64,000 nt of DNA, from contig CAIIXF020000003.1 in the NCBI GenBank assembly GCA_903813345.2, positions 16,444,931 through 16,508,930 on the forward strand, in the 5' to 3' direction. Source of the DNA: Owenia fusiformis. Taxonomy: Eukaryota; Annelida; Polychaeta; Sabellida; Oweniidae. This document shows, piece after piece, positions 1 through 64,000 of the stretch; position 1 is the stretch's first letter, and every line of letters starts with the position of its first letter. The notes below the pieces were generated by a model. The model made no database searches and was not told the DNA's origin. It saw only the letters and a list, made by a program, of their open reading frames with translations. Both the position numbers and the translations under genes were made by a program.

Positions 1-200
1 AAGTGTAAAATGTTAGAGGCAATATTTTCAGAAATCATTGCAATGCTTCAAGTACAATTGTACTTTTAATATTTGGAAAATAAAAATTGAAATCTTTGAA
101 CAAGTACTAATGTCAATAAAGATTTAGGTAAAAATTACCACAAGCCAAAATACCCCTCAAATATGTAAATAAGTGTGACCAATTGCAAGACATTACTCAC

Positions 201-3787
<3,587 letters not shown>

Positions 3788-3847
3788 TTTGAAGATCACG
3801 TGAGTTTGTAAGGCTCTCGCTGCGCGCGAGACAATACGAGATGAAAG
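3788..3847. promoter_or_regulatory. Bidirectional promoter / shared 5' leader between GALNS and VIRMA
   Basis: Only 60 bp separate the divergent ATG codons of the sulfatase (3787, minus) and virilizer (3848, plus), so both transcription starts must lie in or overlap this interval or the first exons. It contains a CACGTG E-box (3797-3802) and a GC-rich partial palindrome, CTCGC-tgcgc-GCGAG (about 3817-3831), in an otherwise AT-rich region. No TATA box is evident. Shared control is inference from the geometry. Confidence 0.6.
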
Positions 3848-6800
3848 ATGGAGGAGCTGCAGCTTTTGTTTTTCGACACATTTTCGCACGAAAACACAGA
3901 GGTAATGCAATGTTTTATCATTAATCTTATGTCAGATAATGCTTGCTAGATAATATAAATTGCTTATATATCAAAAGGAAAGAAATATCGTGACGTGTTA
4001 CTCTGTAAAATGATTTTTATTTCAAGCATGGTTTCAGATTTTCCCGCTTCGATTCCTCGATTCAATGTTTTTCAATTTGAATTTTTCAGTTTCATTATAG
4101 ATAGTCTTAGCTATATTTCAAGAGGATTGGATCCCAGTGTTCCAACGCGATACACTAATTCAAGTAATTTATTCAGTGCTGTTTTCTAATGCAAAGGACG
4201 CATGCATGAACTGCACCCTAGATAACAATGCCATTTATTGCTAAACTCAAATCGCTTATTCTGTGAACCAGTTCATATGGATAAAATAACGAAATGATGT
4301 GATATAATCATGTAATCTACTTACCAGTATGTTCTATGCTATCCATCGGACTATGTGAATTGTGGAACACGACAATGAAGGGAACAACATATCAATATTG
4401 ATCGAGGTGTATCGATCTTAGCCGAAATATTTGAAATTTAGATCGTCCATTTTGCCAGTCACATGTCTGATCACATGTCTAGTTATTACTAGTTGATATC
4501 ATGTAACTTGTGACATGTCACTCAACCATGTCTTCAAAGAAAGATATTACAGAGAATTAGAAAATTATTTTCAGACATCTGCTGCTGAATATAAAAGAAC
4601 ATATTCCAAGATAGCGATGTCAAATACATGTATTGTAGAAAGGGCCCCTGAAGCTGCTGACTATTTAAAATCAACTTTATTCACGATATTACGCTAGGAA
4701 ACTTATTAATTTTATGAATTCATAAAGACCTGAAATGATGCATTGGAATAAGGAAATTGAAACGCAACACTTAAAGTGGTGAAAAACAACAAACTAAAGT
4801 TGAAAGATCGCAGGGTTCGCTACTTTGTTCAATTCCGGAAATCTCCAAGGGGCTGCAAATGGGAAATTATTTAGATTTAGATTTTATAAACTCAGAATAC
4901 TGCCTTCAGTGTTGTGTTTGACTGAGTTCCACAATGTAATCTAGTCCGATGGATGACATAGAACAAACTGGTAAGTAGACACATGGTACCCCATAAATGT
5001 GGGGTTATTTTGAGGTTTTTTGATATTTAGGACATTTGTTTCTCAAAGTAACCCCCAAATTTAAGGCTTTGATTCTTTGCGTTTTTTTTTCACATGATTT
5101 GAAGATTCAAGTTCTGACAATGTCGGCAGTTTCCTTACCTTTTTTCTTTTCTTCTGTGAAGAAGATTCTTTTTCTTATGTAATGAGCGATCATCGAAACG
5201 ATGCTTTATAACTGGAACAATTTGCTATTTCTATTCAAATTTTGGCCATTTTTTGATTTTTCACGCATTGCATTGTAGGAGGAAGTATTATATGTGGTAG
5301 ATCAGAAACTTAACTTTTCAAATATCAGAAACTTAACAGTGCCAAACGAAATCACCTGTCAAATTAATAACAAAATTATTGCTTATACCTAAGTTCAGGA
5401 AAACAAAGGCCGTAGACGGTACAGCGGCCAAACTTGAGGTTGAAAGTCCTTTAATACAAACTAGATTAGAAGGTGAAAAACATTTTTCAAAAATTCCCTC
5501 CATTTTTACTTTTGGATTTCGTATTGCAATTCTATTGGCAATTCTAACTCAACTTTATTTAACCCTTTCCTGAAGTGAATATAAGAGGAAAATGTTGCCC
5601 CTCATAATGGATAAATAAGAGCAGATTTGAGGGGAAAACTGCAAATAACCTCCGCCCCGGGACCTATACCTTGAATTTTATCAATGAAATACAATTTCTA
5701 GTAAGAATAATCCCATTAGAACAACTTGTTAAAATTTGGTGTAAAAATACTGAAAAGAACTGGAGATATTATCATTTCATGGATGTATATAAATGAAAAT
5801 AATGGTGCCAAAAGGAGCCTATTGTCCTGAAAGGTATTACATAATAGGGCTCTATATAGAGCCTATCGTGAAAGGATAAAGCTACTGCGCAAGTATATTG
5901 ATTTATTGATCCATAAAGACTGAAATGACGCATTGAAATAAGACTGCCCCATAAATCGAAATGCAAACGAAAAGTTTGCTCACTTAGCTCGAAAGTTGAA
6001 AATGAGGTGAAGTTTATCAAGTTATTTCTGTAATATTATGCAGGAGTTCACTAGAATTTCTCACAAGAGGTTAAATAAATGAAAACAACAGGCAAAATTA
6101 ATGGAAATCATAAATTTAACTTGGAAAAGTTCCTAAAACAACAGGCAATTTTGTGAAAACAACCAGTGAAAATCGCTTGTTTCCTGCTGCTAATGAAACC
6201 CCTGCTGTGTGTGATTTTAGGAGCTGAACTTGGACCTTGTACAGTTCCCCAGCCCCGTACTTGTACATGAAATCAGAGTTATACCTCTTGGCACTAAAAT
6301 ACAAGTCAATGTTCCTGGTGGATACCGCATGGGGTAAGTTACTTGTATTGTACTCATATTCTCAATTAGAACATTAAAATAAAATATAATACATTGACAT
6401 ATGTCTAAAGTTTTCTCTTCAAATATGATATAGGCAAATTAATAATCAACAGATAAACAAAAATGTGATCAAAAAATATTATACAGGGTTTCACTAGAAT
6501 TTTTCACAACAGACTAAATATATGAAAACAACAGGTAAAATTAATGGAACTCATAAAATTAACATGGAAAAGTTGAAAAAAACAAGGGATTTTGTGAAAA
6601 CAACTGGTTAAAATCGCCTGTTGCCTGCTGCTAATGTAACCCCTATTAGCATATAATTTTCATGCTCTTCATGTCTATACAGCAATTCTCTCCATCACAG
6701 GTCATTGTACTTGCAAAATTGAATGTTAGAATATGCTAAGGGACCAGCTCAAACCTGGTCCAACAATATCCAAAAAGAAAAAATAATGTTGGTTTCAAGA

Positions 6801-7018
6801 AAATTTATAAGTTAAAAAATTTACTTGTGTGTTTGCAAATAATAAGGACTGGATGAAAAATGTTGATTTTAGCACATCACACTTTTGTAATAACTGAAAT
6901 TGACTTCCATTGAATGCATTTGTTTTTTCAGAGCTACCAATCCTTCTGAATTCAGATTGGAATTATTTGTGAACAACTTGACCCGACCAAACTCTAGCGT
7001 CTTTGAAAAGCTAGGAAT
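3848..7018 (+). CDS. VIRMA: Virilizer (VIRMA) N-terminus, first 3 exons, gene truncated at the gap
   Basis: Exons at 3848-3901, 6221-6333 and 6932-7018 join in phases 0 and 2. The product starts MEELQLLFFDTFSHENTE, continues LVQFPSPVLVHEIRVIPLG and then ATNPSEFRLELFVNN...VFEKLG, matching the start of virilizer proteins as I know them (human: MELLFLDTFKH, VRFPCVVYINEVRVIPPG, TFQLDLFFNN, PVFDRLG). Virilizer scaffolds the METTL3-METTL14/WTAP m6A methyltransferase complex in the nucleus. The ATG is the first one in frame and fits the family start. The protein is normally well over 1,500 residues, but nothing after exon 3 (donor at 7019) is visible: the next 79 bases lead into 500 N, and beyond them the opposite-strand GGA gene appears. 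Intron 1 carries an inverted-repeat element (4316-4979). Confidence 0.92.
4316..4979. mobile_element. Inverted-repeat element in VIRMA intron 1
   Basis: About 55 bp at 4316-4370 (TCTACTTACCAGTATGTTCT...CATCGGACTA...TTGTGGAAC) recurs inverted at about 4925-4979 with scattered mismatches. The interior has no convincing ORF. It looks like a non-autonomous DNA element about 660 bp long; the superfamily is not clear and no target duplication was identified. Confidence 0.55.
6034..6650 (+). repeat. Direct duplication of about 175 bp flanking VIRMA exon 2
   Basis: 6034-6210 and 6478-6650 are similar in the same orientation (share CACTAGAATTT, ATGAAAACAACAGG, TTAATGGAA, TTTTGTGAAAACAAC and CCTGCTGCTAATG). 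The first copy ends about 10 bp before the exon 2 acceptor, so the upstream acceptor region of exon 2 has a second copy downstream of the exon. It could be a local duplication or two inserts of one repeat. Confidence 0.6.
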
Positions 7019-7097
7019 GTAAGTGCATATCACACTCTACTATATCTTGCATTTTGTGTTCATGAGCAACCCATTTGGCTTATTCGTAATGATTATG

Positions 7098-7597
7098 NNN
7101 NNNNNNNNNNNNNNNNNNNNNNNNNNNNNNNNNNNNNNNNNNNNNNNNNNNNNNNNNNNNNNNNNNNNNNNNNNNNNNNNNNNNNNNNNNNNNNNNNNNN
7201 NNNNNNNNNNNNNNNNNNNNNNNNNNNNNNNNNNNNNNNNNNNNNNNNNNNNNNNNNNNNNNNNNNNNNNNNNNNNNNNNNNNNNNNNNNNNNNNNNNNN
7301 NNNNNNNNNNNNNNNNNNNNNNNNNNNNNNNNNNNNNNNNNNNNNNNNNNNNNNNNNNNNNNNNNNNNNNNNNNNNNNNNNNNNNNNNNNNNNNNNNNNN
7401 NNNNNNNNNNNNNNNNNNNNNNNNNNNNNNNNNNNNNNNNNNNNNNNNNNNNNNNNNNNNNNNNNNNNNNNNNNNNNNNNNNNNNNNNNNNNNNNNNNNN
7501 NNNNNNNNNNNNNNNNNNNNNNNNNNNNNNNNNNNNNNNNNNNNNNNNNNNNNNNNNNNNNNNNNNNNNNNNNNNNNNNNNNNNNNNNNNNNNNNNN
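7098..7597. other. Assembly gap, exactly 500 N
   Basis: 500 undetermined bases. The round number, also used at 57598-58097, suggests a placeholder of unknown true size. VIRMA enters from the left and GGA from the right, and both are incomplete at this point. Confidence 0.98.
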
Positions 7598-8089
7598 GAA
7601 AAGGTGTTTAATTGGGTTGCCGTGTGATACAAGTTTATCGAGCATTTTCTTTCTATATATACTGTATTTTTTACATGAACGCATTATGTGTTTTTCGTTT
7701 TCTATTAAATTGCAAACCTCGCAAATTCTTTCATCGATCTTTAATTTTGGGCGTTCGTATCTACCCGTTTCTATTTTTAATTTGTGGTTACTGATACGAA
7801 ACTTTGTTAGACTTCGTCGTAAATGCCCATTTGAAATTGAATCTAAATATGGTTCGAACCTGAAATTGCTTTTAAATATTTTGTATGTATTCAGTTTGCG
7901 ACATTGGTCGGAATTCAATTGATTTCGCCAATAATCTTCAAAACTAATTTTTGATTTACAAACAACTTCGGATGCGTCAATAGTATATTCTTTTACATCT
8001 AAAGTATTATTGATATTGCTGGGAGTATTTCCTGAAAATGGTATATGACAAATAAACTTTCTTTTCTGATAGAGTTTTGAGCTTTTCAA
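7598..8089 (-). mobile_element. LINE-type retrotransposon fragment, C-terminal end of the reverse-transcriptase ORF
   Basis: A minus-strand frame, open from 8089 into the gap, reads ...QCRKLNTYKIFKSNFRFEPY, then GHLRRSLTKFRISNHKLKIE, TGRY, and a Cys-rich end ICEVCNLIENEKHIMRSCKKYSIY. The ETGRY...CxxC...EnEkHxxxxC pattern is the typical tail of many non-LTR retrotransposon polyproteins. The same segment occurs at 27598-27674/31577-31806. There is no reverse-transcriptase core, so it is a fragment. It lies just beyond GGA exon 11. Confidence 0.75.
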
Positions 8090-8343
8090 TGTTTTTTTGA
8101 TGAAGGACTGAAGGATGATAGGGGGCTCAGGTTGAGTATTTCTAGATTATCATACTGACTTATAATAATATAAGTTGAAACACAATTAATACGCATGTAT
8201 TGGTTTTCCTTATCGTCAGTGATTGACATGATGGGTTATGTAAAATGTTTGCATGTGTGCTCAATTTCCACCAATTTTCATGCTAATTTCAGAAGCCCTT
8301 GTGCACTCTTGTGCGCCTCAGCATTTAGAAGTTTCTATTATAC

Positions 8344-11300
8344 CTGAGATTGCACTGGTTGAGAATTGAATAAATCGCCCAGATCTGCTAAGTCACCACT
8401 GGCTGTACTTTGCACCACTGTAGTGTTTAGAGGCTTAGCTACCCCACTGTCTTGAATACCTACAAATAAGATATTTTGAAAGTATTTTGAATCTACTCAT
8501 GTAGAACAAGGTATAACATGGCAAAATGTCAATGAACAATCTAGACAAAATATTGCCTAGTGATGTTGAAGCCACAGGAGCAAGTTTAGAGTGCATTAAA
8601 TGTTTCATATTTACAAGATAATATGGAACTTAGAAGTTGATGTACTAGTACTTTTTTCACTTAAGTCCCTTAATGTTTAAACAAATTTTATCTTCTATTT
8701 TGTGGTGTATATTCTTCCTCTTGGATAACCCTTAAGTCTACAACATCACACCATACTTTTCATGCAAAATCCACTGTACTTTCTTTGGAAACATTCGATA
8801 ATAATACATTTCTATACCACTCAGAGTCTTTAACAACAAACCAATTCACTTTATTCTTACTCATTCCACTCTTTACAACTCTATTTTGCATTTTAGATAT
8901 GAAGACGTTATATTTGAAAGTTTGTATACCTAACGCAGAAAGCTCGTTGTCCAGCATAGAGCTCTGTGATTGGCCAGTTGAACTTCCAAGATCAAGAAGG
9001 GAGGAACTATCAACTAAAACAATGACATAAAATACTTACTGAATAAATAGAATTCATTATAATTTCTAAATGAAGCATAAACCAGTGTACCACAATAAAC
9101 TTTCCAATTTACATTCCAATAATATATATTTTGTTATGTTTCTAACTTTAAATATTTACATTAGAAAACATATCCTGAGACAATGTATGATTACACTAGA
9201 ATTTAATTGGTTGAGAGTGGCAATGCTATGCCTAGCTATTAATCTGTGTTTATTATCTTCATAAATATAATAAATATAGCATTAACAGTGCTTATTGAAT
9301 TTTTCACTCCCTTTCTTCATAGAGTCAATTAGACATAAAAGAAGTGATAAATAAGTTTTCCCCATCCTAATATCCACATATCGCAAATATTACCCCCTAA
9401 TCCTCTCTCCCACCAGAAGTAGGATGTCAACAAATGACTTGTAAATAGTTATGTAGCACTACTTACGATCCAATTTAACTGTGCTTGTTTTGCCACCTTC
9501 TTGTCCTTCTACTAACTTTTTATAGTCTGTCATCACCAGTGTGACATCATCATTGGTCTTCAGGATTTCACCTTTAATGCAGACATATACTCATGAATAC
9601 TTTTTAATCAGTTTGCTTAATCATCATAATGCTATACACAGAGATGTATTGCTAATTAGATTTTAAGCAGGTGATTTATATTTTATAAACTTAAACATTA
9701 TCAATGAATACAATAAAAATATTTGCAAATAAAAAGTGACTTTTGTATTAGACTTCATTAATATTTTGATAATTTTATTAAAATGCTGAATCTTTTAAAA
9801 ATCATACACAAAACCCCTCTTTACTGATCAATCTCCGTACTGAGCAAAAAATGTATTGATGTCTTAGAGAAGTGGATTTCAAATAGGAGGATACAAGAAA
9901 AATGAGATGCCAAATTGTTCACCTACCAAGCTGACAGTTAAAGTGTACCTTTTTAAATATAATAAAATTAAAAGAACAACTCACTTATTCCTTCACTGTC
10001 TTTTTCATCTGTATCACTGGCTAAACGAAATAATATTGGTCGATGTTTTTCTAAAGTGATGAACAGCTCCTACAGTTAACAAAAATCATATATCATTTAT
10101 AAATAAGACAAAATAAAATGCCAAGCATCAGATCAATTTCAGTAATATCATTTTTCAATGGAATAAATAATATGTAATCATGTGTAAATAAATTTTTCAA
10201 CCAATAAATATTTTAGCATGAAATTCGAATATGTACAGGGCGTCAAAAAAGTCTGTTCTCCCCACTTAACTTTTTTATTTTTAAAGTTATCATACTTTCC
10301 CATATATCATTCTAAAGCTTATGGAAAATGCTGATCACTCCTATAAAATCAATAATGAACTCTTCCTAATAAAATCACTCAGAAATATCACTGGTTGATA
10401 TAATACGGATTACACAATAACCGCTTAATATTAACCAGTACAAGACAAACAAATGAGGCACTTACACACAACATAATTTTCATATAATATGTGTAATTAT
10501 TTCTCAGCTTCATATTAAATATCAAAGATATACTTAGTAAGTGAAGGGGGACATCTGCTGAGATAAGGCCCAGAAATGTGAGGGATAAGCTAAGTGCTAA
10601 CAAGGCATGAACATGCAAAATGTCACCATCTGTCAAATTGATACAGATGCCGACTGCCAAACACTGTCCACAAAAAAGTAGGAGACTTTAATAATATGTC
10701 ACCACATGTGGTGGTGACAAAAAACAGGATATCCAGTGACCTACCCAAAACACAAAGATGAAATAATGTAGGTTGTATACCTTCATGAGGTCTTTGTCAG
10801 CATCTCCAGAGCTCTGTGTGTAATAGTTCAACATCTCCCTCAGGAGTCTCAAGTTATTCTGAATTGTGTTCAACTCTGTTATTCTACGAGTCTTCTTTTC
10901 AGTCTTTTCAGCATCCTAAGAAAACCCAAAATAATTACATACTTCTAACAACAAAATTAAATTTGTTTTTAATTCATCTAAATATAATCTTAAACTGGAG
11001 AGCATTATAATATTTTACTATGTATCTCAAAAGTGACTGGTACTCAAGCTTTGTAAAATGCTGTGATTAAGTGGCACTTAATCTCATTTTAGAAGTTTTT
11101 ACCTGTTTCACCATATTTTTTATGAGTCTATTGGCAGCTTGTAAATCCTCTGGATGTTTGCTCTTTAACAGTCTTGCAAGTATCTGAAACACAAAATTTG
11201 ACCTCATATATCACAATGATACAAGTGCTTTCTTTAAAATGTAGTATATAGACAGTTATAATTCATTTTGTTACATCCTAATATATGCCCCATAGGTGTC

Positions 11301-14300
11301 TAGTGGCTTGTTCTTAGTTTGTATAATGTATTGTTAAAATTATGAAATAAACTGATTTAAAGGTGGAGTAGCCATAAACACAATTGAACATGTTGAACAA
11401 TTAATAAACATGTACATACTTTTTGTGGCTTAGTTGAATGGCTATGAATCCCAAGTTCCGATATGTCTCATCAAGAAGACAATAGAGTGACAGGGATTAT
11501 GTCAAGCGGAGTCTTTAATTTTTGTGCACATTTTCTTCTTGGATCGAAAAGTTTCATTTTAATTCGATTAACTTACGATAGATGGGGAAGGGTCTAAAGG
11601 TAGGTCATGTGACACAAAACAATGAATCGTGTGACATTTTATGACAAACAAAACCGTTTAGCTTAGCTTGAATTTTGCTCTCGAAGTCGAACAAAACTGA
11701 AACTTCTTCCATGGATATCAAGGTGAGTGATATTTTTCAGGCTCCGGTATTTTATCAAAAGTAAGTTCAGGTCATAGCCATTCTTTGGGGCGGGTTTGAT
11801 GCACCACAATTTAATTTGGAGTTTTTCTAAGGAATTATTCCCGATTTCCGGCTACTGCACCTTTAATCTTAAATACCTATTATTATATTGTTGGTATCTT
11901 GAATACTTTTTAAATGTGTTTATTCTTTCATGCAGCATATAAGTGTGTAATTAATCAAGTACACATTTGAATACCTGCTGATATATATTGTGACACTCGT
12001 GGTACCAATGGTGTTTGTGATTGGTATTCTATTCCAATGACTTGAAGGTGTAAGTTTTATTATCCACATACTCCCAATTTAGAAACAATTTGTCATTTCT
12101 CTACCTATATGATTTGATCCTATAACATTTGCCCTTCAAACCATTTGCCTTCCATATGCCTCCCAAACATTTTGCCTTCCATATGCCTCCCAAACATTTT
12201 GCCTTCCATATGCCTCTCAAACATTTTGCCTTCCATATGCCTCCCAAACATTTTGCCTTCCATATGCCTCTCAAACATTTTGCCTTCTGTATGCCTCCCA
12301 AACATTTTGCCTTCCTCCCAAACATTTTGCCTTCCATATGCCTCCCAAACATTTTGCCTTCCATATGCCTCTCAAACATTTTGCCTTCCATATGCCTCCC
12401 AAACATTTTGCCTTCCATATGCCTCCCAAACATTTTGCCTACCTTTGCCTTTTCTTCATCTTCAAAATCAGCTCTCTTTAATTCCTCAGGTATAGGCTCC
12501 ACTTTGTTGCCCTGTGGAATACGATAATAATTATAGTGGCTCATTCTATACCTACTAGGCCTCATATCTAGTGAAGATGTACCATACAAGTATGTGAGGA
12601 TTCAAAAAGAACCCCAGAGGCCCTACAGAACTAGGTAATCACCGAATAGAACTTCCTGTGATCTCTGATACAACTTGAGATATTGAAGAATATAACACTA
12701 TACTGTATATAATAATATACCAATGGCAGGCAGCATTCCACGAAAACTTCACATGTCAGAATCTGTTTGGAACATATCATTAGCAATAAAAATGTACTCC
12801 TTTTAGGTGTAGTAAATATGTCCTGTATATTTCAAAATTCAAAGATCTGCTAGCTGTTTGACAACGTTTTTGAAACAAGTTCAAGTGATATTGTTATCTA
12901 TTGTTTAGAAGATGTCAATAAATAATATAAGAGCTTGAGTGCTTGAGTTTTTAACTATATATAAACTACAGTATCTACAATGATTACATGTACACAGGGA
13001 GATATGCCAAGTACTAAAATAAAAAAAAATAGTAGTCAATACTAGTCATGGAGGGGGGAGTGGATGGAGGGGGGGGAGTAACGTGTATATAAGACATGAT
13101 AAGACAAGCTACTTGAATTTATTCTTATAACTCCATATTTTCCCATTTTTCATTCTCCAGAGATATAATATCCAGTTTCTTACTGGAGTACTGAGTTTAG
13201 TTTTTTCAAATACACGAGTTCTTGTGAATTTGTTCCATCGTAAAGTCATATAAGTCCCCCCACTCCATCCACTCCCCCCTCCATCCAATATTAATTTATT
13301 TCGATTATTTTTTGTATAGCGCATGGAAACTAACTTTAAAAAGTGAGCAACGTCATTAGTGTTGTGATAATTACGTCCCTTATACCTGTTTATTACAGGT
13401 CGTTTCTACGACCATTGCACCATTTTTAATAGATCTCATATCTTAGAAGCGTATCAGTTAAAAAAAATACCAGAAGACCTAACATATTTTGCCATGCACT
13501 GCGCCTATTCATTTGGCAATTCAGTTGTAAATTTTCTCTTGAAAAAATAGATCTTCCAAATTTGTTGAGTTTTCTTGCAGAGATCGCCTACTCCCCCCTC
13601 CATCCATTTTGTACAATCACCAGGCGGGTCTATGGTACACAGTGTACAATATAAGTGTGTAGAGAAAATTTCATTTTCTGGAAACCCAAAAAATTAAGTA
13701 CAATTAAGTATTAATACCTCATTTTCATCAAGGACTGGGTCTACTTTCACAATGCCTTGTGCTTTCAACATCTGGTAGGCTTCAGCTATCTTCGTCTCAT
13801 GTTTCAGTCCCAGCGTCCAACCATAGAAGATTTCTATCACCCTCTTCTTTACTCTCTCTGTTGTACGTCCTCCAAGATACTGAATAAAAGCATGATGTAA
13901 TAATATATACAGATGTTTCATTTAAAACAATTTATTAGAAAATCAAACAAAGCTTTATATCAATTTAAGCTTTTTTTGTGGCAGTATTACAGTGAGCTTT
14001 ATCAAACATTACTTAGTTAGGCATTTGTACAAGCATTTAATGAAGTGGACATTCAACTTCTGACATTCTCTTAATCTGGTGAAAGAAACTGCAAATGAAG
14101 TACAAATACATGTTGATTATTACTATTAGGCTAATGTAGGTTAAAATAATCATCTGATTAAGTTTCTGATTACTGCTAACCGTTGCTATGATGACAAAAA
14201 GAATCTCAGCCCATCCCAAGCCTTAATGCACCATTTAAAGGTTTGTGTAACCCCCCCCCCCCCTCCCCCATGTTGGAAGGGTGGGATTTTGATAAAATAA

Positions 14301-17300
14301 AAAATTGGGCTGTCAAATTCTTTAGGAGCAACACCTAGCAGTATATTTGTACAGTACGATGAAGAAGTAAACATTATTACCTTAGGAGAAACAATTTTGA
14401 TCAGCTCGTTGAGAAATCTGAATTTCCCAATTTCCTGATGAAACAGTCTTCCACAATTCTTCACACATGCTTCCAACGTCTACAAACAAACAGTATCCAT
14501 TATCTGTTTATAATAATTATTTATTTATGTCATTAAATAAAGTTTTGTAAATTAGAAAGAGAACTAATCTGTTGACATGGAGGGAAAAATGTTAAAACCA
14601 TCTCCCCAGAAAAATCCCACTGGAGAAAACACGTTTTATCAAATCTCCAATCATTTTAAACATAACATAACATAACCAAGCGGTACTCTAATATTGTCTC
14701 CTCTGGGGAATTCTACATCAATAGTATGACAAGATTTCATATCACAAATTCTTCCTCAAAAACTGAAGTTCAAGTGTTGTGTAATAAGGATTACCAACCA
14801 AAAACTATTGGCTAGTACTCTATCCTCCAATAAGAACCAATTGTTAAATGTGTTGCTGATTGACTAATTTGATAGTGATTGGTCCAAGAAGTTGAAATTC
14901 AGAACAATAATAGTGTTATCCCAACCAATAATTACAAATTACAATAACAACAAAAAGCAGCCTGTTTGGCTAAAGTTCAAGTCTGACGGGACAGCTAGGG
15001 GAAATATATTAAACCAAAAATTGTTTCATATGAATGAATGAAGGCCATGGATATGGGAGTGAAAGTATTCACAATTTAGACAATGTTATATAAAATTAAC
15101 AAGAAAACCACGACGACATATGTGAACAAAATGTTGGGAACGAAATGGCTAGAAATGTTAAAAGCAATGCAAGATTGTTCAGATACCTTTGCCAGAGATA
15201 TCATTATTACTGTATATCTTTCGAGGAATCAGAATTGAATGTCAGATCAAACCTAGAGAAATTCCTCGATGCATCAAACTAGAAATAAGAATGGGAGATT
15301 TTTCCAAATTGAGTTTTAAGGTCCAATTACTCAGATGCGAGTAGGTAGTTACCAGTTTCGCCACCAGGTGGCTGACTCGGGGGAATTAACATGGCAGGGT
15401 ATTATAAAATTACCTTAAACTTGAATATGCATCAGTTTTAATGGTTACATTTTCATATTACCTTTATGTATCTGATAGTTATACAATTTAAAATATGTCA
15501 GGTAAAAGAAAACCTTATCTGCCCAACACAAGAACAGATATTTCACTTTTTGTGGTTTTACAACATGGGCTCTATGGGGAATCTCCCCGACCTAGAAGTC
15601 ACATTTTCAAAGAAAATTAAATTTTGAAAGTTGATAAACTCTTTTCAAAACCACATTTCTATATGTAATTTTACATGTAGATTCCAAATATGACATCAGT
15701 TTGACTGAATTGTGAATTTTTAATGATGTAAATCAAGATTATTTCTACTCGCATCTGGGATATTAAATAGATTTTTGTCGACCAGTAGAAAATTAGTATT
15801 TCAGCTAGAAAATAAGGAATGTACTAAAAACCCTTCGACCTACGACCCTTCGACCCTACGATTTACTGGGTGTCAAGAATTTTTGGAATATATTTTATTG
15901 AAAAACCCTTCGACCTCTGATTTCCCAGTCCAGTTTACTAAATGATTACGTATAGTTCCAACTTGAGCTCCCTGTGCACGCAAATACGCATTTTACCTGG
16001 TAATTGTCAAGCAAAAATGTTTCAGTAGAAAAATTTCTAAAAAAGATCGTCTACACAGCTAAAATACAAACGCCGAAAAAAAACGTACGCATTTCGTTCG
16101 GACTTTTCACGCGAATTACGTATATGTCACGCATTGCGTTCGAAATTTTTCGTCCCTACCCCCCTAGTATGTTGATACTCATAAGCATGGCACATTGGCC
16201 AGGTGGCCATTTCGAAGTGTCCTCTACAGTATTTTAAAGTCTTATTTTACTTTTTTACTAAAACTTGAAAAGTAGTTGAACGATTTTGAGATCAAAAGTT
16301 CGATGGGATTTGCTCCACCTCGCATTGCTGTTATCTAGTTCTGAAATGTTTCATATCTATGTCTAATAAATATAGTTGTATGTATAGATGTGTGTGTAAT
16401 AACCTTTATGCCCTTAAAATGTATATATTCAGGGGGGGAATTCATGGGTTCAAGTGGACCACTCCATTGGCCAAATATTCTCTCAAAATCAGTACAATTT
16501 TTCACGATTCTGAGCATTTTCAAGATTTCTCAAAAATTATCTGCGTAATCATAATGTCAAAGAACAATCATTTAGTTAAAAAAATAGAAAGGCGATTGCG
16601 GGACTCGGACCCGGGCCTCCCGCGTGCTAAGCGAGCATTCTACCTCTAGACCACCGTTATTTAATGAATGATGGAAGTAATTAAACGCTACTTATTTGAA
16701 TGCTATGATTCGGAAGTGACGTCACATTCTTCATTTAGAAACCTTTCCAAAATCATATAGCCGGCTCCGATCGAAGTCCAGCTTTTAATATCTTTAACTC
16801 TCTTAATGGGACAGATTCTTAAGTTCTATACACAAAGTAATATTTCCAGCAACTTCATATGGACTGAGAAATATCTAGAAGGTCGAAGGGTTTTTATAAA
16901 AATATATTTCAAAAATTCTTGACACGATGTAAGTCGTAGGTCGCAGGGTTGAAGGGTTTTTAGTACATTCCAGAAAATAAACCCAGAAACTCTGGAAGTT
17001 GGTGTATTTATTCAGAATAAACAGTCAAATGACTTTCCTCCAATTTCTTAAATCAGCCGATTACTAGTTAAAGTAAGACAGAAAAATGCACAGATAGCTC
17101 TGATAGCCCCAATGTGGCAAATGGTTCTGCGGTATCCATAATTGTTGGAAATGTTGGTCTGTAGTCCATCTTATTGCCAAACCATATGAAATTACTAATA
17201 TCTAATCTTACAGCCTTAATAAAAGTAAGCTAGATAACACTAAAGGTGTCCAAATTATCAGCCTTAAGTTTGAAACTAGAGGCTTCTGCGACAAATTGGT

Positions 17301-20300
17301 AATATGTTCATTAAATCAAGTACAGAAGGTACTAAATTCCTTCCAAGGACCCCTGGAAAGCTTGGGTATGCTGCATGTTCTAATAAACATGACATTAATA
17401 TTTAGCCTCTGAGACAAATTTAGCCAAAATGTCAAATCAGGTATGTGCTACTCGTTTTTTCGATACTTAAAGTCTGCAAAATCAGCATATAATGGAACCA
17501 TAGATAGGCATATAGGTAAGTCAATACCATGTTCTTGTTGATTTTATGGAGAGTTTTACAATGAAAACCCACTAAATAAAATAAAATAAACTTGGAATGT
17601 GAATAAGGTTGTATCTCACATTGAATATTCGGGTGAGAATCATAGAAATCTCAACAGAAACTACACAAGATAAGTTAGTCATGTTAATGTCTATTTCAGG
17701 CATGTATGTATTTTACAATTTCTTAAGAATCTCGCTAATGAAATTATAATTTTATTAACGAGATCTTATTAAGAGTTCATATGTTCCCTCCTCATCCAAC
17801 CTGTCGTTAATTGTCACAAAACACAGTTTTGTGTTATTTCAGATCATAACCACAGACAACTGAGATATGAAGAATAGAATTAACATTCAACAAACTTCAT
17901 CAACTCAAATATAATGTATCTGCATTTTACACTCTCAAAAGTTGTAATGAACGTTTAAATCTCAGAGGTTGTAATGTAAGTTTAAGTCACACATACAGTG
18001 ATAGGTTTATATCCTATACTCCACAAGGACTTTATTTTAACTTTGCATCCCACAAAGATTGATGGATAAATTGGACATCTCACAAGCAGTGGATGTAGTT
18101 GTTTTCTATCTTGTAGAATTCACTGATGTTTACTCACAGTAAGGTGAATTTTCAATGGTTTCAGAATATTAAGTTGGCATCTAGGCAAGACCTAGTTATC
18201 GGTGCATATACATGTCTACTCAGCTGAACTACTCAGTTTTAATTTATTCAAATTAATACTACTAACAGCTGGAATCCGATAATAAGGGTTATTATCACTT
18301 CAGTCATGTCATGCCAGACTTCAGAGGCATATCACTAATTGTAGGAGTGTTTTAGAAAGACAAAAAAATGGTATCATACTAGTACTAGGGGTTTCAAAAG
18401 TAGTTGTGACTGACAACAGGTAAAACAAAGAAAAACATCATTTAATTATTTAAAATTATAATTTCAACGTGAGAATAATTGCAAAATTCCTCAAAACAAG
18501 CAATTTGGTAAAAACAAATTAAGAAGATGCCTAGTGTTGGATGGTGTAAATCAAAGCGATTACTCACAGACAGAGCGAATAAGGATTCTCTCTCTTGGGG
18601 CGATTGTATCTTATGTGCTAAAAGAGGTACAGCTATTTGTGGTCCTTCTAACTCATCACAAACTCGATTGCAGAATGCTGTCACATAATCCCAGTCTTCA
18701 GAATTATTGGCTGGGTTTGTCGCTTTATCTATGAATAAAATAGAATCAAAATATTATCAATATATTCTGTACATACAATGGCCATAAAATATAAAATAGA
18801 AGTTAACTTTTTGTCCATCCTCCTAGGCATCAGTGAACCGAGATTCCATAATTTCTTAAAATGTCTAGAACACGCGGTAGTATCTCTTCGGGACGTATCG
18901 AAACCACTCTGTCCCGAAAAACCGTTAATTTGAATCTAAAACCTACCCCAGTGTTTGAAAATCAAGGATTGTGAGTCTCACACTTCACCGTTTTTCTTCA
19001 AACTTGTTCCGTACAAAGCTTCACAGAAATACCTTTCAGTCGATACATTGTTTTCGTGTACAAAGTACCTCGTTTTAGCGGCGTTTTGGTCACCAGCTGC
19101 GAGATAAAGCAAATTTCCATAACTTTCAACTGGACGGAGTGGTTTCGATACGTCCCGAAGAGATACTACCGCGTGTAGAAAGATCTCCCGTGAAATATAT
19201 TCATTTGAGTAAGTTATTGGTTTTATAAGGGAATGCAGTTATGTGAAATAGCGTGTTCTGATTGGCTGGTATTGGACACACCTTGCCTAACAAACTATGT
19301 GTGAATGTGCAATAAGCCTCTGGCCTCTTTTAATTTAAGAAATTCCAGCAGTTGTAATCTTTTTGAAAATGACATGGCAGAGAAGCATCAAATTATAAGA
19401 GCCCATCTCTTGTACAGAGTCCCTCCTTTTAACAGCGTTTGGGTCAACCGATGTGAGAAACTGCTTCTCATAGCTGGGCACTCAAGCAACGGTCAAAGGA
19501 GTGACTCTGTATTACACACAAGGCCCACAACTTAAGCCACAATCCTTGATTTTCAAACATCTGGTAGGTCTAAAATTCAAATTAACGGTCGAAGTTGGCA
19601 CGGCGTGGAAATGGACAGTACAGTTTGGACCATGAATAAATGAGTCATGGATTTGCTGAAGTGAGAATTTCCCATGTTAAAAATAAGAGTATTTTCAAGA
19701 GGCTATACATCAGTGGATGACAGTATAGAAAGTGTAAAATATACAAATTTTAGAGGATATCATCTAGACAATATTGAAAAAAAACTATGGACTCTCAAAC
19801 CACCATGGTTTGGAAATGAGAAAAAAAACGTCTACTCATTATGGTCAAAACTATAGACTACAACAATTATAACTAAGACTGGTCTGATCTATAGGGGGTG
19901 ACAAAATTACAAGCAACATGTATAATTGACCTACCAATCTATTCCTTACACTATCAAATACAATATCTCCGAAAAGATTCACAATATGTTATAAATTGGT
20001 GAAGTTATTAATGATTCAAATTGCAAAAATGGGTCAAAAATGTTTAAATTCTCCCAAATAATAAGAATGGTAACCATTCTTATAGAAAAATAGTACATAA
20101 TTGTAAAAATCTTAAATTTTCCTGGAATAAAGTATGCACTTTTGTGATTTTTAGAAAATAGACATGACAAGGAATGACATGAGCCAAAAATATTCTAAAA
20201 CTGAAACAATTTTTTGTTTAGCCTGCTAGCTATATCTGATTCTCTCTTTAACATTCAACTTAGAATCTATATATATAATTCCAAAATACAGAATTATTTA

Positions 20301-23300
20301 GAGAGCTCCTAGACTATATCCTCTAGTCTGAAATTTTTTTGAAATTTGTAATGAAAATATTCAGACTATAACCCACATATGTTAATTTTGGGATTAAAAA
20401 ATATTTGCTTACATAGGAAGTGCCATTAAAAATGGCAGATGGAGTGAATTAATTTGCATATTTGTTAGTTCCCCTAGCTTTATTTCTACTTGACGATATG
20501 CTGTGTTACTTTTTATTGCATTTAATTGTACCTTACTGCTTAAATGAATATAAAATGTTTATTTTTGGGAAATAAATGCTTCCTAGAATTGATTATTTTG
20601 TTCAAAAAAATGATCAAGTCCCACACGACAAAACATAAGCTGACAGACTGACTTTTAGACTAAGAGAGTTCCGCTGCTTTTACAGCAGCCGCAAGTAGTT
20701 CACGATAGTAAACTTCTTTGAGGGAGCCTTGTATCTATGGTTGTCAATTGCTCCTGTAAGTATTCACTTGAATCAATTGATCAAATTTTCCGAAATTTAA
20801 CCTCAAATTCAAACATTATTATTTTTTAAAAATATTCGGAATCATACATGTATTTCTAAACATCCTCTACATATGGTCAAATGAACCTAAAGTTGACTAA
20901 AATCATGTAATGTAACAATTTTGGTAATGAATTCTCGGAATTAGATATGATAATTTTTGGTGTCAGACACATTCCACCTCCTCAACAACTAAACAAACAA
21001 ATGACCATCTGATTGGTTTAAACTCATAAACACATTGTCTAACCAGCAGCAAAACAAACAAGCATGTGTTATTAACTGCCTTTCTCTATCTATTACCCCC
21101 ATAAATGTGGGGTTGATTTTTCAAATCATCCATAAATTATTGTATGCATATATCTTATTTGTTACACTTTTACCATAGATTTTATTAAACACTAGTCGGG
21201 GAATAGAGCTTGCGCTAATGTTGCCTGTACATGAAAACCGACGTTAAATAAATATTATCTTATCTTATCCTTACAACTTCTTGTATATTGAAAACTTGGG
21301 GTCGTAAAACATTGTCAGTAGTTGACACAAAGCTGAATTTTATCTAAATAACCACTAATCCAGCTTATTTACAAACCCAAGATTTCAATTCACAAGTAGT
21401 TGTGGGGGTGATTTGAAATTTGAAATATCAAGCCCACATTTATGGGGGTATTCTCTACTTACGGTCTAAAAACCTTGGTGTTCGACAATCAAAAAATCCA
21501 TTTATTCTCTCATTTGGCCTTATTCTTAAGTTTTCCCTCCATATATAATAAGTTTGGCCGATCCCTTATCTCGCGCCACCTACCTTTTGTCAGTTCATCA
21601 CAGGAAATTGAAGAGAAATCCCCTTCTCTCATATCATGCAAATCATTTCTCTCTTGCATTTGTCTAAATTCCAACATGGAAGAGATTCTAAGAAATTGAC
21701 GTCATTTAGAACAAAATATGGTTTCCCCGAAATGGGAGGAGATTCCATGAATTTTGTCAAGAGTTTGAACTTCTATGAACTCTGACGTCATTCAGACAGA
21801 GGGCAAGAGAAGATTTTCTGAAGAAAATGATGAGTTTCTTTCAGCATTTGGATCCAATTTCGAGTATCACTATTACCATGGGCTTTCAACTAGAGAATTG
21901 AAAGCCCATGCTATTAGTGACTATGGAAAGGAAGCGCATTTGACTTCAAAAAATAAGGTACAGTCTGTTACACTGCTTCAAAGGCAAGCAGTCGAACCTG
22001 AAAAATAAGATATCTATAGACCATTGTGCCATAATATATAGAAAAATATATTCATATTGCACACGAATGATATTTGTATATTTCAGATTATTTAGTGTTT
22101 AGTGCAATAAGCCTGTGCCCTCTTGTAATTTGAGGTCTGTCCGCCATGCTATTTTTTGAGAATTAACATGGTAGAGAAGCATCAAAATATAAGAGGTTAC
22201 AGACTTTATGAGCCAATTTACAAGCAATCCAACATATACAAATGCCATTAGAATCTAGTGTGCAATATGAATATATTTTTCTATATATTATTGCACAATA
22301 TTATTTAGATTTCTTATATTTCAGGTTTAAGTGCTTGCCTTTGAAGCAGTGTAACAGACTGCAAGTACATATGAGTAAGTAGACCTAATGATTCAATTGA
22401 GGCATTTAAACTTTTTCTAAAAATTGATATTTTGACTGACGAACAGGAAGGTTTTTAGAGTATAGATGCATTGGTGTTTTGTGGATCAGTGTTCATAAAA
22501 CAAATTCGATAATCAAAATCAACTGCTGTATCTGGCACATGCTATCTATTGCAAGACTTACGCCTGCCACAACCGTCGCCATGTTATTCAGTGTTTTTTA
22601 AGTTCCGCAAGGATCCTGCCATGACCGTGGTAGTGTTATCGCGTAAGCCTGGTATAACCGTGACAGCCTGGTATAACCGTGACAATGCTGTATTATATTG
22701 CAACGCCTGTCATGACCGTGGAAGTGTTATCGTGGAAGCCTGGAGCGACCGTAGCCTTTATGTTTAATTTCTTTATTGTGGTTAATTAAGCGAATGTTTA
22801 TTATCCTCTTTTAAATATTTTTTTATTTTAGGTCTCCGTTTAAATTGTTTGTTATCGTGGTACGAAGAACTTATTCTCTATAGACTGTTAGTCTCAGCTA
22901 TAGATGATGAATAATTTTAAAATATGCGGGAAATAATGTGAATATAAATGTTAGTGGTAAGTTTGATTTTGACATGATTAAGGTAATTAAACACCATGAT
23001 CATAGTATTAAACTGATTAATTGTATTATTATAATGACGATCACTTAAAATTGTTAAGGATATTCCTGACATTAATGTCATACATATTTACAGTACTTAA
23101 TGCCCTAGTTCTAGTGATTGCAATACATTAAACTTTCATAGTAGGACTAAGCCTAAATTTCTACATACCACCCTCATACCTGGACTTGCAATACTATATT
23201 ACATTATCACGGTCATGCCAGGCATTGCAGTACTATATTACATTGTCACGGTCATACCAGGCTTTGCAATACTATATTACATTGTCACGGTCATGCCAGG

Positions 23301-26300
23301 CCTTGCAACACTATATTACATTGTCACGGTCATACCAGGCCTTGCAGAACTATATTACATTGTCACGGTCATGTCAGGCCTTGCAGTTCTATATTACATT
23401 GTGACGGTCATGCCAGGCTTTGCAATACACATTATCACGGTTATAGCAGTCCTAATCATAAATTTCTACATTACTACTCTTATACCAGGCCTTGCAATAC
23501 TATATTAAATTACCACGGTTATGCCAGGCCTTGCAATACTATATTACATGTCACGGTCATGCCAGTCGTTGCAATCTTTATGTCAACATTACCACGGTCA
23601 TGTCATTCCTCATTGCAATACATCATCAAGGTCATTTCATGCTTCATTGCAATGTATTATCACTGATTGAGTTTAACCCTACTATCACACCAAACTAGTT
23701 TTCACTACGTTCTCGAAAACGGGCTTCAACTGTGTAGGCTACGAGCAGACTGGGCGTAGACCGTTTGGGGTATATTTACAAACGCCATCGAACGTACTCG
23801 AATGGGCAGGTCCTCTAGAACTTAGAACATGCTCAAAATGTTCTCGTGGTCGATACGTTCTACAATTTGAAGTGACAACGTACTAACGACGAGCTGGACG
23901 TACTACGAACGGAACCGTCGTATATCAATCCTACTAGGGACGTTTTAACAACGAGTTGAACTGTCTGAGGACGTATTGAGAACGAGGTTAAACTAATTGC
24001 AAACGGGTTTAAATTGATTAAGAATGTATTTAAGACTGCTTATGAAGGAGTAAGCAAAAATATAGCTATCACACAAAACAAGTTGCCTTCTTCAAAACTT
24101 GTTTTAAACTGTGTGCGAACGGAATGAACGTAACTGCAACTTTCTAAGATCTATTTACGAACTTCATGAACGTTCTCAGACGGGAAGGAGATTTTAGAAT
24201 TTTGAATCGATTCAAAATTCGATGGCGACCATACCGTTCTGTAATCAGGTCATGATGACCTTCTAGACTAAGGGACGCGTTATACCACGTTGCACACCGA
24301 TGTGGTGCGATCTGAACGAACTCCGAATGAGATGGAAGTATTGAAGACTGTTTATGAACGAAGTAGCTAATTATTTTAGACATACTTCCCGATCACAGCC
24401 AGATTGAGCCCGTTTTACGACGTTTTCGTAGGACTGGCAAGAACGGGCCTGAAGAACTAGTTTGGTGTGATATTACATTTATCTGGGAAATATCAAATGG
24501 TGAACGCCATGAATTTACAGAGTTTACTGCATTTAAAGATTACTGGGTTTTAAGTCTACAGATTTAATGTACATTTTTATAGGGTTATGTTATAATCAGA
24601 GTAGAATGCGCCATAGTTTGAGTGAGATTAAGCTTAAACGTTCGTTTCGGTAACAAAATGTCGGAACGTCGAAGATACAATTTTTCTTTATTTTACGCGT
24701 TCAGACGTTGTAAGCAGAATCCCCACGACTTTTTTCTCACAAACGTGTATCAGTATCATATGTTTTAGAAAATGTACATGGTTGCGAAAAAATAGCTCAG
24801 AAGACAACAGAATCGTCGATTTAATTTCCTCACTTAAGTTGCATAAACGGTTTGGGTTAAAAGTGCAGATCTTAACTGTTTTAAAGAAAAATCGTACCTT
24901 CGACGTTCCGACATTTTGTCACCGAAACGAACCAGCGTAATCGAGTGGATCACCAATGTATTATATACTTGAATTATTATGTATATTGTATATGCTATTA
25001 TGGTATGAATAAATAATTATTGCATTACTAATACTTGTTTATGTGTTAAGGAAGGTGAATAGACAAAACAATTAACATAACCTAAATTAGATTTTATTCA
25101 AATTAATAATAATTCATACATGTACTATGCTAAAAAGCTTAAAATTTAAAAATGTTTCTATTGTGTTAAATGTCATACATGTAGAAAAACCTAATTCAAA
25201 CATGTTTCCAAATAAATGTGAATCACTTTATATTTTAACAGTATACTGTTTGACATATTATGAATAATTATTAAAGTGCAATATAATTGTTTCATTTTGT
25301 TTTTATGTCACCACCAAAAGTGGTGACATATTGTTATGGTCTCCGTTTTTTGCGACGGCGGTTGGTGGTTGGAGGTTGGCGTCCGGCGTCCGGCGTCTGT
25401 AACAATTTCTTACAACTTCCTATAACTTAACAAATACTGTTTAGACTGACTTCAATTTTTTTCTAAATCATCTACATGTTCTCATCAGAAGTTCAAATCT
25501 GACTTTAGATTTGACATTTGACCTTCAATGACCTTCTCAAGGTCAAAAAGGTCTTTTTTCAACTTGCTTCACATTGACTAAAAAAATTTTCAAAATCATA
25601 TACATGTTCTCAGAAATTCAAATCTGACTTTAGATTTACTTTAGATTTGACATTTGACCTTCAAATCTGACTTTAGATTTGACATTTGACCCTCAATGAC
25701 CTTCTCAAAGTCAAAAAAGGTCAAAAAGGTCTGTTTTCAACTTGCTTCAAATTGACTAAATTTTTTTTTCAAAATCATCTACGTGTTCTCAGAAATTCAA
25801 ATCTGACTTAAGATTTGACCTTCAATGACCTTCTCAAGGTCAAAAAAGGTCAAAAAGGTCTGTTTTCAACTTGCTTCAAATTGACTAAAAAAAATTTTCA
25901 AAATCATCTACGTGTTCTCAGAAATTCAAATCTGACTTTAGATTTGACTTAAGATTTGACATTTGACTTCAATGACCTTCTCAATGTCAAAAAAGGTCAA
26001 AAAGGTATTTTTTCATCTTGCTTCAAATTGACTAAATTTTTTTTTCAAAATCATCTACATGTTCTCAGAAATTCAAATATGACTTGAGATTTGACTTGAG
26101 ATTTGACATTTGACCTTCAATGACCTTCTTAAGGTCAAAAAAGGTCAAAAAGGTCTTTTTTCAACTTGCTTCAAATTGACTAATTTTTTTCAAAATCATC
26201 TACATGTTCTCAGAAATTCAAATCTGACTTTAGTTTTGACATTTGACCTTCAAATCTGACTTTAGATTTGACCTTTGACCTTCAATGACCTTCTCAAGGT

Positions 26301-29300
26301 CAAAAAAGTCTTTTTTCAACTTGCTTCAAATTGACTAATTTTTTTTTCAAAATCATCTACATGTTCTCAGAAGTTCTTCTTAAGGTCAAAAGGTATTTTC
26401 CAACTTGTTTTAAATTGACCAAATTGTTTTAGGTGGTGACATTTTGTCATGTTAATGCCTTGTCTACATTTACAGTTGTATCGTCGGTTATATGCTGTAC
26501 CAACTAACTATAATTACAATGACTGTGCAAATAGGGTATTCACCCGTTCAAAGACAAAATACTTGTAAAAAGTTATAGTTATATAATTATGGATTGCATG
26601 CAACATAAAACTAAAATGAACTGTGATATATGTAATATTTGATACATATGATAAATATTTTTTAATTCTATTGATGTGAATAGCGCCTCTGAATATTTGT
26701 GTACCTGTGTGTCTAAGTTCTTCATAAGAATTACTCAGATGCGAGTAAGAAGTTACCAGTTTCGCCACCAGGTGGCTGATTCGGGGGAATTAACATGGCA
26801 GGGTATTACAAAATTCCCTTAAACTTATATATGCATCAGGATAGCGGTTCACTTTTCATATTACCTTTATGTATCTGATAGTTATACAAATTAAAATATG
26901 TCCAGTAAAAGAAAATATTATCTGCCCAACACAAGAAAATATATTTCACTTTTTGTGGTTTTACAACATGGGGTCTATGGGGAATCTCCCCGACCTAGAA
27001 GTCACATTTTCAAAGAAAATTAAATTTTCAAAGTTGATAAACTCTTTTGAAAACCACATTTCTAAATGTAATTTTACATGTTGATTCCAAATATGACATC
27101 AGTTTGAATGAATTGTGAATTTTTAATGACGTAAATCAAGATTATTTCTACTCGCATCTGGGATATTGCACACACATAGAAGAAAGTGTATCTCGTCCTC
27201 AACAGTGTGATTGTCACAGTGACATCGACGATCCTGGAGTGGGGTACTAGTATTGCGATAACGTCCAGTTTCAACCTTCAATGGGAGTGCTCCGCCTCCG
27301 TTGGCCAATTGCTTTGGGTTCGCTCCTTGACATGTTAATACAAGTATAATGGGCGGATTCTACAGTGTGTTTTAAACAGTCTATACAGTATGTTCGTAAT
27401 TGTTGCAATTTTAGGCTATTATTATCGTCCCAAAGACTGTTGTGCCATTCGACGTGACCTGCCCGTATACACATTAAATTGATCATACAGCTGCTGAGCT
27501 GGGCGATGTATTAATTCGGGTATGGATCCCTGGTACTTCAATATCGACATATTGACACCAGTATGGATCCTTTAACCAATATAAAATACGAATTACATAT
27601 ATTGAATTCCAACCAATGTCGCAAACTGAATACGTACAAAATATTTAAAAGCAATTTCAGGTTCGAACCATATTCACGGGTAGTATCTAAAGCCCCGCTA
27701 TGATTTAAAAATCGCGAGCAAGTTCCCGCTGAAATCGCGAGGAATAAAAATAAAGCATGGGTTCTTTTTTTGTGTTCTTGAATTGTATGATTTACAAAAC
27801 GTTTTCTTTTAATTTTTCCCAAAGATTACATGGTATTGAGACTAAAAAAGCAACTGCTGGAAAAAATGTATCACGAACGGTCGTTCTGTGGTTCGTTATT
27901 TGTCAATTGAAGAGAGAAAGTATCATTTTGAATCTTTATCTTTATATTTCTATATGTTATTGGTGAAGAACGATGTTGTCCTGTGGTTGAAATAACGATA
28001 GTGATATGAAATAAAGATGTACCGAGTTTCACTTCCTAAAGCTATTTTATCATATCCCTCAAGGCCCTGCTTCTAGCAGGAGCAATTAAGCAAAGATCCC
28101 GCTGAAATCAGGAGGAGGCCCCGCTGAAAACATGAGGAGGTCCCGCTGAAAACAGGAGCAAGTGTCTCTCAAAAATGGAGTGAATCCCGATTATACCCTG
28201 AAAATCTCCCACTTTCGTACCCACCTTGATCCACTATTGTACCCAGTTTGATGAATACATTATTTGTTAATACAATTCTCAATAACAGCAAACACAACTG
28301 TTAATATAGTTCATATTATGATACGTTGTTATGGAAAACTGCAGTATCATATTTCCATGCCATTTTACAGAATACGAAAGATCATCTGAGAAATGTGATG
28401 AGTATTAGATCGGACGAAATGTTAAACATTTAACCTCATTTTCATAATTTGAAGTAATATAAGTTATTGAATGATTTGAAGTGCAGTATAGGATATATTG
28501 TGCTCAAAAAATTCTGCATTGGCACGAGATGAAATCAAGTGGAAATACAGCATATCGAGAGCACAATATATCCTATGTTGCGCTTCAAATCGTTGTATAA
28601 CGTTTTTTATCGTGTGATCTTACTTAGTCCATAAGAAATATTCTGTATTCTCTGTATTTCAACTGTCCCCTCTGTTCCATCTTTGAGTACAAGTCGATAT
28701 TCAGTAAGATACACGAATAAGTGTGCGTTTAGGTCAACCTAAAATGATTTAGTCAGAATAATGTTTATGAATATTATTCCTATATCAATCTCCTGTTGCT
28801 TACTTGCTTGCTCGCTTCCTCCCTTCCTTGCTTCTTTCCTTCCTCGATTCCTACCTTCCTTTCTTCCTCGCCTCTTCTTTTCTTGCTTCCTTCCTTCCTC
28901 GCTTCCTTCCGTCCTTGCATCTTTCCTTCCTCGCTTCCTTCCTACCTTGCTTCCTCGCTTCCTTCCGTCCTTGCATCTTTCCTTCCTCGCTTCCTTCCTT
29001 CCTCGCTTCCTTCCTTCCTCGCTTCCTTCCTTCCTCGCTTCCTTCCTTGCTTTTTTCCTTCCTCGCTCCTTTCTTTCCTCCTTCTTTGTTTCCTCGCTTT
29101 CTTCATTTTCTTCCTCACTTCCTTTCCTCCTTCCTTCCTTGCTTCATTCCTTACTTCCATGCTTCCTCGCTTCCTTCCTTGCTTCCTCGCTTCCTTCTTT
29201 CCTTCCTTCCTCGCTTCCTTCCTTCCTCACTTCCCTCCTTCATTCCTTGCTTCCTTCCTTTCCCGCTTCCTTTTTCCTCCTTCCTTGCATCCTCGATTCC

Positions 29301-32300
29301 TTCAATTTTTCCTCGCGTCCTTCCTTTTTCGCTTCATTCCTTCCTTGCTTCCTCGCTTCCTCCCTCGTTTCCTTCTCTCCTCCTTCCTTGCTTCCTCGCT
29401 TTCTTCTTTCCTTGCTTCCTCGATTCCTTTCTTCCTCACTTGCATCCTCCCTTCCTTGCTTCCTCCCTTCCTTCTTTCCTCCTTCCTTGCTTCCTCGATT
29501 CCTTCATTTTTTCCTCGCGTCCTTCCTTTTTCGCTTCATTCCTTCCTTGCTTCCTCGCTTCCTCCCTCGCTTCCTTCTCTCCTCCTTCCTTGCTTCCTCG
29601 CTTTCTTCTTTCCTTGCTTCCTCGATTCCTTTCTTCCTCACTTGCATCCTCCCTTCCTTGCTTCCTCCCTTCCTTCTTTCCTCCTTCCTTGCTTCTTCAT
29701 TTCGTTCATTCTTTCCTCGCGTTGTTCTTTTGTCGCTTCATTCCCTCCTTCCCTCCTTGCTTCCTTGCTTTCTCGCCTTCTTCCTTCTTTCCTTACTTAC
29801 TTACTTCCTTGCTTTTTTTCCTTCCTTCCTTTCTCGATTCTTTGCTTGCTTCCTTCCTTCCTTGCTTCCTCGTTTCCTTCCTTCCTCGCTTCCTTACTTG
29901 ATAGCTTCCCTGCTCAATTCTTTACTCGCATCGTTCCTTCCTTGCTCCCTCGATTTCCTTGCTTCCTTCCTTCCTTCATTGCTTCTTTCCTTCCCTCCTT
30001 CCTTCCTTTTTTCCTTCCTTGCTTACTTATATTACTCCCACCTTCACTTCCTCGATTTACTTCCTCCATTCCTTCTTTACTTGCTTGCTTACTCAATTAC
30101 TTACTTTGTTGCTTGTTTACTTCCTCGCGTCCTTGCTTGCTTTCTTGATTATTTACATTCTTTCATATGGCAGTGGAAAGACAAATTTTGATGAAAACCT
30201 GCAAACGAACAAACGAACGAGGAAAGAACGCACGGATGGACAGAAAACAGCCGAAAAAACAATGAATGAACAAACGGACGGATAGGCGGCCAAAAGAACG
30301 CATGAAGGAAAGATAGAAGAAAACAATTTACAAAAGATCGAACCCACGCACGCAAGAACGTAGTTACAAACAAACGCACGAATGAACGCACGCACAAAAG
30401 AACACACAAACGAACGCAAAAAGAACGAACAGACGAACGCACGCATGAATGGACTGTTGAACGAAAGCACGCACGGACGAACGGATGCCTAGACGGACGA
30501 ACTCATGAAGGGCAGTCAGACGAAAGCAGGCACAAACGGACGGTCAGACGAACGCATGCGCACACAAACGGACGGACAATCGCACGAACGGATGCACGCA
30601 CGAACGAACGAATGGACGGTCGGACGAACGCTGTCACGAATGCATGGTTGGGCGATGCACGCACGAACGAACAATCGGTCGGATGAACGCACGCATGAAC
30701 GAACGGACCGTCGGACGAACGCACGGTCAGACGAACGCACGCACGAACGAACGGTCGGTCGATTGCACGCACGAATGAACGGTCGGACAAAGAAACCAAG
30801 CAATATACATGTATGTGTCCTCAGAAGTATAATCCTTGGAATAGTGAATTATGTAGAATGTACATTTAACTCCGAAATGTACAAAGTATATTTACATATA
30901 AAAATTTGATCATGCCGCTGACAGATGGATTAGACTGCCTGAAGTTGAAGTAGAAATATTTGTGATGTTGCCATAGAATGATATGTTATGTGAATGTCAT
31001 TAATACGTTATCGTGTACGTTCATATAAAGAAGCTCACTTTATTCATGGAATAATGATGAAGCTTTCCTCGTGATCGAAGCGGGTAGTCGTGAAATTTGC
31101 TCGTGTTTTCAGCGGGGTCTCCTCATGTTTTCAGCGGGCCTCCTCATGATTTCAGCGGGGCCACTTGAACACCTTTAATAATGTATTTCGACCCCCATGG
31201 CAGGTGTCATTGTCCAGTAACTTATCAATACAGACCATCTTGATCCGATATTTATTATAGAGTATGTAAATCGTATTTATTGCCTTTATTTTAACGATAA
31301 AGGTAATATATGAACAGTAAATTATGCAAACGTGCATGTTGACGCCCCTTTCCTTCATGCAAGTAAAAAAAAAAATCATTTTTCATGTCATTTTTTGTCA
31401 AATATATCTGTTTTCAAAGTTTTGCTGGAGTATCAAAGAACGGTAATAAGTATTTTCATCCTTTTGGTTCATTTTCTAAAGTGATACAAATAAACAGGAC
31501 TATGCTCGCGATTTCAGCGGGAACTTGCTCGCGACTTTTCAATCATAGCGGGGCTTTAGATACTACCCGTGATATTTAGTTTCAATTTCAAATGGGCATT
31601 TACGACGAAGTCTAACAAAGTTTCGTATCAGTAACCACAAATTAAAAATAGAAACGGGTAGAAACGAACGCCTAAAATTAAAGATCGATGAAAGTATTTG
31701 CGAGGTGTGCAATTTAATAGAAAACGAAAAACATATAATGCTTTCATGTGAAGAATACACTATATATAAAAAGCAAATGCTCGATAAACTTAAATCAAGA
31801 GATTGAAATTGTAGCAGAATTTATTCATAAATGTAATATAACATACAAACATAGAAGGGTGTGATATATGACATAAACAATGGACGCGTATCACAATCAC
31901 CATTAATGTGCTCATCCATGATACATATTTATTTGTTCATTTATTTACTTATTTATTTATTATTAAGTATTAATTTTGTGTGTTGTTATATATATACTGT
32001 TTTCTGTTGTATTGATATATTGTAAAAGTGTTTACTTTGTGTACACTTAACCCTTTATGGGTATGCATGTTATGACGTTTGCAATAATACATACGAGGGG
32101 TGATCCAAAAGTCTTGGACGCCCCGCTCAAACTTTGCTATTTTCTAATATAATAAGATGAAACTTTCAGATAATAAAGATCAACATGTTAAAAACTTTGT
32201 GTATAAGTTTCATATAAGAAAATAATATATTTTAGCTACTTTTTTAAATATTTTTTGATACTGGGTCCTTGCTACCCGGAACGGTATTTAAATACTGGAA

Positions 32301-35300
32301 ATCACGTCACAACTGTTATAATATGGCAAATATTTTAGGTGCAGGTGCACAACCTAACACCAGTCATGATATGAGACAATTTCCGATTTTTAGTCTGAGT
32401 GTCATCTGCCACCACCATCTTCACATATTGAGACCTACTTTTCAACATATTTTCCACGAATTTGAACACGTTTTCATACCGCTTTACCAATGAATGAAAG
32501 ACATTTATGAAACCGTCATTGCTTATGTCATACAAATGCTGCTGGAGTGCCACTCTAAACCCCATCCAATGAGTAAAAAAACATTTTCTTTCAACCCTCC
32601 TGTCAACTTTGAGAAAAAGAAGGAAAATCACACGGAGCCATATCTAGACTGTATCGTGCATATGGTAGTTGCTCAAGGTCAATAATTGTAAAAATATATT
32701 GTAGTATTCTTTGTTTCACTTTGATTTCTTTCATGTTCTGCATTTCAGCAGCTATCTTGGAGCAAAAAAGATACTAGAATGAAGGTTGATTGTCTTATGT
32801 CATTTTCTTAGAATTGACATATATGGCCATTGTCATATGTGACATTATGATTAAAACACAATTAATTGGTTGCCTACTAGTAACAAAGGAAATAAACTAA
32901 CATGGTTTAACATTCAAAATTTAAGAAAAGATAGTGGTCAAGACTTGCAAAACAAGTCAAATAGTGGCAACATTTAAGGCTGAAAGTTGCAATATGCGAA
33001 TACCGTTCCGGGTGGCAGGGTCACTATATTTATAACTATTGAGAAAACTACATAAATTATATCATTTCACCATGAAATTAATACACAAAGTAGTTAGGTT
33101 GTTGGTCTTTATTATTGGAAAGTTTAAAGTAATTTTATCAAAAACCAACAAAATTAGAGCAGGCCGTCCAAGACTTTTGGATCACCCCTCGTAAAATGAC
33201 AGGGGTTGTGTATAAAATGCATGGGGTGTCGACTTTTAGCTTGCAACAGAAGATACCTCAAGAAAAGCCGGAGATTGCTGAAGATTTTCTTTGCAAACGA
33301 AGTTGGCCGAGGGTACCACGAATGTGAAGAGGACGTCTCTAATTGATCAAAAAGAGAGGCTCGGCATTCTCCGTTGGATTGAATCGGCATAATTCGGTTG
33401 TATGGCTTACCTCGATTGAATTCTAAAGATGCTGTTCCAAAATGCATGACCCCAGATTCTTAAGCTTTTAGACGGCATAGTAATAAGGTACAGGGTAACC
33501 TAACAAATAGAACCCTCCAAAAATGATATAATTTCTTCAATTCATATGTAATCAGCTTCTTTTTTCATGTACATAAAGTGCAATCTATGGATGATTATGA
33601 TAATTGTTACATCTCATTAGCCGAAGTTCTGAGATTGCGTGGGGACACCATCATCTGATAAAGAACCCCCCTCCGCCAGATTTTACTTTTAGGGGTACTT
33701 AAACCACCATGTGTTTGAGACAAATATCAAAACCATAGCTGACAAATAAGATCTGCATATTCCAAGAGGAATGTGAAAGGGTAATCAACAACTTTGCCCT
33801 TACTTAGAATTCAAGTTTGCATGCAAATTAAGCACTTGATCTACACATCGGAAATTGCCCTTATACATGTACACCCTTGGATGTAGGTGCTTTTGAATTT
33901 TTTCTACTTTTAATGCGCAAAAGGAAAATTCTATATGTCAATAGACGAATAAGTAATTATGCACGGTGGGTGTCATTTTTGGTGTAACCCTGTATTTTTT
34001 TAATCAAGTAAGTTACATCATTTTTATCAGCACTTATTGAACGTGTACATATGCCTGTGTCAAATCTTCTTTATAAAAACGCCTATTCTATTGTCATTTT
34101 ATGGCAATAGAGATTTTAAGCTTGCAATGTTTTCACAACCTAAATGTGAACGGAAATAGTTAAGCGATGTATTTGTGTGGGCGATTGGTCATACGTATAG
34201 GTCGGCGTTTCGATTTTATATGCAAGCTTAATATCCCTGATACCCTTTTTAATGTGCTTAAAATGTTCGAATGATTTTCATCATTTAAAATCACCATGGA
34301 AAGCCGATCTGTTAAATCTCGACACAAATCATTCTCACTTTTCTTATGTCTCGAACGATAAAGACGATCGATTTCCAAATAACCATGATAGATTTTTAAT
34401 CATTTTCGAATAATTGAATTGATATACTTATATATTATTGTCTGATTCCATCGTGTATAGTACCGTGCAATACGACACGTACAGATTAAAGAATCTAGCT
34501 TGATCAATTGATTTAAAGAAACGCATTCGTGATCAATGATACGATTAATCCTAATGTCTGCAACCTTTTTTATAACACTAGTTCGCAAGACCAAATAAAC
34601 CTCCCACCACAAAGGTCAAATCGAGGTCAGCGTGACTTAGGGGGTGCCAAAAATGTTATATTTCATAAAAACAATAATCTATTATCTTTCAAATGAAATA
34701 AAAATCTAGGTAATAGCTAGAACTAGAACTGAAATCAATGGAACGCGTAATTGAATAATCAACATTTTCAAGTTATTTTTGTCTTTGACATTCATATTTC
34801 AAGAAGTACTACCCATAACAATCGGTGATTTAGTAAGAAAATAGATAATTGCTGACTTAACTATAATTTCTGTCTATGATTTTGCCTAGCAAAGGAATAT
34901 AAATCGATATAGTGAAATTGAAAAATTGGGGGTAGGGGGGGGGGAATAAAAAATATACATCTAATTTAAAGAGGTTCATCATTATAATTAAACGATACCA
35001 CAGTTTGCATAAGCATTACGGAACATGCGCAAAAAATTGCAAAGGTATTCATCAAGTAGTTTTTGAAAAAAACTGTTTTTCTTTCGTGAAGAGAACGAGA
35101 ATCACGAATATTTGGCGAAATTTTATTTTAGTTTTAAAATCCATAAGATAGTCAGTCAATAGTGACTCGATTTTCATGAAATAAAGCATGTTGGTAAGAG
35201 AATTCAATCTGTTAATTGATTATTTGCCAAACAGAGCAATAATGATTACTTTGCATTTTTACAGTATTAGAATTGTAGAAACAAGGTATTAACTTTCAAC

Positions 35301-37008
35301 ATTTTATTTTTCAAAAAAGTGTCATTTATCTGTGGCCAAGGTTAGAAAAATAACAGAGGCACAAAAAACATGCAAAAGAGTACTATTAAAAAATCGAGCA
35401 TATCATATGGTATCCACAAGCATTTCTTTAGGCTAGTGTGCTCGAGATTACTTTTGCACAATACAATAAGAAAATATGAATAAAGAACATTGGTAAATTA
35501 ATAAGCCTTTTTATTCTCACTTTTCAACACTACGCACTGGCGTTTTGGCGTACATTGTTCCTACGCCACTGTTATAAAACATGAAAATCATTCGATATTG
35601 CATTATTTAGAGTTGACCGGTGCACAAATATGTTGCATAATTAATGATAATGTGTGGCATCACCTTTCAACCTATTTAGCACCTCGAAATTTTAAGGACT
35701 AATTATTATTTATTCGCTAAGTAAGATTATTATACTGTAAAGCCTTAGGCCTATATGACCGTGACAATGCTTGCAAAGACTGTCATGACCGTAACAATGC
35801 TATATTATATTGCAAGGCCTGTCATGACCGCGGTAATGTTAAAGCCCCGTATGACCGTGACAATGGTTGCAAGGCCTGCCATGACCGTGGTAATGTTAAG
35901 GCCTGATACGACCGTGACAATGCTTGTAAAGCCTGCCATGACCGTGACAATGCTATATTATATTGCCGTATATATAGTATGACCGTCATAATGATCGAAA
36001 GGCCTGTCATGACCGTGAGAATGTTAAAGCCTGTCATGACCGTGAGAATGTTAAAGCCTGTCATGACCGTGGTAAGGTTAAAGCCTGATATGACCGTGAG
36101 AATGTTAAAGCCTGTCATGACCGTGGTAAGGTTAAAGCCTGATATGACCGTGACAGTAGTTGCAGGGCCTCTCGTGACCGTGGTTGTATTTAAAGTAGCA
36201 TGAACACCGTAATGACAATTTTTCTTCGTGTTTAACTACCTTAAATATGTAAATAAAGACTACTAAAAATGTGTATTAATTTCACAACGAAACCCTAATT
36301 TTTAACTCATCAATAATTTGCGAACAAATATATCTCTACTATCATTTAAGGAGGTTCGATTCGAAAGCACTACTTTCTATAATGATCAATTAATAATAAG
36401 CCTTTATCCATAAAAAATACTAACAGCAACGGGTGAAACATGAAGGTCATAAATGTCATATAGGTTACGGCCGCGCCAGGCTTACACGATTATACTACCA
36501 CGGTCATGACAGGCATTGCAATATAATACAGCATTGTCGCGGTTCTACCAGGCTTTCACGATAACATTACCACGGTCATGGCAGGATCCTTGCGCTACTT
36601 AAAAAACACTAAATAACATGGTGACGGTTACGCCAGGCGTTAGTCTTGCAACAGATAGGGTCTCGTATCTGGGCCTGTGCTAGGAATTTTTTGGATTTGG
36701 AGCTCTCTACGAGGATTTTGCTGCATTTTCTTGTTACATTATTACGTTCATTGAACAAGGAAGGCTAACAAGGAAGTAAACATCAGATTTTCAATTTTTC
36801 TGGAAAAATTTGCAAAAATCTTTCACATTCGGCACCCGATATCTAGAAATTAAAAGCACGTTATGAACAAAGTGTACATCAAGCTTGAATTTTAAAATAA
36901 ACTCTTACAAATGCATTCCTAAAATAGTTTCAATACACCCTTGTTAATCAGAAAAACAAAAAACTTACTCAGCAGTACTTCCAAACTTTCTTCTTCATTG
37001 GAAGCCAT
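8344..37008 (-). CDS. GGA: GGA clathrin adaptor (ADP-ribosylation-factor-binding), 11 exons, 3' end missing
   Basis: Minus-strand exons: 36969-37008, 18568-18728, 14381-14479, 13718-13879, 12443-12511, 11103-11183, 10781-10915, 9985-10069, 9467-9571, 8930-9013, 8344-8459; all phases agree (379 codons). Exon 1 (MASNEEESLEVLL) joins across an 18.2-kb intron to NKATNP. Exons 2-4 form the VHS domain (AVPLLAHKIQSPQE, LEACVKNCGRLFHQEIGKFR, IAEAYQMLKAQGIVK), which in this family binds DxxLL sorting signals. Exons 5-9 give the GAT region (FEDEEKAK, ARLLKSKHPEDLQAANRLIK, LFRLASDTDEKD), which binds ARF. Exon 10 has a clathrin-box-like SLLDLG and an acidic motif DNELSALG; exon 11 is hinge. The C-terminal GAE ear (about 120 residues) is absent before the gap. 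GGAs sort mannose-6-phosphate receptors from the trans-Golgi to endosomes. Confidence 0.95.
8345..8929. other. GGA intron between exons 10 and 11 with flanking positions
   Basis: 8460-8929 is plain AT-rich intron between the donor at 8929-8928 and the acceptor at 8461-8460. No gene or clear repeat was seen. The ORF at 8785-9030 on plus is the shadow of exon 10. Confidence 0.5.
11357..11866. mobile_element. TTAA-flanked MITE in GGA intron
   Basis: TTAA at 11357-11360 and 11863-11866 flank a 502-bp element with ends AGGTGGAGTAGCC and GGCTACTGCACCT (one mismatch in 13). TTAA duplication is typical of piggyBac and Kolobok elements. No transposase ORF, so it is non-autonomous. Confidence 0.65.
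12144..12442. repeat. 27-bp minisatellite touching the GGA exon 5 splice donor
   Basis: About eleven copies of CATATGCCTCCCAAACATTTTGCCTTC (split here: catatgcctcccaaac + attttgccttc), one of them shortened near 12305. On the minus strand it starts at the exon 5 donor (AAG|GTAGGCAAAATG), and the unit contains GGCAAAATG, resembling the exon/intron junction. Because 27 is a multiple of 3 there is no stop for most of the array: read-through would give repeats of KMFGRHMEG. Overlapping ORFs on both strands are artefacts of the array. Confidence 0.9.
13045..13290. repeat. G-rich inverted repeat in GGA intron
   Basis: GGAGGGGGGAGTGGATGGAG at about 13049 recurs inverted at about 13262-13285, and a third shorter copy (CTCCCCCCTCCATCCA) lies near 13588. 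It is a hairpin-forming, G-rich MITE-like segment. The ORF inside (GGGSGWSGGTY...) reads through the repeat and is not treated as a gene. Confidence 0.5.
14245..14275. repeat. Poly-C tract
   Basis: A run of about 14 C followed by TCCCCC in the GGA intron between exons 3 and 4. A simple repeat, with an assembly-length caveat. Confidence 0.8.
15324..15764. mobile_element. CAGATGCGAGTAG MITE, copy 1
   Basis: The terminal repeats CAGATGCGAGTAG (15332-15344) and CTACTCGCATCTG (15745-15757) are perfect; the homology with copy 2 extends outward to AATTACT and GGATATT. About 430 bp, no ORF. Copies 2 and 3 are at 26728-27167 and 63751-64000 (clipped by the window). All three begin GTTACCAG, then CGCCACCAGGTGGCT or a variant. 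Confidence 0.8.
15816..16971. mobile_element. Mutator-like (MULE) non-autonomous element
   Basis: The 1,156-bp element is flanked by identical 9-bp duplications AGAAAATAA (15807-15815 and 16972-16980). Terminal inverted repeats of about 100 bp start GGAATGTACTAAAAACCCTT and contain repeated CCCTTCGACC. Long terminal repeats with 9-bp duplications are the hallmark of the Mutator superfamily. No MULE transposase is readable; the interior includes a tRNA-like sequence (16591-16662). It lies in GGA intron 2. Confidence 0.85.
16591..16662 (-). tRNA. tRNA-like sequence, AGC anticodon on a glycine-type body (pseudogene or SINE head)
   Basis: On minus: GGTGGTCTAGAGGTAGAATG (A box), an anticodon arm CTCGC-TTAGCAC-GCGGG with five pairs and anticodon AGC (Ala), then GGCCCGGGTCCGAGTCCCG (B box). 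The 5' end of the body resembles tRNA-Gly (GGTGGT...GGTAGAATTCTCGC) rather than tRNA-Ala. The 7-bp acceptor stem does not form (ATAACGG against AATCGCC), so it is unlikely to be a functional tRNA. It sits inside the MULE. Confidence 0.6.
18871..19175. mobile_element. CAC-terminal 305-bp MITE with 5-bp target duplication
   Basis: Flanked by TAGAA on both sides (18866-18870 and 19176-19180). Terminal inverted repeats start CACGCGGTAGTATCTCTTCG and run at least 43 bp with one mismatch (through GGGACGTATCGAAACCACTC). No ORF. The first bases align with those of the 3.9-kb element at 27675 (CACGGGTAGTATCT). The CAC end plus a 5-bp duplication fits the Transib/RAG-like superfamily, but the family assignment is inference. 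Confidence 0.8.
19260..19600. repeat. Diverged segment related to the interior of the 18871 element
   Basis: 19440-19500 resembles 19070-19150 in the same orientation (GAGTCCCTCCTTTTAACAGC / AAGTACCTCGTTTTAGCGGC), while 19540-19590 matches 18930-18970 inverted (AATCCTTGATTTTCAAACAT). The mixed orientation suggests a rearranged old copy without recognisable ends. Confidence 0.45.
19885..20251. mobile_element. TTAA-type MITE, degraded copy (inverse of 37561-37936)
   Basis: Reverse complement of the element at 37561: shares TATAGGGGGTGACAAAATTA, CCTACCAATCTATTCCTTAC and CTGATTCTCTCTTTAA. TTAA remains at 20248-20251; the left end has decayed. No coding capacity. Confidence 0.65.
21094..21450. 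mobile_element. TA-flanked MITE with ends TACCCCCATAAATGTGGG, containing a retroelement-like tail
   Basis: Inverted ends TACCCCCATAAATGTGGG (21094) and CCCACATTTATGGGGGTA (21433-21450) with TA at each border. A single related end is at about 4989 (ACCCCATAAATGTGGGGTTA). Inside, 21190-21275 reads like the 3' tail of a SINE or LINE: CCTGTACATGAAAACCGACG, then AAATAAATATTATCTTATCTT, an A/T tail with TTATC units. Confidence 0.6.
21961..22361. repeat. Large palindrome, two arms of about 105 bp
   Basis: 21961-22065 (CAGTCTGTTACACTGCTTCA...AGAAAAATATATTCATATTG) recurs inverted at 22258-22361 with about 90 percent identity; the spacer is 192 bp. It could form a long hairpin. No target duplication was certain. 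The 77-residue ORF at 21775-22008 overlaps one arm and is not supported as a gene. Confidence 0.7.
22540..23650. repeat. Foldback repeat of the TGACCGTG family, copy 3
   Basis: Starts CATGCTATCTATTGCAAGAC at 22541 and runs through one forward array (22610-22750), a unique centre (22780-23140, inverted match to 3236-3425), then an inverted array of about 38-bp units to 23640. The expected right terminal repeat is missing; the TA-flanked element at 23685 begins close by. Confidence 0.75.
23685..24470. mobile_element. TA-flanked DNA element, ends TCACACCAAACTAGTT
   Basis: Inverted ends TCACACCAAACTAGTT (23685) and AACTAGTTTGGTGTGA (24470) with TA on both sides. The 786-bp interior is unusually rich in CpG (many ACGTTC, GAACG and ACGAAC words) compared with the surroundings. 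No transposase could be read. TA duplication suits Tc1/mariner-type elements, but the ends are not diagnostic. Confidence 0.7.
24640..24932. mobile_element. 293-bp MITE, ends GTTCGTTTCGGT
   Basis: About 48-bp inverted ends: GTTCGTTTCGGTAACAAAAT on the left, matched inverted on the right (ACCGAAACGAAC), both followed by GTCGGAACGTCGAAG and ATTTTTCTTTA. No ORF. The target duplication is not obvious. Confidence 0.7.
25301..26439. repeat. TGTCACCACC element with internal tandem array of about 150-bp units
   Basis: The ends are TGTCACCACC (25306) and GGTGGTGACA (26432). Between 25490 and 26420 are repeated units built from TTCAAATCTGACTTTAGATT, TTTGACCTTCAATGACCTTC, TCAAGGTCAAAAA and CAACTTGCTTCAAATTGAC. 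CATTTTGT occurs on both sides (25293-25300 and 26440-26447) and might be an 8-bp duplication. Related solo ends are at about 10700 and 38579. Confidence 0.6.
26728..27167. mobile_element. CAGATGCGAGTAG MITE, copy 2
   Basis: CAGATGCGAGTA at 26736 and TACTCGCATCTG ending at 27160, with nearly the same interior as copy 1. The right side abuts a LINE remnant (27168-27345). Confidence 0.8.
27168..27345 (-). mobile_element. LINE remnant, C-terminal end of a reverse-transcriptase ORF
   Basis: Minus-strand reading: LPLKVETGRYRNTS...DRRCHCDNHTVEDEIHFLLCV, the ETGRY then Cys/His then EDExHFLLxC tail of non-LTR ORFs, distinct in sequence from the fragment at 7598. Its downstream part is cut by the MITE copy 2. 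No RT domain. Confidence 0.6.
27598..27674 (+). mobile_element. LINE fragment, left piece (split by the 3.9-kb element)
   Basis: Plus-strand reading LNSNQCRKLNTYKIFKSNFR then FEPY, the same as the LINE fragment at 7598-8089. It is interrupted at ATATT (27670-27674); the remainder resumes at 31572. Confidence 0.75.
28470..28594. repeat. Hairpin, 36-bp arms, inside the 3.9-kb element
   Basis: 28470-28505 (AATGATTTGAAGTGCAGTAT, then AGGATATATTGTGCTC) pairs with 28559-28594 with about four mismatches; the loop is about 53 nt. Pairing may continue weakly outward. Confidence 0.7.
28796..30150. repeat. Polypyrimidine array of CTTC/CTCG units, 1.35 kb
   Basis: The plus strand is almost entirely C and T, built of TTCCTTCC, CTTCCTCG and TTGCTTCC words, with an internal duplication of about 190 bp (about 29290-29480 and 29500-29690). 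The long ORFs across it (up to 476 residues of Phe-Leu-Pro-Ser) arise because the array has no stop codons; they are not genes. The purine/pyrimidine asymmetry could allow triplex DNA. Confidence 0.9.
30186..30795. repeat. ACGN tetranucleotide array (GAACGCAC/GGACGAAC)
   Basis: About 600 bp of four-base periodic sequence in which ACG is followed by A, C or G (ACGAACGCACGCACGAACGG). It directly follows the pyrimidine array within the same transposon. ORFs on both strands (RTHERT, VRPFVRAC) are artefacts. Confidence 0.88.
31572..31806 (+). mobile_element. LINE fragment, right piece
   Basis: After the duplicated ATATT the frame resumes SISNGHLRRSLTKFRISNHK, then ETGR, ICEVCNLIENEKHIMLSCEE, and stops at 31804-31806. 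It completes the tail seen at 27598 and at 7598-8089. Confidence 0.75.
32094..33191. mobile_element. Mariner-like element with TA duplication
   Basis: Ends CGAGGGGTGATCCAAAAGTC and GACTTTTGGATCACCCCTCG with TA at 32092-32093 and 33192-33193; similarity of the arms continues for about 200 bp (share CCCGGAACGGTATT and GGGTC). This end sequence and a TA target are typical of Tc1/mariner. A minus-strand ORF (32335-32631: SLVKRYENVFKFVENMLKS) could be a decayed transposase C-terminus; this is weak. Confidence 0.75.
33491..33992. mobile_element. TA-flanked 502-bp MITE, ends CAGGGT
   Basis: TA at 33489-33490 and 33993-33994; CAGGGTAACC on the left and GGTGTAACCCTG on the right, with looser pairing inward (AACAAATAGAACCC against GGGTGTCATTTTTG). 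No ORF. Confidence 0.5.
33993..35740. other. GGA intron 1 stretch without recognisable gene
   Basis: AT-rich sequence with a G-run at 34928-34945 (GGGGGTAGGGGGGGGGG). Short minus-strand ORFs at 34160-34378 and 34400-34612 have no recognised family and are not supported as genes. Confidence 0.5.
35745..36665. repeat. Foldback repeat of the TGACCGTG family, copy 4
   Basis: Forward units (gcctgTCATGACCGTGAGAATGttaaa) occupy 35750-36190, an AT-rich centre follows, and the inverted right arm ends CTTGCAACAGATAGGGTCTC near 36664. The left terminal repeat was not found. It lies 300 bp from the GGA first exon. Confidence 0.72.
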
Positions 37009-37216
37009 GATTGATCTCGCGGGAATCCTCGAGAAAACACATAGGCAAGGTCACTGGGTGCATTTCGTCTGCAAGTTTCAGTCTTGACATAACTTTGTAG
37101 TTTATTTAATTAATATCGATTCCAAATTCATATTAAAATAAATGTCTTTATATATCATGTAATTTTTCACCTAGACTATACATTGTTGTCCTGTTTAAGT
37201 TGCACTGCACCCCTAC
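37009..37216 (-). promoter_or_regulatory. GGA 5' flank / probable promoter
   Basis: Immediately upstream of the GGA ATG on the minus strand. The leader near the ATG contains CTCGAGGATTCCCGCGAGAT, CpG-containing sequence in an AT-rich setting. No TATA box was placed with confidence. The transcription start is unknown. Confidence 0.4.
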
Positions 37217-37376
37217 CACTGGCGGATCCAGAACCTAGCAAGGGGGAGGGGGTTATATTCCAAGTCAGGGACATTTTTGGGCCCTAAACCAAATTTGAAA
37301 AATTAAGGCCCATTTTTGAAAAGTTCGGCCCAAAAGGCCAAAACACGCGAGGGGGGGTTCCCTGGATCCGCCAGTG
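37217..37376. mobile_element. hAT-like MITE, ends CACTGGCGGATCCAG
   Basis: CACTGGCGGATCCAG at 37217 and CTGGATCCGCCAGTG at about 37362-37376 form perfect inverted ends of a 160-bp element. Ends of this type are widespread in animal MITEs; hAT is my best guess. No 8-bp duplication was seen. A related piece is at 37937-38082. Confidence 0.6.
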
Positions 37377-37560
37377 TCCCGGAGTTTGCGCTTTGTTTTA
37401 GCATTTATTAGGCCTACTGATTTGAAAGAACTCAAAAAACGCCAATGGGCCTTTATACATGTATAGGCTAAGACTGAAGAGGGGAAATAGTTTTCCATTG
37501 GGTGTGTGCGTTTATCAAGAGGGAAAATAGTTCAGTCAAATGTTTTAGGCCTACTCATAA

Positions 37561-37936
37561 TTAAAGAGAGAATCAGAAGTAGCAAGCAGACTAAACAAAA
37601 AATTGTCTCAATTTTAGAATATTTTTGGCTCATCTCATTCCATCTATTTTCTAAAAATCACAAAATTGCATACTGTATTCAAGGAAAACTAAAGATTTTT
37701 ACAATAAGCTTAATGTATTATTTTCCTATAAGAGTGGTTACCATTCTTTTTATTTGGGGGAATTTAAACATTTTCCACCCATTTTTCATTAATAACTTCA
37801 CAAATTTATTACGTATAGCCTACTGTGAATCTTTTGGGAGATATTGTATTTGATATTGTAAGGAATAGATTGGTAGGTCAATTATAAAAGTTGCTTGTAA
37901 TTTTGTCACCCCCTATAGATCTGATTCTCCCTTTAA
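37561..37936. mobile_element. TTAA-type MITE, intact copy
   Basis: TTAA at 37561-37564 and 37933-37936; ends AGAGAGAATCAGA and TCTGATTCTCCCT, one mismatch. The interior is shared inverted with 19885-20251. A TTAA duplication fits piggyBac/Kolobok. The overlapping 115-residue ORF is not supported. Confidence 0.75.
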
Positions 37937-38082
37937 CGGATCCAGGGAGCAAAACATTATGTAAAAATGGGCCTTTTTGGGCATATCTTGGCCTTTTTGG
38001 GCCTTTTTGAGCCTTTTTTGTTTTAAGGGCCCAAAAAATGACATGAAATGTGCCCCCCTGTCAGCTTCTGGATCCGCCAGTG
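37937..38082. mobile_element. Partial copy of the GGATCCGCCAGTG element
   Basis: GGATCCAGGGAGC at 37939 and CTTCTGGATCCGCCAGTG ending near 38081, with GGCCTTTTTGGGCC-rich interior like that of 37217-37376. The left outer bases are missing where the TTAA element ends. Confidence 0.55.
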
Positions 38083-40150
38083 TAATTAATAAATCGTTGA
38101 GTAAACTCCCGTCTTTACTCAACTCTAAGTGCCCGAGGTATTTAATTTGCCTTGTGATGAACGTTGTTGTAGCCTTCGGCCTTGTGGACTAGGCTTACAG
38201 GGATGGCTGGGAGAGTTTGTTTTTCATTGGAGACCGTCAACAAAATGTTAGACATGCATGGTCGTCAACCCAAATCAGAAAAAAGCATTTAAGGTTGTTG
38301 CTTTAGAATGAGAGCAAAGATTTTACGAGCGTTCAGTTTATTTTGTGATATCACAATTCTAAAAAATGAGTATTTAGCCCTACTCCATCTTGTCCAATGG
38401 TATTTTTATTCTTTACACAGCTGCGATAGCAATGAAGCCCTTTTTCTTGCACTTTGGTACACAATTAGCAACACATTAGATAAAAAAAACATGCACAAAA
38501 AATTGAAAATTGTATTTTTTCGAAGAGCAATATTAAAAAACGAAGTCATTGACCTTTGATTTTCACTTTCTTAACAGAAGTGGTGACATATTTGTTAGAG
38601 TCTCCAACTTTTTGTGGACGGTGTGTTACTGAAGACTCGTGGACATAATCACCACTTCCCGTTTTCCACAATTGTGGATAACAGAGAAAAATTAATTTGC
38701 TTTAAAAAAGAATTGTAAGTAACGTCGATTTTCATCTCTTTATAAGGTGAGGTGTAGATACTAGACAGTTTGTTTAGCATATTTCTTTCTTTGGACATAA
38801 ACATCTTAACACAGAAATATGGGAAGTTGTATAAAAAATGCACTCTATACACTATCCTATACGAATACAATCGGTGGGTATTTATTTGCGCGCGGTGCGG
38901 ACGCTGAATTTTTGAATTTGAATTCGTGTTATTTCATAGGCATGTTGGGTACTCAATTTTATTCCATAATAACATGTAATGTTTTCCTTGAGAAATAAAC
39001 TGGGAATAAAACTAATATTAAAAAAATCCCGTATCAGATCCCTTATCAGAAATATCAGAAAATTTCACGAGACTTTTAAATAATTATGGCATATTATGAT
39101 CCATTTTAGTATTATAAATTATTTCTATTTTAAAACTTGTTGATAAAAGGTGAAAATGTCATTCGATAAATTATATTATATATTATATTAGATCACCATC
39201 ATTGGGTAGCGGCATACAAATCAAGTTTCAGAAAAATATTATGGAATAAATAGCCTAGATTATTGTATGGATGGTCGTGATGGAGTATGAAATTTTCCTC
39301 GAGAAGATAATGATATTAGCCTCAGAAAATATCATATTGACACTCGGGACGTCGCCATCGGTCAATATGATACTTTTCTTGGTCAATCTCATATTTTCCC
39401 ACGAAATAAAATTCGCATTCCATCCCTCTCATTAAATAACCTCTATATATTCATATATGTGCAGAGGATAACCTAACAGGAAATTATGTCAATATGTGTG
39501 TACTTTACTCAATAGCGACGCAGAGCAGTTCCAAAGCATAGGATTTTAAATCGCCGCTTTTATACACCATTTGCAGTTTCCCTTCTGATTGGTGATCGAG
39601 ATGACCTCTCGATACAAATTGTTTTTGAATTTTGAAACTCATCAATTTTCTGTGTGATTTTACAAAAAAGCAAACAATTATCGGATACGTTAATCCGCAC
39701 CGATTGTTTAGGGTTAGCACATATTCGATAAATGTTTCCTATTTGAACAAGCTTTCATATAATATATAACACATGGGGGTATGTCATTTTGTACAGTGTA
39801 TGCCCGGAGTGTATGTCTGGTGATTGATGGGGAACGGTCATAATAAAAACAAAAAAACATGATTATGCTTTCACTTGTTTTTCTATAATTGCCGCTTATG
39901 TTCTAAGATGATCAACATTAAAAGGTAAGTTTTGACTATGTCTTAACTTGAGAGGTAAATATATTTTCAGTCTTTCATTTCTTGAGACATTCTATGATTC
40001 TAACAGCTCTTGAGCTATCAGTCCATCAATGTGGTGAGTAGAGTAGAAAATATTTGCACATGTTTTTTCATGGTGTCAGTGATTTGCTGATCGACTCCAA
40101 ATATGATCTCAGAAATATAAAACATAAAACCTTTTTATGGTTTATGATTA
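38083..40150. other. Intergenic region between GGA and ankyrin, no gene recognised
   Basis: AT-rich, with a solo TGTCACCACC-type end (38575-38600) and a short TATTATAT run (about 39170-39190). The ORFs here are all under 85 residues with no recognised motifs. Confidence 0.5.
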
Positions 40151-40154
40151 AGCT

Positions 40155-40160
40155 TTTATT
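40155..40160 (-). terminator. Candidate ankyrin polyadenylation signal AATAAA
   Basis: The first AATAAA that I found on the minus strand after the ankyrin stop codon (41541), implying a 3' UTR of about 1.4 kb. Nearer non-canonical signals could be used instead. Confidence 0.3.
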
Positions 40161-41540
40161 GAAGACATCAAGATTGACCAGAATATAATCTATGTGTTTA
40201 CATGCTACATCTATTATAAGACTACATGGGTATTATCAAGTTTAGATCACTTGTGTGGGGCACCTTTAAATACCCATGTAGGTCATAGTAGTGACATCTA
40301 TGAATTAAACTGGGGGGCAACCAGTCTAATCATTAAGATTAACCCTTGATTTACAATAACATATGAAAGTTAACCAAGTGTTCATGAATAGTAGAGCAAG
40401 GGTTAATTCTCATAAGTTTCCATTACACTCCAAACAGTATAAAATGATGCATGATATACAGAATAAATGGGATTATATAGTGCAATTCAAACACTGATGA
40501 CTAAAATCTACATTTTGAATAATAATCCATAATTAATAAAATTTTCAAATTATTGGCAGTTCTACTTTTGCTAGCTGTTCTCCATTTAAAGAATTAAATT
40601 GTCACAGTGACTTTATATGGTCATATTGCAAATCTTTGCACCTTATATGAACACATATTGTCTAGTGTCCTTGCCATTCTTATCAAAAGCACTATTTGTG
40701 TAAAGCATGTACAAAAGCTACATTTCCAGTTATCAATTTCACAGTCCTACATATCACTGTTAAGAACAATATTTCCAATATGTGCTGGACTGGCATTTTA
40801 AAGCATTCTTGTTATATGTTACAATATCCAAGTCTTACTCATTTGAACATTAAGGGCATGAAGTGTACATATCCTAAAACTGTCATTGCACTAACTAATA
40901 TCACGTTATGGTTCCCCATTTTGTGGGATCATATAACTTTCTGCAAGGTCGCATACTGGTATCTATCAGTACACGTTTCTCAAATCTGTCTTATGGATCT
41001 TTAGTTAGGATTCTTTCACAGGCAAAATGTTTGAATCATTATATATCACATTTTCAGATCCAACGACAATCACTTCCAGTTTAGATGTCTGTATAGATAC
41101 ACTGGAGATGCTGTGTCAAAATCTGTATCGAGGGGCACTCTGTCAAATTGGTACATAGTTATATTGTGAACATACATCAATAAATATAACACAATTTTAC
41201 TGAATTTTTCTAGTTCTACACTGTGATTCTTCTAAGTAAAAATTAACACTTCAGTTTATATCTTAATATACATATTAACTTTACTTCTAAAATTTGCATT
41301 TAAAGAACACATTTTGGTTGTGTAAAACGATAATTCAATCATGATAATGTGGACAACTAGCTGTCTGTGAATTTTGTAACCTTAATAGATCCACAAGAAG
41401 TTAAATTCAAAATTCAGATCTCAAGACTAAGTGGACCTTTAAAGGACACTAAATTCTGATTGGCTTTAAAAGGACCATCACAATTGTGATAGATCTCGAA
41501 ACAGCCATAGTCTGTCTATCTGAAAGTCAATAGCATCAGC

Positions 41541-44500
41541 CTAAGAGTCTTCATGATGGCTTTGCTCAGGTTCAAAAGTTCCTTTATTTGTCATGAAATC
41601 ATCAATCATCTTCTGCATGTTTCCCTCTAGTTCCTCTGGGACTTCACCGCCTTGTTCTACGTGTTGCTCCTCCAGAACGACTGTCTCCTCCTTACCATCT
41701 TTCACCACGGTGCGCTTGTAAACCTGCTTCTTCATCTGAACTCTACAAGAAACATTAAGATTTAATTTTATTCAATTTCTAAATTCTGAAATGTTACCAT
41801 CAATATTTCTTTATGAATGAGACCTCAAATTGATAACATGAAGAGGCATGAAAAACCACAAGGCATTAACATGACAAAATGTCATCATCATCTAGTTATA
41901 AACAGCATTTGGACTAATACATAAATATGAAGGCTGGTGATACATCTTTACAAAATGTTACCTTGCATGATGATCCTCTCCATCATCTTCATACTCTTCC
42001 CCTGTAGCAGGATCTATTTCTCCTGGAAACATAAACACTGTAGTGTTAAACACAAATGTTGCAAGATGAAATATATATTTGGCAATGTTTTACATTAGCA
42101 ACATTAAACAGTTTTATTAAAGACCTGCAAAATAGAAAAAAATCAATTAATGAAAATTCTGATACAGTTACAGTATAGTATTCTCTCCTGAAAATAAGGC
42201 TTGTTTTTAATCTCAGGTGTTAATCTGAATCATGCAAAATCATTTTTTCTTCAAATTACATCTCACAATTTGTTCCAAATAAATAAAAATAAAAAATATG
42301 TAATTTTAAGACTGCTGTTTATAAAAACAGTCAAAAACAGAAAATGAATAATTTCAGCAACATGGATTTTTATCCAGATATAAATCATTAAATGGATACT
42401 CTATTCATGTGAATTAAAATTAAGCCATGCTTAGTGAATAAAGTGACAGAGACACCACAGTGAGCAGATCCTAACATCTTGAGGAAAATAAACCATAATG
42501 AATAACCCCAAGAAACCACTCATACAGTACATGTATTGAGCTAAGAAGATATATAGACATGGGGCACACTTCACTGACATGGTACCCACTAACTTTCTTG
42601 GGGCTGTTGAAAGACTGTTCACAGAATCGCAGTACATGTACATGTCATGCACACATGCACATACTTAGTCCAAGATCAGAAAGATACAGAAGCGAGAAAT
42701 CAGAGAAACTTAAAAGTGGCCAGTACTATACACCAGAGAAGTGTGTCCTTTTTTATTATTAGAAAATAATATTTCTAAATTTAATGATGAAAATTAATAG
42801 TCATATCATTTGCTTTCATTTGAAAGCCCATGGTCATATTTGTACTTCTGGTCCTCTTAATATCAAATAGTATGATAAATAAATAAATAACATACTTGTT
42901 ATAGAATTAGCGTGAGTATATCAAAGCTTTTAGAATTTAGAATTTGTGTACATATCATTCCAATAACTAAAGCACATTACATTAGTACTTTACCAAAAAT
43001 AAATTTACAAATACAAAATTATGAACTCTAAATAAAATATACATGTATGTGCTTAAGTGAAAGCAATTAAGCGTAACAAAAGAAAAAAATGTATACGGTA
43101 ATACAAGACAAAAATAATAAAAACATATAATTTACAAAAACACTGCCTAAAATCTAAATATAAACCTTGTGATAATGGTTGTGGACCAGTGGCTCCCTCT
43201 AGCGTCAAATCATTGACTTCATCCTCTTCGGAATCATTATAATCAGGACCAATAAAAACTGGACCCATTTTTTGTGCTAATAAACAATATGGAACAAATA
43301 TACAATAATGAATGAATAATATTTAACAAATAAGCGTAATATATTAAAATAATAATTTATAAAATTATTTAAAAATTCAAATTCTTATCTTATACATTTA
43401 TTATAATAATCACAACAAGAAAAACCCGAAAAATCAAAATCTGAATAATATGATTATAACATTTCCTTATTTCCAATCATGAAAACATAACTATCAAATT
43501 CCTTATCTACACAATGTAAGATGGAAAGTCTTTGACAATAAGCTGATTTATCATGTCTTTAGTAAATAGCAACCCTGGATGTCAATTACTGACTATCTCA
43601 TCTTTTATATCTGGTAAAATATCTACCTGCTCATTGGATTTTCCCCTTAAATTTTCATGAACATTTCTTGCATTTCTATTCGCTTTAAAGTTAAGGATAA
43701 ATGCCTGGCTATTTCACTGCTTGCTAATTCCACTTTTTTGTCTATATTTGTATTTTAAAACATGTGGACCATGATATGTTAACCAAGCATTGTACCATGA
43801 TGATGATTTGGTAAGAACAATACCTGCATATTGAACCCTCATATGACGCCATACATATATTCTTTGGTGATCAGATTCCCTATGAAGATCCAGGGACAAA
43901 AAGGATGGAAAATAAGTTAAGCCTCAACAACTCTTTATGGTATTTTGTGATTTTGTGAGCCACTGAATACCTACATGTAGAATACCTGGATATATACTAA
44001 TGGACTGAAATGACACCAAAAGATTAAGAGTACAAATGTTGGAAACAATCTTTCCAAAAAGCATGTTATTAATGCTTTCTTTACAATCCTATCAAATGAA
44101 AAACTAATTGAGATATCTGATATAATACGGAAGTTATTGAAGATGTTGAAATTCATTAGAATTCAAATAGGGGATGTCCACTTTTTGAAAATTATTGCTA
44201 AGTAACATTATCACTAAAGATAGAGTCAGAAATGTTGAACTTTTTAGATATGGAAAGTTGTGAGCAAAACATGATAAAGTAACTATTATCAAAAAGTTAA
44301 TCGCAAATTGGCTCTTGCATTTCTGTCACATTGGAGCAGCTTCAAGTTTTAGAGCGATTGAGTTGCGTTAATGCAGTCCAAGTGTATAGTGAATGATTCA
44401 ATAATTTGAATATAGCTTTTGGGTTATTTCTGTACCTATTTAGATGTTTTCAAACTATATCCCTAAAGCTTTATGTTTTTATTACTAAACCCAGGCCATC

Positions 44501-47500
44501 TTTCTTTCTCATTCAGTTTTTTTTATCATTTTCATTGAGATATCTTGCATATTTTAAGTGAATTTGATTATTGATTTCTTAATGGTTCATTAGATGTCGA
44601 GTCTGTGGGTGATCTTCAAATAATGAGGAGATTCATTAATAAGATAATACACTACAAACATTCCTCAGCAAAGATAGTTGGACTTGACAATAGACCTTTC
44701 AAGGAGTAAGACCCCAAAGGAAAACATAACAAACCATATGGTATGATCCTTCACCAGGGATAATTCACTTCAAATACAATTAAAAAAGCGGAGTGAATGA
44801 AAGCTAAGTACACTTGACAATTTTTTCTCAAACCCAGGTGAATTTTCTACTCTTCAATATTCAGGCCAAGAATATTTCAAAATAGTTTACTTCCCAATTT
44901 GATATCTGCATATATACCTATATATAAATACAGTTGTCATAAGCATCCAGGGTATGTACATGTACAGTCTATTCTGATATTCCCTAGCTACATGTACATT
45001 ATTACGAGAAAATCGTCTGTTAAATAATCCACAAGATATAAATCCTTTCAGAACATAATAAATAAATAATAACCAAATTGTTCTGGGATTCCTCCACCGT
45101 AATCTTCCAAGTGTTCCTGGAGATCATATTCTGGCATGTCATCATCGTCAATGGATGCAATACGCTGCGAGGCAGACAATGCTGGGGGAAACACTAAAAA
45201 ATGAAACCCATCATCCAATTAGTTTTTACATAAATTCATTAGAATTCAAATAGTTGATGTCCACTTTTTGAAAATCATTGCAAAGTAACATCAGCACTTA
45301 AAGATATGCTATACAGATATGTAGGTCAGTATTACATAATCGTGAAATGAATAAGTCTGAATATATCATTGGTCAGAAAACACTAAAACCTGCTTGAAAC
45401 TGTAAAAGTTTATACACTCTATTCCACACTGTATAGAAATGAAATAACTTACACTATAAGTAACTGTGAGCCAATCATTGCATAGAAAAAACTTTATGCA
45501 CTGTTTATAAGATTCACTGAGACAAGTGGGTCAATACTTCATGTACTTTATGTGCTCTCACACAATTACCTTCCCTTGCATAAAGTTGCTGTACAGTTAT
45601 ATGTAACTGAATATTGTATATTCATCACAAACAACCTTAGCAAAATGATGGTTCGACGAAATGGATGGTTCGCCAAAACCAATAAACCAGGCAATCCAGG
45701 CCAATTTGGAAAGAAGCTAGATAGCGTGATAGCGAATGAGGATAGTAAGTGAAATATATTTTGCAAAGGTCAGCTTGCAAACTACTGGGTAACCCTAAAT
45801 GATGAGAAATATGTACAAAATATGTTTTGCATGATTTATTCATATCCCAATGATTTAACTCCTTCACTGCATCTAATAAGGTATATACTTAGGTATATTT
45901 ATACATTATATGTTAAAAGGAAGAGGTGCGATTATTGGCAAAATACCCCTATGGTCAAAATGAATAATTGTTAAGTGTAACATGAAGAATAGAATGTCAT
46001 ATAACTCTTTGGAAAATATTAAAATGCTCGGGCACACATAAGCTGAGATAGGGGCCATTTAGTTTAGTAAGGTTGTATTGCCTCACATGGGGCTGTGCTT
46101 CATTGACTTAACATGAGGATATCAGCAGATCCCAATAGAGGCCATTGGTTTCTATTGATTATCACAGAAATACCAAAAATACACTATGACCTGAATCGAT
46201 TGCAAACTTAATAATTTCACAATATGGCACTAATGGTTTATCTCATCAAATGTGCAAATATGAAGTTTGCAATCGATTTAGGTCATACTTAAAATTAAAA
46301 GATTGTACATTTTTCATCATTTTTTCCCTACAAAATGGCTATAGAAAAATGCTCCAAAAACAACTTTTACACTTATCAAAAACCATACAACTTTGTAAAA
46401 CCAAAGAATATACTATTTTATTTCATTATGTAGTAACATATTTGGATAAGATGTAGGGATGCGTAGGATGCAAATGGATTTTGACAGACACAAAAATACT
46501 TCCTGGTTTGGAATCATATGCCTCTACACTTCATGATTGAATTATGACCCTAATAAGTGGCCTATACATCAATACAGTGCTGAATATAGGTCAACAAGAT
46601 ACTAGTGTGCATATAAATGTAATAATTAAAGCAGAATACTCATTTTGAAAAATCAGATGAATTATTTTTTTCTCATGGGGAGATCCCAATGGAGGGTGTA
46701 TAAGGTCCTTTGGGACCTCAATTTTGATTGGTTCTTGAGAGATGGTTGCTAAGGTAACCAGAGTGGTGGGTACCATGTTCAACCCGAAATTACGTTTTTC
46801 CAAATAGTTTTCTTGCTTGAATAAACTCTTTGCAAAGTGGCAATTAGCAGGTGTAAGTGTCTTTGGGTGGCTATTTTTCTTCAAATTCTTCATTTTTTGC
46901 CAGCTGTCAACACATTCTGGCAATGCTTTAATTTTAATAGAATTATTTTAATATTTTACTAACTGTATAATATGTAGTTTGCATTACTGTTGATAAATAA
47001 ATAAATGATTGCACTGTTCAGTAAAGAAATATACCAATTGTATTATTTAAACTGACTATACACTATAGAAATGATTTTCATTGAAAAAAATCAAATCAGT
47101 ACCAAAATTATGGTTACCCTGTAGTAGTGAAAGGCACATTAAAAATGAATATCACCCCCTTCAATCTATTTTTACAGGTTTTTATGATTATTTCAGATTT
47201 TTCTATAGTTTGCGTAACCAGGACGGTGAATTTTCTTCATTTTTCATCAAACATTTTGTCTTACCAATATTTATTATATCTGTCAATTTTATCAAAATCG
47301 CGCCGCTACGTTTGAAAATAATTCAAATTATGTAGTTTCTCCCATTGAGCTCCATTATAAAAATGGAATTTTCAAACTTAATATTTTAAAATTCTACGCG
47401 GTGAAAAGTTGTATATTGAGTAGTTAGTTAATGTTATGGTGTTAAAAATTCAAAACAAGGAATAAAGAAAAAATGCCACAGAGAAATCTCAATAGAGTCT

Positions 47501-50500
47501 CTTTAAATAACTTTGGAAATATCTTTTAACACAACTCAAAAAATTTATTCTAACAATTTACACCAAAGTAAGAATTCTTTTACAGGGTACCAAGATATTC
47601 ATTATAAGAAAATTAAGACTTTGTATGTTGTTTTATTTTTAATTGACTTAACATAATTTTTTGTATCCTATTGAAAATAAATCAAGCAAACTTTCTTCCA
47701 GAAAGGTTAATTTCAATTTTAAAATAATTCAGAATACATGTAATGAGTGAATTGTTGACATACTGTTATTAAAAAAAACAATGATTAAAAACATGATCTT
47801 GGATTAGAAAATGTTATTGCAAATATGTGTGATTTTGGTATTAGTTGGTTTGACATTATATTCACTGATCAGATTGATTACTCAATCTCACATATTATAA
47901 TAATGATCTCAATAAATATACTTGGATGTCATGAACAGATTCATTAATTTTATATTGAGTCTCTTTTGTGATTACATCTAATCACAATCATTTTAAGCTC
48001 AACAACTGATGTATTTCCCGGAGTCTTGGTGGTTGGAATGATATCTCAACAATGATACCATTTCAGACATAGGGGTTCTAGATGGCTTTTCATGAATCTT
48101 TGTTTTCCATCACTTTTTATTTTCCATTTTTAAGATGGCTCCACATGGACAACTATATAACATAAGTCATTCCTTGCTGTGCCCTTTATCCCATTTATCC
48201 CCATTGTTGACTGAGTCATATCACATTTTTTATGAATTCCTCATAATTTATTAAGGTTGAAGTCAAGGAAAATGTCATCAATTTATTTGAACAATAAGAT
48301 TTTGAGAGGTATTTTGGAAAACTTATTTGCATGAAAGAGTGTTGCCATAAATAATCCTCAGGACTATTGTTATTGTTATATATCTGTTCGTATAATACAT
48401 TCGGGTTTGTTTGTTTTTGTTTGTTGGTTTGTTTGTATACATCTTACAAGTGCATTTGTTTGATGATAACATGTGATGCTTCAATGAAGTGATTAGATGT
48501 ACAATATCTTGTGACAAACAACAATCCAAATGAAAATACTATCTATCTAACCATGCTGCTGTATTCTATTTCCTACCAATTCTATAAATGGAAAATACAA
48601 AATCAGCTACTATACTAAAAATTAATAAAAAATAATCTCACAACAATGCAGAAAGATTCATTGATGGAAAACATGTAATAACTAAATACTTAACATTTTG
48701 ACTGAAAATCATCAAATCTTTTGCAACTTATTTATCTTTTAAAATCGCAAAAAACAATCACATGTTTCCCTGTAAAATCGTTCTGGTTTATAATTTGAAT
48801 TTAACCTCTTTTAGGTAACTCAGTATGTCCATCTGTCATCTCAGGATCTGTAAATTGAAAAAATCAGCATTAATATTTATAATTCAGCATTAGGCAGCTT
48901 CTTCAAAATCTCAGCAGTTCAGGATCTCCTAACAGCTAGCCATTGTTAGACAATCACATAATACTTCACATTTTGCCTTTCTTTTCCATGAAATCCTTTA
49001 TTTTTTGTTTCATCCAGTGCACCAAACACAGTTTGAGTTAATTTGATTGAATCTTTATTTCAGAATGTACTTTTAATTCTAGTATAATCCGTTTGTCTAA
49101 TGCTGCCAATATTCTAGTAGTTTTACAAAACTGAATCCATAATTTTGATTGTACTTCAAACAATAATATGTCAAATATCCTAATAAAATGAGATTGTTTG
49201 ATTGTCTACAATTGCAAACTGAAAACTTCTACTATTTCTCTGTGCCTTAACACTTAGATGTTACTAAATCCCAAGGTAGTTCCAATTAAATTTCCCATAT
49301 ACAAGGTTGTAATTTGCACTGTGTCTATCTATTACTGCTTTTGTTATGGCATATAATGTAATAACGCTCAAGGTGAATGAGAGAACCCTTGTATAAAATA
49401 TAGTTGTCATCATACATATAAAATACAAAACAGATTGGAAAATAGTCAAATAATACATATTAACACTATAACCAAGCAGTCATGTAGTCAACAATCTGAA
49501 TTTGATAAAAATGCCAGAATGGTATTAAAAGTTTCTTGATATTCTAGAAAGATATTGTAGTTTAAAGGTATGGTCATAGTGCTATTGTAAGTCATAAAAC
49601 ATTCTGAATGTCATTCTAGAAGAGCAATTACAAGATAAAACCACATGAGAATACCATGAATAAAAATGTTTGATTTTTACCAATTTCCACATGAAAACTT
49701 CTAAAAGGGAATAAATGTAGCATGAACTAGTGTATGACACGAATGACATCAATTGGATTGATGCAAGAAATCCCCCACTTGTTCTTGGTCCGCTGAGAAA
49801 AGGAATGAAATACTCGAACATCATAACACTTGATATGACTGAGTTGATTCTGTTTACACAATTGCTATAGGATTGGAATATTGCATCAATAAATAATAAT
49901 TCAACTTTTATTTCTAAATCATGTGCTTGGTAGATAATTCCTACTTTTCTCTTCAAAATCATGCCAATCAGAATGCCCTTCTCTCAAAGAAAATACTTTG
50001 ACGGGGCGACTAACTACAGCAGGGATGCAATCAAATCAAACAGATTTTTCTTTTTAAAACTAACATATAGGTTTTTATTCTTCAAATTGAAAATATTGAT
50101 GTCTCTTTTCAATTTCAATAAAAGTAGATTTTAATTCAAATTAGCCTAAACATCTTTTCACTTCTCAAATGGTGCCACATTCTCAAAGTTATCACACATG
50201 TTCTTTGAATGAAGAGACTGACTGCACTGTTTGTTCATAAACAACTCAGATTGCATGAGGTATTGTAGACAACACAACTGATCAATCTTTTGAATCTGAA
50301 TATCCCTACTTAAGCACATCCTAACTTTAAGTGGATTTCCTCATGCAATTACCTGTCCAGCGTATAAATGCCATTAGGGTTATGTTTTTATTGCATTCTC
50401 TTTCTCATTTATCAAGGGAAAATAAGATGATTTTGTCATTTACATGAGAAGGTCTATCAAGATACAGGTAAAGAGGACCTGAAGTACTAGGGGACATAGG

Positions 50501-53500
50501 CCAGTAGAAATCATTACCCTCTAGATGAAGTAGTTGTTGGGTCTACCTATATAAGGTATGCACACCCTGTGATTTGAGGTATACTAAATAAGGTACTGTT
50601 AGACACTAAGTATCAGGGCTCTAGTAATACAGAAAATAATACATTTAGGGAGCTGCTCTCACTCAACTTTTTATACTTAATAGTTAAACTAATCAGCACA
50701 CATTGAATAGAGGGAATCTATTTAGAATTAGGTATAGGGTTCCCTAAACCATAAGGATTAAAGTACATCACCCCTCCCCCACCATCACAAGGAATATGGA
50801 TTGTGGCAACACATATTTTTGTGAGATATTTGATTCAATCAACTTTCGTATGAAGGTATAACAAGATTGTTTGAGATCCTAAATGAATAAAAAGAAAAAC
50901 TAAGATATTGTAGATTTTAAAATCCTGTTAAAACTCCCCCACCCATTCAGTCTATTGGATGATAACTTTTTTTCAGATTAGTTGAAAACATGACTTCATT
51001 GACACAATCAATCATACTAATGTAATATTTGACGTTCGTGCTCACTCAATTAATGCACTTCTTTTACAATAAAAGTCTGAGCTTGATCTCCATGTAATTA
51101 TTGCATCGATAACCATAAATTGCTTTTTTGTAATCATGATAGACTAATATCTTATGAGGGATTAATCAAGTAAATCTCTTCACAAAGTCAATATGACCTT
51201 TGTAATCAATTTATCCAATGTTCAGTATGGTATTTCTCAAAACTACAAATTAATAATTTACCATGCTGTAGGCCTAATGAAGAATAGTGACTATCAGACT
51301 TTTACATATTTTTTCTCGATCATAATTTCTAATATTGCAGAGAACTGCAAAAGTTTTCAGGCATTTCAATACAATAAAGAGTGTATTTTTGATCACATGA
51401 CAAAATTTCACCACCTACAATGGCTACAAATGTGTAACAACTGTTACAGATGCCAATATCAACCACCATGCGATTTAGGACTTTAGTCTCAGCAATTACT
51501 GTAAAAAGGTGTCATGACGATGAGATTGGGTTCTTAAATATAAAACAAATTGAATATGAATCTATATATGCATTGTATATGTACAGTATATTATCGATAA
51601 GTTTATTATAAGACTAATAATCTATTGAGATAGGCAGAGTTGGAATAATTTTTGCAAAATTTCAGTCTGCAAGTGCAAGACTGTGCGTAAAATAGACCAA
51701 GTTATTTGGTACAATTTCTTAAATAAAAACCACTCGGGCTACCTTAAATTATTACTACTTATATACAGCTTAATGCATGTAATCCCTAAAAGTCATAGTT
51801 ATTATGATCGATGTTCTAGCATTAATCAGTCAAGAAACACAAATTATAGAACATTAAAAATAATTGCAATCAATGTATACAGAACTCTTTGAATAAAACA
51901 TTATACAAATGTTAAGAGTACTTTTATATGATCTACATTTGAAAAAGGATGACACTACACAAAGATGGGAGCTGTACTAAAGCACATCTAGGTATGAATG
52001 ATGACTTCATAAAAATGAAATAAACATAATACAACTGAATGATAGATTAACAGAATGCTATAAATAAATACAATACAACAACATGTAAAGTGCAGACATG
52101 CTCAAAGAGGAATTGGGGGCTATTTATGAAGATGACCCTGAAATCGAGATTCCTGTCACAACATTAGTACAAGAAAGCGCACTGAAAAGCACAAAACCAG
52201 TGGATAAAATGTCAATTTGGCCATGGGTTTTATATCTAAAATTTGATTATTGTTTTGGGTTTTTGAAAACTTGGTCAATATATATGTACATATATAAATC
52301 ATTTTATATTATATATTGTTTTTCTCGTCTATGCTATGTAGCATGTAAAAGCATTGGCCCAATGAAATTTTACTACACTGGTCAGTACACATGTCTGCAA
52401 TTGAACAAATCTGGAACATAAGCAAAACAAACCAAAATTAGTTGACAAGATGGTGGACATGCATGAAAAGTGCCGAATCATGCGTGGTGACAAGGGATAG
52501 AGTTAGTACTACCTCCAATCTCAGCAGGTTCAAGTGATGCTCCTCGTGATTTGGGAGGGGAGGACTCGGGGCCACAGTAACAATTATCAGAATGGGATGA
52601 ACCACTTGAAGAAACAGAGGAGATTGATTTCGTAGGAGAGGCTGGACAATGGGGAGGGGACTGTACATGAGACTCTATAGTTACTCTTGATACTGTTTCT
52701 CTACTACCAGGGCCACCTGAATCAACGGAGTATGTAATTGTGCCTACATCTGGGTCAAATGTTGTGATAGTACGCCTCTCAGATTTCTGTTGTTCTTGTT
52801 GTTGCCATGACTCAACTTTCCTCTTCGACTCAAGTTCAGCCATTGTAAAGAATTTCTTTTCTTCAACATAAGCATATTTCTTTTTCTTGGCACCGGTATT
52901 TTCATTATCAAGTGAGTCTTCGGTGATTGAAGAAGATGTTAGACTATCGAGGTCAAAGTTGCCTTCAGGGTCCATAAATTTGGTTCTCTTTTGTTGGCTC
53001 ACTCTATGAACACTGTGTATTTCAGTGGTTGTAGTTGATTTGATAGTGCTTTCTGATGGTTCATATCTAGCTTGTTTGAGAAGTGGTTCTTCAGGAGGAG
53101 AATCATATGCAAACTCTGGAGATTCAATTGACATTGCCATTATGTCCCTATGACTTCCCATTGACCGTACAGTATCTTGAGAAAGAGAACTAGCCCATCC
53201 TATTGAATCTATGGACATTTCCATAATATTTTCTTGGGACTTGGGGACAGGTTTTTGTTGAAGATCTTCTAATGAGTCTTTTGATACAGATTTTGGTATT
53301 TTGGATGGTTGTTCATGGAACTCTAAAGAATCTGTAGATTTAATCATAACTTCATCTACATCTGGAACTTTCTGGTCAAGATCTAAAGAATCGGCTGATC
53401 TTTCCATTTCACCTGCTTCATCAGGTACAACCTGTTCTTCATCAATAGCAATTATGTCTTTATCAGCCAATGAATCTTTATCACAATCATCAAGTTTTTG

Positions 53501-56500
53501 AACTTCAATCTGGCTAATTGGTTCTTCCAACTGGTCATCTTCAGATTCATCTTCATCTTGGCCATCTAGGGAGTCTATATCTGCCTCAGCTCCAGATGAA
53601 TGTACTGCACTGCTCTCACTGTCATATGCCTTATCTAAATCCTTCAGGGCTTGTACATTAGGTGAAACAACAGGTGCAATTATAGATGGTTCAAAACTTT
53701 CAACATTTAGAGATGCTTGTAGCATTATCTGTTCTAAGTTAAAGCGGTCTTTATCATCATTGTCATCTGTCAAAGAGTCTCTCTCTATTTTATCATCTTC
53801 TTGGTTCTTCTGTTTGAGGTAAGCATCCTCTGTTGAATCTTTATGTGGATGTATAACATCTGGTGGAGGAGCAAATGGGGACAATGGAACCTCCTGGACA
53901 CCCTTGCCTGATTCTGATTGTTCACTTTCAGACATAAGCTCACCTGCCTCGATCATAGACACAATTTTTTGAGCCTCGGCTTCAAGGTTATCTGAGATGT
54001 AAATATCTCTTTCTAATTTTTCAAATTCGCTCAGTGAGGACAAAGATGACTTTGAAGATTTGGCACTTGTCTTTTCTAAAGGTTTAAGGTCATCATGCTC
54101 CACATGTTCTAAACTGCTACTGCTTTTTGAGTCAACTGTGCACATTTGTTCAAGGTTTTCAAACTCCTGTAAAGAGGATACAGATCCAGGACCACTGCTT
54201 TTACTATCTGGTGTTATTTTATCATCAGATCCACCTGAACCAGAGCCAGAAGTACCAGCTTGAGTAATCTCTTGCTCAATTTTCTCAAACTCTGCTAATG
54301 ATGAACTAATACTAACAGACTGATCACTAGTTTTAGCTAAGGTTACAGGCCTTACTACACTTCCCTCTGCAAGCATTTCTAAACTAGACCTACTACCATG
54401 TACAAGCACCTCTTTTTCTAAATGTTCAAACTCTAACAATGATGAAGTCACTGAAATATCATCTCTATCACTACTTTTATTGAAGAATTTCTGTGAACCA
54501 AAGCCAGGGGACATAACAGGGAATAATTCTGGTGAACTACGACCTTGGTCAGATAAATGTTCAGAAGAGCTTATATCGGCTGCATTGCTTGATGTATCAA
54601 TAGTTTCAATATGCTCATAAGAACTCATTTGTTCTGAGGAACTTGTTATTGGTCTGTCTTTATCAGATTTCTTTATAAAATCTTTATATTCCTCTTCTGG
54701 TGTCTCTGGAACAGAGCTTGGCTTTTCAATCATTTCAAAGTCATCTTTACTTGAAGATGATTCAGATTCAACATCATCTCTTCCTCTTACATCAATGCTG
54801 ATTTCAGGCTCCTGTGGAAGGTCCTCATGAAATGAACTTTGCATATCAGAATGGAATGATGATGTCATTGAGGCTATTTCTGCAAGCCTATCTTCTTCCT
54901 CTGACTGCATTGCAACTACTGTTGCAAAGCTGTCCACACTGGATGTATCACCTGCATCTTCTGGACTCATCAATTCACCTGGATCAAAGCTTCTGTCCAG
55001 ACATACAACTGATGCTTCTGCTTCAGGTAGAGGAACAAGTTCATCATAATGGCTGGCAGCAATTGCAGCTGCTATTCCAGCACCCAATGCAGCAGTTGCA
55101 GCCATCTTAGATTTATTGCAAGATTCAGAATCAACAAACTCCTCCTCTGGGGAATTCTCCTTCCTTTTAGAACATGAACAAGAGGGGTCTTCATACTCAG
55201 GACTAGAGTCACTTTCTTCAGTCACATTTAACTTCTGATCTGATTTACTCAGTTCAGCCTCTGATCCAGAAGAAACCTTTGGGGATTCTGTTTCTGATAC
55301 TTCAGCAATATCTTCCAATGGCTCGTGAACATAGCCATATTCATCTTGTATTGCATTAGGGAATATTACACCAGAAATTGGACGTGTTTCTATAACAGGT
55401 GAATCATGAAAGTCTTGAGGCTCCTCCTCAATTGGAGAATACTGAACAAGATTTATGTTAGAATCAACACTGGAGTCCCTGATTAACTCCTTGGTTTGGG
55501 AATCCTTTTCATCTGATAATTTTTCATCTGAAGAAGATAACTCAGGTAAGGATGTAGGTGGAGACAAAGGTGGAGAAGACTGAGCCATTGTTGCAGCATT
55601 TTCAAAGTCAAATGTTGCATCATCATCATGTTCTTTTGGTGAAGTATGTTCATCTTTTATCTGCGACTCTTTTTCAGTTTGTTCTTCATCTTTCTGTCCT
55701 TTTTCAATATCCTCTGATGCTTCCACATGTGGTGATATATCACAAATGGGTTCAATGCTTACAATTGAAGGTTCCCCTTGTTCAGCTTCTTTGTCATCAG
55801 TCTGTAGATCCTCACTTCTGCATACTTGCATATCCTCTTCTGCATCATCTTTATCAAGAGAGCTTTGTTTGTGGAATGTAACAGGGTAATCAGCCTCATC
55901 TGTTTCTTGATGTAAATGCTGAGTTACTTTTATCTCAGGTATTTCCTCAACTGATAATTGTTGGACTAACATAGATGAATCTCTCCTTCCAGATGTGTCA
56001 ATTTTAGCATCTTCCTGGAACTCAACACATATTTCAGGTTCAGCCTCATAAATTATCTCACTTACTATATTATGAGTTTCATGCTCCACCATGTCAATAT
56101 CAGATGATGATTTACGCTCCTCATCACTGACCATATCTGCAGAATCTCTATGGTCATCATCACTTAGCATTGTTTGATCACGTGCATCAGGATCAACAAG
56201 ATCTGGGGACTCTGCAGGGAAATCCCGATGCACTTCAAACACTAAAAAAGGCTTCTTGATTTCAGAAGTTTGCTCATCACTTTGTTCTTCTGTCATTTCA
56301 ATATCATCATCACTGTGGGGATGGGACATACCAGGCTCTTTCTCCTGCTCTATTTCATGGTCTGTTGTAATTTTATCACTTAATGTTTCCAGATCGTCAG
56401 GTTTGTGTTCAGATTTATCAGAAATCTCCTCATCACTGTCACATGGACGTTCTTGTTGTTTTGGCAATCCAGTTAGAGGATCTATTTCAAGAGCACCCAG

Positions 56501-57597
56501 TTGAATAATAGTTTGGGATGGAACAGAATCAATATCAGAATCTGAATCTGCTGGTTGTTCAATATCTTGTGTCTCCAAATCGGTCTTTGTATCAGTTTCT
56601 GCTTTGAATGGTACATCTCTATGAGCCATACTCTGCTGAGCCTCTGTTATCACTTCCTCAACAAAATACGTTGCAGTTTTTTCAATTTCGGCTGTTTCAA
56701 CTTGGCCTTCTTCATATTTTTCCTCCAAAGTATTATCTGGTTTTGATTCATTGCTCTGTTGTTCCAATCCAACAAACCTTACTTTAGATGCTTCAAATTC
56801 TTTCTCTTTTTGCACATCATCAGCATCAACCTCGCAGTCAGGCACTGGGGAGGTTGGCCTTTCATACTCTACATCACCTACTAAATCAAATTTAGCAGAA
56901 TCTGTAGAGCTTCTTATACCTTTTAATTCTGAATCTGTTCTACTTGTCAATGAATCCCTAGTATCTGAGTCTGATCTTTGACCGCTTAGCTGTGATGTTG
57001 CCCTTTGTTCTATTTCTTTGGTTTCAGAATCTGGTCTACTATCTGTAAGATGTTGCAATTCTGGTTCAAGTCGATCAACAGATGTATCATACTCATCCCC
57101 TAAAAAATCATCATCTCTATCTATTCCCTCTTCTACTACTCCACCAACTGCCCCAGCTTCATTACCAATATCCCCTAGTGTTTCACTGACATATTCAGTT
57201 GGAACTTCAGTTACAACAGCTTCAAACCCAGTTTGACATATATCTGTATCCTCATCTTGCTTAACACCTTCATTTTCACATATATCAATTTGCAACTCTA
57301 AGGTTGTACTTTGATCTAATATTTCTGAAGCATATTCAGGTGGAACCTCAGTTACAACAGTATCATACTTTGAATTGTCTTCTTGTTGATCTTCAATAGA
57401 ATCCAAAATATCTTTTGAATACTCCGTTGGAATTTCAGTTACAACAACATCAGTTTCATGTTTTGAACTTGCTAAACTATCCAAAGGGCATGCACCATGT
57501 GAATCTATATATTCAGCAGGTATATCATGACTTTCCAATTCTTGTTGATCAGACTTAGTCCCTTGATCTACTTGAGCAGGTGCATCAGACCTTGAAT
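41541..57597 (-). CDS. Ank: Ankyrin, 3' part: giant exon plus five small C-terminal exons
   Basis: Minus-strand exons 52513-57597 (enters the gap), 48806-48847, 45074-45193, 43166-43276, 41962-42022 and 41541-41742. All borders are GT-AG and the phases fit (1,1,1,1,2). The small exons read DPEMTDGHTELPKR, then SASQRIASIDDDDMPEYDLQ, VFIGPDYNDSEEDEVNDLTL, EIDPATGEEYEDDGEDHHAR, and finally QMKKQVYKRTVVKDGKEETV...MIDDFM to the stop. The V-x-K-R-T-V-V-K-D-G-K-E-E run and the EEYEDDGEDHHAR segment resemble the C-terminal regulatory tail of invertebrate ankyrins; ankyrin repeats, ZU5 and death domains would lie upstream in or beyond the gap. Ankyrins tie membrane proteins to spectrin. The three symmetric (1-1) exons of 42, 120 and 111 nt could be skipped without a frameshift. 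Confidence 0.75.
42023..43165. other. Ankyrin intron, no other gene seen
   Basis: AT-rich intron between the 43166-43276 and 41962-42022 exons. ORFs at 42431-42762 on both strands overlap each other and have no recognised motif. Confidence 0.5.
44151..45297 (+). repeat. Direct repeat of about 65 bp in an ankyrin intron region
   Basis: 44151-44215 and 45234-45297 share TTCATTAGAATTCAAATAG, GATGTCCACTTTTTGAAAAT and AAGTAACAT in the same orientation, on either side of the 45074-45193 exon. Probably a small local duplication or two copies of a dispersed repeat. Confidence 0.6.
45643..45747 (+). other. Exon-like ORF on the opposite strand of an ankyrin intron
   Basis: Reads MMVRRNGWFAKTNKPGNPGQ then FGKKLDSVIANEDS, preceded by a possible acceptor (ACAACCTTAG) and followed by GATA|GTAAGT. 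CpG and codon makeup differ from the AT-rich intron around it. No partner exon or family was recognised; it may be chance or a remnant. Confidence 0.2.
45800..48805. other. Large ankyrin intron, no supported gene
   Basis: AT-rich. The 110-residue minus ORF at 46591-46923 (...SHPKTLTPANCHFAKSLF...) has no splice or family support. Confidence 0.4.
48848..52512. other. Ankyrin intron after the giant exon, no supported gene
   Basis: AT-rich. One plus-strand ORF at 52098-52230 (MLKEELGAIYEDDPEIEIPV...) has protein-like composition but no recognised family and no confirmed splice sites. Confidence 0.4.
52513..57597 (-). CDS. Giant exon of the ankyrin gene, about 1,695 codons, 5' end in the gap
   Basis: One uninterrupted acidic, Ser/Glu/Asp-rich frame with almost no predicted globular structure; open up to the N-run, so its true start is unknown. 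The first in-frame residue I can place is not a start. Repeats: four copies of (T)E(I/V)P(T/P)EY-like motif near 57520, 57435, 57340 and 57205; four copies of SSLxEFExLExE-like motif near 54435, 54285, 54165 and 54025. A run of MAATAALGAGIAAAIAASHY is encoded at 55046-55105. The end is basic, KKKKYAYVEEKKFFTMAELE, then PSPTKS-like Ser/Pro sequence. The donor is GAG|GTAGTA at 52513. Giant exons of this sort are known from neuronal isoforms of ankyrins in vertebrates and insects, where they specify axonal targeting. A microtubule-associated protein of similar composition is the main alternative. Confidence 0.85.
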
Positions 57598-58097
57598 NNN
57601 NNNNNNNNNNNNNNNNNNNNNNNNNNNNNNNNNNNNNNNNNNNNNNNNNNNNNNNNNNNNNNNNNNNNNNNNNNNNNNNNNNNNNNNNNNNNNNNNNNNN
57701 NNNNNNNNNNNNNNNNNNNNNNNNNNNNNNNNNNNNNNNNNNNNNNNNNNNNNNNNNNNNNNNNNNNNNNNNNNNNNNNNNNNNNNNNNNNNNNNNNNNN
57801 NNNNNNNNNNNNNNNNNNNNNNNNNNNNNNNNNNNNNNNNNNNNNNNNNNNNNNNNNNNNNNNNNNNNNNNNNNNNNNNNNNNNNNNNNNNNNNNNNNNN
57901 NNNNNNNNNNNNNNNNNNNNNNNNNNNNNNNNNNNNNNNNNNNNNNNNNNNNNNNNNNNNNNNNNNNNNNNNNNNNNNNNNNNNNNNNNNNNNNNNNNNN
58001 NNNNNNNNNNNNNNNNNNNNNNNNNNNNNNNNNNNNNNNNNNNNNNNNNNNNNNNNNNNNNNNNNNNNNNNNNNNNNNNNNNNNNNNNNNNNNNNNN
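57598..58097. other. Assembly gap, exactly 500 N
   Basis: Placeholder of the same size as that at 7098. The ankyrin giant exon is still open at its left edge. Confidence 0.98.
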
Positions 58098-58392
58098 AAA
58101 GGTATTCACATAACTATTTAATATCTAATTTCATAAAAAATCGCTTGTATTCTTTGTATCCTTGCACTAGAATGGATAGAGGTCACACCCCATGTAGCCG
58201 TTTCACTGCTAATTTCACAAAGGTACAAATTCCATTCAAATCAACAGTTTTTCAATTTGATCACGATCAAATATTAGATTTGAAAGTTGAACGCGCATTT
58301 GAGTAATTCTTAAAACTCATGGACATAAAGGAAGTCAATGTTAATTTATAGACTTATTCTATACAACGATTCTAAAAACAATAGGGACTAAA

Positions 58393-59075
58393 ATGAGTGG
58401 TCTACCAGCTTTTATTTTTACCACCATGTACGTTATGATATGGATTGGTCTTAAGATCGTGTATATCGACGACAAAGTCCACGAAGTACTAGGAATCCAA
58501 AGGGATCTGAACAACACGCGGAAATTGTTCACCAGGAGTTTGATGTCACGCCAAGCGGCAAAACTGTTCGAGATCAACAAAATCGTTCTAGATGGTCAAG
58601 AAAGCGTACGTCTCTGTGAATGCCAACGAAAAGAGGGAACATGCAATTCCAATTGTAGAGAAAACAACTGTACATGTTTAGATCTTAAACCATCAGGTAT
58701 AAAAAGTTTTTTGATTATTAAAATCCAATCCAACATATTTACATGTCCTGTGACCTGGACACCAAGGTATAATAGCCACACAGTAAAATAACAATCAGAA
58801 TTAGAAGTGATGGTGCCATGAAAAATATATTTGATCATAGCACAGCTAAGTGAACTAAATACATAAGTTGTTCAAAGGTTCACTATGTATCATTTTGAAA
58901 TTGCTCGGAACTCATTTTATTTATCCAAGTATCAATCTTTGAAAAGTTGGTCAGGGGTTGTCCGTATTGTCATCAAACCTAAGTACAGTCAACAATTTGA
59001 ATCACCTTTTCTTCAGGATTGCCCGATGGCGCAACTAAAAGTATCGCCATTGAAGACGAGGAAAGGAACTCTTAG
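58393..59075 (+). CDS. Small single-pass membrane protein, unknown family, 2 exons
   Basis: Exon 1, 58393-58696, starts MSGLPAFIFTTMYVMIWIGL, an N-terminal hydrophobic segment (about residues 5-23) without obvious signal cleavage site, then a helical, charged stretch (VHEVLGIQRDLNNTRKLFTR) and a Cys-rich part C-E-C-Q-R-K-E-G-T-C-x3-C-x4-C-x-C. The donor TCAG|GTATAA and acceptor CTTCAG (59015-59016) join in phase 1 to LPDGATKSIAIEDEERNS and a stop at 59073-59075; 120 residues. AATAAA follows at 59132. It is likely a type II membrane anchor with Cys-rich lumen or cytosol side. I do not recognise the family. The reading frame, splice sites and poly(A) signal support a real gene. Confidence 0.6.
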
Positions 59076-59131
59076 GAAGCCAAAGGCGTTGACAGGTTAG
59101 AGAAGGTGGCACACGAACGAAAGTATATCAG

Positions 59132-59137
59132 AATAAA
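59132..59137 (+). terminator. Polyadenylation signal AATAAA for the small membrane-protein gene
   Basis: 57 nt after the stop codon of the 58393 gene, in the expected position for an animal mRNA. Confidence 0.55.
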
Positions 59138-59443
59138 TGTATTTTTGTAACTTTGTTAGGCAGTTGCCACACGTCTTCCTCGTGCCTGGCTACACACGGT
59201 ACTATACAAACAGTTCGTGTAAACAACAAATAATTTGACTAAACAGACATTTGAAAAGGCTAGAGGTTGATATACCAACTTACAACACATCAACAGTTTG
59301 GAGGTACAATAAGTTATGTAGTACAGTTACTTGAATAAATTTATCAAGACATGACATTACGCCACATGCATGCGATAAAACGATTTCGAAAAAATGAAGT
59401 CCATAAACAGTGCTTTATTATGGAAAAATAAAACAAAATAACA

Positions 59444-59605
59444 ATGAGAAAAAATATCATTGACAGTGACATACAAAATGTTACCGTGAGTGATGAACGG
59501 ACGGACAAGCTTAATTCAGCTGGTAGACAGCACGGAAAAAGTAGCGAGAACGAATCTTTGGACCTCTTACCTGATGTTTATATGCCTAATTCACTGAACC
59601 ATTGA
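59444..59605 (+). other. 53-codon ORF, possible alternative exon
   Basis: MRKNIIDSDIQNVTVSDERT...SSENESLDLLPDVYMPNSLNH and stop. The acidic/Ser-rich composition looks coding, and it lies downstream of the small membrane-protein gene on the same strand, but no acceptor was established. Unrecognised. Confidence 0.2.
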
Positions 59606-59891
59606 GTCCCTCCCAACCTCTCACATTACCAATAACCATCTATGAATACTGTAATTAATCCTCTATTGTAATTTAAACTACCTAGAATGCCTATGGCGAT
59701 TGGTAATAAATATTTTGTGTATTTTTTGATTATGAAGGAAATAAATAATATGTTAAAAAAACAAAAAAAACATTGAGTTTGAACCAGATGGAAAACAAAC
59801 TAAAATGCGCAGACAAAACGCGAGTCACCGCAACCCCCCTCCCCCAAGATGACGACAATATCACAACTTTTTAAAAAGGATAAAAACTTAC

Positions 59892-59951
59892 CTGAATAAT
59901 CAAACAAACGCTGAAGAATGTCAAAAGAATCTTATGTACAGCTCCCATCAT
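59892..59951 (-). CDS. Signal-peptide first exon of an unidentified gene
   Basis: Minus-strand MMGAVHKILLTFFSVCLIIQ followed at once by CAG|GTAAGTTTTT, a strong donor in phase 0. The hydrophobic core after a Lys fits an ER signal peptide. The second ATG (59948) is an equally good start. The following exons were not found between here and the gap, so the gene is either unresolved or reaches the gap. Confidence 0.4.
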
Positions 59952-60397
59952 GAAGATCAGTCAGTTAATATATATCAACAATGTGACTTGGGACTATATA
60001 ATGCTAATCACACTGTATTTAACCAATTATAGGCTTCCTGACAGCTCCAAATTGCAGCATAAAGGAATTAGGCTGGATAGTTTTAATCATAATTCGGATA
60101 TGAAACCAATATTCAACATTTCTCATTTTTTATTAATGAACTTATGGGATGTATGCACTGACCACAATTCAAAGAGATTTTGGCATATGCTCGTAAACTC
60201 AGCAAATCCAAACGCCTTTTCTATACATCTTTGGTCCTAGGGCTTTACACCGGGGCTTAACATAGCTTAAATCACGTAATCATAAAAATGTGGCAAAGCT
60301 ACACTTATGCCATCTTTATAGCGGCATAAAATCCTTGGTGGAACATTGCATATTCACTGCTACCCACCTAGTTACACAGACGTATCGTCAGTGTATC

Positions 60398-60428
60398 ATG
60401 GCGGAACTACTTCCGGGATTTGAATTCG
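60398..60428 (+). CDS. Candidate first exon MAELLPGFEF (left arm)
   Basis: Ten codons and one base after ATG, then G|GTAAGATA. The 5' flank ends GTATCGTCAGTGTATC. The protein is not recognised. An almost identical exon on the opposite strand is at 63243-63273. If the arms are a transposon end, the exon may start a transposase or a captured gene. Confidence 0.35.
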
Positions 60429-61103
60429 GTAAGATATTTTTATTTCTCGATTTACATCTACTTAAAAGTCACGATGTGGATTATAATTTGGCTCGAAGTT
60501 ATGGGAGATAGTCTAGTTCGAGAATGTGTCGATGGTTTTAGGTTTGATATGTTAACGAAGACGCATTTCACATATTTAGTCCCTCGCTTTTGTTACACTG
60601 ATGATCGGCATTAATATTGCCAATATTACACTGACGAAGAGGTTTGCTTACACTGACGAATGAATAATATTATAGAGAAAGTTGATCTGTGGAATGTCAT
60701 GAACATAGGACGTAGCCATACGCCCGGTAATATTTATAAAAATCGCCTCGATATTTTTATACATGTTCCCGGGCCTATGGAGGTAGCTTTCTATCAAATC
60801 TCGGAGATTTCTGGCAGGTGCCCAGGGGGAGGTATGTGAAGCTGAAGCTGAGATATTGAATCAAATCCTTTTAATTATTCTTATGTAATTATGATATGTG
60901 CATAACATCTCGAAATATTTAAACAAAACAGGCATCATATTCTCAATTAATAATAAATTGGAGTCCCAATTTACTCGTAGTATATAACATGCGGTTGATG
61001 TGATAGCGCTATTGGGAGTGTGCAGTTTATTTACATTATTTTGCTACAACTATCATCACATTTGTTTTGACTGGCTCTTATTGAGCCATCTACTTCTACT
61101 GCA

Positions 61104-61121
61104 ATGGCGGACACTAGTGGG
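61104..61121 (+). CDS. Candidate first exon MADTSG
   Basis: ATGGCGGACACTAGTGGG followed by GTAAGTTTC, a strong donor, in the centre of the inverted duplication. Only six codons, so chance is quite possible; no downstream exon found. Confidence 0.2.
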
Positions 61122-61149
61122 GTAAGTTTCATGTTTGCTGTTTAAGGAT

Positions 61150-61290
61150 TTAGCCTCAGACTCAGTGCATTGTGGAATGACCATTCCTTGAAGGACGTTG
61201 CTTTCTAAAATTTGCTCGAGATGCTTGCATCAAATGTCAATTTTAGGACACAACACTTGAAAGGAATTGTCATTCCACAATGCATTGATT
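61150..61290. repeat. Short inverted-repeat element
   Basis: CAGTGCATTGTGGAATGACC...ATTCCTT near 61160 pairs with 61258-61284 (AAGGAATTGTCATTCCACAA...TGCATTG). About 140-bp MITE-like hairpin. Confidence 0.6.
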
Positions 61291-62522
61291 CTTTGGCTTA
61301 AATTATTTTCACACATTGCAAAATATTTTCTACAAAGTCACCTAAAACATACAAAATCACTAAAATAACATATTTCTACTGAAACTTTTTGCGAGGGTCA
61401 AGTATTTGAAAAACATCTATTACAGCTCCTCACCTAGCAACTATACCAAACAAATGCATTATTGATTATTTTATAATTCATTAAAGTATCATCATATTTG
61501 AAATGTACACATACGATTACATTTAGACATGCTTTCAATTCATTTTTAATTATCAGATTCACTTGCACTGTTGATGAAGATTTTGATGATCAATCATCTT
61601 TAGCCGATATATGATCGATTTTTGTGTAAATAAGAATCCTAAATTCACTAATTGTCTTTAAATGCCTCTGACTATTGAAATTAATAGGTGACAATTGATG
61701 ATGCACGGGATGGTAAGACAATATTTGTAACTTGCTCTTTTCCTTTGTATGTTCACAATAATTGATAAGGATTGTTCTCCCTAGAATGATATTTGCAATG
61801 GTCATGTTCAATAATGCAAAACTGTGTACGTTTGACCACACCCGGGGACAACACACATACGTGTAACGTTTTAGAAACATGTCCATGGCCAGAGATACCT
61901 CTCCAATATACGAGCTTTGGATTTTTTCACAATTTTGGCTAAAAATCATACGAAAGTGCTCAGAATGGTGAAAACTACATGGTTTTGTAAAAATTGGGAA
62001 CATCTTGATATTGGCAAAGTGTTGTAGGGACGACACTGTTCATATATTTACATTTAAGTTAGATAATGTTTGTATCGGGATCGTATACACAAGTTATTTT
62101 CCCTTGGGTCTGGGTTCTGACCTTACCTCGTCCTTTTATGAACTAGAATGCCTTACGAGTCGAATCGAATTATAAAAAGTTCAGTCAAGTATTAATGCAA
62201 AATTAGAAAATATCCTCTGAGATAGGCTGTCATCCTGCCAAGTCTTTATTTGCCTACATGTAACACCAAAATGGTGTGATTTGTAAACATGTGACCCTCG
62301 TGTTTCATGGAGTACTTGCCTCTGCCTCATGATATTGTATTGTATGCATAATAACATCTTTGGCGCTTCCCCCTCCCCTATTACAATAGTAGCATTTGTA
62401 TTTGGGAGATCCTTGACTCTCTGAAATAGTTTAACCATACATACGAAATTGTTACCTCGTATACACAAATCGTCAATGTAACAAAAGCGAGGGACTAAAT
62501 ACGTGAATTGTGTCTTCGTTAA

Positions 62523-63115
62523 AGTAACTCTCTGACGATTCTAGGCCGAATTTCGACAATTTAAGCGATATGATTTCAAGAAAATAATCTTACCTTTCTA
62601 TTAGGATGGGTTCAGGTGCCAAAAATAACTGATCCATGGATATATATCATTTTGAAATTTGGATGCAAGAAATATTTTTTTGGAGCCATGTTTTTTTTGC
62701 GACTCATAACAGGAAATAGATTATCTAAATGAAAACTGAATTTACATCATTAATCCTGGTTTTGACTTAAAAATTTACCGAAATAGATATTTAAATATTA
62801 TTAAAATGATTATTGACTATTTTTTTTATTAATCTTATGCACTGATTCGACTGTCTTCTAAAATCCATAACATAGCTTTAGAATTACATAATTAATTCAT
62901 CTTCCCAGTGTGGCCTAATGGAGTAAGGCGCGTGACTCACTTTAGCTTTTGTTAACCAGCTGTCGGTGGTTCGATTCCCGGTCTAGTCCAAGGTTTTTTT
63001 TCTTTTTTATTTATCTCTCAGACACAATTTTTTTTAAATCTCTTTTTATACAACATATAGTCATATCTATTACTAGTGAGGTTTTAGATTTTAGATACAT
63101 CGTAAATGTGTTACT
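62523..63115. mobile_element. TTAA-type element inserted in the right arm, empty site preserved in the left arm
   Basis: TTAA at 62519-62522 and 63116-63119; ends AGTAAC and GTTACT. The homologous left arm (about 60555, ATATGTTAACGAAGAC) has a single TTAA and no insert, which proves the insertion and the duplication. The 593-bp interior includes a tRNA-like sequence and no transposase. Confidence 0.8.
62904..62991 (+). tRNA. tRNA-like sequence with A and B boxes, probably not functional
   Basis: TGGCCTAATGGAGTAAGGCG resembles an A box, GGTGGTTCGATTCCCG a B box, and a T-rich run (from about 62992) could terminate Pol III. The anticodon arm and acceptor stem do not fold cleanly (GTTAAC in the arm might be an Asn anticodon region). 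Likely a pseudogene or SINE head in the TTAA element. Confidence 0.4.
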
Positions 63116-63242
63116 TTAACATATAAAACCTCAAACCATCGACACATTCTCAAACTAGACTATCTTCCTTAACTTCGAGCCAAATCATTATCCATAACGT
63201 GACTTATAAGTAGGTGTAAATCGGGAAATAAAAAAATCTTAC

Positions 63243-63273
63243 CGAAACCTAGTCCCGGAAGTAGTTCCGCCAT
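63243..63273 (-). CDS. Candidate first exon MAELLPGLGF (right arm)
   Basis: Minus-strand counterpart of 60398-60428 with three residues changed at the end (GLGF for GFEF) and the same donor GTAAGAT. See the inverted duplication entry. Confidence 0.35.
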
Positions 63274-63750
63274 GATACACTGACGATACGTCTGTGTAAC
63301 TAGGTGGGTAGCAGTGATATTGCGATACCAAAAAATACCTATTGCGAAGGATGTAATGCGTGTTACATGCTATTTAGAAGGGTTACATATCGGAGCTATA
63401 TTTTATTACAAATAACAATTATTTGATCACATTGTCAATAGCAAACCTAGTAAACTAGTCTCATTGAGATATCACTGCTTTAAACTTTAGGAAATTGACT
63501 GATTATACTCTCGACAGCAATTACGAAAAATTATCCAATTTAAGCAATTTCCAAAATATGATATTCTGATGTATTTCCAGATTTCATTAATTCATAGCAA
63601 TTATTTCATGCAAAATTAGTCAATTTGAATCAAGTTGAAAAATATTAGTACCTTTTTGACCTCGAGAAGATCACTATAGGCCAAATCTCATATCTAAGTC
63701 AGATTTGATCTTCTGAGAACTTGAAGATGATTTTGACAAATGGTCAATAA

Positions 63751-64000
63751 CGCAGATGCGAGTAGGTAGTTACCAGATTCACCACCAGGTGGCTCGTTCG
63801 GGTCAGATAGCATGGCGGGTATAGGAGAAAGTTCCCTTTAACTTAAATCACATCTGTTTTAATGGTTCAATTTTCTTATAACCATTATGTATCTAATAGT
63901 TATGCAAATTGAAATATGTCCAGTAAAAGAAAATGTTATCTGTCTAATACAAGAAAAGATATTTCACTTTTTGTGATTTTGTATCATGGGGTCTATGGGG
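63751..64000. mobile_element. CAGATGCGAGTAG MITE, copy 3, cut by the window end
   Basis: Begins CAGATGCGAGTAGGTAGTTA at 63753 and follows copies 1 and 2 (CACCAGGTGGCT, TATGTATCTAATAGTTATGC) to the end of the window, more diverged than they are from each other. Confidence 0.8.

Follow-up and report, generated by a model that had tools for sequence, protein, structure and literature searches.

Within the 64-kb window, the whole stretch of DNA that we analyzed, a host repeat that we take to be a LINE is interrupted by 3.9 kb of DNA rich in simple sequence. The question raised by this locus is whether the interruption is a single mobile unit and, if so, what could have moved it together with its cargo. 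The initial annotation had described a discrete insertion with an empty site in the same window, and comparison with the uninterrupted relative of the host repeat upheld that description (Table 1). The tips of the element are CAC and GTG, and its inverted ends lie exactly where the alignment with the relative is interrupted, which gives exact insertion borders. ATATT is present twice at the element and once in the relative, as the reverse complement of 7846-7850, and of 295 positions in the host-repeat flanks, 16 are not shared with the relative. Inverted ends, a duplication, and an empty site are together the expected signature of a DNA-transposon insertion. Thus, at the level of sequence, a 3.9-kb unit is shown to have been inserted whole at ATATT, duplicating it. 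An assembly artefact was rejected because both N-runs in the window (7098-7597 and 57598-58097) lie outside the element; the alignment with the relative ends at 7625, short of the first of these runs. The 64-kb window holds one copy of the element. Pfam gave no match for any of nine translations, that of the host repeat included, and Rfam gave none over the window.

Table 1. Features of the element, its insertion site, and the related empty site (positions in the window).
Feature	Position	Strand	Remarks
Whole non-autonomous transposon	27675..31571	.	3897 bp; inverted ends, flanking ATATT, uninterrupted relative
Left target-site duplication	27670..27674	+	ATATT
Right target-site duplication	31572..31576	+	ATATT
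Interrupted host repeat, left part	27601..27674	+	72/74 versus relative
Interrupted host repeat, right part	31577..31797	+	207/221 versus relative
Paralogous empty site (same repeat without element)	7625..7919	-	ATATT once, 7846-7850
Left terminal inverted repeat (CACGGGTAGTATC...)	27675..27741	+	units T1, T2; 65/67 versus right end
Right terminal inverted repeat	31505..31571	-	units T1, T2; 65/67 versus left end
Left spacer, inverted repeat to triplet	27742..28097	.	unrelated to right spacer
Right spacer, triplet to inverted repeat	31160..31504	.	
Left subterminal triplet a1-a2-a3	28098..28162	+	CCCGCTGAAA at 28098, 28120, 28142; spacing 22, 22
Right subterminal triplet a1-a2-a3	31096..31159	-	copies start 31159, 31138, 31116; spacing 21, 22
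Hairpin, strong	28455..28609	.	arms 76 nt, 75% complementary
Pyrimidine array (TTCC/TTGC/TCGC type), degenerate	~28790..30160	+	88% C+T; period 4
ACGN array, degenerate	~30190..30800	+	64 ACG; period 4

The claim that the element lacks a transposase was supported for its non-array interior. Translation of the two non-array parts of the interior in six frames (12 translations) yielded no family above the curated cut-off; two sub-threshold, unrelated domain matches had E values of 0.085 and 0.02. Helitrons and Helentrons are not known to have a target-site duplication or matching inverted ends at their borders, and the 5-bp duplication and 65/67 inverted ends ruled them out here. Given these data, we regard the element as probably a non-autonomous inverted-repeat (DDE) transposon that was moved in trans with its arrays as passengers. 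The movement was probably cut-and-paste, a single site being insufficient to separate this from copy-paste.

Each 67-bp end carries part of a larger pattern. There are eight exact copies of CCCGCTGAAA in 64 kb, every one inside the element and reading inward, when 0.04 would be expected by chance and none of 100 shuffles reached eight. As the initial annotation had it, three of these face inward on each side, and the motif recurs in the terminal repeats. Measured from the tips, the left triplet begins at 423 bp and the right one at 412 bp. The triplet and inverted-repeat copies form one unit family. Five related units follow one another in matching order at either end, two of them within the inverted repeat and the other three 412 to 423 bp inside, with T1 lacking an exact CCCGCTGAAA and fitting the family only with an 8-base gap. 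The left and right triplets are 92% identical over 64 bp, a score that none of 200 shuffles reached, whereas the alignment of the two spacers (27742-28090 versus 31165-31504; 349 versus 340 bp) was matched or beaten by 183 of 200 shuffles. Pairing a1-a2-a3 in order between the ends gave 4 mismatches, the lowest of the six pairings (the others gave 6, 9, 10, 10, and 11). Left a2 differs at one position from right a2 and likewise from right a1, and the unit-order signal between the two ends is modest. Because the spacers are unrelated and the end modules share the inverted repeat and triplet only, we rejected the earlier label of a composite transposon, in which two copies of one element surround the cargo. 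Units that are alike between unrelated spacers are the pattern that conserved binding sites would leave. The earlier suggestion that a transposase may bind CCCGCTGAAA gains indirect support from the unit order and the spacers, and the units are probable docking sites for such an enzyme. With just the two ends of a single element to compare, there is little ground for inferring selection on the units.

Motif scans of viral and prokaryotic collections returned look-alikes of these units. In IMG/VR, the 24-base tip had no match, the 18-base tip occurred in 1 contig, the 17-base unit in 3 contigs, and the two-unit array pattern in 4 contigs; the subterminal-unit and inner inverted-repeat patterns each gave 0. 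In the prokaryote collection, the two-unit pattern was present in 55 stretches against about 3 expected by chance in 257 Gb, an excess that may be due to short tandem repeats. When the element was compared by BLASTN with all 63 loci from these scans, an E value below 0.001 was obtained for L021 alone (best, 1e-5). The matches in L001, L002, L003, and L008 span 17 to 20 bases, and those in L055, L039, L019, L037, L034, and L022 reached E values of only 0.97 to 3.5. L021 has six CCCGCTGAAA copies at spacings of 22 and 43 bp. We treated it as unrelated because it was picked by the same motif, lies in a Bacteroidetes contig whose open frames are of bacterial type, and has no match to the inverted ends of the element. 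Among nine loci inspected, L021 included, motif repeats were visible in L010, L011, L022, L025, L051, and L052, and L016 and L045 had two units only.

Both simple-sequence arrays named in the initial annotation were confirmed, at about 1.4 kb (pyrimidine) and 0.6 kb (ACGN). Lag-4 agreement is 0.62 and 0.58, respectively, where composition alone gives 0.40 and 0.30. Such low agreement, set against the few differences in the host-repeat flanks, suggests that the arrays are older than the insertion; their irregularity may be original and not a product of age. Within the pyrimidine array, a segment of 202 bp is tandemly duplicated around 29272-29559. Of the ACG-rich stretches outside the ACGN array, those at 15780-16250 and 23600-23900 were considered and are not ACGN arrays. 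Additionally, the region 28440-28630, folded as DNA, gave -36.7 kcal/mol (z -7.0; equaled by 0 of 200 shuffles). Compared with the palindromes at 61149-61301 and 21961-22361, the hairpin within it had local scores of 16 to 21, about the shuffle level of other pairs.

A mechanism consistent with these features would begin with a transposase that an autonomous relative supplies from another genomic locus. The enzyme would dock on five related sites per end, namely, T1 and T2 within the inverted repeat and the more distal a1 to a3. The 21- to 22-bp spacing of the latter is close to two helical turns, so these three sites would lie on one face of the DNA. It would then pair the ends, cut at the CAC tips, and join the cut ends to the target strands with a 5-bp stagger. 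The interior would need no function. Its transposase gene has probably disappeared, aborted gap repair after excision being one possible route. Degenerate period-4 simple sequence would have grown or been captured in the interior and traveled along thereafter.

The triplets might instead not be binding sites at all. They could be what is left of inverted repeats that once extended for about 480 bp, or the array of one end could have been copied recently onto the other, with spacers since decayed or replaced. That the triplets match in order and stand nearly equally far from the tips, like an inner edge, fits such a history. However, simple decay would strike spacer and triplet equally, which is at odds with the conserved triplet beside spacers at shuffle level, and the triplet unit is also present in the inverted repeat. 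We therefore consider this explanation unlikely. A function for the arrays, as a spacer, as a replication or chromatin signal, or as triplex-forming DNA that aids end pairing, would accord with their making up about half of the element and with a pure pyrimidine run of 39 bases. Furthermore, outside the pyrimidine array, no 100-base window in the rest of the 64 kb is at least 85% pyrimidine or purine (step 10, N-free). Yet both arrays are degenerate, one grew partly through the 202-bp duplication, as passenger DNA may grow, and passenger precedents exist in other elements. A functional role is accordingly very improbable, and the arrays are probably passenger DNA.

Which enzyme family could move the element was considered from its tips and duplication. 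Protostome RAG-like transposons, among them non-autonomous ones in a pearl oyster, are reported to have CAC tips and 5-bp duplications (PMC7204232), 5-bp duplications are described as typical of Transibs (PMC4411706), and the duplication here has that length. However, the tip matches the protostome consensus CACTWMCAAACKTYKBB at 6 of 17 positions and at just 1 of 8 in positions 4 to 11, and the AAA at positions 8 to 10 is absent. It matches the Transib heptamer at 3 of 7 positions and the RSS heptamer at 4 of 7. In Repbase, non-autonomous elements are grouped together when their duplications are equally long and positions 1 to 11 align with one mismatch (PMC4455052), whereas the agreement here is 4 of 11. 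The non-array interior contains no RAG1-like or Transib transposase, nor a RAG1-like remnant, although a non-autonomous copy would lack a transposase anyway. A survey with one Transib in 14,275 DDE/D elements (PMC10294476) is relevant only for a mollusc host. Membership in the Transib/RAG-like group, with movement by such a transposase, is thus distinctly unlikely.

A hAT5 or other CMCT-clade lineage (EnSpm/Mirage/Chapaev/Plavaka type) is a plausible, if tentative, assignment. PMC12730594 describes 5-bp duplications in some hAT families and, for most CMCT lineages, CA..TG tips together with duplications of 2 to 5 bp. Subterminal motifs have precedents in TNPA of En/Spm (PMC2613891) and in hAT transposases (PMC4763223), where a repeated motif inside each end is bound by protein or thought to aid the transposase. 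With hAT5, the element agrees in duplication length. Against this assignment, PMC12730594 takes CAC..GTG tips with 3-bp duplications as EnSpm and gives 8 bp as the usual hAT duplication. The CACTA element of PMC2613891 likewise has a 3-bp duplication, and the motifs in both systems differ from ours, whose triplet lies 412 to 423 bp from the tip. EnSpm/CACTA itself is not supported by the tip and duplication, which are CACGG and 5 bp here against CACTA and 3 bp. It is also quite unlikely that the CACGGGTAG tip, the 5-bp duplication, and the five ordered units of each end, of which three lie some 0.4 kb inside, mark a so far unnamed lineage, possibly a Transib/RAG offshoot with a changed heptamer and distal three-site recognition.

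Four tip or unit strings of the element had no match in the literature, and in the portions of the literature on comparable transposons considered here, no element with these ends was found. Its cargo has closer parallels. Hitchhiking tandem repeats are described in the (GTCY)n MITEs of Lepidoptera and in Xstir and miDNA4 of Xenopus (PMC9659126), which, like our element, combine inverted repeats, the lack of their own transposase, and a tandem array. The same review gives about 400 bp for MITEs, whereas our element is larger and, as described, is set apart by two different arrays, five-unit ends, and a 5-bp duplication. The Cg_HINE non-autonomous Helentrons of Crassostrea gigas are modular carriers both of tandem repeats and of eroded, mostly 4-nucleotide arrays, and some hold two, as here (PMC7492417); Helentrons, however, are rolling-circle elements, and ours has inverted ends and a target-site duplication. 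The earlier phrase "unusual cargo" therefore holds only in part, microsatellite and satellite passengers in non-autonomous transposons having been reported in these two sources.

Taken together, these results show clearly, at a single locus, how a transposon in which no transposase was recognized can have two kilobases of simple sequence aboard, with an inferred order of events in which the arrays came first and the insertion afterwards. What this analysis adds to the initial annotation is the presence at each end of five same-order units with unrelated spacers, from which follows a precise prediction of where the transposase would dock. If the ends lead to a Transib/RAG-type enzyme, they would represent a new end design for that branch.

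The initial annotation had claimed the insertion of a 3.9-kb unit, and this was confirmed. The element's inverted repeats (67 bp each, identical at 65/67 positions) start with CACGGGTAGTATC, and ATATT immediately flanks the element on both sides. The reverse complement of 7625-7919 is equivalent to the host repeat, the older repeat split by the element, minus the insertion, and it is uninterrupted and has a single ATATT. This relative is identical to the left flank (27601-27674) at 72/74 positions and to the right flank (31577-31797) at 207/221. Thus, the element was inserted as one unit with a 5-bp duplication. The relative is a paralogous empty site and no allele of the element locus; its alignment ends at 7625, 28 bases past an N-run ending at 7597. 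Two N-runs of exactly 500 bases each, the first directly adjoining the relative, are probably assembly gaps. The host repeat, a putative LINE according to the initial annotation, had no Pfam match.

The motif CCCGCTGAAA has eight copies in the window, every one inside the element and facing inward, compared with 0.04 expected by shuffling (8 copies reached in 0/100 shuffles). Alignment of the surroundings gave the unit CCCGCT-GAAA-(T/A)C-NN-GAG, present five times at each end: T1 and T2 in the inverted repeat and the subterminal triplet a1 to a3. The triplets had been annotated as inward facing at about 410-425 bp from the tips, and their starts agree with this. Left and right triplets reached a similarity score found in 0/200 shuffles, whereas the spacers between inverted repeat and triplet (183/200 shuffles equal or better) and the stretches inside the triplets (186/200) were at shuffle level. 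The end modules are therefore not copies of each other, which argues against the earlier description of the element as a composite transposon. Pairing the triplets in order gave the fewest mismatches (4, versus 6, 9, 10, 10, and 11 for the other five pairings). However, this signal is only modest because left a2 has one mismatch to right a1 and likewise one to right a2.

Features of the element and the surrounding window
Feature	Position	Description
Element	27675-31571	3897 bp; insertion
T1		within inverted repeat; weakest unit, being 8 bases longer and lacking an exact CCCGCTGAAA
T2		closes inverted repeat
a1, a2, a3		triplet; starts 423 bp from left tip, 412 bp from right tip
Hairpin	28455-28609	left of arrays; fold z -7.0, 0/200 shuffles fold as well
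Pyrimidine-rich array	about 28790-30160	88% C+T, period 4
ACGN array	about 30190-30800	64 ACG (26 ACGA, 21 ACGC, 16 ACGG, 1 ACGT)
N-runs	7098-7597, 57598-58097	
Palindromes	21961-22361, 61149-61301	401 bp, 75% self-complementary; 153 bp, 73%
GCCTGGCATGACCGTGACAATG tandem-repeat family	1560-3637, 22535-23659, 35747-36664	dispersed; both orientations
440-bp repeat	15325-15764, 26729-27167, 63745-64000	dispersed
147-bp tandem array	25456-26376	related sequence at 63612-63740, near right end of window
1705-codon open frame	52481-57595 (-)	no Pfam match at E 0.01

Of 100 G-to-G spacings in the pyrimidine array, 66 are divisible by four. Outside this array, no 100-base stretch in the 64 kb (step 10, N-free) was at least 85% pyrimidine or purine. 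Lag-4 self-agreement was 0.62 there and 0.58 in the ACGN array, compared with 0.40 and 0.30 from composition alone. A 202-bp tandem duplication begins near 29272; identity is 94% across 287 bp and includes one 100-bp window free of differences. The strong hairpin, with no flanking duplication obvious by eye, could be either a short palindromic element nested here or a piece of the interior typical of the family; two palindromes elsewhere in the window showed no clear similarity to it. A domain search of both non-array parts in six frames with stops as X (12 translations) found no family above the curated cut-off. The sub-threshold matches, Cytochrom_C_asm (E 0.02) and CHX17_C (E 0.085), are not transposase families.

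Elsewhere in the window, two copies of the 440-bp repeat are 93% identical and the third about 82%; one lies ~500 bp left of the element. The long open frame encodes an acidic protein rich in Ser and Glu, in which repeats of the EFExLE type are visible by eye.

We placed the element in no superfamily. RAG-like transposons of molluscs and one nemertean, with non-autonomous copies in a pearl oyster, reportedly have CAC tips and 5-bp duplications (PMC7204232). The element shares both, but its tip matches their protostome consensus at 6/17 positions and does not fit past CAC. The Repbase rule for non-autonomous elements asks for the same duplication length and positions 1-11 alignable with one mismatch (PMC4455052); the element fits the RAG-like consensus at 4/11. 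The tip matches the Transib heptamer at 3/7 and the RSS heptamer at 4/7. A mollusc-centred survey lists one Transib among 14,275 DDE/D elements (PMC10294476), which, for a molluscan host, would lower the likelihood of a Transib/RAG-like assignment. In the CMCT clade, most lineages are reported to have CA..TG tips and 2-5 bp duplications, and hAT5 to have 5-bp duplications (PMC12730594).

In viral and prokaryotic DNA collections, matches extended at most a few bases beyond the motif used as query. The exception was a Bacteroidetes contig (CAJXNI010000015.1), whose array is of the 22-bp type and does not share the element's inverted ends. At 780-1000, 21-22-bp units of CCCCGCTGAAAATCACGGAGAG are interspersed with the CCCCGCAAAAACCAC type, left of an open frame resembling, by eye, a tyrosine recombinase. 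Some insertion sequences have multiple-repeat ends, of which this array is reminiscent. A literature search found none of four tip or unit strings from the element.

An autonomous relative would most likely supply a transposase that binds the end units, and aborted gap repair is a possible route for the probable loss of the transposase gene. The triplet spacing of 21-22 bp would set the sites on the same helix face. Such sites have precedents: TNPA of En/Spm recognizes subterminal repeats, which are cis-determinants of both excision and transposition (PMC2613891), and in hAT elements subterminal repeats are described as modifying transposase activity (PMC4763223). The arrays are most simply read as passengers because their degeneracy far exceeds the point mutation possible since insertion, as only 16/295 positions distinguish the flanks from the relative; this presupposes similar substitution rates and arrays that were once regular. 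Simple-sequence or satellite passengers are known in MITEs (PMC9659126) and in Helentrons of oysters, of which some have two arrays (PMC7492417). The element carries arrays as these do, and its anatomy is therefore of an already known kind.
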